64,000 nt of DNA from NCBI GenBank assembly GCA_947184155.2, contig CAMXCT020000114.1:617001-681000 (forward strand), read 5' to 3'. The position numbers and the translations under genes were made by a program. Below the pieces are notes generated by a model that saw only the letters and a list, made by a program, of their open reading frames with translations, ran no database searches and had not been told where the DNA came from. Positions 1 to 64,000 of the stretch are shown here, in pieces. Every line of letters begins with the position of its first letter. Position 1 is the stretch's first letter. The DNA is from Cladocopium goreaui. Its lineage: Eukaryota > Sar > Dinophyceae > Suessiales > Symbiodiniaceae.

Positions 1-1063
1 TTATGCAAAGGTTTTCTGATAGTTTGCAAAAAGTATACATACTGAAACTGAACGGGGAAACAATTGCAAGCAGCAACGGATCATCGGTCTTGTTCACAAT
101 GTACTGTTTGCACCAATGGTCTAGAAACAACATCATCTCCGTTGATGCCTGCCCCTTTGACCATTTTGCAACTGGACAAACCGACCCCATTGGAAATCCC
201 ATGGTTTCCCGGCTGATTTCAGTGATGAAAGGTGTTTTGCCCTGGCTTCTGAAGAATTCCAAATACATAGACGTCAACTGGCTAAATTTGGTCTCAACAG
301 AGCCCCTCAGGCAATCCATGTTGGCCTCGATGATTGACACCCAGGCTGAACCCACAAAACTCTTTGAGACACCTAGATGAAAATTGTGCCACAAGTCTGT
401 CAAGAAGAACTCTATGGCATATTTCTCCAGTAATGGCAGACCATCCAAAATCGTAGGTGGGGAGCTCCAAGCCACACTTGTGTGCAGCGTCTCAATCCAC
501 AAGGCAGTGGGCAACATGTCTTCAAACGGGATCGACCGGTCATATTCATGTCCCATCTCAACCCCCGCAAGGCAAAGATGACATATCCCCTTGCATGGTG
601 TCCTTGAAGAACTTTGACGTGGAACATGGGAGAAACTGCGTTCAAACCCTCCCAAACGAACCAAGGCTGGAAGATCACCTTTCGTTCCAATATGTACCAA
701 ATGTACCTTGATGGAACCATCCCTCTTGGTAATCCCTTCAAACAGCAGTTCTTTGACATCTTCAGCGTAAAGCCTGACAAGTTCATCTTGTGCTTCTGGA
801 TGTTTGGTATAGGTTGTTTTGATCATGGTGGAGAAGATAAACTGCGTGGCCCAAGTGGCACCTGCAAAGTTCAAACCCATCTCATTGTTTTCCAATGGCT
901 TGAGGTGGCTCTGTGACTCTAGGTATCGCCTGGTTCCGCGACCAAGTACTCCATGTGAACTCAACACCCAGAGTCCTAAATGTTTGTATGAACGCCCTTC
1001 ATCGGTATGAGAGAAAAACGGAATCGCAGTTTCCAGGGGAATTCTTCCAGCATCGTTATGGTT
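1..1063 (-). CDS. DDE transposase-like protein, partial exon running off the left edge
   Basis: One minus-strand frame is open for about 353 codons from 1063 to the window edge, closed upstream by a stop at 1066-1064, so this is an internal exon or a fragment. In order it holds GTKGDLPALVRLGGF, then a KGICHLCLAG Cys pair, then LTDLWHNFHLGVSK. The spacing GD-x-PA, a Cys cluster, then D-x-x-HN-x-x-LG resembles the core of CACTA/Plavaka-type DDE transposases; this is inference from motif layout. It could instead be an uncharacterised multicopy dinoflagellate family. Neither end of the protein is visible. The absence of stops over a kilobase makes coding origin secure, but the function is not. 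Confidence 0.5.
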
Positions 1064-1299
1064 TCAGCGACCTTGGCAAACCCGCATAACACAAAGTAGC
1101 GTAGCATACGCCAGAGTATCTTACCACCGTATATCATATACATATACAGAGGGGATACCAAATTATAAAACATATCGCATCAAATATTTATTTGGCTGAC
1201 TTTTCGAAAGACACATCAAACTGACATGTGAATGGCTGAGATTGAAATCGGCTTGGCACTCTTTTCTGCGACTGCGATCAAAGGGGAGTTCGATCTCGA

Positions 1300-2580
1300 A
1301 TGATGACGCTGCATAGCATCGATTTGTCAATTTGCATTTGACATCGGCATTTGTGCATTGAATCATTTCTGCATTGAAACACAGCCAGCATGACTGCAAT
1401 CTCTGAAATGAAAAATGCACATCGCTGATTCTGCACATTGTTGGAACACTTCTTCAAATTGAAAGAAAAACACAGCCTGTTGCCCTGCGATGTGGCCCCA
1501 GCGCACCCCAGATTCAACAATTCTGATGGGATCCTCATGAATTGGTTCTGTTGGTTCTTTCCTTTGCATTTTCCTCGACCTTTCGAAGGTCTGTCCTGCT
1601 GTCCCTTTTCATAGCCAGCCTTTTCGTTTCGGGGTCTCTTAGCAGGTGGCTCATCTTCTCTGGGTCTGACTGCAATGGGTTTCGGCTGCAACAGAGACAT
1701 GACTTCTGTGCTATTCATACAAGTTTCAAAATGCAAATCACAAGGCCTACCGGGGCCTACCGTTTGCACCAGCCTTGATGCCACTGCGAGTCTTCTCGCC
1801 TAGCAAAATGAATAGCTTCTTGTCGGCCGCTTCAATCTGCTGAAAGGTGGTCCTGGCAAAACCTGATGGCACCGTTTCCAACCTGCATGACATGATTTTC
1901 TCAAGCCATCTTTCGCGGTGTTGATATGCCAATATGTTTGCCTGTTCCATTGCCAAGGCTCTTCTGATGAAACAATACCGCAGCAGAATTTCCGAGGAAA
2001 TGTCACACGGTTCAAATTTGCTGGAACTTGAAATCTTGAGTTCACCTGAGGTCTGGACAACTAACCTCTGGTCCTTTTTGTTGTTCGAGGTAAGTTCCTG
2101 TTCCCTGCTGATGCACTGGTCCCAGCTGATCCACTGAAGTCTGTCGCTTTCATAAAAACTCACAAATTTGTCCACAACAGTGTCGCCAGGTTCGTAAGGT
2201 CCCCTGATGTCAATTCAAGTCAACCTTTTCTGCTGTTCCACCAACCTAGCTGCACGGTCTGCCGGTGCTAACTTGCGGTGTGTGTCTTCGTTTGTCTGTT
2301 CAGTCTGAACCCGAATGTCAGCTGCTACTGTAGCATATGATTCATTGAATAGCCTTCTCAAACATGATTCTTCTACGAGCGTCGCATCACGACCTAACAC
2401 CTTGTTGATGAGGTTCTTGAGCGGCGTGTCATCACTGCCACCAGGTGCAAAATTGCATGCAAATGCAAACTTCGCCATTGTGTCAAGGTTGGCATCCTTG
2501 AAATGTTGGACAACTCCAGCCTCGAGACCAATCTCTTTTGAGTGTTGCTCGACAACGGCCGAGCTGTCCCCAAAACTCAT
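1300..2580 (-). pseudogene. Gag-like protein of a tyrosine-recombinase retroelement, degraded
   Basis: An open stretch begins at ATG 2580. It is interrupted by one in-frame TGA at 2217-2215 where the plus-strand relative has Gly (LNGISMVG there, LT*IDIRG here). It then continues to about 1750, shifts frame, and runs through a basic tract to a Cys-rich tail at about 1470-1370 after another shift. The order of features matches the gag-like pair at 35009-36219: a predicted helical N-terminus, RLxGI, a Trp-containing segment, a basic linker and a Cys/His tail. It follows the tyrosine recombinase fragment at 2965-3621 in the same direction. It is probably the nucleic-acid-binding structural protein of the element. 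It is dead, with at least one stop and two frameshifts. Confidence 0.55.
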
Positions 2581-2964
2581 TATGCCTTGAGCATAAAAAC
2601 TCAGGATGCTTTAACATTCATCACAGCTCATGTGCAATGCGGAGATGCAGCATAAACATCTGATAGCATTTCAATTGCACTAAACCCGGCATAGGGTGTC
2701 AGCATGATTGCACGTGGTCGAGTACCACACATTTCCCACTGGTGGCATAACTTGGAGTTCAACTTGCGTGCATTCACAAGTAATGTCAGCTACTGCATGT
2801 GCTGATGAATTGCATCATCATGTAAAAAGCATGTGCATCCCTCGGTTGAATAAAAAGGCATTTGATATAATCACTTGGAGGTTCAAGCAAAACTTAAATG
2901 CAATCCACCCCAACACATGTATCCCAGAAAAAGCTCATTTTCAGCTGCATCATTTTTCATAGCA
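2581..2964. other. Spacer between recombinase and gag-like gene
   Basis: This 384-bp stretch separates the two minus-strand element genes. I see no long frame, repeat or RNA motif in it. Confidence 0.5.
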
Positions 2965-3621
2965 TCAACGTCGAAAACATCCTGCACAGGAGGGATGCAG
3001 GAACGCAGGCACTTCTGAGCATTTGTTGTATTGCAAAGTCACCATCCTTCTGCATTTGAAAAGTTGTCCAGTTTCGTCTGCAGTGCAATGAAGACATCTC
3101 GAAGTCTTGTGCCTGAAATATTCGACCTCGTCATGGGTCCCAGTGCCACCCCAAGCTCCTGCGAATCTATTCACCGCAGCTTCGTCGCCACTGTGATCCA
3201 TTTCTTCCTCGTCTCTGGAGTCTCCAGACGATGAAGTGGATTCGACGTCCTTGGAATCATCAGGCAAGTCAACTCCTTTCAGGAAATAGCCTGATCTCGA
3301 GGCATCTGGAAAGAAGCGCTGCTCGTTGATCTGGTCGATCATCTCTTCTATGAGCCTGATAGGCCAGGCCATTGCATCTCTGCTGTATGTGATCATGGAT
3401 TTGTCACGTCCAGCGGTGTGGTATCCCAGTAACCTCCGTGCCGCTGGTTCAACTCCATATTTTGCACACATAGAAAGGATGGATGATTTGTAGGAGTGTG
3501 TCGCGATACGCGCCCCTTTGTTTGGGCCAGGGACATCTTTGAGAAGGGCTCGCAACCAATCCCCCGCCACCTCGCAGGAGACAGGCATCTTCGTCCAGCC
3601 TCCACCTGATGCAGGTTTCAA
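2965..3621 (-). pseudogene. Tyrosine recombinase, C-terminal catalytic half
   Basis: This 218-codon open fragment has the C-terminal tyrosine-recombinase signature: an H-x-x-K box in ATHSYKSSI, a downstream LLGYH box, and the nucleophile in MITYSRDAM. The N-terminal arm with the first catalytic Arg is missing. The start at 3621 abuts HH copy A, so the fragment is 5'-truncated. A Ser/Asp/Glu-rich linker follows, then a tail (RCLHC, FKCRR, then paired Cys) that may bind zinc. The segment matches 33741-34212 of the complete element box for box. It belongs to a YR retroelement (DIRS/Ngaro/PAT group) whose gag-like gene lies next at 2580-1300. The enzyme would join a circular DNA intermediate into the target. 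Confidence 0.75.
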
Positions 3622-6600
3622 TCACCCCAGCACATCGCAAACCGACATGGCTAGGGTACAAACAGAGCCTTCGACTCTTCACCAAACTAATTGCAGCGCA
3701 CCCCCTAACAGGCATCTGCCGACCGCCGAATCTCACCACAGCGGAATCTCATCGACAGGCAGAACAGATTGGTGTAGGACTATCCATCCGTGGCCACAGT
3801 GCAGGATCGTATGCAGGTATGGTGTGGGAGGAAATCTTAGCACAACTGTGCTTGCAGCCGTGGCATTTCCCCCCAACTACATGACACAACCTAAACGTTC
3901 CGCGAAGAGACAACTGCACCTAATTCACCATGCTGAAGAACGCTTGTGTGTATGGAACCCATCCAGAACTGATATGTTGCAACTCCAACAGTTTGACTTC
4001 AGAAGCACCTACGTCACAGGTTGGAGGGCCTACCTTGGCAACGCACAACACAACTATTCACACTGGACAAAGGTAGCGCTCCCAGAAGGACGACATGACC
4101 TGTCTACTCTTGAGCAAATACCTGGCGTATTGCCATTTGAAGTTTATGCACAAGCCCCATTAAGGTTGATCTCATGGTGCAGCTTCGAACTCGACCACCG
4201 AGCAAAGGCTTTAGTGCGCGAACTGGCCATACTGTGCGAGAACCCCGATACAACTAACGCACAGCTGGTAGAGCACATTGGCCAACGCCGTGCCAATATC
4301 CAAACTGAACAAGATGCCACTCAGTACCTGGCCACGCTGGCCACAGTACACATTGCATCGAGAGCACAAATGCCAAGCTACACCACGATGGTCCAACACT
4401 TCCTGTGTACATTGAAGCTGCCGATGGCCATTTACATGCTTGATTACTACCTGCCCATGCTCAGCCCCAATGATGGTTATAATGAAACAGGACTCACCAT
4501 GCAGAGTGCTGGCCCTGTCCGTGAAGAATGGCAACCCATTCAATTGTCGTACCTGTTTCAAGGGAGCGAGTTCGGCCACTGGAAAGTCACAGGAGGATAC
4601 GACGCATTTGCCTTCCGGCACCCCAGTCTGGCCCATACAGATGTACGCCAATTGTTGGAAAGCGAAGCACACCATCACAAAGTCTGTCCCATTGGGACGG
4701 GGCGACTTATTGCAATGGTAGGTGTAACCAACGCAGAAGATGCAACCGGGGGAACACTCTATGTCCTGTTTGGGTTAGTCCTAGGGATCACGCCACGGAC
4801 AAGCAAAAATAAGAATGAACTCCCCGCTGCCCGCATCTACCGCCAATGCAACCCCAAAGCCATTGAAGTAGCTTTCCTAACAGTACCAGCCACAGAATTC
4901 TTTGCAGAGGATCAGTTTCAGGTACTGCAACATCGGTACCTAGCACGTGGGCATGGCCTGGCACCCATGGTTCCCACCAATGCAGCACTGACCAATTTCC
5001 TGCTTAAAGACATGTGGATGTTTGGAATCACCAAGTCCACAAGTGAGATGACTGCCGTAGCACAGACACCAGAGTGCCGCTATCACTTAGGGCTCGGAAT
5101 TAACAATTTGCAAGTAGCAGTTAATGGCATGGACGGAGATAAACGATCTTACCTGTTGTCACTGTGTGGTCAACTCTTAAAACAGGTTCTCACCCCCTGC
5201 CACATTGCAATCAAAGCAAGCGAATGGATCCGGAACACTGCCTTGTCTTACGCAGCAGAAGGCTTGACCCTTGCGTTCAAGGGTTGTTTGGAGCTGGAAA
5301 GTCCAAATCCATGGCGATCCTCATCCTTGCACTCATCGAACTCGATGTTGAACACAAGCTCAAAATCTTATTCCTATGCAAAGAAAATTCAGGCACCCGC
5401 TCCTTCGCAGACCTCCTGCAATGGCTTGACCCGCCAGAGGCGGTGCTTAGGCGTTTAGGGAGGCTGGTAGGAGACCAGGAGAGGAACAAGTCCAGTTATT
5501 CCCACACGAGATTTGACATCAACCCAAGAGAACGGAGACAAATGCTCGGCAAATGTCAACTAATCACGGCTACAGGTGGCACAGTTAGTCAAGATCTTAC
5601 CATGCAGTGGTCCACAATGAGTGGTTTTATGCAAGACCTCTCCCTCATGGTAATTGACGAAGGACAACAGTACGGAACTGACCGCGAGATCGCCACAATC
5701 AGCCTTCTTCGGAAACAGCCACTCATATTGTGGACTGGAGATGCGCAACAGACCCCAGGAGGACTTGCTCGAGCAGCGCCTAATGCGAAACGATCCCGAA
5801 AACTACTGCTGGCCAAGCAACATGGCCTTCGCAGCAATAGGCGATACTTCATGCCATCTACCCTGGCCGAAGCCATGGTTCAGCTCTTAGAAAACACATC
5901 CAATGAAGGCCTCCATTTGGTTAAGCATATCCTAGCCAGAGGTGCACACGTATTAGGTAATGTGTGGACAGACCAATTGATGCAGACAGAAGCAGACGAC
6001 CTTAATGCAATCAACTCAGTCCTCCCAGGTCTTCCTGCACAATTCCGCACAGCCACATCACAAGAGGTTGCCCTGCTTCCTCAGCTATCGACAGCTCCTT
6101 GAAGGCACCACAGTCAACTTTAACCGCTCCCTGATCCGTCTTGCCTGGATGCTACAGCATGCCGAAACCTTACTCCCCATGGCTGGTGAAATACAAGCCG
6201 AACTTAATTGCCACACAGCTGGCGTCAGCGACTCTCATGCATGGGGGCTCATGCTCCCTTCCAGCTCACGCATTAGCTCAGTCACACACCACTCAGTAGT
6301 GGCGGTAAGATACCCGGACCTGTGCCGAGTGATGGGCAATCTATGGGAGCTAGGCAGCTTCGCATCTGGTGGCATTCCTGAACGACCCCCAGGCTACCAA
6401 TTTGTTCTGTGGAACACCGATGCAAAAATCAACGGACTGGTGGCAGCTGACCTAGACACATTAGTCTCACACGTCATTGCGGACTTCGCTGGCAGCACCG
6501 GATTTTCTAACGGTGTGTTTGTCATGACAACAGCTACCGACCACAAGAACAATCTCAACCGGTCCACCATTAAAAAAAGCTTTTCCCGGACGCTTCGTGT

Positions 6601-6797
6601 GGAGACCATCGCTAACTCGGCAGGAGGCACTGCTGCAGTAGCCATGGTTGCACAGCCCAGCACAGGGTTCCTCAATGGCCACATTTATTCCGACGGATCC
6701 CCGACTGACGACACAGAAGATTGCTTAGGGCGAATTACTGTCCCTCTCACAAGGTCAAAGTCCCTCACCATGTTGTTTCCCCTTTGCACATGATAGG
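3600..6797 (+). pseudogene. HH copy A: hydrolase-like plus SF1 helicase protein, 5' part
   Basis: This is the first block of HH copy A. A nucleophile-elbow motif GHSAGSY lies near 3797-3817. About 45 residues later comes HAEERLCVW, equivalent to LEDRLCVW in copy B. These fit an alpha/beta-hydrolase fold with Ser nucleophile and acid residue. After a linker of about 400 residues comes the helicase: Walker A GLFGAGKS at about 5281-5304, Walker B VIDEGQQYG at about 5650-5676, motif III TGDAQQTPGG, and motif VI VPLTRSKS near 6750. DEGQ with GDxxQ and the LTR box point to SF1, UPF1-like. Frame changes near 3855, 5275 and 6090 and a short frameshift at the 3' end show it is dead, or possibly intron-broken. 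The start is truncated against the recombinase at 3621. Confidence 0.7.
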
Positions 6798-6917
6798 TTT
6801 TTTTTTCTTCTGGTTTGGCCGATGACGCTCTGAGGCTCGGTCCTTGCATGAGAATGAGCAGTTCTCGAAAACGTCTGCATGGACACAATTGGTCACATGC
6901 AGAAAGGCAAATCACAA
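6798..6917 (-). repeat. 5'-truncated retroposed 3' tail of an HH unit
   Basis: A 120-bp insertion ends on the minus strand in nine A residues (T9 at 6798-6806 as read here). It is flanked by an 18-bp target-site duplication, ccctttgcacatgatagg, at 6780-6797 and 6918-6935. Its sequence matches the last 120 bp of HH unit B (near 7800-7900, minus) and of C' (42590-42711, plus), including the shared tail caaggaccgagcc...tcggccaaac followed by poly(A). Removing it restores HH coding homology across the site (FPL next to GLIGMAQ, as in copy B). Confidence 0.85.
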
Positions 6918-6935
6918 CCCTTTGCACATGATAGG

Positions 6936-7577
6936 ACTGATCGGTATGGCGCAAGTACTAGCAACCCTTGCCAATGGCGTCGAAGGCCTGCGAAGAGGCA
7001 TGGGACTCTTCTTTCACGACGACCGACAACAAGCCAACAACAGCCAAATGGAACGATGGTCACTTCCTCAAGCCTCCACGTGGACAGTTCCCCCCCTCGC
7101 CATCGCCAACCGATATTACGACGCCAACAGCGAACCAGTCCAGAACACACGATATCGACTCATCCTTACGAAGACATCAACCCTTAACTGGGTGACCAGA
7201 TGGGCATGCAATGCAGAACCTCAGCGCACTCGCCAGAGCTGGAACATGTCACTGGGTGCCAAGAACTCCGGGGCAACAATGGGAGTCAAATCCATACGCC
7301 CAACATGGTTCGAAGATGAAACAGTTGCCAAAACAGCCGCAGAGCCCATGCATGCACTACGCCTCATCATTAAAGAGGACGTGCTCCCTCTCAGGAATCA
7401 TCCTGAAGCTCTGGACCGCCGATGTATCACAGCCTCCGCCGCTAGGGAAATCAAAGGTCGAAACTCAAGGGCAGTAATAGGAGTCAAATCTACACGGCCA
7501 ACATTGTTCGAGGATGAGACAGCAGCTAAACAACCGCTAAACCCATGTATGGTCTACGTCTCATCATCAAAGAGGAT
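6936..7577 (+). pseudogene. HH copy A, region after the helicase, with an internal duplication
   Basis: Coding similarity to copy B resumes directly after the small insertion: IGMAQVL here, IGMAQTL in B, then PPLAIAN and TRYRLIL aligning with PPLAIAM and RRYRLVV. Two diverged copies of one block follow. The first covers about 7259-7415 and the second about 7440-7577, with a continuation at 7739-7788. Each reads IGVKS or MGVKS ... FEDETxAK ... LIIKEDVLPL. Copy C (minus, 30,770-30,614) has only one such block, so copy A gained a partial tandem duplication. The frame is broken several times. The block continues past the SINE and past unit B to 18076. Confidence 0.6.
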
Positions 7578-7719
7578 TTTTTTGTGGCCGGCGCCATTGT
7601 CTTTCGACTGGTCACCACACTTGAGGCTTACCTGCGGACCAGCGGGGAATCGAACCACCACCGGTAGCCTGTCCGCGTCGTCAAGAACGACGCTCTACCA
7701 ACTACTCCACAGGGACGCC
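7578..7719 (-). repeat. tRNA-derived SINE with 19-bp target-site duplication
   Basis: The insertion is flanked by tctcatcatcaaagaggat at 7559-7577 and 7720-7738. On the minus strand it opens with tRNA-like sequence: an A-box-like tagttggtagagcg, a stem cgtcg/cgacg closing a loop with CTT in the anticodon position, and a B-box-like ggttcgattcc. It ends in a short A run next to the duplication. The gap between anticodon stem and B box is too long, and the T stem too mismatched, for a working tRNA, so this is a tRNA(Lys)-like SINE. It would be transcribed by RNA polymerase III. Confidence 0.85.
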
Positions 7720-7738
7720 TCTCATCATCAAAGAGGAT

Positions 7739-7788
7739 GTTCTACCCCTCGAGAATCACCCCAGGTTCGACCCTAGAAGAAGTGGCAA
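7739..7788 (+). pseudogene. HH copy A, short piece between two insertions
   Basis: Fifty bases continue the copy A block after the SINE. The last 21 bases (7768-7788) are the left target-site duplication of unit B and recur at 18055-18075. Confidence 0.75.
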
Positions 7789-10515
7789 TTTTTTTTTTTC
7801 CCTCTGGTTTGGCCGATTCGCACTAGGCACGGTCCTTACAATTGCGTAAGCAGTGAAAAGCAGTAGTGTACAGGACTCGTGTGGTCCAAAAATCTCCGGC
7901 AAATCATCACGAGAAACAAACCAAACAACAAGAAACACAACCAAAAACGACCCGCAAATCCCCCAGCCAGATTTGCGTTTCGCCACAAAGCAAGACAGCG
8001 AAGCAACAAAGAAAGGGGCAGGGCCCAACAAGAACCAAAACAAAAAGCTCTCAGATTTGCCTTGGATACAGCGACCTTAGCCACTGTATCATCCTCAAAA
8101 ACATGCAAACTAATTAATTGCGGCGGTGCATGAAGTGTTGTACCTGATTGCCCAGACCGTCTTACCTGAGAACAGCAAAGGGAGTCCAATATTGTAGGCA
8201 GACTGATGTGTGGTTCGACAGAGGCCGCCTGTATGGACGATTTGTCAATAAATCAACTTCCGCATCTCTGCTGTTCACCCTGTATTGTTCAGCGTATGCC
8301 AGGCAGTCTGTTCCTGTCAGTATACACCACCGCAAGGGACTGTAATCTATTTCCCCCCCAACACGGGGAGGAGAGCACTGACAGCCTGCAACATGGTGTG
8401 AGCACTTGCAGAAACCGTCACGTGACTTGTGCCCAAGACCCTAAGGCCGTGGGTGAAAAAGTGGCTAAAGGCCTGACCGGCTCAGTACGGCCATGACAGA
8501 CAAATGATGTTTCGACCATAATATGGGCTCGTGAGCACTTCCAGTAAGATACTGCAGGTAGGTATACATAAGTCGCATTCGCATTGCTGTAAGACTTGTG
8601 CACCAAAACGATCAAAGATAAGGTGGTTCGGTGCGCCAGCACCAGATACTCAGACAGGAGTCACTAGGCGTCATCGTCCCAGCAAGTTCTGCGGAGAGGA
8701 CCGGATGCACAGGAAGGCATCTGTATATTCCAGACAAAGCCACTCTCCCATCGAGTGGGCCATAGGCCATAGCAATACAGAAAATCCGCACAACGAACCA
8801 TGTGGGCAGGCTTTGCTGCACTCGGGCGCTCCAGACTGAACTGCAGGAAGCACAACTGGACAGCGCCAGTAGAGCTCACTGCAGTGCAGCCTAGTCCATG
8901 GCTCTACCGGGAATCTACCGCCCCTCAAGAAAACACACAGGAAACAAAACACAGAGAGAGAAGGGCCCATCCCAATACAGCCAAGTAGGAAGCCACCAGA
9001 CAAATTCAACACAAGCAAACAAACAAACAAACGAATTCAAAAGGGGATCAACTCAACCAAAAAAGGGGGGGGACGGTGAGCAAAGGCTGTCCCACCTCGG
9101 ATAAATCCTTAGTCACTACCGGATAAGATCAATGTAACCATGGTGAAAAAATGGGTGACTGTGCAGAGCTGTAACCTCGGTATCCAGGCAACAGAGGAAG
9201 CAAAAACAACACACGCCCAAACAAAACGAAACCTGCCATCAAGGGGGAAGCAAAGAGGGGGGAGCGGCCAAAGAACAACCCATGCAAAACAACAAGCCAA
9301 CAGAGGAAACGAGGAGAGGAGCCAGGAGGCAGCAGAGGACAGAGAGAGAAAGGACACACACGCACTAGAAGGGGTACGAACGTGTCTTAGCGGAGTCCAA
9401 GAAGGGGACAAGGATCATACAATGATGAATACCTCAGTGAGGGAGCACACAGCACCCCAACAACACAGGAAACATGGTGTAGAGGGAAAGATCCCCACAC
9501 AGGGCCAAGGCCTTTGTTGCCATGAGACATGATGAGGAGGGGAAACAGTGCGCAACAAACACTCCACGCGCAGAGGCACGGCAACCAGGCCGTCGCCGGA
9601 AGCAACGATACCCAGAGGGAGGGACCAGTAAAACCTGGACCAAGGCGCCAACGAGGACCATCCGAGGGGGAGGGAGGGCTACGGCAGGCAGGGACCAAAA
9701 AAACCAAAACAGAATCAACAACCGAGGCACTACGCCTACTGTAGCTCTGCAAATTGCAACAACTATGGGTAAAACGACGAATTCACGTACCTTAACTAGT
9801 GGGAAGGGTGGGAGAGGGGTAGTCTCGTCAGTATTACGTCAGGGGAAAACGAAAACAGTTACATCATCACCTATGATTGTCAGGCACCGGGTACGAGAGC
9901 ATGCACTCATGCAGTGGGCTTCATGGTGTGAGGAGGCCTTAGTATAATCTAAGCTCTCGACTGGACAACACATTCTAAGCACTAGTGCAAGGGGAAAGCA
10001 TGCTGCTCGGCTTGTTATGCCTAGGCTATCACTCCCACATGAAAACACATGAGTGTGGATACTAGCTGTTGGAGGTCTGAATCAGTAGGGGCCAGGCATG
10101 TGGCAGAACATTTTTGACAAGTATGAATGAGGAAGAGCTGTGTCACCTACTGCATACCAGTGCACCTGTCACGTCTTTGGACAGACACACCAGTGTGGAA
10201 GTAGCCTCCCAGGCATGGGTCATGAGGAACCTGACAATTATAAATGAGGAAGAACTGTGTCCCCGACTGCATACCAATGCACCTGTCACGTCTTTGGACA
10301 GACACACCAGTATGGACAGTAACCTGAAGTAGAAATGACGAAAGACCAAATAGTGATTAATGATTAAAGTAAACTCCCACTTCCGTTGCTGATGAAACAA
10401 AAGCCAATGTTGTATGAGGGACAAAGCGGAGTGAAACAGAAATGAGACACGGGGGAAAGAAGAGACAAGGTGGACACAAATAGGGAAAAGGTGATGAGAA
10501 TAGGTGTTGGAGGGA
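7789..10515 (-). other. Non-coding 3' region of HH unit B
   Basis: On the minus strand this region is pyrimidine-rich, with no convincing frame. It is not random: it matches the sequence downstream of C' (40473-42711, plus) in several blocks. Clear matches are the ggggcggtaga block (about 8890-8920 against 41500), the tctcatggcaacaaag block (about 9520 against 40840), and the terminal taaggaccg...atcggccaaac plus poly(A). It may be a very long 3' UTR or include retained introns. Confidence 0.6.
10124..10320. repeat. 118-bp partial tandem duplication
   Basis: Two copies of a block of about 75 bp lie 118 bp apart, starting near 10124 and 10242. Both contain gcacctgtcacgtctttgga and the following acagacacaccagt. 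It sits just past the end of the unit B reading frame. Confidence 0.85.
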
Positions 10516-13500
10516 TCATGTCGTACCTCTCATGAAATGTTCCAAATGATGCTTCTTGTCCGATGTGATAGTGTCGTTCCATTCATTGGTGAGTGCAAAC
10601 GAAACTGGGTTAGCTGCTTGCTGAGCAATAGCTCGCTGATGTAGCGCTCGAATCGCCCGTTGATGTTCATCAAGATCTTCCGGAGGGACCCTCTTGCGGA
10701 CTTTCCTGTCTGGGAAGGTTCGTTCCCGCAAGTTGGCTTGCAAGGCATGTCCCGCTACATAAACTGCAGGTTGCTGGAATACAACACGCTCTGCAAATCT
10801 GTTGAGATGCACTGTCCATTCAGCAAACATATGGCTGTGCGACAGTTGATTCCTGAGTCGCGCTACCGTTTGATGCAGGCTCCCATTGGTATGCCACAAT
10901 CGCAACAGACTGTAGTTGGAAGGCCAATCAAGTGGGCACAGTGTGGCTGTTTCTTTCCATTTTTCAGGTGTAAGCCCTTCTTGAGAAGGTATGATCACTT
11001 CCAGAGTAGTGCGAGTCGGTCCCAGTGGTTGGAGACCTCGCATCATGCATGGTTCAACGAGCCCTGATGTGTATCCATGGATGAGCTCCTGGAAGCATCC
11101 AGCCATTTGAAAGTCTTCATCCAATCCAAGACGAAAACCAGGCATGGTTTTGGCAGCAAATTTTACTGCTTGGAGCAGCTGTTTTGCTCCTTCCACTGGA
11201 GTCTCGTCACAGGAACGTTTCGGGCATGCGATGTTGATTTCTTGTGGTTTCTGCGCATTCTCAGGGGCATTCTCAAGAAGTTTGGGAGCAATTTTGCTAG
11301 CCCAGCTAGCCGGGAACCATGCCAATAGGGCAGAGGCACCACTCGTAAGGTCCACTAGCCCAGTAGTGCGTCGATGCGGCCGATCAGTGACCAGGACTTT
11401 TACTGGGCCACTCGGCGCTCGACTCCGGTTCACCTCAGAGCTCTCAAGGGCCGAGCCGATGAGCTCAGACAGGATGGGCCGAAACCAGTACGTGGCATAC
11501 AGCAAGCATTCAGTTTCTGGAGTCACCATGGATTCAGCCAATCTCATCAACGAGCTCATCGCTTGGGCGAGCTTTTCTGCCAAACGAATTGTGAGAGCCC
11601 TTGCCGTCTGCAGGAGGACATCCTCCATCATGGCGCTTTGCCCACGCAACCACAGTTCACAGGCCACACTCAGCAAGATGCGCGAAAACTTTTCTTGGAT
11701 GGCAGTCAAAGACAACGTCAATCTCGCCTGTAGCCATAACTGTGGGAGAACTCCAAGGTTTTCGGGTATGCAAAACGGGTTTCCGTTAGGTTGGACATTA
11801 GTAATCAGGATTGCTAGCTTGTCAGCTGCACTCGCGATCTCATCTTCAGAGGGATCTTCAGCTGCATCAGGTATAGGTGGGCACCATGCAACTGTAGGGT
11901 CCTCTGGATCACTCTCGTCATCGGTAGAGGCCGCTTCCTCATCCGAGGAGGGGTCATTCACTGTGGCTCCTGCACCCTCGGGGCTTGCAAAATTCATGGA
12001 CCCTGGATCAATCTGGCGATCCAATGTGTCCAAAAGGTCCGGTTGCAACCGATGGGCATCGAAGTAGTGGATACCCGGTATTACGACAAGTTGCCGATCC
12101 TGTATACCCACGTGAAAGAAGACCTTGTGGCCTCGATGTCGATGAACAAGTGCTGGGGACCCATTATAGGCTGCACAGAGCCAGAGAGGAGATCTGTACC
12201 CATCAGCAGCATAACCATACAAGTATTCCCGATCAATCGAGCAGGGGAAAAACCCGCTGGTCGTCAGCACATGATCACGCGTGCGGGACTCTAACGCTGC
12301 AAGGACATCAGGGGGTAGCCGTAGCTTGTCTCTGCATGCCACAACCAACCGATATCGTCGCCACACTCGCGTGCCATTGGTGGTCACTATCATGGCAATA
12401 GCAAGGGGAGGTTTATCTTGGGAAATAAATGGATCCACTAATCCCCAGTCCAGTATGGCACTTTTGTCACTGGGGTATTTTGAAGGGCCATGGTACTGAA
12501 TGTCTCGGCCTTTCAGCGTGAAGTAGCCATAATGGTACACTCCTAGTGTCTGAGCCATGCCAATCATGCCTGCCATATCAAGAGGCGAAACAATATAGGT
12601 ATGTTCAATGGCTCTTGTGAGCGCTACAGTTGCTCTCCCATAACAGTCTTCGCGCTCATCGGCTGTTGCATCCCGACGTCCTCCACTTAGAAACCCAACG
12701 CCTGTTTGAACAATGACCGCAATGCGTGCTGTTGCCCCCGCGGCAGAGGAAGTGGTGGAAACTCTCAGCCCACCATACCACGCGGACTGGAAGCCATGTT
12801 GGAGCAGCAAGTTGTGCACCGCCGTACGATTGCATAGGACAAGCAGCTGCGAGGTCGCTCCCTGTTGCAAGTTGCGATAATAATTCTTCAGATAAGTGCA
12901 GAAGGCAACGACGTCCTCGACTGCAGCTCTTAGATCTTTAGGTGCCTTCCACAGTACTGTCCGGAAGCCCCCTTGCGCCACAGTGGACTCATGTGGCACG
13001 AAGTGTCCAATGTAGATGTGATTGGGCTCATGGAGGACTAACTCAGGATATCGAACTGCAACAATAGCTTGGTAAGTCAGCATTGAGACCCGTGAGCTGT
13101 TAGGGAGAATGATACCCCACCGGTGAGGACCACATAACCCTGCAGCCTCAAGGGTTGTGGTGCACTCAGGTACTCCAAATTCCTCTGGTGCTGTGGCAAT
13201 TAGCAGGACTGCTAGAGCTGCCGCAACCAGGCTGCTGTGTGCGTCCAGCTGGCACGATATTCGGCAGTGAAGCACACGCCCCAGGGCAGCAGGCAGCTCG
13301 TAGTCTTGCGGAGTGGATGTCCATGGGCCACTATGCGACTTATTTGCGAGTCGCAGCAAACTGAAGAGATCAGACTCCGGATCTTGGCTCGCATCAGGCC
13401 AAAGCTGCGCTATAAGTGCTGTCATTCGTGCCGGCGGAAGATAGTCTCCTGACTTATCAAGTGCTCGGAGCCCTAACGGCCGTTGCAACAGTTTGCGACG

Positions 13501-13857
13501 ATTGACAGCCGCTGCTCGGCCTTTTGACAATCCGCCTGGAGTTTGCCTATGATCACCAATGAAAACAGTAAGGGTTGGTTGTTGAATAGCAGCAAGAGCT
13601 GCAATTTCATGGTAGTTGCCATACTGTTGACTTTCATCCATGAAAGCAAGCCAGGTGCGAGAGATCCAATGGCCAAAGCTGGAGTAGCGCATCGCCATTT
13701 CCGCCGTGGCCGAGCCACCTGTTGCAATGAGTACATTCTTGTGAGCGATGATTCTATTGCGATCACTGCATCGGACGTCAATCTTGGAGGCATATGCTTC
13801 TCCTTTGCCTTCCTCCATGTCGTCCAATTAGCCTACCAAAGCTCTTGATTGTGGGGG
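10516..13857 (-). CDS. HH unit B: SF1 helicase C-terminal half with long C-terminal domain
   Basis: A 1,103-codon frame (13827-10516) is the longest intact piece of HH. Residues counted from 13827: Walker B MDESQQYG at 63-70, motif III GDHRQTPGG at 91-99, VAVRYPEL at 256-263, and motif VI VALTRA at 401-406, the usual SF1/UPF1-like order. An acidic linker (DEEAASTDDESDPEDP) follows, then about 450 residues of unknown fold ending in FPDRKVRKRVPP and NPVSFALTNEWND. That last segment recurs in C' at 39900-40258. Homology begins slightly upstream (KALADQLSDL), in another frame, right after repeat R1; a stop and shift near 13830 separate the two. An ATP-dependent nucleic-acid translocase is likely; substrate unknown. 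Confidence 0.75.
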
Positions 13858-14989
13858 GCGCGAGATCACTTAGTTGATCCGCAAGTGCTTTGGCCGCTTG
13901 TGTGCTTTGGCCTCCCGGTGCAGGGCCACGCCAAAAAGGCAAAAACCATGCAGAAGCACGGCCCTCCGCAAGCACCAGGCGCAGCCGGCGGCGCACACCT
14001 TTCCACACCGTGTGACCCAGGCCAACCTAAGGTAAGTGGATCCACACACCGGGTGGTAAGTAACCGTGACCATTCATTTCCCAAGTGGATCCACTCATCG
14101 AGTGACGTGGGAACCACAAAGGTACCCATTCATTTCACCCAAGATGATCACCACTCAAGGGACGTGGAACACGGACACCCACCACCACACAAGGTGTTCA
14201 CCACAATCACCGAAGGTGAAACCATCACACGATGCCCCCATTGGTTCCCGGACTCCTGCTCGTACAGGAGAAGAACGACCAAAAAAGGAGTGGTCGAACT
14301 AAGTCACCTTTTCAGTGACCCCAGTCCCAATGGAGCACAGCTCGAACTTGGATTAGGTCCTTACTGTGGCCAGACTGTACATTGAGCCCACTCTCCCCGA
14401 AGGTTGAGAGTGGACCGGTCGGTGACCCAGTCGTTAGCGATCCCATGCATCCCCGGAGGGATACACCTGTCTCACGACAGGACCCTAACACTGTTAGGGA
14501 GGAACCGACGGTCTTGTCCACCGTGAGCTTGGCTACCCACGATGAATTTTGACCGTTAGCCAACGGGTTGCCCCATTGACCCCTCCTCGAGACGAGTCAC
14601 CAAGTCTCTAAGAGGTTCACCGACCTTGCCTGTTCCCCCATGTCATCATAGGGTGTTGCTACCCTAGACACGAGGTAAGGTGAGACCCGTCGGTCCCGTA
14701 CCACGTGTGTACCGATCGGTCCGGGAGAACCCCGAGATACCGCACGATCACCCAAGGATGTGCGCAAACACAAACGAGGGTGTGACATGAGGAGCAACCC
14801 AACATGTCAACACACGCCGACTAGGGGGTACGAAGGTACCGTGTCCGTTCACGGTTCGTTAGGGACGGGGGCCTTTAGCAACTCCCCTGCGCTATAGAAA
14901 AGTTTAACGTCCCCCCGGACCCTCACGGGTCCACCTCCCCCTCTTGTAGCCATGCCTCTTGGCGGGCCGCAACCTCCGCCCGGGCTAGC
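13858..14989. repeat. Repeat R1: hairpin-rich repeat inside the helicase gene
   Basis: About 960 bp (13908-14876) match R2 at 17100-18053 in the same orientation; the last 110 bp, to 14989, are unique to R1. It carries many short hairpins, for example cctgtc...gacagg near 14467 and ccactctc...gagagtgg near 14390. It separates the helicase's TKENVA (14990) from KALADQLSDL, which are neighbours in copy A (KEN...SFADLL). On the minus strand a GT follows the KEN codons and an AG precedes KALADQ, so it could be an intron built from a repeat. It could equally be a plain insertion; no target-site duplication was found. Confidence 0.7.
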
Positions 14990-15832
14990 TACATTTTCTT
15001 TCGTATAGATGATGGCAACAAATTCCTTGAGTTCGCAGCTCAGGGCAATGAGCAAGACCGCAAGGGACCGCGTTTTGCCAGCACCAAAAACCCCTGCAAT
15101 ACATAAGTCAGATCTTCCTGTCAGAATGGCCAGTAACAATGCAATGGAAACTGTCAAGACATGTCCATCACCGTGGGCTGCTAAAGGAAGGAGATACTCA
15201 CAGTAGTAACTCATTGGAACATCCGACGGTGCACTGAAGAGCAGGAGCGGGGCACCATCAGTATGTAGGTGAACGACATGAAACCCAGCATAAGCCTCGT
15301 ATTGGTGGTGAGCTGCAAACGTGTTCCTGTTTGTCCTCGCTTCTTCTGCTGAGCAAGTTCCACACTGACCCAGGGCTGGAGATGCTGGAGCTGCCGTCCC
15401 ACATGGCGTCTGGTTGCGGAAGTACCATGTCCAGTGGAAAGATGAGGGTTCGTAATGAGAAACCACGCAGGAATTCCGCCAGTAGGTTGCGAACCAGCAA
15501 CCCGCCCTCATCGTGGGATCCTCCCGGTGTGGGAACTGCTTGTAGTCAGCTTCCGTATCAGGCTGACCATCCCGAATGTCCCGTCCACCAATGGGTATAT
15601 TCTGTAGCTCCGTGTTCCCTTCTCCAGCTGCTACTAACAAAGCACTTAGAGTCGTCTTGAGGTGCTCAGGAAGGTCAAAGCTAACCCATGAGAGTGCACG
15701 CAGCAATCCCTCGCACCGTACCCCATGTGGAATAACTTGCGGGGTGGTGATTTGTAGCCTCTGGATTTCGTGGAACTCCTTCGTCAAGGTCAATGAAGAG
15801 CAAGTGGCCATAGGAATGTTTGGCACGCCCAC
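14990..15832 (-). pseudogene. HH unit B: linker and helicase Walker A
   Basis: The frame from 15832 runs through a linker (LSWVSFDL here, ISWCSFEL in copy A) to Walker A, AGVFGAGKTRS, at about 15105-15069. It then has IIYTKENVA, aligning with ILFLCKEN of copy A. At 14990 the frame enters repeat R1, so the printed C-terminus beyond KENVA is repeat translation. Upstream it is cut at about 15815 by the inverted hydrolase block. Together with 13857-10516 it makes one helicase core. Confidence 0.7.
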
Positions 15833-16130
15833 TCCAGGTGGAGTGCCCCTCTATAAGAACAACCTGATAGTTAAATTCTGTCAGAGCAGGGACATTAACG
15901 TGTATGGTTTCTCGGCAGGGTCCTATACGGCTATAGCAGTCCACGAGATCCTGAGTGAATTTGCTGCGTTCCCTGGCCTCACTAAAGTTGCTGCGATTGC
16001 GACGCCGCCAGAGATGCTGCGACTTGCCACAGGCGAACGCCGAGTCACACTGGTGCACTGCCTGGAGGACCGGCTGTGTGTGTGGAGACCTGCTTCTCCC
16101 TCTGTTGCCCGCTGTAGTGACCAAGTGTGG
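15815..16130 (+). pseudogene. HH unit B: hydrolase-like block, inverted
   Basis: This piece reads on the plus strand, opposite to the rest of unit B. It contains the nucleophile elbow VYGFSAGSYTA, then KVAAIATPPEM, then VHCLEDRLCVW. Each aligns with copy A: IRGHSAGSYAG, AVAFPPNYM and HHAEERLCVW. The flanking minus-strand blocks (ending RPPHPTW at about 16200, restarting TLTKEFHE at about 15790) are the segments that flank it in copy A. So about 0.3 kb was inverted in place. The fold is inferred from G-x-S-x-G-S and the later acidic residue. Confidence 0.65.
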
Positions 16131-16141
16131 AAAACATGACT

Positions 16142-17074
16142 TCAGAAAAAGCTGTTTCCCTTGTGATGGTAACAACAGAAGATCTGCATAATTGCTGTTG
16201 ACCAGGTCGGATGTGGTGGCCTGGCGTGGGCTGGCCGGATGTTCGCGGCCTCAATGAGGCGGATCACTCTCGTGAGCAGCAGCTGTGGATCAGAGAACTG
16301 TTCAGGGAGGAAATCACGCCAAGCTGTCCATCCATCAGCAGTGGAAAGGAGCTGGTATACCGCATATTCGTGCACTGTTTTGGTAAGGTCCAATTGGGTG
16401 ATATGTTCTTCCCAAGAATCTGTCATCGCAAGCGATGGGCCATACACCTTTGTTTGCGCAAGATTTTGCAGGAAAATATCATATTTGTGTTCGCCACTAA
16501 GTAGGCCACCCTCTAATCCACTGCAATGCACTTCAAGGGGTCGGTCTTGCATTGGGGCGTCATCTTGCCAGACTTCTGCGAGGGAAAAGACCCAGGATGC
16601 CCGGTCAACCGAGCCCTTGAGTGCAGCAGGCATCGCAGCTTCAGGTTGTCTTCCTATGTAGTTTCGTTTGGACAATTCTCCAACATCTATAGTCTGCTTA
16701 TTGACAGTGATTTCCCACTTAGCCATTTCTCGGAAAGGTAACGGAAGACCAAACTTCAGGAGAGCTGCTTGCTGCAGCGACGTACATGAGAGTTCCGATT
16801 GTTCCTTTCGTTGCCACAATCCACACAGCAAGATCAGTTGAGCTTGGGAGAGAGGAGGAGGAGACACTTTGGCATGCAACCGCAGTCCAACCACTGGAAG
16901 GAAATTGTGATGTAGCCATTGGGGCTTCCATTCATGCGTGCCAAATAAAGCAGCAGCCAGCGGCAACCATCCGAATTGGGCGAGGTCAGCGAGACTGTTC
17001 GGCATTCTTTTCTTGGCACTGGTGCCAAATCCATGCAGGATAACAGGCCGCATGTAATGTGGCTCGATTGCCAT
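16142..17074 (-). CDS. HH unit B: N-terminal coding block
   Basis: The first ATG after repeat R2 is at 17074-17072 and the frame is open to 16142, about 310 codons; the frame is also open through part of R2, but that is repeat translation. The product has no motif I recognise. Its last part (LLLTRVIRLIEAANIRPAHARPPHP) aligns with the beginning of copy A (LRLFTKLIAAHPLTGICRPP), which places it directly upstream of the hydrolase-like domain. Residues after about 16200 run into the inversion breakpoint and are unlikely to be native. Confidence 0.5.
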   Translation of the reverse strand: MAIEPHYMRPVILHGFGTSAKKRMPNSLADLAQFGWLPLAAALFGTHEWKPQWLHHNFLPVVGLRLHAKVSPPPLSQAQLILLCGLWQRKEQSELSCTSLQQAALLKFGLPLPFREMAKWEITVNKQTIDVGELSKRNYIGRQPEAAMPAALKGSVDRASWVFSLAEVWQDDAPMQDRPLEVHCSGLEGGLLSGEHKYDIFLQNLAQTKVYGPSLAMTDSWEEHITQLDLTKTVHEYAVYQLLSTADGWTAWRDFLPEQFSDPQLLLTRVIRLIEAANIRPAHARPPHPTWSTAIMQIFCCYHHKGNSFF

Positions 17075-17097
17075 GGCTTGGTACCGCTTGGTACCTT

Positions 17098-18053
17098 TGG
17101 GCTCCCGGTGCAGGGCCACGCCAAAAAGGCGACAACCACGCAGAAGCATGGCCCCCCGCAAGCACCAGGCGCACCCTGGGGCGGTACCCTTTCCACACCA
17201 TGCGCCGATGGCCAACCCCGGACAGGTGGATCCACTCACCGGGTGACAAGGAGACTGTGACCATTCATTTCCCGAGGAGATCCACTCACCGAGTGACGTG
17301 GAAACCGTGCGGACACGGAAACCATTCATTTCACGCAAGATGATCACTCCTCAAGGGACGTGGAACACAGAAACCAAGTCACCACACAAGATGATCACCA
17401 CCACACCCAAGTAAGCCAACGCATGATGCCCCCATAGGTTCCCGGACTCCAGCTGCTACCGGAGAAGACGATCCAAGAAAGAAGTGGAAAGTCTTAGTCA
17501 CCTTTTCAGTGACTTCAGTCCCAATGGAGCACAGCTCGGACCTTAGAGCCAAAACAAGGTCCTCACTGTGGCCAGACTGTACATTGAGCCCACTCTCCCA
17601 AAAGGATGAGAGTGAACCGGTCGGTGACCCAGTCGTTAGCGATCCCATGTATCCCAGGGGGATACACCTGTCTTGCGACAGGACTCTAACACTGTTAGGG
17701 AGGAACCGACGGTCTTGTCCACCATGAGCTTGGCTACCCACGATGAATTTTGACCGTTAGCCAACGGGTTGCCCCATTGATCCCTCCTCGAGACGAGTCC
17801 CCAAGTCTCTAAGAGGTTCACCGACCTTGCCTGTTCCCCCGTGTCATCATTGGGTGTTGCTACCCTGGACACGAGGTAAGGTGAGACCCGTCGGTCCCGT
17901 ACCACGTGTGTACCGATCGGTCCGGGAGAACCCCGAGATACCGCACGATCACCCAAGGATGTGCGCAAACACAAACGAGGGTGTGACATGAGGAGCAACC
18001 CAACATGTCAACACACGCCGACTAGGGGATACCAAGGTACCGTGTCAATTCAC
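17098..18053. repeat. Repeat R2, second copy of R, at the 5' end of unit B
   Basis: R2 lies in the same orientation as R1 and is nearly identical over 17780-18045. The hairpins persist although loop and flank bases differ: gtctcacgacagg in R1 is gtcttgcgacagg in R2. Its outer end coincides with the unit B target-site duplication. Its inner end is followed by a direct repeat, ggtaccaagc twice, at about 17081-17100. Confidence 0.8.
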
Positions 18054-18075
18054 GCGACCCTAGAAGAAGTGGCAA

Positions 18076-18167
18076 AGCGAGACCTCCTTGCTGCAGAAAC
18101 ATGGCACTGGAATCGCCCACATGTCAGCCTCAAGACCACGGTGGATGTTCCTCTTCTTGGCACAATC
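18076..18167 (+). pseudogene. HH copy A, piece between unit B and the copia element
   Basis: The sequence continues copy A after the right duplication of unit B. One frame reads RDLLAAETWHWNRPHV and then VDVPLLGTI, breaking at the copia insertion. It resumes at 28529 with EQNGDGC. Copy C (minus strand, near 30,380-30,297) has the same segment uninterrupted by copia (WHCNHPHTSLK, VPLLGTVIEQNGDGC). Confidence 0.7.
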
Positions 18168-19009
18168 TGTGAAAATTTGACATCTGTGGTGAGATGAATC
18201 CATTGGTCTTTTCTGCATTGGAAGAAGTGAATTTGATTTTCATCTTGATGATGAGCTCAACCGTGATGGTTGACATCGTATTTGCACGTTTCATGTTTTG
18301 CACGTTTTATTGGAGATGACGAAACCCAACAGCGATATACTTTTCGTCTTCTTTGAGTACTTTGATTGCACGGAGAACATTGTGAGGATTTGAATTTGTA
18401 TAGTGACATGGAAAATCAAACCATTTTCCATATACTTTGCTTTAGTTTTGTCGACAGAATCATCGCAGAAGTGCACGAAGGAATCGTGAGAAGATCGTAG
18501 AATTCATTTTTGTGACTTCGGAAGAAGGAACTTTGTTTGACATTGATTGGAGAAGAGTAGTGTGTTTTGTCTCTCAATGATGATAGCGAGAGCAACGTTC
18601 TGAAAGGCATTCAGAACTGGAGTTGCTAACAGATCTGAGGGAGACATCATGAATCATGTTTTGGTGCTTGAAATGTTTCAACGTTTTTCAAACACTCAAA
18701 CTTATTTAAACAAACAAACCATGTCTTGATGTAAAGACTTTTTGTGAGGACATGTGTTTTTGATCGCTTTTGTGAGAGTTAGCAGAAAGATGCTGACTGG
18801 CGACTCCGCATCATTTTGTGTCAAGGCGTGACACACCAACAAGAACCATAGCGACATGAGCAAGACACCTTGTTTCTGTGCTTGTGTGTTTGGTAAAAGT
18901 GGCTGAGCTCTGGGAGTGGTTGACTTGGTAGCGTGGACGGTTCTAGTGAGTTAAGGACGACGTCCTGGACGCTGACCCAAGGGTTTCGAAGGTTGCGGTA
19001 CCTTCTGCA
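18168..19009 (+). repeat. 5' LTR of the copia element
   Basis: 842 bp, TGTGAAAATTT...TTCTGCA. It differs from the 3' LTR by one visible substitution (cagcg/caacg), a TG indel near 18512, and a small divergent patch near 18867-18895. It should carry the promoter and polyadenylation signals. Confidence 0.95.
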
Positions 19010-19023
19010 TGGTAGCGGAGCTG
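19010..19023 (+). other. Primer binding site
   Basis: tggtagcggagctg starts at the first base after the 5' LTR. TGGTAGC(A/G)GAG is complementary to the 3' end of initiator tRNA-Met in many eukaryotes, the usual copia primer. The tRNA of this organism was not seen. Confidence 0.75.
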
Positions 19024-19047
19024 CCTGCTTGCTGCGCGTAAGTAGGA

Positions 19048-19587
19048 ATGGATTCAGGTAGTGCGAGCCAAGGTGTGCAAGGTTGTCCTAGTCCTGGTAT
19101 GGCTGAAAGAGGTGAAGGAAGTGGTACCGGAAATGGTGGTTGTAACGTTGGTGACGGATTGCCGCCAGTGCCAAGAACGCCTAGTCAGCAAGGTAGTGGA
19201 TCTGGGATGGATGGACAGACACCTGAAGTAAGTGACATGCCCCAGCAGCAGCCACAGCAACAACAAGCAAATGTGTCACAGAACGTACAGGGATTTGCGA
19301 GCACGACAAACCTGGATGCAAGTGGTCAGGTAGGTCCGGTGCAGGGATGTCAGCAAGGAAATATCCCCGGAATGCAGGGACTGGGACCAGCATGGTTTGG
19401 TGCGCAATGGATTCCCCAACAACAAACGTTTATGCAACAGAATTCGCAAGCGCGTGTGCCAAGTTATGGTTGTGCGAGTATGCCTGGTGGACCAAGGTCT
19501 GGAGATTTTCCAAACTTAGGAGTGAACCCAATGAGTTGCCAAGGAAACATGCCGAGTGGCCCGGTTGGAGCGAGCTTGGGAGGTTGA
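19048..19587 (+). CDS. gag: Gag N-terminal part of the copia element
   Basis: The first ATG after the primer site opens a 179-codon frame rich in Gly, Gln, Ser and Pro (a QQQPQQQQ run near residue 70). It ends in TGA at 19585-19587. The polyprotein frame overlaps it from 19347 in the -1 phase and carries the capsid-like part. A -1 shift somewhere in 19347-19587 would fuse the two. I see no clear X-XXY-YYZ slippery heptamer, so a single-base deletion or alternative initiation at 19347 is equally possible. Low-complexity N-terminal extensions are not typical of Ty1/copia Gag. Confidence 0.6.
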   Translation: MDSGSASQGVQGCPSPGMAERGEGSGTGNGGCNVGDGLPPVPRTPSQQGSGSGMDGQTPEVSDMPQQQPQQQQANVSQNVQGFASTTNLDASGQVGPVQGCQQGNIPGMQGLGPAWFGAQWIPQQQTFMQQNSQARVPSYGCASMPGGPRSGDFPNLGVNPMSCQGNMPSGPVGASLGG

Positions 19588-22500
19588 CGCCTCAGGCGGC
19601 GCAGATCCAAGAGGTCATGGCCATGTTAGGTAGCATGAGTGAGGGACAGCTACAGACAGTGCAGCAGCATATGCAAGATCGTTTTGTAACTATGCAACAG
19701 AGAAGAGGGGTTCCAGAAGTGTTTGGTGATGGTCTTGGTAGGGCAGCTGATTCGTCGTTTGTGACTCCGCAGCCATTTGATGTTTTGCCTGGTTTTGGTG
19801 TTCAACAATCAAATCATGGAAATTCACAGCAATTGGATGTCTTCGCCAAAAGCGAAAAATGGTTGACACCGGCACCAACACCAGTAGGAACTTGGAAGAC
19901 AAGAGAAGAAGAGGTGTTAGGTTGGGCTGGCTATTTGGATGAGTTGTCATCCTGGGCAGCTGGTGGAAGTTTAGAATTTTCTGTAGAAATCCAGCATAGT
20001 AGCCGTTGGCCCGGTCCCATCAGATGGAGTGCGCTCAGTGGAGCACAACAGGCAAGGTCTCGAAGGCTTATGTCCATCTTAAAAGCTGCGTTTCACGACA
20101 ACCCCAGGTGTGTGGCGTTGGTGAACGCCTTCAGTGAGGGTGTGGCATTACATGGAGTAGGATCTAGTGACAGAGTGGCAGTAGCAGTAAACCAACAAGC
20201 AAATGGGTTTGAACTGCTTAGGCAACTTACTCTTGAATTTTCTCTGAGGTCAAGATCCGAAGCGCTCTCACTAAGGACGCAGATTGCAGGGAAATCCTTT
20301 GTCCTGGCGGCGACACAGACATCGCCGAGTTCCTTGGTTAGTGATACTATCAGAAGAATTGATTATGAAGCTGCAAGGTTCTCAAGGTTGCTAGGAACTC
20401 TCCCTATGCAGGTGGACACCACAGGACTGAAGCTGGCAGATTCTGACATGCTAGTTGTTCTGTTGAAAAGTTTGCCTGAGACAGTGAAGAATTATGTTCT
20501 CCATCACAGCGGCGCAGACAATTACGAGTCCTACAGGAACGCTGCGATGCGTTGGGAAGAGCAACAACGCCTGTTTAGCGATTTTGGGACAGTAGGCCCC
20601 AGCAAGAGATTGAGTTCCCTGGAGGGGAGTGTAGAACATCATTCTCTTGATGCCGAACTCGTAGATGCAGTGGAAGGCAGGTGTGGAAAGTGTGGCAGTC
20701 GGAAACACACTGCCTCAGGTTGTACCGCAGACATGAGCAAGATTCGGTGTTTTAGATGCGGTAACATGGGACACATCAGCTTCAACTGCCCTGAGAGCAA
20801 AGAAGGTAAAGGTTCCAAAGGAAAGGGTGCTACCTTTAGAAGCAAAGGCAGTAGCAAAGGAAAAGGAAAGAAAGGCAAGTTGAATGAAGTTTCAGAGGAT
20901 TGGACCGACTGGACTGCAGAGAGTTGGGACGATGATGACTATTGGTGGCATGACCAATGGCCGGAGAGCTGTGATGGTCAATGGGGAGTTTCGCAGACAT
21001 GGTGGGACGATGGTTCTGGATGGTATTGCGACGGGTATGGGTATACCTGGCAACAGGGACCAGTCCAAAGTGCGGAACCGAGTGCAAGTCACGACAATAG
21101 GTCTGATGTCCAAAAGACTGGCAGTGTCGGCAGCATGATCATTAATCCTTTGTTGTTTGACATGACATGTGAAACCACTGGAGGTCTTAGGTTTGTGCAT
21201 GAGCATGAGGTTGCTGACATGGAAACCGAGAATAGGCTTGTGGTTGATTGCAAAGACTTTGAAAGTGAGTTGGCTGACACGGGTTGTGTGCTGGCAAAGA
21301 GTTGCGACAGCTGTACTCGTGAGTCAAAAGAAAGTGAACTGGCTGACACGGGTTGTGTGCTGGCAGAGAGCTGCGACAGCTGTACTCGTGAGTCGGAAGA
21401 AGAAGATGAACTGGCTGACATGGGTTGTGTGCTGGCAGAGAGCTGCGACAGCTGTACTCATGAGTCAGAAGAGAAAGATGAGCTGACTGACACAGGTTGT
21501 GTGCTGGCAAGAGGTTGCGACAGCTGTACTTGTGAGTCAGAAGTAGTGAGAAGTGAACTGGCTGACATGGGTTGTGTGCTGGCAAAAGGTTGCGACAGCT
21601 GTACTCATGAGTCAGAGGAAGTTGAAGCGGCTGACATGGGTTGTGTGCTGGCAAGAGGTTGCGACAGCTGTACTCATGAGCCATGGTTTTGTGGTTTGAA
21701 GTGTGGAGATGAAGTTGGACTTGGTGATAGTTCCAGCTTGGAGACACGTTTTGTTAATGACCCCAGCCGAGACTTGTGTGCCACTGTACCGATGAAAGTC
21801 GTTTTGGTGCGTGCACATGATTGGTTTGACGACCGCAGTGAGGTTTCAGTTGAACAGCAGATTGAACCTTACTTGAAGTTTTTGCGACCTTTGCTTTCAC
21901 AGGTCGCTGACAACACCGATGCTTCTTGGTGGCTTCTTGACTCTGGTGCATCCACAAGTGTTTTGGCTGAGTCGAACTTGTCAGCCTTCAGGTCAGTGCT
22001 GCAGGACAGTGAGGGGTTAGGTAGCTACAAAGCTGCCAATGGATCCTCAGTCAACATGTCAGGCACTGCTGAGATTGGAGTTCAGATGCACATGTCTGGC
22101 ACATCAGGTGATGATTGGTGTTGGAAGAAAGCACGTTTGAATGTTTTGGTGGGTTCCATCCGGCGCAACATTTTGTCAATTACTTCATTGGCAGATTCGG
22201 GATGGAGATTCACACAAGGTCCGAAAGGTTTTGATTTGTTCCATGAAAAGCTTGGAATGCATTGTCTTGATGTTGCTTATTTTGCCAATTGTCCTTGGGT
22301 TCGTTTGTATCCAGATGTTGGTAGTAGTAGTGCATACAGGTCTGACTTGACTGTGAGTAACGCTCATGACTTTTCTGTCGCAGCTGTGTCTGGAGGAGAC
22401 GACAGTGAACTGGCACGTCACCGGAGACAGGGACATATTCCATTCAATCCGAATTGCTTGGAGTGTGCCAAAGGTCGTTCTGTTTTTCAGCACAGAAGAG

Positions 22501-25500
22501 ACAAAGGTGACAGGAAAGAGGTTTCTATTCAGGCCGATTTTGCATTTCTCAAGACATCAGGCGAGATCGCCACAGACGAACTCCCAGGTTCGGTGAAGAT
22601 CCTTGTGTTAACCGAGATGATGTCGAGGTGCATTGGCTATGTGGTGGTTGGAGAAGATGTCGAAGCAGCCAGGAGACAGATTGTTGTATGGCTTCAACAT
22701 TTTGGGTTGACTTCGAAGGTAGTCTCCATTGACGTCCACACCGATAGCGAGAGGGCAGTGGGAGAGATCATTGGATCCTCTACTGGCCGATATACGTTCG
22801 CTATTCGGAGAGCCGCGCCACAACAACATCGATCGATTGGGTCGGCTGAACGAGCAGTTAGGGAATTAAAGGAATCCTTTTCTGTACTAAGGGCTGATCT
22901 GAATGCGCAAGGGTTGGATGTCACGTTTTCACATGAGAATTTGGTTGACGTTTTGACGTATTTGGCTTTGTGCAACAACCATTTTTCAACATCACGAGGT
23001 TCAGACAGAAGTCCATTGGAAATGGTGTCAGGAAGGAAGTTATCCAAACCAGTTTCGACTTTGTTTGGTCCTCAGGTTTTGGCAGAGATTCCTGATTCAA
23101 TTCGGCAGCATTCACCACTTTCAACAAGGAATGTTGAGTGTACTTTCATTCACATGGGATTGGAACGAGGTCCAGTTGTGCAAGGTCTCATTCGTGTGGA
23201 TGGCAAAGCTGAGTTGATGCGTTTTGTAGCTAGGAACATCAGGGCTATTTCACCTTTGAGATGGGATTTGAATTCGGGACAGGGAGTTTTGACACAGTTT
23301 GACACTGGGACTGTAGGTAGTAGACCCCAAATTGTGAATGACAGTGGAACTGCACCAGCTGATATGAGTCAGCTACCTCCTGAAGAGTTGCGAAAGTTGA
23401 AAGGCCAGAGTTTGCCGGCACCTTCACAGCCCAAACTTGTCTTGCCAGAGTCCAGCAGTGTGAAGAAGAAATCTGGTGAGTTGCGTTTGGCGCCAGCAGT
23501 GCCATTGGCAAGATCGAACGTTGCCGTGACTCCACAGGAAGTTCCAGCAGAGCCGTCTCGAGTTTCTGTCACTCCATCTCCTACGTCACCAGCAGATACT
23601 GCAGATGTAGCCATTGGTAGTCCTGAGAGTTCTGAAAGAACTTCACCTGACATATCACGTTTTGAACCGACTCGTCGATGTCCAGCATGTGAGAGTGGCA
23701 TGGAAGCACCTGGTATTAGGCACAACAAGGAATGTAGAAAGCGTTTTGCTGAGTTTGAGGAACAACGGAGAAAGGAAAGACGTGTTGAACCTGCACTCTC
23801 TCAGGAGAGCCCGGTTGTTGTACCCCAGGTTCAGGTGCCAGTAGAGGAGGTCGATGATGAAGAATTGGTACCAACACCTGAGTCCGCTCGGCGACAGCCG
23901 GAAACACAGGTTGAGTACACTAGAAGGTTTAAAAGGAAAGCTGAGACCGACCGAGAACAGTTGGAAAGAGAGATCCGTGAAGATTCTGAAGAGTTGCTTC
24001 AAACAAACATGGATTTTGATTGGTTTTGGGTTGGTAGTGGTGAGCCTGTGTTGGTTGCAAGTTTAGGTACACTTGAAGGTCCAGCGTCTTTTGCTCCGGC
24101 AACATCTCCTGAAATGTTTTCTGGTTCTCTTGATTCTGTTTGTTTCAATCGAGGCAATGAGCATGATTTTGTGAAGATGCGTCTTGGAGGTCAAGATGTC
24201 TTGGTTTGGAAACCGGACAGTATCATTGATGATCAGAGTTTGCAAGAGCTTGATTTGGAACAAGGTTTCAAAGGTATGCAAGAGGAGGTTAGGAACTTGG
24301 AACACTGCAAGACTGGCCGCATCATCACCCAGTCAGAACTGGACGACATGAAGAAGGCTGTTCCGAACCTTCGTTTGATCCAGTCAAGGTGGGTTGCAGC
24401 TTACAAAAGCAGTGAGAGGGTTCGAACCAGGATTGTTGCGAAGGACTTCAATCGTGGCTCCTCAGCTAGATCTTTGGGATTTAGCAGTCCGACTCCTTCA
24501 ATCGAGAGTGTCCATTTGGTACTTGCAATGGCAGCGACACGGAAGATGCTTTTGCGTGCATTGGACGTGAGTCATGCCTTCATGCATAGTCCATTGGGAA
24601 CTGGTGTACATGTTGTCTTGAAGATGCCGTTGTCGATTAGCTTTCCATCAGGTGAAGCGACCTACTATTTGCTTGAAAAGGCATTGAACGGGTTACGTGA
24701 TGCTTCACTGGCATGGTTGCAGCTTTTGACATTTACGGTTGAACATGTAGGCCTTTGGTCTGATTCGTTGGAACCATGTGTGTATGGTGGACAGATCGTG
24801 AAAGATGGTCATGAAATTGGGTTTTGTTTGTGTGTTGTGTATGTTGATGACATTCTGTTGTTGTCGACCACTAAGGAAGCCGAAGAACATGTGGTTGCAA
24901 CTTTGTCGTCTGTAGTGCCTGTGAAGACAACTGGAGAGATCGGAGAAGAGGGAGGATCCCTGACCTTTATTGGTCGTGTCATCAAAAGAGAAAGAGATTC
25001 CTCTGAGATCACTCTGGGTGTCGATCCACATTATCTTGACTCTACGTTTCTGGATTATGGCGTTACCCGTGGGTCGGAGAATGTGCCTGACATCTCAGGA
25101 CATCTTGAGAAAACACTCACGGATAGCAACTTTCAGAAACCTTTGTCAGATGAAGCATACTCACGCTTCAGAAAGGCGTTGGGAAAATTGCTTTGGTTGT
25201 CACAGGTGCGTCATGACTTGAAGACATGGATGTCTGTTCTTGGAACGCAACAAGCAAAACCGATGCACGGAACTGAACAAGCATTGAAAGCGGTTTTGAG
25301 ATTCTTGTATGTTGACATGCATGCATGCTTGTGTTTACCGAGCAGAGATGAGACCATCATGAGTCAGGTTGATGATACTCAAATGAGATCAGTCCATCTT
25401 CACTCCTTCAGCGATGCTTCACATGCGCCGTACCGTTTCAATAACCGCAAAGGTGTTAGCGGTGGAGCTGTTTTCTTTGAGAGGTCCTTGGTAAGGTCCC

Positions 25501-26597
25501 TGAGCCGACAGCAACAAGCTCTGAGCTTGAGTTCATGTGAGGCAGAACTTTATGGTTTGCAATCAGTGTGTCAAGAAAGTGTTGCGTTTGGAAGACTGGT
25601 TCACCGTCTTCTGTTTGCACTTCATGAGATCGATGAGCCAGAAGAAGTTGTGATTTGGTTGGAGAGCGATTCAAGCTCTGCATTGCAACTTGTGAGATCC
25701 ATGGACGTGCCACGACGTTCACGACACATTGAGATAAGATTGCATTGGTTACGAGAGCAGATGAGAGAGGGTTTGTTGAAATTGAGACACAGAAGTGGTG
25801 TTGAAAATCCAGCAGATCTTTTCACTAAATGTTTGAGTGCCAAAGCTTTCTATAAGCATCGATATGCTCTTGGGATTGTGGTTCCAGATGGTTTGACAGC
25901 TGAGTTGGCAGAACTTCGTGAGCTGAGTGTGTTGCAGCAAGTGTTGACTCAGGGTTCTTCAATTGCGATTGTGGAACTGTGTTGTTCGGAACATTCGAAC
26001 TTGAGAAAGGTCTGTGAAGTTTCAAAGGTCCCATACATTGGTGTAGTTGCTAAGGTGCAGAGTTCTGGTACGTTGAGTCGTGTAGCTGTTTGCATTCGAC
26101 AGTGGAAGAATTCGTCATGTCCACCTTGGGTGCATATTCATGCATCGACTCCTTGTGGAAGTGGAAGTCCGCTTCGCAATTTCGATCCAGACTCAGTCAC
26201 TGAAAAGGACCAGGAATGGGATGAGATCATCAACGCGATTGGTGGTTACTTCAAACATGCAGACTCATGTTCGTTTGAGCTTCCAGAACGAAATACCATT
26301 TGGTCCCGACCTGAGACAGTGAATCTTTTGCAGAGTTTTGACATGAGGCATGAGGCTTTGGTGAGGTTGTGCAAGACTGGATGTCAGAACAAGGATGGTA
26401 TTCCGATTGGAAAGACATTGAAGTTTGTTTCCAATTCAGCTTGGTTTGCACTAAATCTTCACTCCAAACTTTCAACATGTACATGTCAGACTCATGCAGA
26501 ACTTTATCAAATCAATTATACTGAAACAGCGTTTTACAACCGAAAGTTGGCAAGATACATTTTGATTGCGGTCAAACATGCTTCGAAGAAGAGTTGA
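19347..26597 (+). CDS. pol: Gag-pol polyprotein with C-terminal methyltransferase-like domain
   Basis: Uninterrupted frame of 2,416 codons. Landmarks, residues from 19347: capsid-like helical region about 85-430; two CX2CX4HX4C knuckles at 446 and 468, then a basic tract; six Cys-rich repeats at about 640-778; aspartic protease LLDSGAS with Asp at 865; pre-integrase zinc motif HRRQGH...CLEC near 1024; integrase D (QADFA), D (HTDSE) and E (SAERA), the last two 35 residues apart; reverse transcriptase YVDD at 1832-1835; RNase H with FSDASH, SCEAELYG and NPADLFTK near 2020-2160. About 240 residues follow RNase H, with IVELCCS near 2206 and ASTPCGSGSPL near 2268, resembling a Rossmann methyltransferase (inference). 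All catalytic residues are present, so it is possibly active. Confidence 0.93.
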   Translation: MSARKYPRNAGTGTSMVWCAMDSPTTNVYATEFASACAKLWLCEYAWWTKVWRFSKLRSEPNELPRKHAEWPGWSELGRLTPQAAQIQEVMAMLGSMSEGQLQTVQQHMQDRFVTMQQRRGVPEVFGDGLGRAADSSFVTPQPFDVLPGFGVQQSNHGNSQQLDVFAKSEKWLTPAPTPVGTWKTREEEVLGWAGYLDELSSWAAGGSLEFSVEIQHSSRWPGPIRWSALSGAQQARSRRLMSILKAAFHDNPRCVALVNAFSEGVALHGVGSSDRVAVAVNQQANGFELLRQLTLEFSLRSRSEALSLRTQIAGKSFVLAATQTSPSSLVSDTIRRIDYEAARFSRLLGTLPMQVDTTGLKLADSDMLVVLLKSLPETVKNYVLHHSGADNYESYRNAAMRWEEQQRLFSDFGTVGPSKRLSSLEGSVEHHSLDAELVDAVEGRCGKCGSRKHTASGCTADMSKIRCFRCGNMGHISFNCPESKEGKGSKGKGATFRSKGSSKGKGKKGKLNEVSEDWTDWTAESWDDDDYWWHDQWPESCDGQWGVSQTWWDDGSGWYCDGYGYTWQQGPVQSAEPSASHDNRSDVQKTGSVGSMIINPLLFDMTCETTGGLRFVHEHEVADMETENRLVVDCKDFESELADTGCVLAKSCDSCTRESKESELADTGCVLAESCDSCTRESEEEDELADMGCVLAESCDSCTHESEEKDELTDTGCVLARGCDSCTCESEVVRSELADMGCVLAKGCDSCTHESEEVEAADMGCVLARGCDSCTHEPWFCGLKCGDEVGLGDSSSLETRFVNDPSRDLCATVPMKVVLVRAHDWFDDRSEVSVEQQIEPYLKFLRPLLSQVADNTDASWWLLDSGASTSVLAESNLSAFRSVLQDSEGLGSYKAANGSSVNMSGTAEIGVQMHMSGTSGDDWCWKKARLNVLVGSIRRNILSITSLADSGWRFTQGPKGFDLFHEKLGMHCLDVAYFANCPWVRLYPDVGSSSAYRSDLTVSNAHDFSVAAVSGGDDSELARHRRQGHIPFNPNCLECAKGRSVFQHRRDKGDRKEVSIQADFAFLKTSGEIATDELPGSVKILVLTEMMSRCIGYVVVGEDVEAARRQIVVWLQHFGLTSKVVSIDVHTDSERAVGEIIGSSTGRYTFAIRRAAPQQHRSIGSAERAVRELKESFSVLRADLNAQGLDVTFSHENLVDVLTYLALCNNHFSTSRGSDRSPLEMVSGRKLSKPVSTLFGPQVLAEIPDSIRQHSPLSTRNVECTFIHMGLERGPVVQGLIRVDGKAELMRFVARNIRAISPLRWDLNSGQGVLTQFDTGTVGSRPQIVNDSGTAPADMSQLPPEELRKLKGQSLPAPSQPKLVLPESSSVKKKSGELRLAPAVPLARSNVAVTPQEVPAEPSRVSVTPSPTSPADTADVAIGSPESSERTSPDISRFEPTRRCPACESGMEAPGIRHNKECRKRFAEFEEQRRKERRVEPALSQESPVVVPQVQVPVEEVDDEELVPTPESARRQPETQVEYTRRFKRKAETDREQLEREIREDSEELLQTNMDFDWFWVGSGEPVLVASLGTLEGPASFAPATSPEMFSGSLDSVCFNRGNEHDFVKMRLGGQDVLVWKPDSIIDDQSLQELDLEQGFKGMQEEVRNLEHCKTGRIITQSELDDMKKAVPNLRLIQSRWVAAYKSSERVRTRIVAKDFNRGSSARSLGFSSPTPSIESVHLVLAMAATRKMLLRALDVSHAFMHSPLGTGVHVVLKMPLSISFPSGEATYYLLEKALNGLRDASLAWLQLLTFTVEHVGLWSDSLEPCVYGGQIVKDGHEIGFCLCVVYVDDILLLSTTKEAEEHVVATLSSVVPVKTTGEIGEEGGSLTFIGRVIKRERDSSEITLGVDPHYLDSTFLDYGVTRGSENVPDISGHLEKTLTDSNFQKPLSDEAYSRFRKALGKLLWLSQVRHDLKTWMSVLGTQQAKPMHGTEQALKAVLRFLYVDMHACLCLPSRDETIMSQVDDTQMRSVHLHSFSDASHAPYRFNNRKGVSGGAVFFERSLVRSLSRQQQALSLSSCEAELYGLQSVCQESVAFGRLVHRLLFALHEIDEPEEVVIWLESDSSSALQLVRSMDVPRRSRHIEIRLHWLREQMREGLLKLRHRSGVENPADLFTKCLSAKAFYKHRYALGIVVPDGLTAELAELRELSVLQQVLTQGSSIAIVELCCSEHSNLRKVCEVSKVPYIGVVAKVQSSGTLSRVAVCIRQWKNSSCPPWVHIHASTPCGSGSPLRNFDPDSVTEKDQEWDEIINAIGGYFKHADSCSFELPERNTIWSRPETVNLLQSFDMRHEALVRLCKTGCQNKDGIPIGKTLKFVSNSAWFALNLHSKLSTCTCQTHAELYQINYTETAFYNRKLARYILIAVKHASKKS

Positions 26598-26933
26598 GTT
26601 TGCGTTTGAAAGGGGGCCCTGTGACAGAGAGAGAGACAGAAGTTGGTACCATGTTTCATTCAGTTTCATTTCTGTTTGCACGTTGTTTTCAAACAAACGT
26701 TGCCAAAGACAAACAGGAGATTTCACCATGTTTCATCTTGTGCAGAGTTTTGTTGCGCGATGCTGTAAGATGCAGTGTGTGTGCGCAGTGCAGAACAATC
26801 TGAAAGGCCACTGATCCTATCACGACTGTGATGGCGGTTCGACACTTCGTTTCACGTTCTAGGTTGATTGCTCCTAAGAGTTTAGCCACGGTCTAGTGCT
26901 TTTTCACTACCGGACGCGGTTTGGTTTGTAGCC
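26598..26933 (+). other. Spacer between pol and ORF3 of the copia element
   Basis: 336 bp without a convincing frame. A splice acceptor or internal promoter for ORF3 could lie here, but none can be assigned. Confidence 0.5.
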
Positions 26934-27515
26934 ATGGCCAAGTCTGGATGGACAGATGAGGATGAGAAGGCTTTGCTTGCTCTTCTTCAGAAGAAGTGGA
27001 ACAGTGGAAATTCAGGGTCAGGCTATGCAGCCGGATCCAGTGTTTTGACTCCTTTGGAGAGTCAAGGAGCAATGACAGACGGAAGCAAGCGACTTCGTGA
27101 GGCTCTGGATGATGATGAATTCGATGTGATTTCTTCGGCAGCTGAACCTTTGAATGCACAGTTGCCTGTCATGCCTATCCCAATCTTTCCTGGGATTGCC
27201 GACAAGGTCCTTGATCAGCTTACTGCTGATTTGGTGCCTGAAGGAATGAGTTTTCGAGATTGGAGCAGAACGAAGTTTGCGTTTGGAAAGTTTGCCAATG
27301 AGGGCAAGACATACCGAGAGGTATATGTCGATGAAGAGATGGCCGGATATTGCAAATGGAGTATGAATCACCTGGGAAACAAGAATACAAGTCCAATTGC
27401 AAAGGATTGGTATTCTTTTCTCTGCGCATGCAAGGTTGTGGAGGACTCTGGAAAGGTTGGAAAGCCAAAGGGTTGCTTCACTGGAACTTCAGTGCAGAGG
27501 CAGTTGGGTGATTAA
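26934..27515 (+). CDS. ORF3 of the copia element, env position
   Basis: A 193-codon frame starts at ATG 26934 in a gccATGg context, downstream of pol and upstream of the polypurine tract. It has no signal peptide or membrane segment, so it is not an envelope protein. The N-terminus has GWTDEDEKALLALLQKKW, a Myb/SANT-like helix. The middle is acidic. The C-terminal half has FRDWSRTKFAFGKF then GKTYREVYVD and GYCKWSMNH. That W-x-FGK(F/Y)...GK-x-(Y/L)-x-EV...Y-x-x-W pattern recalls DUF3820-type modules (inference). A DNA-binding accessory protein is plausible. The function is not established. Confidence 0.7.
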   Translation: MAKSGWTDEDEKALLALLQKKWNSGNSGSGYAAGSSVLTPLESQGAMTDGSKRLREALDDDEFDVISSAAEPLNAQLPVMPIPIFPGIADKVLDQLTADLVPEGMSFRDWSRTKFAFGKFANEGKTYREVYVDEEMAGYCKWSMNHLGNKNTSPIAKDWYSFLCACKVVEDSGKVGKPKGCFTGTSVQRQLGD

Positions 27516-27679
27516 GAATATCTTCATTGGTGCAAAGGCGAGGAAAGACTATGAGCTGGTTGTTCATTGGATGGTGGACAACGGGACAATTCGTACTATA
27601 TGTATTGACCTATCGAGCTTGGGCGATATGTGCTGAAGTCTGAATGGGTTACAGCTATACATGGAATGGAGTTCATCTC

Positions 27680-27688
27680 AAAAGGGGG
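27680..27688 (+). other. Polypurine tract
   Basis: aaaaggggg directly precedes the TG of the 3' LTR. This is where plus-strand DNA synthesis would be primed. Confidence 0.9.
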
Positions 27689-28523
27689 TGTGAAAATTTG
27701 ACATCTGTGGTGAGATGAATCCATTGGTCTTTTCTGCATTGGAAGAAGTGAATTTGATTTTCATCTTGATGATGAGCTCAACCGTGATGGTTGACATCGT
27801 ATTTGCACGTTTCATGTTTTGCACGTTTTATTGGAGATGACGAAACCCAACAACGATATACTTTTCGTCTTCTTTGAGTACTTTGATTGCACGGAGAACA
27901 TTGTGAGGATTTGAATTTGTATAGTGACATGGAAAATCAAACCATTTTCCATATACTTTGCTTTAGTTTTGTCGACAGAATCATCGCAGAAGTGCACGAA
28001 GGAATCGTGAGAAGATCGTAGAATTCATTTTTGACTTCGGAAGAAGGAACTTTGTTTGACATTGATTGGAGAAGAGTAGTGTGTTTTGTCTCTCAATGAT
28101 GATAGCGAGAGCAACGTTCTGAAAGGCATTCAGAACTGGAGTTGCTAACAGATCTGAGGGAGACATCATGAATCATGTTTTGGTGCTTGAAATGTTTCAA
28201 CGTTTTTCAAACACTCAAACTTATTTAAACAAACAAACCATGTCTTGATGTAAAGACTTTTTGTGAGGACATGTGTTTTTGATCGCTTTTGTGAGAGTTA
28301 GCAGAAAGATGCTGACTGGCGACTCCGCATCATTTTGTGTCAAGGCGTGACACACCAACAAGAACCATAGCGACATGAGCAAGACATTTTCTTGTTGTGC
28401 TTGTGTGTAAAAGTGGCTGAGCTCTGGGAGTGGTTGACTTGGTAGCGTGGACGGTTCTAGTGAGTTAAGGACGACGTCCTGGACGCTGACCCAAGGGTTT
28501 CGAAGGTTGCGGTACCTTCTGCA
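27689..28523 (+). repeat. 3' LTR of the copia element
   Basis: 835 bp, TG...CA. It matches the 5' LTR along its whole length by eye, with the few differences listed there. It is followed by the caatc duplication. Confidence 0.95.
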
Positions 28524-28528
28524 CAATC

Positions 28529-29218
28529 ATTGAACAGAATGGAGATGGGTGTCTAGAAGACTCGCTCATGCCAGTAAGATGGCCACTACATCTTGACGGT
28601 GCTGTCAAGCAAAGATGCCTCCACCAAACCACAACCTTGAGCGAACTCAATGACCTTCTCGGAGCCTCGACATGAAGCGTGCTGCCTAATGGAAGCATAA
28701 AGCAGTCTGGAATAAGTTGTACATGGAAGCTAGTGGAGGGTATACAATGGCCCAGATGTGGAACAACCATGAAACGGAAATCTCGAAGAAAACGTCTAAC
28801 TCTTATGAGGCCCCAACCGCTGACATTCACAGAGCTGCCAGTGCCGCAGCCGAAAACCTGCTGCCTGTTTGCCCGCCAGCATATTCCTTTGAACATTGCG
28901 CACGGACGAAGTCTATAGCGCACCCTCACAGACAGGCTCATTGTCACAGGGCAGTAGAAGAATGGAAGAGATGTGTTTGCGAAAACAAAGAGCCCAAGAA
29001 GGCCGACCAGAACACATAAAAAAAGATGGCGGGGAGATGCAATCGTTTTAGACCGACTGCTTGAGGATGCCAAAGCACTGGAAAACCAACAATCACACCC
29101 AGTGTTGGACCAAATGGTCAATGCAGACGTAAGAGATGACCTGCCTATTGCGGAATTCACCGCAGCCTCATCATCGAGCGGATTCGGTTCCTACGAAGGA
29201 CCACGCCCAACAAGATAG
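28529..29218 (+). pseudogene. HH copy A, end of recognisable coding region
   Basis: The frame broken by copia resumes here (EQNGDGCLEDSLMPVRWPLH) and stops at a TGA at about 28670. Two further overlapping frames follow to 29218, one with KLYMEASGGYTMAQMW and one ending FGSYEGPRPTR. These have no match elsewhere in the window. They may be the rest of copy A in shifted frames or unrelated sequence. Confidence 0.5.
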
Positions 29219-30296
29219 ATTTCAGTGAAGGGATGCAACAATGGGAAACCCACGACTGGCCTAGATGCTCCGTTTTTATTTGCTTGTCCTTGGAACAGCA
29301 TAGGTGGGTTCCATTAAACCTCCCCCCAAAAAAAACAACAAGCGTACCGACCGACATGGTCTCTGCACCGACCAACATGGGAGACCCATGACTGCTTGAT
29401 TGCACTGTGCAACGTGGGCCATGTTCATATGGTTCACACGGGTCCTATGCGTGCTGGGTTTTCTCTTGGGAGGGATGCTCTGTGGTTTCCGTGTCGGTTG
29501 TAGTAGAGCAGGACGACACTGCTATGTGGCAAAGGGAAAGTGAAATCAAAAAAGGTGAAACGTGGCGTGAACCAGAGCTGAGGTGAAACGACACCCTGGT
29601 TTGCATGAACCTCACCTGTTGGCGTACGACTATACGCTCTGTCGTGTTGGCATGGGCTTTCCACACGGATGCGCAGACTATTGAGGCAGCTACACGCTGT
29701 ACCCAGTGTACGGAGGTCTTGTTCACTAATGATGCCTGACAGAAGTTCAGTTTGCTGTAGCGATGTGCAGGTTGCCTCAAGTGATTGCTGTGTGCGGGCA
29801 AGACTCTTGGCGTAATCTTGGAGACGAAGACAGTGCCTCGCTGCAGTTCTGTGGTTCGTCTTTTTTTTTCCGTCAACGCCATGTGGCTTCCGCCAGGTCG
29901 TTCAACAGCTATCCAAGCCTGTTGCAAATGAGATTAATTATTGAATTTACGCAGGGGCCGATGCTGGTCACCAGTGTAGATTCGTCTGACTGATAACTTG
30001 CATGGCAGAATTGATCACTGGCTCCTCGGTCCCAACTGAGCTTAACAGCGACAGGTGCCATGGCGAGATGTACTTTGACATCATTCCTGGCTTTTGGATC
30101 GTGTCAAGTTATGGGCAATCTGTGTGACCGTTGCCTTGGCTCGCACTTTGTGATCTCGGCTATTTCGTGATTTGTGTTTGCTTGTTTTGTTTGTTTGCCA
30201 TACCATTCCATGGGTGACACTGGTTTTCCGGCTTGATAAACGACCTGGCGAGAGCCATATGGCGTTGGACGGAAAAAACACACTTCTAGCATCCGT
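29219..30296. other. Non-coding stretch with SINE-like tails
   Basis: No convincing gene. At 29862-29870 a poly(T) run is followed by ccgtcaacgccatgtgg, and at 30240-30285 the same motif occurs in the opposite direction (cgacctggcgagagccatat ... gttggacgg, then A6). A third copy lies at 31469-31512. They look like the 3' ends of a second SINE family. Confidence 0.5.
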
Positions 30297-30400
30297 CTCC
30301 GTTCTGTTCAATGACCGTGCCTAGGAGAGGTACGTCTACCGTGGTTTTGAGGCTGGTATGCGGATGATTGCAGTGCCACGCTTTGCCACTTCTTCCAGGT

Positions 30401-30569
30401 TTTTTTGTGGCCCGAGCCCGTTGCCTTTCGGCGGGTCTACGGTACTTGAGACTTACTCGTCTACCACGTCACGATCGCGGCCCAGTACCCGGTGGGAACC
30501 GATCCGCGGCTAGTTGTCTATGCACGGTCCTGAGACGGGCATTATACCACTACGCGACGAGATCGCCTA
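30401..30569 (-). repeat. tRNA-derived SINE with 20-bp target-site duplication
   Basis: Flanked by ctttgccacttcttccaggt at 30381-30400 and 30570-30589. The minus strand has an A-box-like gtagtggtataatg and a B-box-like gatcggttccc, and ends ccacaaaaaaa, the same end as the SINE at 7578-7719. The tRNA-like head differs from that SINE's. Confidence 0.8.
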
Positions 30570-30588
30570 CTTTGCCACTTCTTCCAGG

Positions 30589-30613
30589 TCGGCCATACCA
30601 GATGGAAAAAAAA
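30589..30613 (+). repeat. 25-bp retroposed stub of the HH tail
   Basis: tcggccataccagatgg plus A8 is flanked by tgccacttcttccagg at 30573-30588 and 30614-30629. It matches the last bases of unit B (tcggccaaaccagaggg plus A) and C'. It is an extreme 5'-truncated copy. Confidence 0.75.
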
Positions 30614-31330
30614 TGCCACTTCTTCCAGGGCTTCAGGATGATTCCTGAGAGGGAGAGCGTCCTCTTTAATGATGAGGCGTAGTCCATGCATGGGCTCTGC
30701 GGCTGTTTTGGCTACTGTTTCATCTTCGAACCATGTTGGGCGTATGGATTTGACTCCCATTGTTGCCCCGGAGTTCTGCTTCACGGCGGAGGCTATGGTA
30801 CATCGGAGGAACCATCCAGGCTGGGATGAAGACATTGATGTAGCTTACATTCCATGCTACATTCGCCCCAGTTTGTCTGAATTCGGCAGTGATGCATCGT
30901 ACTTGACCTTCTATTGTTTTGATGTACGATTCAGTTCTATCGAACGATGCGGCAACCTTAAGACCTTGGTAAAGCTCTTTGAGTCTTTGAACCAGTATAT
31001 AGTCTTTCGTTAGCATGAAGGAGAGATGGGGTGATCTGGTTTCCAACACGTGCCTGGCAGGCATTAGGAGTGCTACTAGCCCATTCGGAGAAAAATTCAA
31101 TCACTCGCATCTCAAGGTCAGCTAGGACGTTTTTCACTGCACGTAAGGCGGCCTGCACTTCAGGTGGTTGTTCAGTGGACTGCGGGTTGACTAACGTACT
31201 CGTCAGCGAAGAAAAGTCTTCCCATTTTTGAGACCCATTGGCTGTGTGCAGATTAATTGTGATCTTAGCCAGCGGCCACTGGTCAGGCAGGGTGGACAGG
31301 CAGTGTAGCAGTTAGGACGTGAGTTGTGGT

Positions 31331-31799
31331 GGGACCGCAGGAAGTTCTTGGCGAGACCGGTATTTGGTTGCATCCTTAGTGCCTTTGCTGCGTGCGGCGT
31401 GTTCTTTGGAGACCTCAAAAACCTACTGGAGTTGTGGGCCATGTTGACGAACCATGGCATGCAAGTACTTTTTTTTCCGTCCAACGCCTTCATGGCTCTC
31501 GCCAGGTCGTTACTCGCGTTCAATCGCAGCAAAAAGATGAATTGTAAATTATTATGCAAAGCCGTCTAAACGTCAATAGCCTCAACCGAGCACTGGTAAT
31601 GGACCTATACACAGTCCATTGAGCGGTCCCATTGAAAACCAAACCACAGACAAAGCAAACCAAACAAAAAGCACACAAAACAAACACAAAACCAAAACCA
31701 CAAAGCACAGAGAAGTGGAATCGCTGCCAGCTCTGAGACATAAGATGCACGATGACATCTTGTGTGTCATCTTGAGTATGGCCACCGAAAATGAAGCAA
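31331..31799. other. Junction between copies C and C'
   Basis: Holds the SINE-like tail at 31469-31512 and an A/C-rich tract near 31630-31705. No gene assigned. Confidence 0.45.
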
Positions 31800-31979
31800 A
31801 ACAACGTAATGGGTAGAACCCTACATCATCATGGGCCTGCAACCCACTGGACCTACGAGAGTCAACTTGGAAGAATTGTTCCATCCCCCAAAGGACTTAC
31901 TCCTGCAATGTGGAAGCAGACAGCCACTCTGTGTCCACTTGAGTGACCGTCCAACTATAGCCTCCTTAGGTTGTGGCAC
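31800..31979 (+). pseudogene. HH copy C', piece left of the YR element
   Basis: The plus strand reads VEPYIIMGLQPTGPTR, then after a frame change GLTPAMWKQTATLCPL and NYSLLRLWH. It aligns with copy B (VEPCMMRGLQPLGPTR, GLTPEKWKETATLCPL, NYSLLRLWH). It ends exactly at the YR element and resumes at 39898. A TGA replaces Trp in one position. Confidence 0.75.
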
Positions 31980-32207
31980 GTTGAGAGTTTCTTGAAAAGA
32001 AACTCGATTTTATTTCCGCACGCAACTTTCCTTTCTGTTTGTTTGCGTTTGTTTTTTGGTCAAACCAAAGAAACAACAACCAAACAAGAAACCAAAACAC
32101 ATGAGCACTTAAAAAAGGGCAACACTTGTTCAACTTACAATGTGTTGCGCTTTCACTCAAGGGTAGGGAGGGCGGGTCGTCCCAAAAATTCTGACAAAAG
32201 ACTTGTC
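31980..32207 (+). repeat. A1 repeat of the YR element
   Basis: 228 bp from gttgagagtttcttg to acttgtc. Identical by eye to A2 apart from one extra T in A2. Confidence 0.95.
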
Positions 32208-32237
32208 AGATGGGGACGTAGTTAGATCTAGGTAGCA

Positions 32238-34330
32238 ATGGTTGTCCATTCTGCGTTGTCTCCTGAGAAACGTAGCGGTGGAAACACAGAGAATTCAGCT
32301 GGAGCTCTTTGGAAGGGTACGAGGTTGTCGCTGATTCTAGGCTGCTCACAAGACAGGAACGAACAGATGTTGGACAGTCACGTGACACTGGTTTTGCAGA
32401 TGTTTCTCAGAGTTTGGATTTCCCTTCAGACATGCACGGAAACACAAACAACCTTTTTGGAGATGAACGTGTTGAAGACTTTTGGAATGCTGCCGAGTAC
32501 GAAGAGAGCGTTTCTTTTGGACCATCTTTGGCTAGGTCTTCTGAATTTGGTGAGGAATTTCATGGTTCTTTTTCTGAAACGGCAGAAACAAAACCAGAAC
32601 CTGGAATTTTTGGCACTGCAACAGCTGTCGAAGTTGCTTCGCGTCCGATCCCTGTGGAGACCTTGGAACCTATTTGGGAGCAAAGGATTTGGGGCGTCAT
32701 GTCTGGCAACAAGCAACTTATTGATGTTTACAAGCCTTTTGGAATCTCATTGAAGAGACCAGTCGATACATTAGTTGTGCAAGGTAGCAGTAGTACCTCA
32801 GAACCTTCATCGACAAGGGCAAAGACTGGGGTACCTTCTGATCTTTCATATCACGGTGTTGTTCAGGACAGATTGGACAGTCCATGGCAGGAACAGCGTG
32901 ATGCTGACCTTCAGAGTTCTGTCAAGTTCTGGCTTGCGCTTGTAAACAGATGTGATATAGCTTGCAGTGTAGGTGGAAGCATGTTGCAGCTGGCAGTAAC
33001 TAGCGGGGTGTTTGGAATGTTTGCACATTTGATTGCTGGAAGGTCACCTGTCACTACACGGAAGGGAAGCTACAGCATCATGCGTCTGTGCTACTACCTT
33101 GAGAACAAGGGTGGCATTTATCCGTGCAGTAAAGCTGATTTTCATGATTTTCTTTGCCGTGAACAAACTGCGAATGCCCCACAGTCGAGACTCAAAGGAT
33201 ACATGCAACCCATAAACTTGTGTTTCACACGAAGTCAGTCCATGAAGTGGAACCATTGACCAGGAGTGCAATGTGCAAAGGAGCCTGCTCAGGTGAGTTT
33301 ACAAAAGAGAGGATCCAAGCATCTCCTCTCAAGGTCGGTGAACTTAGGCACATCCGTGAGCTGCTCTACATGTGTGAGGACCTGCGGGTATGTTTGTTTT
33401 GCGGTGCACTGCTCATGGAAGCATACTGTACAGCACGGTGGGGAGACCTCATGCGTGCGGAGAGTGCGATTGCTGGCTGTGATCGCCACGGGAAGTTGCA
33501 GTTCCTTGAGGCGAGGACTGGACGTCACAAGACAATGAAGTCACAGATGCATCGTCACCAGTTTTTGCCAGTGTTGGCACCATGTCATGGAATAGATGGC
33601 AGGGATTGGGGTTCAGCCTGGATCAAAGTTCGAGATACCATGAAACTGGAATGGCCACCCATGGGACTCATCATGCCTGCACCTGGACTTCAGGGACAGG
33701 CCACCAGTAGGCCATTGGAGACGCAGGAGTGTGCACCATAGCTGAGGGAATTGGTTGGAGGCTAAGATGATCCAGCTGGAAGGCGCGTTGCTAGCCATTC
33801 ACTGAAATCAACATTCCTTTCATATGCTGCCAAGCGTGGCATTGGCATCTCAGAGCGTTTGCAGCTCGGTTAACATATCAGCAAGTTCGAGATGGGCATG
33901 GTTTACAGTCGTGGTGGTGCAGCTGCTAGCTCGTTGGTACTCAAGAATTTGATCAGGTACATCTCTTCAGGTCTTTTTTTTGATCCGAATGACACTAGGA
34001 GTGGTAGGATCAAACCACTGGATCAGCCACCAAAGCCTGCAGGAGATGAGGCCGTGATAGACATCAAGGACGAGCCGGAGGTTCTTGAAGTGCCCAGTGC
34101 TGAGAGAAGTTCAGAATCGGATTCAACTTCCAGTGAAGAAGAAAGGCCACAGTGTGTCAAACATTCACCTGTTTTTCAGCCTACTGCTGCACCACCTGGT
34201 TCTGCGATGTGACAGCATCGGAAACTCAAGACGCTGCACCTGGTGGCAGTAGAGAACAGTAGGGTCTTTGCATATGACAGGAACGCCGGGGCCTTACACG
34301 AGAAACGAGGGAAAGCCCCTGAATTTGACG
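32238..34330 (+). pseudogene. Tyrosine recombinase of the YR element
   Basis: ATG at 32238 gives about 25 codons. The main frame then continues from about 32310 to 33259, and a shift leads into 33220-33741. That block has the first catalytic Arg (CTARWGD) and a Lys box (TGRHKTM). The same frame then runs through in-frame stops TAG 33739-33741, TAA 33763-33765 and TAA 33871-33873 into ASHSLKS (H-x-x-K), LG*H and the nucleophile MVYSRG (Tyr at 33904-33906). Two stops replace Trp and Tyr of the relative at 2965-3621. An acidic Ser/Glu tail to 34212 and a shifted remnant HRKLKTLH follow. Role: integrating the circular intermediate. Inactive as it stands. Confidence 0.8.
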
Positions 34331-35008
34331 CTCCACTTTTCCTTGTGCTTCAACGGGGCCAGTGACTGAACATGTTTTCACTTGTTTCAAGTCCCACGAA
34401 ACCAACTGTGCTTCAAGAGTTTCTCGATTCAGTTTAAAGCTTGTCGAGAGTGTGCACCGTGGGAGTATTCACTCACCGTGACAGAGCGGCTCCTTCCTCA
34501 GGAGTAATGTTTGTGTGCAGGTGTTTTTAACTCGAAACATTTTCCAACATGTCAGTTCACACTCAATTTTTCAATGGAGTTTGGACGGAGGCGCGTGTGG
34601 CTGATGTCTCATTCAATGCTTTGACGTAACCAGTGAGGAAAAAACGGCATGCTGACTGGACGTTTTTTTTTGGAACTTGTGAAACCAAAGCATGAGAGTC
34701 AGTGCACGCTCAGTGAATCACTTTTTCGAATTTTCATGTGTTTCGATTTGTGGGTGCTCGATCTACTTCAAGGGACCCGCAACCATCACAGTCCTGCGAG
34801 CGCTGCGAATTTCGTTGGAGTTGTGCTCAGCGAAAGAGAGAGCGCATAGGCATGACCAAGACAGCGACATGATTTCTTTCTCGATGTGCAAGTTTTTCAG
34901 AAATTCGATGTGTCAGTTTTTCACGGCCAAAGACCTCATCAGTCAACTTGACGTCAGTTTCAGGCAGGTGTCTTTCAATAGGTCTAGACCTTGAGCGTCT
35001 GTCCAGCC
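34331..35008 (+). other. Spacer between recombinase and gag-like genes
   Basis: About 680 bp with T-rich tracts (ttttttttgg near 34665) and no convincing frame. It probably holds the recombinase 3' end and the leader of the next gene. Confidence 0.5.
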
Positions 35009-35629
35009 ATGAGTCTCATTGAGTCCGCGGCAGCCTTCAGACAGAGATGTGACGAGATCACGACAGATGGGTCTCTGCGAGTTGCGTTAGATGGCCAAGC
35101 CATACGGACCCACAGTGCAATGGCCTTTACTATGGGCACACCACAAATGACACCGACCGAAGATCAGTTTGGGGCCTTGGCCCAAAGGGTATTTGGGGTT
35201 GCGCCCAGTGTAGGGCAGATGAGCGCAATCAGGCGCGTTCACTTTGAAAGCACTACACTGGTGATTTCAACGATACGTGAGAAAGTCACCAGTGAAGGAG
35301 CTGAGAAAGGTGATACGACAAAGAAGATACCCCTTGCAGAGAAGAAACAGAGAAGAGATGATCAGCTTGCCCGGCTGAATGGTATCTCCATGGTTGGGGA
35401 GTTAGACCCAAGCCACGCCCTGCTCGACTTGGCAAACCAGATGCTTGAGAGCGGGGTAATCATATGGCTTGCGCCTTCCAAATGCAGCAAGCGTGACGAC
35501 GAGGTGCAGATGTCCCTGAAGGATTCAAAAACCTCAGTCCAGGTAGAAAATTCTCAACTCAGAGTTGGACCGAGTGTTGAGGTCATTAGGCTGAGTGGAA
35601 CTCCGAGCTCAAGTACCAATGGTGCATGA
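35009..35629 (+). CDS. Gag-like protein of the YR element, first part
   Basis: ATG 35009 opens a 206-codon frame ending TGA at 35627-35629. The helical region (SAIRRVHFES, then RLNGISMVGELDPS) matches the minus-strand gag-like pseudogene box for box. The stop overlaps the ATG of the next frame (ATGA at 35626-35629). In the minus-strand relative the two halves lie in one frame, so the split is probably a single-base change here. Coupled translation across ATGA is conceivable but unsupported. Confidence 0.55.
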   Translation: MSLIESAAAFRQRCDEITTDGSLRVALDGQAIRTHSAMAFTMGTPQMTPTEDQFGALAQRVFGVAPSVGQMSAIRRVHFESTTLVISTIREKVTSEGAEKGDTTKKIPLAEKKQRRDDQLARLNGISMVGELDPSHALLDLANQMLESGVIIWLAPSKCSKRDDEVQMSLKDSKTSVQVENSQLRVGPSVEVIRLSGTPSSSTNGA

Positions 35630-36219
35630 TGCGGAGGGGATTGGCCTTTGACCAATGCCGCGTTCTTAGCTGGAGCGTGCATCAGCATTGGACCAATTAC
35701 ATGCTGAACCTGATGAGCAGGCCTGTCAATCCAGGGTTCCAACAAATCAAGCTCGATCAGCTGGTCCGAGCCGATAGAGAGCTGTGGACACTACTTGCAC
35801 AAGAAGTTTCTGGAAGCTTGAAGATGGACGGTAACGAGATTCCGCTGGACAAGCACGTCACCAGACTTGCGACAGACCCGCGGGTAACCATGCTGCTATT
35901 GCCGCTGCCGACAAACCAAAGAGTGACCGAAGCGCCTGACAAACCCAGGCCGAATGCGAAGGCTGGTCCTGTGAGGCCTGCTGCAAAGGTCTCTACCAAG
36001 CGCAAAACCCGCGCAGAGAGGAGTTGTCCTGAAGAGCTGAAACAATACAACACAAAGGTCGCAGCAGGTCAGATATGCTGGAATTACAACATGAAAGACG
36101 GTTGCCAACTGTCTACAAGTGGCAAGCCGGCAAAGTGCTCCCGTGGCCTGCACTTGTGCGCCTGCTGTCACAAGGCAGGGCACTCCTTGGTTGTTTGCCG
36201 AGAAGCAAAGAAGGGTTGA
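35626..36219 (+). CDS. Gag-like protein of the YR element, second part with zinc-finger tail
   Basis: A 197-codon frame. A helical segment (VHQHWTNYMLNLM) is followed by a basic Pro/Lys/Arg linker and then a Cys/His tail: ICWNYN, DGCQL, KCSRGLHLCACC and HKAGHSLVVC. The spacing combines a CCCH-like unit with a final Cys-Cys-His-Cys unit, as expected of a nucleocapsid-type RNA-binding end. It lies between the recombinase and the reverse transcriptase. It is probably one protein with the preceding frame. Confidence 0.6.
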   Translation: MMRRGLAFDQCRVLSWSVHQHWTNYMLNLMSRPVNPGFQQIKLDQLVRADRELWTLLAQEVSGSLKMDGNEIPLDKHVTRLATDPRVTMLLLPLPTNQRVTEAPDKPRPNAKAGPVRPAAKVSTKRKTRAERSCPEELKQYNTKVAAGQICWNYNMKDGCQLSTSGKPAKCSRGLHLCACCHKAGHSLVVCREAKKG

Positions 36220-37096
36220 CAAATCAGCCCCACTAGACCGCCTCTCATGATCCATTAGAGGGGGAGGAAAGTTCAGGTGGGAGAGCAGAAGCAGTGCACT
36301 CCCAATGCAGAGCGTTGGCAAAGCCACCATGCACCTGATGTTTCCACCATCTCCAAAAAGGAGAACCTTATGTCGGCAGGGGAGACGCCTTAAGGCGACA
36401 ACCAACCAACTCTCACTGGAAAAACCGAGGAGGTGCGAAGCAGCAACACTCGGGGGGCAATCCAAGCGCAACAGAATTTCTTTATCTCATTTTCTCATGA
36501 TGCAAAGGTTTCTGTTCAACTTGGAGAGCATCCATTTCTGGACCACGTTTTTTTTTTGTGAGTGTGATTTGATTCTGCTATCTCCGAATTTTCCATTTCA
36601 AGTTCTTAGGGGTAAACCTGAAGTGATTTCGTTCTGTGCATGCTGTCGCGAACTTTCGTGCAAGCTGGATTTCGGAACTTCACTGTGGTGCTGAGAGCAC
36701 GCGTTCATACAATAACTGCTTGGACGTTTTGGCGGGGTTTTGGTGCTTCCATTATTCGTACCTGTCTGCACTCATTTCTGGACTCATCATCTTGGGTTTG
36801 CTGGTGTCGATCTTGCGTCAGCTGCTTTTTGAGTAGCATTTCAGTGCGAGAAGTGTCAACACCCAGAGTAGCCATTCCCTTTGGTCCACATTCTGATCCA
36901 GGTGCATCGTCCTCATCCAGCGCCAGCTCAAGTGACGTTAGTCTGGCACTTTGAGCTACATGCGGCGGCGACAATCTATAGCGGAACGTGGACACATAGC
37001 GGTTCAGCCGGGGACCCATTTTGTGACTTCATTTTCTTATTGCAGACATTTGCTTGTCTTTTCCATTGGATTTTTCACTGGTGTTTGCTGGATTTT
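36220..37096 (+). other. Spacer upstream of the reverse transcriptase frame
   Basis: About 880 bp. The frame of the reverse transcriptase is open from about 36880, but the first ATG in it is at 37097. Nothing else is recognised. Confidence 0.45.
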
Positions 37097-38870
37097 ATGG
37101 ATACTGCTGACTTGAGTGAGTCAGCCACCTCTTTGTGGGTGAACGATATCGGGCTTGACTCCCGGGCGCTCCTATGTGACAAGAAACGCCAGCACAAATC
37201 CATGACAAATGGGAATGTGCGTCTTGCGACGGCCGAGGAAGCGGCACACCCCACACTGCTCTGTGAAAGAAAAATCCAATGTCCACGTGACGAGGCATTG
37301 CATTTGGGTGTGACGGCACTGGACATGCTCCTCGAGCAGGCTGAAGGGCCTGACCCTTCACCCATTTCAAGACTGGCACTGGGAGCATTGCCCAGAAGAC
37401 ACAAAGTCAAACCTTGGGTTGCAGAGTTTGGCACATACTGGCAAGTTTTTGCTGACCCACAGAAGCCCAACGACCCGGATAAGCTTCTGACAACACTTCC
37501 TAAGGGTACCAAACCAGTCTCACGCCACGTTGTTAAAGGGGGTGATCTCCAGGCTGCTCGACAGGCTGCTCGACAAGATGCTACGGTCGTTTTTCTCAAC
37601 GTCGACGACAATTCCACATTGGGATGTCACCCGAGAAGCTTGGAACAGCAACTGGACCCGCAAGTTAAGAGAATGATAAATGTCAGCTTTGTTACAGAAC
37701 CTTCCATTGTTGCAAAGAAGCGAGCCGATTTCTTCACGGAGTACGTCAGACTGGCGTCAGAGCTGTCAAGCCAAGTGGAGGAGCTCATGGGCAAGATGCC
37801 CAACATGTTTTGGAACTGGTGGTCATCAAGCGTTTGGTTTTTGTGCATTGCTGACGATGGCGAACATGAGACCCCGCACAAATTCGCTGGAAGGAAGCAC
37901 CCTCGCATGGCTGTCCGGTCACCGATGGACGGTGCTGTCAGTATGATGGGCTTCAACGCCTCGCCTTTTGGGGCGGTTGGGAGTATGGCTGGTTTCCTAA
38001 GGGTAAGCCTTGCTGTTTGGCTCATAGGCTTGGTAGTTCTTCGAGCTGCTCTTCAACTTTGCTGGACGGTTTTGCCTGACGACCACATTGTGCTGGGCCG
38101 AGAAGAACTGCCAAACATTCCATCCTACATCCCTTCCCGGAGTTTTGTAACTTTACTGGATCTCTTGGGCCTGACATTTGCGAAGGGAGGAAAGAGACAC
38201 ATGCCTTTCAACCACAAGTTTAAATTGTTGGGCCTGGAGGTTAACCTGGAAGGTCGCAAAGGCAACCCAGTGACCATTGGATGCATTAAAGCACGAAGGT
38301 CAGAGCTGGCAGCCAAAATCAACGACATCTTGGCAGAAGCTTGGTTGGATGCAAAGAAAGCGGAAAGGCAGGAAACACCTGGGTGCGTCAATTCAGGGCA
38401 GCCTTCCCCTTCTCGGAGACAGAGTTTTGGAAGCCACTCCGGTTGCAATAGGCCGACACCTTGGAAGACACCTGGACATCCTTGTAGATGGAGCTTACAA
38501 TCCCAATTGCTAAACTGGAAGTGTGGGGAGCTTGACAATGTCCCCTCAAGGTCGTTGCCTGTCTTTTTCAGTGATGTCGCACCGGAGGACTCAACTGCTG
38601 AGCTTTCCAAATCTTCCTTCAATACAATTCGCGAATTGGGATTGATGCCTGTTTCCATAGCTCATTTGGAATGGGGAACGCTCGCAGTGTGCTACATCAA
38701 CCACGAATCGGCAAGGATGGCCTTAGTGAAAAGGGAGTGGAGGTACGCGGTTTTGCCTCCCACCGCATCAGTGACTTCGTCAGCCTAGAGGCTCAGCCGC
38801 AGCACAAGACCTGGTTTGGGAGATGCCCAAGCCACAGCGATCCACGGATGGAGCAAGCAGGTTAGACCTG
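37097..38870 (+). pseudogene. Reverse transcriptase and RNase H of the YR element
   Basis: The frame from ATG 37097 to 38788 includes the palm region: FNASPFGAVGSMAGFLRVSLAVWLIG written in the DIRS/Ngaro style (xPFGxxxS...R...W.IG), then LCWTVLPDDHIV at the catalytic position. The usual aromatic-aromatic-DD-Tyr is altered although both Asp remain. LLGLTFAKGGKR and FKLLGLEVNL follow. RNase H traces are PVFFSDV, then TIRELGLMPVSIA, then CYINHESARMAL, where the Asp of the expected (I/F)DN box is lost. A shifted end holds HKTWFGRCPSHSDP. A frameshift near 38390 splits palm from RNase H. It is a degenerate copy, recognisable by order of motifs. Confidence 0.7.
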
Positions 38871-38948
38871 ACCTGGGCCGAAGGCAAAGGTGGTTGCCGA
38901 ACCAATCTCGATTGGGAGAGGCTGAGACATCGCCTTGGTCTAGGTGGG

Positions 38949-39281
38949 GAGATGCCGGAGATGCGATGACTATGCCCCATCTGCTGGATGAAAAAGGCTG
39001 TGCATCTTCCATTCGTCAACTGTCAGTTGTGCAATCTGTTTATTTCTGAAACTTCAAGTTTCGAATTCCCCTTTTTTTCGGCAATGAGACTATTTGATTT
39101 TCGCCGATTGTCATTACACCACATGTGGCGCGGAGTTGGATTCACACGCGTACATGTACACGTGCGTTTACAATTTTCTATTTTACAACACATACGACGC
39201 CATTCTCGTATGCGCACTTGCGATACGTTTGGGTCATAGCTCTTGTGCTGTGTGTTTTGCATATTGTGGAGTTGGAAATAA
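38949..39281 (+). repeat. B1 repeat of the YR element
   Basis: 333 bp from gagatgccgg to gttggaaataa. The same sequence recurs as B2, which has the same length. Confidence 0.95.
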
Positions 39282-39510
39282 GTTGAGAGTTTCTTGAAAA
39301 GAAACTCGATTTTATTTCCGCACGCAACTTTCCTTTCTGTTTGTTTGCGTTTGTTTTTTTGGTCAAACCAAAGAAACAACAACCAAACAAGAAACCAAAA
39401 CACATGAGCACTTAAAAAAGGGCAACACTTGTTCAACTTACAATGTGTTGCGCTTTCACTCAAGGGTAGGGAGGGCGGGTCGTCCCAAAAATTCTGACAA
39501 AAGACTTGTC
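39282..39510 (+). repeat. A2 repeat of the YR element
   Basis: 229 bp, directly continuing B1. Copy of A1. Confidence 0.95.
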
Positions 39511-39564
39511 CCACCCAACACATGGTGTCTCCCACCCTGTCTTTTGTTGCCTATCCCCGAGCCT

Positions 39565-39897
39565 GAGATGCCGGAGATGCGATGACTATGCCCCATCTGC
39601 TGGATGAAAAAGGCTGTGCATCTTCCATTCGTCAACTGTCAGTTGTGCAATCTGTTTATTTCTGAAACTTCAAGTTTCGAATTCCCCTTTTTTTCGGCAA
39701 TGAGACTATTTGATTTTCGCCGATTGTCATTACACCACATGTGGCGCGGAGTTGGATTCACACGCGTACATGTACACGTGCGTTTACAATTTTCTATTTT
39801 ACAACACATACGACGCCATTCTCGTATGCGCACTTGCGATACGTTTGGGTCATAGCTCTTGTGCTGTGTGTTTTGCATATTGTGGAGTTGGAAATAA
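39565..39897 (+). repeat. B2 repeat of the YR element, right end
   Basis: 333 bp, copy of B1. It ends gttggaaataa against HH coding sequence (acgaccaaaag). A 54-bp linker separates it from A2. Confidence 0.95.
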
Positions 39898-40472
39898 ACG
39901 ACCAAAAGTTTCCACAGTATGCTGCACAACTCAAGCAGCAAATACAGCATCGCCATATGTTGACTCATTGGGAAGTCAACCGCGCGAAGTTAGCGAGTAG
40001 AGTGCTCTTCCAACGACCAGCCCACTATTTGCCAGAAACGATCCTGAGGCAACATGTGCAAGAGCGGGTCTTCCCTGATAGAAAACTGCGTAGGAAAGCA
40101 CCAGATACCGACCTGGTTGCTTTTCAGACCAAATGCAATGAGTTACGGCTCCTTGCCGCAGAGACAGAAAGGGCTAACCCTGTCTCCTTTGCGATTGGGA
40201 ACAGCTGGAATGACACTCTCCGAACAGACAAGCAACACTACCTTGAATATACCACACGGAGTCAGACGCAGCGATTCTCCTTTTCTTCCTCCTCCTCCCA
40301 CTCTTTCGGTTCGTTTGCCTTTGTTGCTTTGCCTTCTTCATTTAGGTGCCACTTCCTTTTTGCTCCCACTGGCTGCGGTTGTGTGGAGGCCCTTTTGCCT
40401 AGGTGGGGTTCTGTTCCTCGTGGCCCCCCCTTTTTGCATGTCCTTTTTCTTGTGCGGTCCAAATTGGGTTAA
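39898..40472 (+). pseudogene. HH copy C', C-terminal end
   Basis: The frame resumes with DQKFPQYAAQ, then HMLTHWEVNR, ERVFPDRKLRRKAP and NPVSFAIGNSWNDTL. This aligns with the end of copy B (HMFAEWTVHLNR, ERTFPDRKVRKRVPP, NPVSFALTNEWNDTI). Where copy B has its stop, C' runs on into a Ser/Phe-rich pyrimidine tract until 40472. Either the stop was lost or the product ends by splicing. Confidence 0.7.
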
Positions 40473-42711
40473 GCTCTCTCTGCCGTCCTTTGTCCTTTGT
40501 GCGGTGTTTCGATCCCTTTCGGGCTTCGCCCTACTGGGCTCTTGGTGCTCCTGTCTGATGCTTCTGCCTGTGCGTCTTTTGGTGTTTCTCTGTCTCTGTT
40601 GTGCTCCTTTCTGTGTATGGTTGGGCCCCGCTGTTTCTGTCTTATTGTTTGGCTGTTGTTGGCTCCCCTCCCTGCCTGATGTTGCTTCCCCTCCCCCTGC
40701 GGGTGGTCCCGTGTGGCGCCCTGGCCCAGTTTTTACGCTGGTACCTCCCTCTAGGTATCTGGTTGCAGCTGTGACGGCTTAGTTGCCCTGCTTTACTGCT
40801 GGGAGTGTGGTTGTGCTTTGTCGTCCTTACTTCATTTTGTCTCATGGCAGCAAAGACTTCTGGCCCTGTGTGGGGTCTTTATTACCCTCTCCACCATGTT
40901 GCATGTGCTGTTAGGATGCTCAGTTTGACCACACTGAGGTATTCATCAGGATGATGATCCAGGTCCCCCATTGGTCTCCGCTAAGCTTCACCATTGCTAT
41001 TCTAATGCAGTAGGTTTGGCCATCTCCGCCCCTTTCCTCCTTTGCCATCCCGGCACCCCCTCTTTTTCTTTGGTTTTTGTGTTTTGTCCGGTTTGGTTGG
41101 TTTTTGCTCTTGGTGTGTTTTTTCGCGCGGTGTTGAATTCGGTGTGCCCTCCTATGCTTGAGTTACCCTCCCCTGCCCTCACTTAGGCGTGGGGCGTCTG
41201 GAGCTTAGATTGGATTGTGAGAGTTTGTCGATTTGTTTTGTTTGCTTTGTTGCTAACTAAGGTTTATGATTTGAGAGACACTGACATAGCAGTTTTCACT
41301 AAGGTTACTCAGGACGGCAAATTAGTTTTGGCGCCCCCCAGGGCCCGTGTCTTTGCTTTGCCCCTCTTTTTGACTTGAGCTATCCTTCTTGGTGGGGTTT
41401 TTCGTTTGATTGGTTTTGAATTCGTTCGTCTTTTCTAAGTCTTTTCGGGGTGTCCTTTGTCCGGTTGCTCTGCATGGTTGGTTGTATCTGTCCGAGAGGG
41501 GCGGTAGATAGCCGGCCGAAGCCATGGACCAGACTGTGCTGCAGTGAGTCTCACTGGAGCAATCCAGTGGTGCTCCCTGTAGGACAGCCTGGGGCGCCCG
41601 CGAGCAGCACAAGACTGCCTACATGGTTCGTCAGTTGGTGGACGGAATGTGGTGATTCTGCAGCCTGCCTATCCTGTGGGTGAGTAGCGTTACGGATTTG
41701 GATTCACTACAATCGTCTACTGTGCATACTGCAATGCACTGCAGGTCTTTCAGGGACGATGACATCCTGAAATGTCTTGAACAGTTCTGTGGTTCGCATG
41801 TTCAGCGAACCTGCAACAATGAGAGCAACTTTGCCGAAGATAGCACTGGTCTGGCGGAACTAGCGTGTACAGTCATGCCAACTTTCGGCTCTCTTTTGCT
41901 ATCCGAGTGTGGAGTCATCGCCTTGTCTGGCTTCATACTAACTGCACAACGACAATTTTATTGCATGTCCCTCATCTTTGCGAGCATTGCCTAGGAGCTT
42001 CGCTGGCTGAGATCAATCAATTTGCAGGTTTGCATTCATCCCCTATGAAACTAGGGTCTGCACTACATTTGCGATGGCAGTTTGGAAGTTTTTCACTGGC
42101 CTGCGAAGCTTCCCGTGCGCCATCACCGTCCGCCCCCCCTGCTGGGGAGGGTACCTGGCACTTTGACCACCACGGCTTCTTGCTCACGGTTGATATATGG
42201 TGACGACTCTGTCCATGGAGGCCTTCTGCACAAGCTGATCTGAGAGGACGCTGAGAGAGGCATAAGTTGTAGCCCCGTGTTCATGTACAGTTTGGCACAT
42301 CTATGCCTAGTAGTCAGGCAAGCTGGCTAGGCCTTCATGTCTGCTTGAATGTCATGGTTCTTAATTCATTTTTTCGCAAGTTTTTGAGAGTGATGCAGTG
42401 GTCAAGCCACTGTGTCCCTTGGCAAATCGATTTTGTGGGTGTTTTGTTTGGGCTCCGGTCCCTTTTTTTTGGTGTGTGTGTGTTTTGTTGTTGTTTGTTT
42501 TGCTGTTTCCTCTGGCGAAACGCAAGTCTGGCTGGGGGATTTGCGGGTCGTCGTGGTTTGGTGGTTTTGTGTGTTTTTTGTTGCTTTTGACTTCGATTTG
42601 CCTGCTCATTTGGACCAACTGTGTCCTTGTACAAACGTCTTTTCGACAGCTTATGCTCATGTAAGGACCGAGCCTTAGCGCGACATCGGCCAAACTCGAG
42701 GAAAAAAAAAA
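40473..42711 (+). other. Non-coding 3' region and poly(A) tail of HH copy C'
   Basis: T/C-rich sequence homologous to the region downstream of copy B (10515-7789, minus). It ends taaggaccgagcc...atcggccaaactcgagg followed by A10 at 42702-42711. No target-site duplication was found because the left end of C' is unclear. Confidence 0.6.
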
Positions 42712-43221
42712 TACTAACCCCCCCTCCCCCAAATAATAAAAACCTCAGGTAGCTTTGGCCCAGATTCCATGCAATTTCTGCTGCCCTGGATGCATATTCA
42801 ACCCCAAAGCTGTTGAATTTACTATACTTACTCAGATCCGTGTCTTTTAGTTTACAATGTTCATGCCAAAGAAATCTAAAGAACATGTTCAAACATGGAC
42901 AATTAAACAACATGTCAAACAACAACAAGGGACTTACTATTCTTACTAATTAATCCCTTCCTCCTAATACTAAACGACCCCCCCTCCCCCTATTAATAAA
43001 CACGGCAGGTAGTTTTTAGTATTGGGGTGGTATTTATTATTAGGGAAACCTATTAATAAATTGAAACCCTTAATAAACAAACTATTTGTTTCGATTTCAA
43101 AATCAATTAAATTTCCTTGTATAACGCAATCAAAATATTGCCACAAATTGGATTTCGATGCGCAATTGTTGGGGAAGCACAAGTGAAAGACCTTAAAAAG
43201 GGGGCACCCCAATACCAGGGT
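42712..43221. other. AT-rich spacer with a diverged repeat
   Basis: Two C-run plus caggtag blocks, at about 42713-42756 and 42970-43015, are diverged copies of one another. No gene. Confidence 0.5.
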
Positions 43222-44027
43222 TATTCAATCACGTTGGGTCTGTGCCTACAAAGGAGAAACAAGGGTTCGTTGTCGTATTGTTGCAAAGGACTTCAATAGG
43301 GGATCCAGTGCAAAGTCTCTTGGGTTTTCTTCACCAACTCCTTCAATTGAGAGTGTTCATTTGGTTTTGGCAATTGCTTGCAAACGAGGCTACAGGCTTA
43401 GGAGTTTGGATATCAGCCATGCATTCATGCACAGTCCAATTAGAGGTGGCACCAGGATCGTTTTGAAACTTCCGTTGTCGGTAAGCCTAGTCAGTGGGGA
43501 ACCAGGGTTTATGATCTTGGACAAAGCACTGAACGGCCTCCGGGACGCTTCATTATGCTGGTTAGAGTTACGGAGTGACACCGTGGAGAGTGTTGGCTTG
43601 TGGAATGACTCACTGGAACCATGTGTATATGGTGGAGCTATCCATGATGAGAACGGAGTTTTTCTTGGACACACTTTGGCAATTCTGTATGTGGATGACA
43701 TTCTGTTGGCAAGTTCAACAGAAGAGGCAGAGGACCGAGTTGCCAAAGCTTTGAACAACGTTGTTCCCACCAAAACAACTGGGTTGATTACACCGAGCGA
43801 TGGGGGTAGTTTGACTTTCATAGGAAGGGTAATCACTCAAGAAAAAGGAGGGAGTGAGATATTTCTTGGAGTAGAGCCACAATACATAAACCCAACTTTT
43901 GAAGAATATGGTGTGACTAAAGGGAGCGATTTTGTGCCAGACATTGCCGGTCACTTGGAAAGAACTGTATCAGACAGCACTCACCAGAAACCACTGTCAG
44001 ACGAAGCATACTCCCGCTTCCGTCGGG
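43222..44027 (+). pseudogene. Truncated copia reverse transcriptase
   Basis: Coding similarity to the complete copia element starts at QSRWVCAYKG (QSRWVAAYKS there) and runs through RIVAKDFNRGSS, LDISHAFMHSPI, ALNGLRDASL and YVDD (near 43688) to SDEAYSRFR. There it joins unrelated sequence at 44027. One frame change near 43340 separates the first 40 codons. RNase H, integrase and LTRs are absent. It belongs to the same copia lineage but is clearly diverged from the element at 18-28 kb. Confidence 0.85.
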
Positions 44028-44369
44028 CTGGATTGCCCCTTCCTCTTCGTGCTTTCGTCTCTCTGGTTCCCTGCTGCTTGCTCCCTGGCCTGCCCTATCG
44101 CTTGCCTGTGCGTTACGCTGCTGGCATGAGCCATGCCCAAGGGACGCATTGGGTTCCAAGAAGAGCCTACATCCGGGAGAACAAAATCTATTGACAGAAA
44201 TTTGGCTTGCAGCTGATATCAGTTTCAAATTTCGCAGGGAATCTCTTGACAGATTCTTCATGACTAGTTCGGCTGCGGCGAAGCATCGAGCCCGTCCACG
44301 CAAAATCGTTGCCATCCAAGACTTTGATGCATTAAAAAGGAAAAAACAGCAGCTCAAGCAAACTACTTT

Positions 44370-44965
44370 TTCCTCCTGCTGCTGCTGCTGCTTCTGCTCC
44401 TGCTGCTGCTGCTCCTCCTTCTGTTCAAAAGACAGCCCCCGGATGGGAAAACACTATGGCAGTGAAGGACGGAGAAACATCAAAATTGCGGCCAAAAACT
44501 GCCTAACGCAACTTCTAAAACCCCTAGAAAATGATGATTTTTAGTTACTTTTTCTTCTTGCTGCTGCTGAGGCTCCTGCTGCTGCTGTTGCTGCTGCTGC
44601 TGGCTGCGGCTGCTGGTGGCTGCTGGTGGCTGCTGGTGGCTACTCCTGCTGCTGATGACTGCTGGTGGCGCTTCTTGTAGCTTGAAGCCTCAAAAGACAG
44701 CACCAGAATGGGAAAACACCATGGCAGTGAAGGACGGAGAAGCATCAAAATTGCGGCCAAAAACTGCCTAACGCAACTTCTGAAACCCTTAGAAAGTGAT
44801 GATTTTAGTTACTTTTTCTTCCTGCTGCTGCTGAGGTTCCTGCTGCTGCTGTTGCTGCTGTTGCTGCTGCTGGCTGTTGCTGCTGGTGGCTGCTGGTGGC
44901 TGCTGGTGGCTGCTGGTGGCTCCTGCTGCTGCTGATGGCTGCTGGTGGCGCTTCTTGTAGCTTTG
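44370..44965. repeat. CTG/GCT-rich tandem duplication
   Basis: A unit of about 265-275 bp is repeated: (ctg)n-rich tract, then gacagc...atgggaaaacac, then gcggccaaaaactgcctaac. It occurs at about 44370-44560 and 44560-44830, with a third CTG tract to 44965 and a remnant near 45105-45135. The poly-Cys and poly-Leu frames across it are repeat translations. Confidence 0.85.
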
Positions 44966-45135
44966 AAGCCTTCAACCTTGTAACTTTGCGACACTTTCCG
45001 TGGCTTTGGGACAAGAGGGAAGAGAAAGAGTTGCTTACAAGATCAGTATTGTCTACCTTTTGCGTGCTTTTTCCCATGTTCTTGAAACCCTTATAAATGG
45101 GAAAACTGCCTAACGTTGCTTCTGAAACCCTAGAA

Positions 45136-45708
45136 AAAAATCCTTCCTCAATTTCTCTGCCCTGACGCGCTCCCCCTTGCCGTCTGCCGGTGTCGGCGGA
45201 TATCTACTGTATATATAGTTGACGGGTGCTATAGACCAACTTATAACCACCCTTGAATTATTTCCACAGTGCTCTGCTGCACTGTGCAACCAACGTAGGA
45301 AACTTGATGCAAACAATCAAGTATGAAGGTTTCAGGATTTGGTGTTAGAGCAGCAATGTTTTAGAAGGTGTGTCAAGGTGGGTTACCACATTGCCAGACC
45401 ATGTAAAATGTATGAAATTCAATGTAAAAAAATGTAAAAAATGTATAGTGTATGCCAACGTTCCGTTGCCACTTCAAATCCCGGGTTTCCTGTCAGCCGA
45501 CATAAACCGAAAAAAAATGAAGGCTCAAGATGAAAAACTTGTTTTCATGCAGGATTTGTCAAATCGTTTTTTTTTCCACATTTGTTGCTGATGTTGCCTC
45601 TATCAAAGAGTTTCTTGCAACATAGCGTGTCCAACACTTGCATAAATTCCACATGGTGGATTCCATTCAAGGTTGAAAACAGAACAACACAATGATTTTG
45701 TCACTCGG
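45136..45708. other. Intergenic sequence
   Basis: AT-rich with A runs near 45427 and 45510. I see nothing to annotate. Confidence 0.5.
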
Positions 45709-46041
45709 CTACATTGCCATGGCGTTCCTGTGCCAGCCTGGAGCTGCCGCTGGATCTTCCCAAGTCAGGAATTCAGATTCAGATGGTTTTACTAGAAACG
45801 GCACAGCCAAACTAGGAACATCCAAACCAGCACGTCTCAGCAAGTCTGCATTGATTTCCTGTTGACTCAGGTGTTTAACTTCACCTTCATCAACGACTGC
45901 AAGAATGACATCATTCTGCAAGATTGGGATGTGATCATCCATGCGACCGGCTTCAAAGAGGCATCGGTTTCTGTGAGATGCGATGAGTTTGAGAATGTCT
46001 TGACCTGACCGTTGCCCAGCACTGGCCAGGAAAATTAACAA
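45709..46041 (-). CDS. Hypothetical exon, minus strand
   Basis: About 110 codons are open with non-repetitive composition (ILKLIASHRNRCLFEAGRM, then ADLLRRAGLDVPSLAVPF), closed by TAG at 45711-45709. There is no ATG at the upstream end, so it would be a terminal exon. I do not recognise it. The hydrophobic start LLIFLASAG could be part of a signal sequence. A chance frame is possible. Confidence 0.3.
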   Translation of the reverse strand: MLIFLASAGQRSGQDILKLIASHRNRCLFEAGRMDDHIPILQNDVILAVVDEGEVKHLSQQEINADLLRRAGLDVPSLAVPFLVKPSESEFLTWEDPAAAPGWHRNAMAM

Positions 46042-48869
46042 GAGGATATATAGACAATTATTATATCACATGGATGAATTGCGACGTTTAGCTTTACGGC
46101 ATTTTGCGGCTGGTTGTTGAATTGTTTGCACCAGCAACGGTCCAATCCGAATTGGTGGAACCTGACCGACTTGGACGACTTGGACGACTTGGACGACTTG
46201 GGATGAGGTGCCTCACCTACGCCGCACTGGACTTTAAAGGCCCATATCAGAGAGGATTATGTGCACGTGCCTCAACTCACATCCAAAAAGGTGAACTTAT
46301 GTGCCTATGTGAGTTTGTTTTCTGTTAGATGATGTAGCAACCTGAATTCCTACAGCGGCCGCAGTAAGGGTTTCCGTGCACATGACCCCCTGGTTGCATG
46401 GGTTGTTTCCAGGATATCGTGGCGTTACCTGAGCGGCCCATGGGAACAGCCTGTGACAGCCGAAGCTCCATGGTTAAACGGAGACTGGCCGGGGGTAGGA
46501 ACCCCAATGTATGGCCATCCGAACTATGCCTCCTGGGCGGGCTTTTCCATGTCTAGCAGGCAGGTCCATGTTCCAAAACACATACCGCATTGCTGTCTGA
46601 AGAGTGTGCTTGATTCGGAACAGTATGGGTTTGCAAAAAAAATAGAAGAGGCAAAAGCGTAGATTTCAAGGATTTAACACATTCTAAACCTATTTTGAGC
46701 GCCTCGCAGGTATGAAGCCTTGGACCCCTCTGGCAGATATGCGTGCCTTGCCTGTGCTGGGCCACTTGCAGTCATTGCCATTTTTCGAAGCTTCTGATGG
46801 AGTGGTCAGCCAACAGGAGGATATTGTCAGATGATACAGGCATGAGAGTGGCAGCCCGGCAGCCCCTGAGTTTATCATTGCAGAATCAACGGCAAAGTCA
46901 ACAGTGTTCAACAGACATCTCAGTCCCAACTTGTTTGAATCTCCCCATGTCATCCATGTCTCCCCCGGTATTTGGTCCTTTAGGTGTTCTGACGCAGCTG
47001 CAGAGCTTCGATTTTCCGTAGCAACCTGCCCCTCTCAGAAAACCTTGCGTTGCTTGAAGATATAAGTGGCCTGGGTGATCATCCGAGGAAAAGTGGATAC
47101 ATCGTTCAACCCTGATAAGATAAACCGCGTACTTTGGTCTTATTGCTTCATTGATGGGTGACCGACCGCTTTCTAAGTGGGATGATCATCGCTGTGTGCT
47201 CATTACTAAGAGGACATTCGCAAGTGTAAAGAGACAGCCACTGATGGCATAGTCTGTTTTCGCCATTTCAATTCTGAGGTTACGGTTGTGACTTCTTCCC
47301 AACCCAATTGAGCATTCGCAACTGCTCCAGCAGCCTGGCTGTGTGAGCTGCCTGACTCTTCAGTTTGAAATCTTGGCTATGCAGTGGTTCAAGATACTCA
47401 CTATGACTTCTCAACTGACAAACAATTGGTGCACTTGTTGGCTTGATGCCATGAATGAAATGAGGATACTCCAGAAACTTGAAATGCTTCCCAGAACAGG
47501 AGTACCAAAATGCACAAGCACCACTACTTGCAGTGTTTCAGGGTTGCATGAGTTTCATGTAGCCACACAAATGAGGCAAGTTTGCACTTTACATGCAGGA
47601 CTTGGGGAGGGCATGCACATAGACGTTCACACAGTTTTTGTGCCAGCCAAGTCTTCCCATGCAGAATTCTTGGAGATTTGGAGATAAAACCAAGTCTTGT
47701 TTGGATGCACTTCAAAGCCTGTTTGAAGTTGAGGAGCATTCTTGGGCCATCAATCCCAACGGCACCCGCGCAGGTGAATATGCGTCGACCCAGAAGCCTG
47801 GTGGAAGGGAATTTTGCTCTCATGCTGAACTGCTGAACGAAATCGTTTTCTCTGTCTCCTCCCTCTCCTTCAGGTGTTTAAAGCTCTAAACAGCCCACAA
47901 TGCCCAAAGTTTGCAAGCAGGCACCAAGGTATTGTATGTAGAAACCGCATCTAAAGCCTGGCCAGAATTGAAGAGCTAAGGAACATGATTGAACTATTGG
48001 TGTGCTCCAGAATCTTCAGACTGGAAGGGCTGGGGTGTAGGCCAGGCGAGCTGAAAGACATTTTTTGCAATGAGAGCTGCTATGAGTGATTCGTAGCTTT
48101 GTCCCGAACTTCTTTTTGTTTGGAGCCAGGATCATTGATCGATTGCACCAACAGAGATGTGCCAATCCATTTTCAGGCCCCAAACTCAAACAGAGACAGT
48201 ATATCAGTATATCTCAATGGTTCAATTTCGTCAGCCATTGACATGCTGTGGGTTTCCATGCTTCAGACGTACCAGCAAACAGAAGAGGATGATGCAATTT
48301 TGGCGCCACAACCCGTGAGGTGACCACTTGCATCAGTTGAAGAACGATTGATGCCTAAAACGGCTGCTGGAGCCACATGTGCTTAATTTATCTTATGTCT
48401 TTCCTTGACCCTTTGCAATTGCTCAGGGTTCAAGTTTGCTAAGATGTTGATGCGTTTTAATTTTCACATAGCTTCAAAGCTAAGATTTTTGTCTGGGCCA
48501 AAGGGCTCTTCCTTCTTTTAGTATTTTGACTGAGAAAAAATCCAGAGTGGACAGTTCACGACTTGCACATAGCCTTCACTTGGTGAACTCACGCACAAAG
48601 CTTCGTTCATTTCGACCCTCTGGTCAAGGCACCATTGGAAGAACATGCCATGACACTGTTTATTTGACCTGCGCTCGTAAGAGCGACAACCTCTTAGATT
48701 TGATATTTTCCTTTGCAGTGTGAATACATGTCTCTTACATTTTCTTATGGTGTTGTTCTGTCTCCATGCAGTCTTGCCATGTCTTGCCTAAGGATCCTTC
48801 CGATTCCTTCCCTGTTCAAGTCAGCCAAGTCAGCCACAAATTCGAGCTCCTTCCCATCGAAACGCTCCC
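46042..48869. other. Sequence without a recognisable gene
   Basis: Only short frames are present. The one at 46453-46662 (APWLNGDWPGVGTPMYGHP) has exon-like composition but no known motif. A 9-bp tandem repeat (cttggacga, about four copies) lies near 46168-46201, and a dispersed repeat at 48105-48215. Confidence 0.4.
48105..48215 (+). repeat. Dispersed repeat, copy 1
   Basis: About 110 bp shared with 57002-57112: ggagccaggatcattgat, then gattgcaccaacagagat and aatccattt...gagacag. No ends or target-site duplication defined. Confidence 0.6.
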
Positions 48870-49288
48870 ATGGCAACCCATCCTTCTCCCCCGCAAGGGG
48901 TGCCAGTGGTTGTGCTTTTGGGGCCAGTAGGTGTTGGGAAAAGTTTGCTTGCCTCTGCTTTAGCAGGACTGCAGCTGCAAAATCCCATTTTCCAGGTTGG
49001 AGATTCAGCGCGAGCAGTGACTCTGGAAGCTACATGCCACCGTGCCCGGTGGTTTGGGCGAGCAGCTGAAGAAGAATTGGTGCTGCTGGATCCCCCTGGG
49101 GTCGGAGATGGTGACTGCGACGCAGCAAGATTGGCCAATGTGGTGCGCATCATCAGAGACTTGCAACACGTCAATGTCTTCGTTGTGGTTTTGAATGCGG
49201 AGCAGCCACGGATTGGAAGCGTGCTGGAGAACCTGCTGCGCCTCATGGAGGAATGCTTTGGCAAACGATTTTGGAGGCCATGGGCCAT
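48870..49288 (+). CDS. AIG1/GIMAP-like GTPase, first exon
   Basis: ATG 48870 begins a P-loop protein. G1 is LLGPVGVGKS (residues 16-25); a likely G2 Thr lies in ARAVTLEA; G3 is VLLDPPGVGDGD in place of the usual DTPG-type box; VNVFVVVLNAEQPRI is the AIG1-type strand before G4. These identify the AIG1/Toc34/GIMAP class of septin-like GTPases. They bind GTP and often sit on membranes. Similarity ends at about ECFGKRFW (49283); the frame stays open to 49334 but reads into intron. The donor is unclear because AGG occurs on both sides of the likely junction with 49904. Confidence 0.7.
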
Positions 49289-49903
49289 GGGTAATTGGAG
49301 ACAAATGAGGCGCAGCCATTGTAAAAAGGATTAATTAGTCCTGAAGCACTAGCCACCCAATAAGGGTTCCTTAAATGTTGGATTTTATATTTTCCAGAGT
49401 CTCACACACACAAGATTTCCAACCTTTGGAGTTATATAAGTCTTACCATTGTGAGGAATTGGCTCTGCATTCAATTCTCCTTTACTTGGGCCGCTTTCTA
49501 GATGGGTTTGGCACCCGTATCTTTGCTAGGAATTTAATCCAAAGCTATTTCCGTTCTTCTTTATCACACATAAATCGCCCATATCGCCCCAATATGCCCC
49601 AATCAAAGAAGGGGAATCAAGACTGGAGTGATATGGCAACCCATGGGACTTCACTTGGAAGTTACAGTAAGACATATGCAGTGTCCTTTGCTAGCTCCAC
49701 CGAATCGTGCGATCATCCGCGTTGTTTCTCTGTTGCCTGTGATTGCTTCTTTAGATATACATGCACATGCACGACAAGTCAGCAAGGCTGATGCTAGAAG
49801 GGTTGATAAAATCATTCATCCTGCATGTTTGGAGACTTGGAAGATGGTAGAGTCTAGAAGCGGAACATCAGCTTGTCCTTTGACTGGCAATGACCGGATT
49901 CAG

Positions 49904-50035
49904 AGGCATGTGGTGTTGGTCTTCACGCGGTACTACACAGACCCGCGATCTGCTCGGAGACGCGGGAACAAGACCCGTGATATGATGCGCGAGGAGTTGG
50001 CTGCATGTCTGAATCCCCAGCGCATGCAACACATG
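49904..50035 (+). CDS. AIG1/GIMAP-like GTPase, second exon
   Basis: After ...attcag the frame reads RHVVLVFTRYYTDPRSARRRG, continuing the GTPase fold after FGKRFW (the strand leading to G4 in AIG1 proteins), then DMMREELAACL. It ends at a TAG at 50036-50038. A frame offset by one (VVISGVPGERLQFLVPP) continues to about 50185 and looks like the next part of the protein, so a frameshift or a very short unrecognised junction lies near 50020. Confidence 0.55.
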
Positions 50036-50189
50036 TAGTCATTTCCGGAGTCCCAGGAGAAAGGCTGCAATTTCTAGTTCCACCGATACAGCCTGATTTC
50101 CACCAAAATCTACAGATTGTTTGGAGTTTTGGAAGCCATCACACATGTGACTCGTTCAATGCCGCTTCGCTGGCAGGAGTTTAGTTCGC

Positions 50190-51620
50190 TGTTGGCCGCA
50201 CAGTTTCCCAGCTGTTTGGAGGAGATGCTTCTTTTTCTCGCGCCTGTTGAAAGGTCAAATCATGTCAAATCCCGAAAAAGGCATACAAGAGCAGCGCCGA
50301 TCATCGTTTCAGGAGCGGATTCCACAGGGCGAGCCCTTCCCAAGCTACCTGGAAATCTTCCAAGTTTCGCCCGCAAAATGTGTTTTTGCAATTTGAGTCA
50401 AGCTAGAGTGACAGTTGGTCAGGTTTGGATGGTGTAGCAGGCAGCCTTTAATTGTGACAAGTAAGGAGCACACATGTTTGATCACGCTGAAACATCCTGA
50501 AATTAACAAGTGAAGATGGCTGGAGCGAGACACGAGTTGTACCAGAAGCAAAAAGCTCGCTTGGTCAGAAAGCAGTTCAGGTTATTTCGTCGATTCTGAA
50601 GCAGTGGTGAACGAAGATTTGCCTGAAACTGAAAGGAGTGCAGCTACTCGGCTTCCCATAGCCAGTTTTGTCCCTGTTGAGACGTCCTGAAGACTTTCTA
50701 TGGGCAAGCTTGCTCTGTCAGTCGACGAGCGCTTCTGTGCATGTGCAGTGCACGTTCTTTTCTTCATAGGAATTCGAAATTTGTGCCAGCGAACACGCAT
50801 TGGATGACTCATCATGATCATCATGATATCTAGATTCGCCACGAGGCAATTATGGAAGTGGAGCGCCTTTCAGTCTTCGCGCGTTCATCGCCGACTTTGC
50901 CAACCTGCTCTGGCAGTGAGTGTGGCATGTCTTACAGCCCACCGAGCGCATCTTCAGGAAGACCTGGAGCAGATGTGGTTCAAGAACATTTGTCAGACAA
51001 GGCAAGAAGGGCACAGGGTTCACCAACGTTGTTAAGACATGTTGAGACCTTGATCCAGGTCCAGCTGACTTGTGGCGGCCAATGCCGGCCAATCCAATGG
51101 TAGGAACCCTCCCAGTATCAGTATCCAGAACTTGCATATGTGTGGATCCATTGGAAACTTGCAACTTCCTGCAGACCTGTAGCAGGGATCTGGCAGTGCT
51201 TGGCTGACAGGAGGATGAAGAACTTGAGGAACTTTCGCTTCGATCTTGGGTCGTTGTTCAAAATTTGGTGGGCACACCATCCCTCAACGGTAGCTTGGCC
51301 TTTAAGCTGCTATAAGCACTTCATTCTCTTTGTGCTGAATGGGTCCGTTTTGGTAGCCAACATGTCCCAGCATGCCCGTAACCTTTCAGTCGGTGGCATT
51401 CTTAGAGTTGTCTTAAAGGTGCCCATGGAATCATCGACGAGTTCCAGGCTAGTGGACGCTTGGCCGTAGGATCACTAAGTATGCGGGCAGGTCCCATTTT
51501 TCATCTTGCGGGGCAAATTTTCATAAATTTTCCACGTGCTGCCAACCAGTGATCTTCCCAGTGATCTTCCCAACGGAGATGTTTGTCATTTCTGCCTTCT
51601 GCCGGAACTTCTGCCCTTTA
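50190..51620. other. Intergenic or intronic sequence
   Basis: Only short unconvincing frames. The stretch may include the 3' end of the GTPase gene and early exons of the next gene. Confidence 0.4.
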
Positions 51621-51740
51621 CAGCTGCGAAGTTTGTCAGGCCGAGAAAGGACGCTATGTGGTCGAGTTTGCGAATGGCTCCAGGAAGTTGATCCATGCGA
51701 CTCGTTTTTTCTGCCCAGTGGGGCGCTGTTCATCTGGAAA
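51621..51740 (+). CDS. Small exon, SH3/Tudor-like
   Basis: A 120-bp open block lies between ...ctttacag and gtgagttt, good acceptor and donor sites. It encodes CEVCQAEKGRYVVEFANGSR and FFCPVGRC. RYVVEFANGSRKLIHATRFF resembles a small SH3- or Tudor-like barrel, bracketed by Cys pairs. It is in the right place to belong to the gene beginning at 52130, but phase and linkage are not proven. Confidence 0.4.
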
Positions 51741-52087
51741 TGTGAGTTTGCAGGGTCATGGCCTCCAATTGCAATAGATATTCTTGTTGGACCAAGTCTG
51801 GTTGGAGTTGGGTACTGTGCTAGCTTCTTTTTGCTGGAGAGGTGATTGATCTTCTCAAGTTGTAGAGCATTCGTTGAGCATCCTTTAGCCACAGCAAGTC
51901 CTATTCCTGACTTCATATCGTTGGCGTCTTGTTTGTATCGGTTTGTTGATTGGACGCCTCAGTCCTGATGAATCCCAAATTCCAGTGCCACCTTTGTCGT
52001 GATGGTCGCTTGCCTTTTGATTTCGCTGCTTTGGCCAGCTGAGGCAAAGAATTTGAGAAAACTACAAGACACTTGGCAACGAGAGAA

Positions 52088-52118
52088 GTGTGTGTTTGTG
52101 TTTGTGTGTGTGCGCGTG
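52088..52118. repeat. TG microsatellite
   Basis: tgtgtgtttgtgtttgtgtg and following tgtgcgcgtg, just upstream of the exon acceptor at 52129. Confidence 0.85.
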
Positions 52119-52129
52119 AAATGATTCAG

Positions 52130-53289
52130 GAACTGCAATCAATCAGGATACGCAGGATAGCTCACCTGTTGGAAACCAGGAGTGGGATTGGTTGCCTTCC
52201 AAGGATCAGGAACCCGCAGCCAAACAAGCCATTCTGAAGGAAGGGGACCTTGCAGTGATCAACGGCCTCAAGGATGCTCAGCAGTTAAACGGACAGTTCT
52301 GCAAGGTAAAATGGCCCAAAGATGCTGACCGCTATGAAGTCCAACTCGTTGATGGCACCGTGAAGGCGGTGAAGGTATCTAACCTCACAGCGCTGCCCAG
52401 GCCAGGAAGTCTGGTGACCACTTCGAATGTCGAGGATGTGAAAGCGGTCCAAAGAGGACCTGGCTGGATGTGGGGGGAACAAGATGGTGGGGCTCGCTGT
52501 CTTGGGCATATCCTTGAGTTTGACAAGGAGACTGGGTGGGCGACCGTGCGCTGGAATAGCGGAAGGACCAACAAGTACAGATTTGGATTTGACGGCAAAC
52601 ATGACCTGCAGTGCGCAGATCCATTTAAACATGAGGTTGAGTGCTTGGAAGCACTGGCCAAAGGTGGTTCTGCACTTCGCAACTGGCACTTGCGCCGAAC
52701 TTTTGCTTATGCTTGCGGAGTAAAGGGTCCACACCTGGAGTACTTTGACATTCGTGAAGAAGTCTGTGAAGCACTTGGTGGTCACAAACATGGACAGCGA
52801 GTTCAAACTTCAGGGAAACAAGCTGTCACCATTGGAGTTGCCCCGCTCGACGAAGAGCTGGACCGACCCAAGCTGTTTTACCACGTTGATGGCTCAGCAG
52901 GTGCTGGGATCTTTGACGGCCTTGACACCCGAAAGCTCAAAGTCGTTGGGCGCCAAAAGGTCCGGGAGCTCACGAAGGAAAGGCCGATTGACAACCTTGA
53001 GTTGTATTCTCTGAGCAAAGAAGTGTCTCCCACTTTTCAGTACCTGAATGCTGCAAATAGCTATAGAGCAGCAAAACTTGAGCGCTTTGACATCAGAGAT
53101 TCAATTTGCCTGAAGGTTGGCGGCTTCAAGCATGGTCAAGTGGTCACCCATCCAGGAGTGACGACAACCACAAAGCTTGGTGTTGTCATTGGCGTGCGCC
53201 TGATAGATGACGTTCCCAAGCTGTTCTTCCACTGGGACGGAAAGCCGGGAGCTGGAACCTTTGCAAGTCTTGATACGCTGCAACTTCAA
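52130..53289 (+). CDS. SH3-like / MIB-HERC2 / tandem-repeat protein, large exon
   Basis: The frame is open from attcag at 52129 to a likely donor gtgtga at 53290. In order: an SH3-like unit (KEGDLAVINGLKDA...RYEVQLVDGT), a MIB/HERC2 domain (VQRGPGWMWGEQDGG...VRWNSGRTNKYRFG...KHDLQ), then two copies of an unnamed repeat: FDIREEVC, GGHKHGQ, VTIGV, KLFYHVDG, GAGIF, KLKVVG; and FDIRDSICLKVGGFKHGQ, GVVIGV, KLFFHWDGKPGAG. MIB/HERC2 domains occur in ubiquitin ligases and bind protein tails, but no RING or HECT is visible here. The first ATG is not in this exon. The repeats continue at 54251. Confidence 0.7.
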
Positions 53290-54112
53290 GTGGTGTGAGG
53301 CTCAGTTTGACCATGTGTGACCTGTCCAGGTTTAGGGGAGTCTAGGCCTTTTTTGGTAAGATTTCTCACCGACGTGAGTCTATGGGTCTTCATTTTTCGG
53401 GGCTCATGTATGGAGCAATTTAGTGCAGTGACGTTGGGTGTTTTATTTTCCCCTTTTGAGTAAGCTGAAGAGGATGGATTTTCAATGCGCATGCAGAGAT
53501 GGAGCTGTGATCCACCTTTGCTGGAGGTAAGAATGGAAGAGGTTTTCGTCGCGCGCTTCGGGAAGGTGTGTTTTGGTTCGGCTGGTGGGGTGCAAGAAAC
53601 GAAATGAGATTCGAGATTGAGGAGAATGGGAGGACGAGAGGTAGGCTTGAGCGGTTCAGGTTCAAAGAGAGCAGGGAGGTTCAAACTCTAGCAGGAAAGA
53701 AAAGAGGCAAACGAGGAAAGATGCAAGGACTCTTGGTGAGAAGGACTGGAGTAATTGGTACCCGTAAGGGTCCCAAAATGGAGCCGTTGCTAAAAATGTC
53801 AATATAGTCAATATAGACAAGACTTTTGGTCGGGGGGGCGTGTTCCGGTTGGGTTGGTAACATAGGTGCTAAGGTGAAATGGGATTCAAAATTGAAGACA
53901 GTAGGAAAGAGGAGAGTTGGAGAAGGTTTCTTCACTGAGCGCATTTTTTCAGCCCAACAATTTCACTTTTGCCGCCTCTTCTTCACATTGCTTTGCAACT
54001 TCTCACCCACCCTCCTGCTCCCCCTCTGCTTTTGCTGGTTTTCGTTCTTCTCATGTTTGATCCGCTAAAACCGCTACGTTCTTCTCATGTTTGATCCGCT
54101 AAAACCGCTAAA
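53290..54112. other. Intron
   Basis: About 820 bp with no open frame in phase, between the two repeat-bearing exons. Its last 70 bp are a perfect 34-bp tandem duplication (54043-54076 and 54077-54110). Confidence 0.6.
54043..54110. repeat. 34-bp perfect tandem duplication at an intron end
   Basis: Unit cgttcttctcatgtttgatc plus cgctaaaaccgcta, twice without change, ending a few bases before the exon. Confidence 0.9.
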
Positions 54113-55891
54113 GTAGAAGCTAAGGCCGGCTCTCGAACACTCCAAGAGGCGCCAGACGACTTCCTGGATGAGCCAGAACCGACCCCTGAAGTTCGTGAGC
54201 TGACCAAGGATCTCCAGTTCACATTTAGCTTCCCCATGGGCACGCACTTTCCGAAGCCAGGCCTCTTCGACATTCGAGATGACGTTTGTCTTGGGGTTGG
54301 GGGTTTTCGACATGGGCAAGTGATAGAAGATGAAGACGGTGATCATGCTGTGGTTGTTGGTGTGCGTCCTGATCAGGATGGCGTTCCAAAGCTGTGGTTC
54401 AAATGCGATGGAAACGAAGGTGCTGGAGTCTATTCGATCTACCATCTTGTTCGGAAAGAATTCAAGCTTGTTGGAACTAGAAAGCTTCACGATGTGTCGC
54501 CTTCTGACCCAGTCTTTCAAAACCGAGGAAATAAAAAGTCCATGTTGGAGAAATTGTTGAAAGGCTTTTCTGGGCTCTTCGAACGTGAGCAGGAAGGAAA
54601 GCTTGATAGTGATTTCGAGTTTGACTACACCTTTCGCTATTTGCAGAAGAGTTGCCACCCAGCGCTTTTTGACATCAGAGACGAGGTGTGTATGCCAATT
54701 GGCGGCTTCAAGCATGGTGATCTCGTGAAATGCGGAGGTCATACCATGGTGGTGATTGGGGTGAGACCGGATACCTCAGGAACCTCCCGTCTTTGGATGC
54801 ATGTAGATGGGTCTCCAGGCGCCGGTGTATTTGAACACCAAGATTTTATCCGCATGGCTGGTACGGTGATCGGTAAAAGAAAAGTCGAAGAATACAAAGA
54901 TCCTGTTTCTGCTTGCCTCCCCGAGTTCGTCCAAAATCTCCAGCCCAGCTTCCGCTATCCCATTGGTGTCAGAGGACGAACCCGCTTGGCGATGTTTGAC
55001 ATCAGGGATGAAGTTTGTTTGCTTGTTAGCGGCTGCAAGCACGGTGAGCGGTTGAAATACAAGAAGTTGGAGATGATCGGCATCGGGGTTGTGATGGATG
55101 ATGGCGCGCCAGAGATGTTTCTGCACGTTGTGAAACCAAAGCGCTCTCCCGGCGCAGGAAAGTTTGACCGCCTGAAAATCATGCGGCCCTTCATGAAATC
55201 TCTTGGTCAGGAAGCCGTTCAAGAAGCTTCAGGAGACATCCTGCCAGAATGCTCAATGCCAAGCATGTCTTCATCATCATCGTCTGAAGATGACTTTGAC
55301 ATGTGCGCCAGCTCAGAGGACTCAGAGGTCTCACAGGATGAAGGTCAACCAGTGCCCAGTGGGGTGATGCCGTCTCGAGTCAGTGAGCCGGATGAGGGGC
55401 AGGTTGCTGGGCACGCAGTCCTGCTGAGCTTATCCCATACTGGAGCCAAGGTCAAAGATGTGTTGCTCCATTCACAACACCTTGCAGATTGTCGGCAGGA
55501 TGTGGCGGAAGCTGGCTGCGAAGTCACACCTTCATGGGCAAATGGTGCCGTGCTGTTGATGCCTTTGACACAAGTGCAAGCAGAAGAAACTCAATTGGAT
55601 CTTCGGCCTCATCACATCGTTGCCCTGAACGGTGACAAGGACCGCATACTTGCCGCGCTTCAGACGTTGCCCTGTCGATCCAGGCCGAAAATTCGAAACG
55701 AAACCGGATTGCCAAAGCACCAGCGGAAGCAGGTCCCTGCCTGGAAAGAAGATGTGGACCTCATCTTGACAGTGGACCGCACCTTTTTGACATGCATTCC
55801 AGCAGCTCCATCCGAAGCGGCGCTGGAATCAGCTCCTTGTGGGGACATGAATTCGGCTCAGCCGGTCAACCCTCGCAAGAGAGGCAACTGA
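54113..55891 (+). CDS. Tandem-repeat protein, last exon
   Basis: The frame is open from about 54113, upstream of the internal ATG at 54236, to TGA at 55889-55891. It holds three more copies of the repeat: LFDIRDDVC...GGFRHGQ...KLWFKCDGNEGAGV (about 54260-54480), LFDIRDEVC...GGFKHGD...LWMHVDGSPGAGV (54664-54880) and MFDIRDEVC...SGCKHGE...MFLHV...SPGAGKF (54990-55190). A Ser/Asp/Glu-rich segment follows (SSSSSSEDDFD), then an unrecognised C-terminal 170 residues. With the previous exon this gives five repeats of roughly 100 residues. The Gly/Asp/His pattern might bind a ligand; function unknown. A terminal exon, since the frame ends in NPRKRGN and a stop. Confidence 0.75.
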   Translation, partial: VEAKAGSRTLQEAPDDFLDEPEPTPEVRELTKDLQFTFSFPMGTHFPKPGLFDIRDDVCLGVGGFRHGQVIEDEDGDHAVVVGVRPDQDGVPKLWFKCDGNEGAGVYSIYHLVRKEFKLVGTRKLHDVSPSDPVFQNRGNKKSMLEKLLKGFSGLFEREQEGKLDSDFEFDYTFRYLQKSCHPALFDIRDEVCMPIGGFKHGDLVKCGGHTMVVIGVRPDTSGTSRLWMHVDGSPGAGVFEHQDFIRMAGTVIGKRKVEEYKDPVSACLPEFVQNLQPSFRYPIGVRGRTRLAMFDIRDEVCLLVSGCKHGERLKYKKLEMIGIGVVMDDGAPEMFLHVVKPKRSPGAGKFDRLKIMRPFMKSLGQEAVQEASGDILPECSMPSMSSSSSSEDDFDMCASSEDSEVSQDEGQPVPSGVMPSRVSEPDEGQVAGHAVLLSLSHTGAKVKDVLLHSQHLADCRQDVAEAGCEVTPSWANGAVLLMPLTQVQAEETQLDLRPHHIVALNGDKDRILAALQTLPCRSRPKIRNETGLPKHQRKQVPAWKEDVDLILTVDRTFLTCIPAAPSEAALESAPCGDMNSAQPVNPRKRGN

Positions 55892-57001
55892 AACCCAGGC
55901 TACTCCATACTAATCCTACAGGGAAGATATTTAATATTTATATTGTTTATAGTTTTGTCTAGCCAGATTGTTGGAAAAATTCGGAATTGTTGCCGCTTTG
56001 CGATGTCAAGCCAGGCCTATGCAAGCAGGAATGGCCTGTTATTTCAAAGGGTTGGAATCGCCCCAGCCTTTTTGATCCTTTTTGTACATGTGGATCCGCA
56101 CACAAATGCCAGTCAGGGCTTCCATTCTTTCAAAATCCAATGCAATGATTGAAATTTGAGATTGCCCGTTTTTTGTTGTGCTGATCTTCTCGTTGGCCTA
56201 ACTTGGTTCACTGATGTGAAACCAAGTCACTGATGTGAGTTTTAAACTCATGCAGCACCTGAACCTGGCTTGAAGGAGTTATGGAATCGTGGATGGACAG
56301 CATGATAAATCGATTTCTTGAGCTTGAAATTGGGAGAACGGTTTCAATCCAAATTGTTGCACCATGGCACGCAGGGGGTCCGTGTGTGAGAAAGTTGTCA
56401 TTTGACAGGACCAGGAAGAACCAATAAGAACCCTTCAGGCCTGCGTAGAATGGAAAATGGAATGGTAAGCTTCGCCTGCGTCCGGCATTGTTGAAATTGT
56501 ACAGAGACTCTGTGTTGTGGCGGCGCTTTGCGTTCTCAACGTATTGCTTACAGCCCCTCACCACAAGCAGTAGCTAGAGTTGCGTCATGCTGTTTGTAGG
56601 ACTTGTGGGATTTTATCCTGCAGTTTGCGACAGCATGACACGCGTAATGCTTTGCCGAGGCTAATGCGTTGCCGAGGTCGCGTTTTTTCTGATAGCCACC
56701 AGATTGCCGCTAAAACTCGACAATCGCTTGATTCCAACAAGGGTCTTCAGCAACAGAAACACTTTGTGCAGCAAACTTGGCATGCATGTGATTGTGCAAG
56801 TTTTTCTGAAGTACCTTTGGGCTCAGAAACAAGTGGTGGTTCTGAAAGCGGGAGGCCGGAGTTGCAGATGCAAGCACTGGGACCGTTGCTGCTAAGGGAA
56901 GCCAGCGACTCATTACTGACTGAGAAATGGATGGATGAATCATGGCGTAGGATTACACACCCATGGTAGAAGAGTTTCACCATGGATCAGCTGGCAGCAC
57001 C
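55892..57001. other. Sequence without a recognisable gene
   Basis: Short frames only. The T-rich part near 55925-55965 may be the 3' UTR of the preceding gene. Confidence 0.45.
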
Positions 57002-57112
57002 TCTTTTGGCTCGGAGCCAGGTTCATTGATGGATTGTACAAGCAGAGAGTTGAAAATCCATTTGCAGCCCGAAGCTCAAAGAGAGACAGCGAATAGATTA
57101 AAAAAATATACT
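57002..57112 (+). repeat. Dispersed repeat, copy 2
   Basis: Copy of 48105-48215 (ggagccaggttcattgatgg, gattgtacaagcagagag, gagacag). It runs straight into the TA microsatellite. Confidence 0.6.
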
Positions 57113-57116
57113 GTAA

Positions 57117-57139
57117 ATATATATATATATATATATATT
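57117..57139. repeat. TA microsatellite
   Basis: About eleven TA units. Confidence 0.95.
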
Positions 57140-57179
57140 CTATATTATAAATGGGCTAACGCCCTGGTGCCGCCAACCC

Positions 57180-57840
57180 CCCTAGGGAGGTACCATGGCA
57201 AAGCAGGCGCGAAGCCTTGGAAAGCTGCTGCGGAGCGTTTTAGGGTATTAAGGGGTGCCCAAAACGTGCCATGGCAAAGCAGGCGCGAAGCCTTGGAAAG
57301 CTGCTGCGGAGCGTTTTAGGCCTTTAAGGGGTGCCCAAAATGCGCCACGGGGCAGTTTCGAAGCCCAATAGAAACTGTGGGGTCTAGGGGGGTACCATGG
57401 CATAGAAACAGCTTGTGGGGCCTAGGGAGGTACCATGGCAAAGCAGGCGCGAAGCCTTGGAAAGCTGCTGTGGAGCTTTTTAAGCTTTTAAGGGGCGCCC
57501 AAAACGTGCCACGGGGCAGTTTCGAAGCCCAATAGAAACAGCTTGTGGGGCCTAGGGAGGCGCCATGGCATAGAAACAGCTTGTGAGCCTAGGGAGGTAC
57601 CATGGCAAAGCAGGCGCGAAGCCTTGGAAAGCTGGTGCGGAGCGTTTTAGGGTTTTAAGGGGTGGTTAGAACGTGGCACGTAGCAGTTTGGAAGTCCAAT
57701 AGAAACAGCTTGTGGAAAGCAGGCGCGAGGAAAGCTGCTGCGGAGCGTTTTAGGGTTTTAAAGGGTGCCCAAAACGTGCCACGGGGCAGTTTCGAAGCCT
57801 AATGAAGCCGAATAGAAACAGCGTGTTGGGGCCCCATGGC
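57180..57840. repeat. Satellite, about five to six irregular units of 110-170 bp
   Basis: Units share caaagcaggcgcgaagcctt, gctgcggagcgtttta, ttaaggggtgcccaaaacgt, gccacggggcagtttcgaag and ccaatagaaacagcttgtgg. Starts near 57191, 57268, 57430, 57598 and 57716. Several units are truncated or reshuffled. The short frame over it (57180-57319) is not a gene. Confidence 0.9.
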
Positions 57841-58062
57841 AAGACAGGGTGTCATTCTCCCATAGATTGATTCATTACCTTTCTTCCATTGATGCGCTGA
57901 CTACAAAAAGATCTATTCTGATTTCTTCGCGGAATTTTCCAAGCCTTCCCGTTCTCGAAGCAGTATGGATCCACTTATGGTTACGTTTTCCTGATAGGTT
58001 CAGGCATGGTGAATACCACATGTGCATTTATTTTTGCCTTTCCTCGTGGCTCACTTTATTTC

Positions 58063-58834
58063 CCGCCAGCCTTTTCTACGGTGACGTGCCTTTTGGGTCC
58101 TGAACCCCCACGCAGATGGAGCACAAACGCGACGCTGATGCAGCCGGATTGACGTGGCCTAGAAGCAATGTACCACCAAGTACCCCTTGCCTCCTGACGC
58201 ATCTTCGTCGACAGCACCTTTGAACCCACTGCCACCGGAAAACACGTCGGCTTCTACCACTTTGGGATCTTCTTCGGCAGTGGACGCTCCGTCGACAAAT
58301 TTAGGAATGTACTCACCTCCAACAGGAACTCATTCTATGACTCCGTTCCCAACCTCCGAACATCGACATTTTGCTCCTCCTCACCAAGGTCGATTCAGCG
58401 AACGATTGGTCCACCAGATTCATTTCAAGGTCTTTACCCACTCCAACAACACACAAGAACTCTTTGTCATGGAGATACCAGCAACAGGAATTTCAAGGAC
58501 CAGAGATTCCGAACATTTTTTCTTCGCCATGACGGGACAATGGGAATGGTCCCAGCACACTTCGGACTACTGGCGCAACTACTTTGGAGTTCCTATGCGA
58601 CATGGAATCAACCCATTTGAGGACTACTTCCCACCGGACATGGAACCGGCCATTACCCAGACGCCGCGGCCGACCATTGCTGTCCTTGCCACAGAGTTAC
58701 AAGGACTTTTGTCTTCACCTTTGGCATATGGCGACCTATCGGAGCACTTGACCATGGAGCAACGAACGACTTTTTCTGAGGTTCTCCAAATCCTCACGAC
58801 GTCACAAAGCACGTCCCTAGAGGATATTGATTGA
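58063..58834 (+). CDS. Hypothetical Pro/Ser/Thr-rich protein
   Basis: A frame is open from 58063 (after an in-frame TAG at 58060-58062) to TGA at 58832-58834. There is no ATG at the start, so an upstream exon or a start further in is implied. The N-terminal third is low-complexity Pro/Ser/Thr. The middle has a composed region (FSERLVHQIHFKVFTHSNNT, then DYWRNYFGVPMRHGINPFED), and the end is helical (LSEHLTMEQRTTFSEVLQIL). No family recognised. The composition is unlike the repeats around it, so a real gene is likely. Confidence 0.45.
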
Positions 58835-58997
58835 TGTCAATTGCACTTTCAATTCAATTTCTCGATTCCGCTTTCTGTACCATAGATCAGCGATATTTGC
58901 CTCTTCCGGAAAAGAAACCCTGCTTCGGCAGGGTGTGTGTGTGTGACACATCTGTACAGATGTAAAACTTCTGTTTCTTTGTTTATTCATTCGCAGG

Positions 58998-59157
58998 GAA
59001 GCTTGAAATCCCTGTTTGTCCGGTGCCAGGGATGCACACTGGACTGGCACCAACGAAGACGCCAGTGTGTCATCTGTGATATTGATGGGGACGCTCATCG
59101 ACGTACCTGCACATTCTTTTTCTGTGATGGGAAGAGGCTCAACCCAAGAACCTCCAG
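58998..59157 (+). CDS. Cys/His-rich internal exon
   Basis: 160 bp between ...tcattcgcag and gtaggttt, both good splice sites. The frame reads GSLKSLFVRCQGCTLDWHQR, RRQCVICDIDGDAHRR and CTFFFCDGKR. CX2C, a Trp-His, CX2C, a His and CX4C would suit a two-zinc RING- or PHD-like fold (inference). The neighbouring exons were not identified. It could follow the hypothetical at 58063-58834. Confidence 0.45.
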
Positions 59158-59740
59158 GTAGGTTTTTTTTACATTATCACTGCACTGTTGCCGCAATCTA
59201 TGTTGGATGACGATTTAATTGCAGGTTATTGGAGTCTGGTTTGCTCTACGTTGGATATTTTCGGAAGACCATCATTATATTCATGAAGTACAACCACGAG
59301 ATCTACTTTAGGTCTAATTGTCTAGGCTGGTTGCACGTTACAGGACTCAGTTCCTGATGGATCTATTCAAAGATCCAATCTTGTCTAGTGTGTGCACTCA
59401 ATAATGCACCAAAGAATTAGCAAAGCACTAGTGATCACCGTAGCGTCCATTTAAAATGATTCAAACGTATTCAGACAATATATCATCATTTGATCATCTT
59501 TAGATCATCATTAGATCTTGATGACTCATTTTGAGCAGGTTGGACGATGCTCTTAGAGGTGTGATAATTTTGGTGTGACCTTGGAGCAAGTTCCCAGGAG
59601 CTTCTTCACATTACAGGGCACATACGAGATCAAGTTTCAGCAGAGTTGTGACCTTGGAGTGGGGATAGTGGTGCTCTTTTTGGGGAATGTACCTTTGCAG
59701 TCTATTCTGAAGTTGCACTTTTTTCCCCACCTGCCAGGTG
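59158..59740. other. Intron or intergenic sequence
   Basis: No frame or RNA recognised. gatcatc-type motifs recur near 59475-59525. Confidence 0.45.
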
Positions 59741-59761
59741 AGGGTTGTTAGATTTTATCAG

Positions 59762-59828
59762 AGCTGTTCTCCTCATCCTTCTCCTCCTCCGCCTCCGCCT
59801 CCTCCTCTTCCTCCTCCTCCTCCAGTTT
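59762..59828. repeat. CCT/CTC microsatellite
   Basis: Imperfect (ctc)n/(cct)n tract. The Pro- and Leu-rich frames over it are repeat translation. Confidence 0.9.
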
Positions 59829-59909
59829 CTCCTCGACCATGTCTGCATCAACTTCCGCGTCCACTTCCGCCTTGCCAACTCGTCGCCAATTTCTTCGGCC
59901 AACTTCCGC

Positions 59910-60052
59910 GCGCACTGCTGGACCTCAACTGCCGGCTGCCGATCTGAGTGGGCACGGCTGGACCTCAACCGCAAGGTTCCGAGCGCAGCGGGCACCGCTG
60001 GACCTCAACCAGGGACCTTCCGAGCTTAGTGGGCACCGCTGGACCTCAACGG
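59910..60052. repeat. Minisatellite, about four units of 40-45 bp
   Basis: Units end gtgggcaccgctggacctca, with more diverged early copies (gcgcgcactgctggacctca). It leads directly into the 12-bp minisatellite. Confidence 0.8.
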
Positions 60053-60755
60053 CCAGATGCCAGATAGAATGTCAGATAGAATGCCAGAAGATATGCCAGA
60101 TGAAGTGCCAGAATGTTTGCCAGATAGAACGCTAGAAGATTTGCCAGATAGAATGCCAGATAGATTGTCAGAAGATATGCCAGAAGAAATGCCAGAACAT
60201 ATGCCAGAAGATATGCCAGAACATATGCCAGAAGACATGCCAGGTAGAATGCCAGAAGATATGCCAGATAGAATGCCAGAAGATATGCCAGATAAAATGC
60301 CAGAAGATATGTCAGAAGATATGCCAGATAGAATGCCAGAAGGTATGCCAGATAAAGTGCCAAAATGTTTGCCAGATAGAATGCCCGAAGATATGCCAGA
60401 TAGAATGCCAGATAGGATGTCAGAAGATATGCCAGATAGAATGCCAGATAGGATGTCGGAAGATATGCCCGAAGATATGCCAGATAGAATGCCAGATAGA
60501 ATGCCAGAAGATATGCCAGATAGAATGCCAGATAGGATGTCAGAAGATGTGCCCGAAGATATGCCAGATAGAATGCCAGATAGAATGCCAGAAGATATGC
60601 CAGGTAGAATGCCAGAAGATATGCCAGATAGAATGCCAGAAGATATGCCAGAACATATGCCAGGTAGAATGCCAGAAGATATGCCAGATAGAATGCCAGA
60701 TCGAATGCCAGAAGATATGTCAGATAGAATGCCAGAAGATTTGCCAGTAAAAAAT
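60053..60755. repeat. 12-bp-period minisatellite, about 58 units
   Basis: The basic unit is atgccaga(t/a)(a/g)ga/tat, usually as the pair gatatgccagatagaatgcc. Because the period is a multiple of three, frames stay open on both strands: MPDR/MPED and CQIECQKI on plus, LAFYLAYL and SGI(C/S)SG on minus. ORFs of 234 and 251 codons result. They have no non-repeat part, so I do not call a gene. Confidence 0.9.
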
Positions 60756-60761
60756 GTATAA

Positions 60762-63700
60762 ATGTCATGGTGGGGATGACTCGAAGCAAAGTAATTTGCA
60801 TTCTATTTCGGAGCTGCCAAAAAGCGTCTCAAAAAAGTGTTTCGAAAGAGATCCGCTTTTCGCTGTTCGAATTGCACTGTCGAGGACACAGTGATACTAC
60901 TGTCAGGAGCTCATTCTAGGTAGTGATTGCAGACATTGCGGTAGTAGATGTAGATAAATGTAGTAGGGTGCTCATTGTTGACACTCTCACAATTCAAACA
61001 TACTAAAGATACTCAACGTCTGTAGGACACATTTGTGCCTTGGAATCTATCCTGCCAGCCCAAGGCAACAGCGACATGCTTCAATTGAGGAGATTTTGGC
61101 TTCCATTTAAGCTGCTGAGTGATCATCTCGCATTGCAAACAGTTTTTGAAATGTGTTCATGCCTATTGAGATCTCAGTCACCTGAACTTCGCAACTATGT
61201 GATTTGGACATTATTTATGGCCCTTTGGGATCCTTTGGGATTATCTTGCTGGGATAGCTACCACACATTGACATTCCGTATGTTTTATGCTAGCGATTTT
61301 CTCTAACGACAGCGGCGGCAGGAGCGACTGAAGTTTCTCGAATCAGCTATGGGAGACAATGCAGCCGCTTGATGAGGGATTTGGGAACAAGAGGCAGCAC
61401 TGTCTCCGTCAACACTGATACAGATACATCAATATGGAATTGAATGAATGTAAACAGACATATCTAAGTATGCAAAGAGACATACAGATGAAATACACAT
61501 ACTCCATGCAGATTTCATTCTGTATCATGTGTATTTGTTGTTTCTTTTGCCTGGTGATTCTTATCGTAGTTTGGCTTTGCAAAAGGCCAGACACAGATTA
61601 AGTTGGCAACACCAGTGCCATTCTTTTTACTTCTTGAGGTATTCTACACAAGCACTGGGGTCTTTGCAAGACAAATGTCAATAGATGTCAATAGCTGTTG
61701 ATCAGCGTGCGATGCCATGACTTTGGTCAGATTCTAAGGAAAAGCACAGCGTTTCGGACTTGGAGGAGATCCCAACATGATAGATCCCATACATGCCACC
61801 AGGGTTCCTACTTGGTGCATCCCAGTCTGGCATAGCCCAGTTGTCAGTGCGATAACTGCCTTTGTAGATGAGTTATGAGATATTCTCCGCGCATCAACCA
61901 AGTGGAATGCACATGTGTATGCTAGTTACTGTGTGCTCCAAGTGAAACTAGTAATTAGTATGTCTCAGCCGCAACCTTTTCCCGAAGTGCCAAGCGAAAA
62001 CCAGGAGTCACTCTCCAAGCGACATGCCAGTTTCGAGGCCACGGTGGAGCTTGCAGGGTCACCAACCAAAATCGGATTCTGCTCTGAGGACCACCATCAG
62101 TTCTGATTTGGTGATTTGGTGATGAACCAATAATACATCATGAGATTCAGCTGAAGTATGGTGAACAAACTTAAGTGTGAAGAGCACCATTCATACTGAG
62201 TTCAGTTTGTTCCTGCTTCGCAAGTGTCTTTCCCAAAGTTTCCTTGGTCATTTTGCTTACTTTACTTTAGCTTCGTTGTCCAGTTCTTAGTTGCAACCAC
62301 CCAGATGGACACCCATTGTTGCTCTTTACCTTGTTTTCCTCTCTTCATCGCAGGGGCCCTTTGAAGTTTTCCGACAGGCAGGGCGTCCGATTACTGAGGA
62401 TGTGACACACAATTTTGACAATGCACTTGATATCAAAGTCATTTAAGCAAATCCCCAAACCCACTGGCATTCAGCCACTGCATGCCAAGTCCTCAAGATA
62501 TCTAAAGCTGCCTTAAGTGGGCAAATCCCTCAAGGTGCTGGGAGGTAGGGGAGGGTGGCTTCGCTGTCGTCTATGAAGGACGCAGTCTCGTTCTCAGTTC
62601 AAAGGCAATGGCAGCAGCCGACTCTCAAGAGCTTTGTGCAACATGAACGGAGCCGTGTTTTTCTATTCTTCGTTGTTGAAGGTTTGAAAGTCCCAAAGCC
62701 ACGATTTTGAATATCATGAAACGAGCCGTCTCGTAGTCATGATTTTGCACCGAACACAGATGAGGTCGAAATGGTGAAGCGGTGGCACTGAAATCCTTCA
62801 AGCCTTATCAGGCAGGTTGACTGCGCTGTCCACTGCGTATGTGTCCATACCTTTGCGCTCGAAGAGGCATCGACAAGTGTCTCTTTGGAACGGATCAGAG
62901 TCCGCTGCCCCACTCTGCCCCCAGCAGCTCTGATGTGAATTGAATGGATAGATTCACTTGGGTGGATGGATTCAGGGACCACACAATCCTTCACCTTCAG
63001 CATTCTCCAGCATATGTTGACTTGTTATTCTTAAAGTGAAGATCTACCATTTTTCTGCTCTAGTGCGGGTCTTTGCCCGCGAAATTGGGGTCTTTGTCGT
63101 CCAGAAGATGTAAAACCTGTCGTGTTGCAAGCAGGGTTGATTGAAGGACATAACTTTGACACCTCACCTTGATTGTTTCCACTGCCTGATACCAGTTCTG
63201 TAGGAGGTGTTGATGGTTCCCTGAGCTTGGAAACTATCAGTTTTCTCGCGAACAGAATCCTTTCGGGCATTAGTTTGTGCATGGTTGGTTTCCAGTGCAG
63301 GTGGCGAACTTGCAGCATGAATTCGACATTTTGACCAGGTGTGGCATGCTGCAGTTTGATATAGCAGGAAGATCTTCCTGCAAAAGAAGTGTTTGATGCA
63401 CTTCGTTGCAGGTTGAACCACCCGAACATTTTGAAGCTTTTGGGAGCCTGGGAGAATATGTTGGTGCCAGATCCCCAGATACTGGGCCCTCGGAGGAAAT
63501 CCGAGTGACGGAAAGAGTTTGTGGAAGCAGAGGACAGTAAAGGACAGCAGGGGGGTCAAATCCAACCCATTCACCGGGAAGAGCAGAGTAGAGTAAGGGC
63601 TATAAGTAGGGTAACCTGCATGGCTGGCTACAAGTAGGGTACGATTTGCCATTATCATCCATTATCTTTTCTTCAATCTCTTGGTATATAATATGTATAT

Positions 63701-63999
63701 AAGAATTCTGCCTAGATATGTATATCGACATGGTGCACATCGTCTGAGTGAGTCTCTGAGAAATGGTTGCCGAGGCTGGAACTGTGCAACGGAGATTTAT
63801 TCCAGCTCGTGAGCACGACTGGTGGCCTTCCAGAGTTGGGTTCCCCAGTTCGCTTTTGTCATTACGAAGAGCTGGGCGTTACAACCTCTTTGCTATACGA
63901 GAATTGATCATCCAGCATGTTTCAAACATGTTCAGTGTAGTTTCTGTTAGTGTGTATCACATTTGCTGTCAGGGGCCTTGAGACAATGCCATGTCTGAG
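60762..63999. other. Sequence without a recognisable gene
   Basis: Only short frames (61040-61306 plus, 63031-63429 minus, 61915-62106 plus) with no known motif. No tRNA, repeat array or element end was found. Confidence 0.4.
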
Positions 64000-64000
64000 C

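Follow-up and report, generated by a model that had tools for sequence, protein, structure and literature searches.

A 10-kb poly(A)-tailed insertion in Cladocopium goreaui, very probably a 5′-truncated copy of a giant multi-ORF LINE-type retrotransposon

LINE-type non-LTR retrotransposons are about 4-8 kb in length, and those of the I, ingi and related clades carry an RNase H. The element described here resembles these RNase H-bearing LINEs in its poly(A) tail, in target-site duplications (TSDs) measuring 16-21 bp, in being 5′-truncated or reduced to the tail in many copies, and in an open reading frame (ORF) ending in RNase H. It differs from them in its size (at least ~26 kb by sum), in the six or more ORFs that follow the RNase H ORF, in the hairpins preceding its ORFs and in that no reverse transcriptase (RT) was seen in the ORF stretches read. 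Giant retroelements have been described in bdelloid rotifers: in the available part of PMC6431247, Terminons are Penelope-like elements that can reach 40 kb, contain numerous additional ORFs and occur mostly as 5′-truncated copies; they attach to telomeric repeats, have no endonuclease and bear a 3′ hammerhead motif. As far as that text goes, giant size, extra ORFs and 5′-truncated copies are shared with the present element, whereas TSDs and poly(A) set the latter apart.

Two further systems bear on a ~1.1-kb insert, termed R, that is present twice in the insertion. According to the accessible portions of three of four papers (PMC3679873, PMC8395846, PMC9223047, PMC1299323), nuclear group I introns occur in rDNA alone. 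Introners of dinoflagellates are repeated intron-like insertions in coding sequence (PMC11453091, in the part available).

The window analysed was a 64-kb stretch of C. goreaui DNA; its features are collected in Table 1. Positions 7789-18054 were found to constitute a single insertion of 10,266 bp on the minus strand, with its 5′ end at 18054 and its poly(A) at 7789, where a T11 run (the A11 tail of the unit) directly abuts an exact 21-bp TSD (CGACCCTAGAAGAAGTGGCAA). The single retroposition event proposed by the first-pass annotation was thus confirmed, and duplicated coding sequence of the hydrolase-helicase (HH) ORF was excluded as a source of the 21-bp match, since no base separates this match from the poly(A). 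The two tail-only insertions were likewise as that annotation had described them, with TSDs of their own: CCCTTTGCACATGATAGG (18 bp) for the 120-bp copy and TGCCACTTCTTCCAGG (16 bp) for the 25-bp copy. As a control, every run of A or T reaching 8 bases or more within the window was considered, 15 in number. Four carry the tail of the element, and exact TSD candidates were obtained at three of these (21, 18 and 16 bp); at the fourth (42702-42711, second copy) and at the 11 runs without the tail, no TSD candidate of at least 12 bp was found within 15 kb. The joined flanks of the 10-kb unit, which also argue against duplicated coding sequence, aligned to homologous sequence at ~30399-30317 (minus), the alignment spanning the TSD and right flank only. 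Neither an LTR nor a TIR pair was found at the ends of the unit among 20 of the 34 direct families. The unit is 5′-truncated with the break inside an R insert, and its coding region is broken by an inverted piece of ~210 bp, a ~176-aa deletion, frameshifts and the two R inserts.

Table 1. Coordinates of the element copies and associated features in the window
Feature	Position	Strand	Basis or remark
TSD, left copy	7768..7788		identical to 18055-18075
5′-truncated copy (10,266 bp), very probably of a giant retrotransposon	7789..18054	-	TSD, A11 tail, homology to genome copies
3′ tail (..GGACCG..AATCGGCCAAACCAGAGGG + A11), common to copies	7789..7845	-	copy comparison
~2.7-kb 3′ untranslated region	7800..10515	-	three stretches align in order to second copy, 40669-42711
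Conserved hairpin, 3′UTR	10149..10200	-	hairpin model R1, 54.0 bits; sequence itself used in building model
Conserved hairpin, 3′UTR	10266..10317	-	hairpin model R1, 51.8 bits; sequence itself used in building model
HH ORF, helicase and C-terminal part (open, 1103 aa from 13827)	10516..13894	-	tblastn P0057, 94%
Insert R2, intron-like, 1091 nt	13895..14985	-	guide GGCTACA; paired 5′ exon TGTAGCT, last base 14986
HH ORF, N-terminal and middle part	14986..17084	-	~176-aa deletion near 15209-15238, frameshifts
Inverted HH ORF piece (hydrolase-like motif)	15888..16097	+	P0057 residues 512-581 on + strand
Insert R1, second R copy, 5′ side cut by unit end	17085..18054	-	88% to R2
TSD, right copy	18055..18075		identical to 7768-7788
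120-bp tail-only insertion	6798..6917	-	18-bp TSD
25-bp tail-only insertion	30589..30613	+	16-bp TSD; target sequence nearly that of 10-kb unit
Second copy, strongly 5′-truncated (HH C-terminus, 3′UTR, tail)	39898..42711	+	no TSD found; 5′ limit approximate

Repeated use of the 3′ end as a template, as suggested earlier, was borne out by the same tail on the two tail-only insertions of the window and on many genome copies. The tail returned at least 1113 first-look candidates in the genome (40 scored, 98-100%) and the HH N-terminus at least 3676 (50 scored, 93-100%). Insert lengths differ (25, 73, 120, 1434 and 10266 bp) while the 3′ end is constant. Exact TSDs were also present on two tail copies elsewhere (L011, 73 bp, 16-bp TSD; L012, 1434 bp, 20-bp TSD) and on long copies on contigs C1955 and C1923 (20 and 19 bp); copies with poly(A) and duplications, for which the first reading had called, therefore exist, exact TSDs of 16-21 bp being found on seven copies in total. 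No TSD was found for three tail copies with homology terminating within the examined stretch (L014, L017, L019), nor for six of the eight long copies checked (C710, C747, C2913, C1164, C1574, C713); the 5′ position assumed for the first three of these six later turned out not to coincide with the end of the element. Twelve of 29 HH copies leave the common homology at differing points within 1.5 kb upstream of HH, although some of these breakpoints may be insertions instead of truncations. Upstream of HH, homology extends over at least ~4.5-5 kb in four of five copies and stops at ~2.35 kb in the fifth. Position 94427 of C1164 was rejected as the element 5′ end: the sharp common start stemmed from the query copy itself, and homology continues in others.

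HH is the 3′-most ORF of a larger multi-ORF unit with at least five further ORFs upstream. Upstream of it and collinear with it lies an ORF of ~2027 aa with an RNase H at its C-terminus. Of the 59 matches listed for this ORF, 26 have frames of 2015-2071 aa; intact copies include those on C627, C1246 and C67. The RNase H domain scored 41.7 and 42.3 bits (1.3e-10 and 8.4e-11) in the remote relatives P0104 and P0113, above the Pfam cut-off, and 17.0-18.2 bits in the close relatives P0058, P0060 and P0062, under the cut-off of 21.6; the value for the ORF copy itself was 0.1. Among the matches listed, the spacing from RNase H to the mid region was 1807-1816 bp in all four pairs within 5 kb, and 14 pairs of mid region and HH within 12 kb and three of RNase H and HH within 15 kb were obtained. 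All three parts occur in one stretch on contig C1135, and summing the parts gave a unit size of at least ~26 kb.

RT was not found in the element ORF stretches read. The 266 aa upstream of RNase H (L116), part of the N-terminal ~1300 aa, matched no RT family and had Bromodomain as the only match (0.0014, below cut-off), and by eye none of the best 150 of 4498 RVT_1 candidates coincides with the ~2027-aa ORF. An RT-less element, consisting of HH and its upstream ORFs and mobilised in trans by another LINE recognising the tail, with the RNase H ORF as a separate neighbour, would fit the lack of RT in any ORF read and the ample supply of RT in the genome offered by those 4498 candidates. It is nevertheless unlikely: among the matches listed, RNase H, mid region and HH follow one another collinearly at distances that hardly change, and in no second arrangement, and the flanks of C710, C747 and C2913 match the C1135 upstream sequence at 96-99%. 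The initial description as a hydrolase-helicase unit without RT held for the HH ORF, which is present though broken here; its second half is true of this copy only. This copy lost its 5′ part, and in the source unit the ~2027-aa ORF with RNase H at its C-terminus lies collinear upstream; trans-mobilisation is therefore not put first any more, and, given the same ORF, an element without any RT is no longer preferred either. The 10-kb unit is very probably a 5′-truncated, TSD-flanked copy of a giant multi-ORF non-LTR (LINE-type) retrotransposon, and the enzymes that copy it are probably located in the part lost here.

The HH ORF was intact (2533-2562 aa) in 13 of the 51 matches listed. Its dN/dS was 0.12-0.23 (351 pairs, 27 copies), as computed for HH alone on copies taken as best protein matches, which lowers dN. 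Copy number, intact ORFs and purifying selection favour the earlier suggestion of an unrecognised helicase-bearing retroelement instead of a passenger. Poly(A), TSDs and the broken frames of this copy would also be expected of processed pseudogenes, retrocopied from a host gene family and moved by ordinary LINEs, and retrogenes are frequent in dinoflagellates in the available parts of PMC6050394 and PMC11453091; this origin is very improbable, with an ORF of ~2560 aa intact in many copies at the dN/dS given, several ORFs per unit and tail-only copies.

A covarying hairpin of ~45 nt was detected before six of the eight ORFs examined. In its alignment, 124 of 136 cells pair, and 12 of 17 pairs and 33 cells are changed on both sides, values reached by 0, 4 and 0 of 2000 shuffles, respectively. 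Hairpin model R1 was built with the C1135 version of the hairpin in place of the sequence of C1164:98124 itself. The probable role of the hairpins is to indicate where ORFs begin, for their expression from a polycistronic RNA. Rfam returned only unrelated weak matches for four element stretches. A helicase of family AAA_19 was above the Pfam cut-off in the relative P0010, and the helicase resembles Viral_helicase1 weakly, below cut-off. This resemblance and the hairpins before the ORFs could suggest that LINE machinery copied a virus-like endogenous replicon with several ORFs, poly(A) and a helicase, an origin that is very improbable in view of the collinear RNase H ORF, the purifying selection across genomic copies and the absence of RdRp and capsid families from the Pfam-scanned proteins. 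Rep, PolB and integrase families, considered with regard to a Helitron, Polinton or LTR element (Rep-Hel, TIRs or LTRs), were absent from the scanned proteins too. PDB sequence searches gave nothing useful, and a search of viral contigs gave four stretches matching a pattern and no relative.

For the giant LINE-type retrotransposon, the following mechanism is proposed. RT (and endonuclease) would reside in the N-terminal part of the ~2027-aa ORF. A single poly(A) RNA of more than 26 kb would be copied by target-primed reverse transcription from the common tail, and most cDNAs would stop early, so that copies range in length between 25 bp and about 19.6 kb. The SF1-type helicase polyprotein HH probably aids in cis in unwinding or packaging the very long element RNA.

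R was found inside several different ORFs, inserted precisely and without duplication, and in sense orientation wherever the host was identifiable; an LTR or element 5′UTR was thereby ruled out. Candidate R copies number ~440. In two R copies alone, random exon ends pair equally well in 252 of 1247 and in 463 of 1258 cases when the guide position is left free; the pairing seen there was possibly due to chance, and 20 more junctions were therefore examined. Between a 6-nt internal guide and the upstream exon of its own copy, 113 of 114 positions pair, as counted for 19 exon ends representing ~16 sites (three ends are one HH site in different copies and two are another), and this was equalled by none of 20,000 shuffles. 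Shifting the pairing by 4 still gives 89 of 114 pairs, probably because many sites share ACAGAT. The pairing closes with a terminal U.G at 17 of 19 ends, the exon-end base being T at 17 distinct ends and C at 2, and the 3′ end of R reads ..AAGCG in the 20 3′ junctions examined. Insertion sites thus appear, from base pairing, to be chosen by the guide. A P3-P4-P5-P6-P7-P3′-P7′ order can be drawn by hand, hardly varies across four copies and has a mismatched P5a. Rfam gave no group I match for R at E<=10, only unrelated weak matches, none at gathering score in the window and none at E<=2 for 13700-18060.

Compared with nuclear group I introns, as characterised in the portions of the four papers available, R shares the U before the insert, the G at its end, the pairing of guide and 5′ exon with terminal U.G, the precise, duplication-free insertion and, as drawn by hand, a P3-P7-like pairing order; it differs in residing in protein ORFs of a retrotransposon and in having no Rfam group I match. 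With the introners, to the extent covered by the text cited, R shares repeated intron-like insertion in coding sequence; in contrast to them, its guide co-varies with its site, and canonical splice boundaries are absent in the register supported by uninterrupted relatives. Such a pattern would be expected if a group I intron were propagating through reverse splicing. We lean slightly towards R being a nuclear group I (or group I-like) ribozyme outside rDNA. It would reverse-splice into the RNA of the giant retrotransposon at any guide-matching site, be reverse-transcribed and inserted with it, and spread in one genome as a retroelement parasite, guide and site co-evolving.

In a literature search with subscription journals mostly outside its scope, neither this giant element nor group I introns in nuclear retrotransposons were found named, and the repeated covarying hairpin with a multi-ORF layout was not found described. 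If the retrotransposon reading is true, the element would be an exceptionally large one of LINE type, in which several ORFs are combined with a covarying hairpin that recurs. Should R be a group I intron, it would break the stated rule confining nuclear group I introns to rDNA and would offer a natural many-insertion system for direct testing of reverse-splicing mobility.

The first-pass annotation had defined the unit by 21-bp duplications and an A11 tail, and both were confirmed: exact repeats flank the unit and A11 closes its minus strand. As a control, all homopolymeric A or T stretches of 8 bases or longer in the window (n = 15) were examined, taking matches of 12 bp or more as exact target-site duplication (TSD) candidates. 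These were found at three of the four runs bearing the element tail and at none of the 11 runs lacking it. The fourth tail ends a second copy, collinear with the unit over the C-terminus and 3′UTR in alignment. Once joined, the unit's flanks have a homologous continuation at another place in the window. This alignment is limited to the TSD and the flank on the right, since at the matching target that second site carries insertions of its own, the 25-bp tail together with a tRNA-like SINE. One CCTRGAAGAAGTGGCAA-type target received three insertions (10-kb unit, 25-bp tail and tRNA-like SINE with tail ..GGGCCACAAAAAAA), distributed over two homologous copies of host sequence and in both orientations; it is a hotspot or reflects a site preference. 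ARAGORN called no tRNA for the tRNA-like SINE at 7577-7720. Of the three copies in a second short-tail family, two have A/T stretches at least 8 bases long, and neither of these had an exact TSD.

Positions of the unit and neighbouring features in the window
Feature	Position	Strand	Remarks
tRNA-like SINE	7577-7720	-	TSD TCTCATCATCAAAGAGGAT by eye
Insertions at CCTRGAAGAAGTGGCAA-type target	7768-7788; 30379-30629
Unit	7789-18054	-
ORF of 1103 aa in unit	10516-13827
Copia-like LTR retrotransposon (presumed)	18168-28523	+	LTR-like repeats 98% identical; ORF 2416 aa; adjoins unit's right flank
Second short-tail family (AACGACCTGGCGAGAGCCAT..GTTGGACGG + poly(A))	29863-29905; 30239-30278; 31470-31511
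DIRS/Ngaro-like retrotransposon (presumed)	31980-39897	+	Split direct repeats: 31980-32207 = 39282-39510; 38949-39281 = 39565-39897
Hairpin model match	32176-32222		E 1.5e-4; directly before first ORF of DIRS-like element
Fourth tail	42711	+	End of second copy
Long tandem repeat	59973-60800		12-bp period; frames 234 and 251 aa, open both directions

Minus-strand ORFs of the unit matched one large protein family, the hydrolase-helicase (HH). For the 1103-aa ORF, 50 database relatives were obtained (7999 candidates scored), and in longer relatives the protein reaches further upstream. Using tblastn, HH pieces were found in the unit with an inverted part of ~210 bp, a deletion of ~176 aa and frameshifts. 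Pfam AAA_19 (helicase) scored 26.2 bits against a cut-off of 25.1 in one relative, P0010, and fell under the cut-off in others. A GxSxG-like motif is what we take to indicate a hydrolase; Pfam gave no hydrolase match in the HH proteins scanned.

Copies were searched in the 1.17-Gb assembly, where the window occupies C114:617001-681000; since only the best candidates were scored, all copy counts are lower bounds. Identity was 98-100% for the tail (best 40 of 1113 candidates) and 93-100% for the HH N-terminus (best 50 of 3676), with 13 of 51 listed N-terminus matches in open frames of 2533-2562 aa. The dN/dS of HH was 0.12-0.23 by divergence class (351 pairs; 27 copies from 30 fetched loci, excluding L036 (stop), L053 and L051), a lower-end estimate because copies were picked by protein similarity. 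In 12 of 29 copies the common upstream homology was lost no more than 1.5 kb before HH begins, at differing points, as 5′ truncation, or in some copies later insertion, would give. Three copies (L011, L020, L021) sit within other element copies or within R, a ~1.1-kb intron-like insert; self-nesting therefore occurs.

At least ~4.5-5 kb upstream of HH was common to four of five copies compared; in the fifth, on contig C1923, homology stopped at ~2.35 kb. This region holds ORFs a (152 aa in contig C1164, 296 aa in C1135), b (258 aa), c (155 aa), d (409-421 aa) and e (393 aa, interrupted by R in C1135), the last with ankyrin repeats slightly under cut-off (Ank_2 1.1e-5). Nearly all matches start at C1164:94427 (best 40 of 693 candidates), but this position was rejected as the 5′ end because flanking sequence from three other copies agrees with C1135 beyond it at 96-99%. 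Further upstream, C1135 carries two frames (144 and 135 aa) and then, past an R insert's 3′ end, a ~415-aa RNase H frame. RNase H gave 0.1 in this frame itself and was under cut-off in close relatives; two remote relatives, P0104 and P0113, reached 41.7 and 42.3 bits against a cut-off of 21.6. A genome search with the close relative P0060 placed 26 of the best 59 matches (966 candidates) in open frames of 2015-2071 aa. Among the matches listed, RNase H preceded the mid region by 1807-1816 bp (four pairs) and HH by 7.1-9.7 kb (three pairs), the mid region preceded HH by 6.2-7.5 kb (14 pairs), and no pair showed another arrangement. Added together, the RNase H ORF (~6.1 kb), spacing (~9.7 kb), HH (~7.7 kb) and 3′UTR (~2.5 kb) predict an element of ~26 kb, besides whatever lies upstream of the RNase H ORF. 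A 266-aa piece upstream of RNase H, in the same frame, presumably resembles the post-RT region of LINEs; it gave no RT match.

Two R copies in the unit are 88% identical, and genome copies reach 96-100% (best 40 of 440 candidates). Comparison of C1135 R with an uninterrupted copy showed a duplication of at most one base. Both junctions were taken from 20 of 39 other copies and combined with R2 (one of the two copies in the unit), C1135 and L036 (5′ side only), giving 23 copies, 19 distinct 5′ exon ends and about 16 different sites. The 35 bases ahead of the internal exon-pairing guide were identical in 20 genome copies and R2, and the 6-7-nt guide varied among them, each matching its own exon; R of C1135 and L036 forms a subfamily with a different 5′ hairpin and the same guide position. 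Pairing held at 113 of 114 positions and was complete at 18 of 19 exon ends (shuffles: mean 90.5 of 114; 0 of 20,000 reached 113). The last base ahead of R was T at 17 ends and C at two, always opposite G, and guide GTCTGT accounted for 10 of 19 ends. Twelve of 20 flanks matched one of the ORFs c, d, e and HH, in sense, a thirteenth (no. 20) did so weakly, and seven matched none of the sequences compared; the R1 (the other unit copy), R2, C1135 and L036 insertions were likewise sense. According to PMC3679873, PMC8395846 and PMC9223047, nuclear group I introns are restricted to rDNA, and PMC1299323 reports that reverse splicing was inferred there; parts of PMC6431247 describe Terminons, and parts of PMC11453091 dinoflagellate retroposition and introners. 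A group I order P3, P4, P5, P6, P7 (bulged A) could be drawn for R. Because this core is nearly invariant in four copies and Rfam returned no group I intron, our claim for R, as read from sequence, is group I-like behaviour, not group I membership.

A stem-loop, with loop typically C(C/T)(A/G)AAGACGTG, is repeated in sense along the element. It precedes ORFs a, b, d, e and HH as well as the C1135 frame of 144 aa, and it also stands in the interval from e to HH and at two places in the 3′UTR of the window's unit. It was looked for and not found before ORF c and the 135-aa frame; the RNase H ORF start lies outside the sequence seen. With eight positions aligned, 12 of 17 pairs had changes on both sides (recounted with one corrected row) and 91% of cells paired, against 32-47% after sliding; in 500 shuffles the covariation score was reached by none and the number of pair types by two, statistics somewhat favoured because the structure was drawn from the same sequences. 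As the model also matches the downstream flanks of three copies (L006, L024, L058) and a site before the DIRS-like ORF, the hairpin may be a more general signal.
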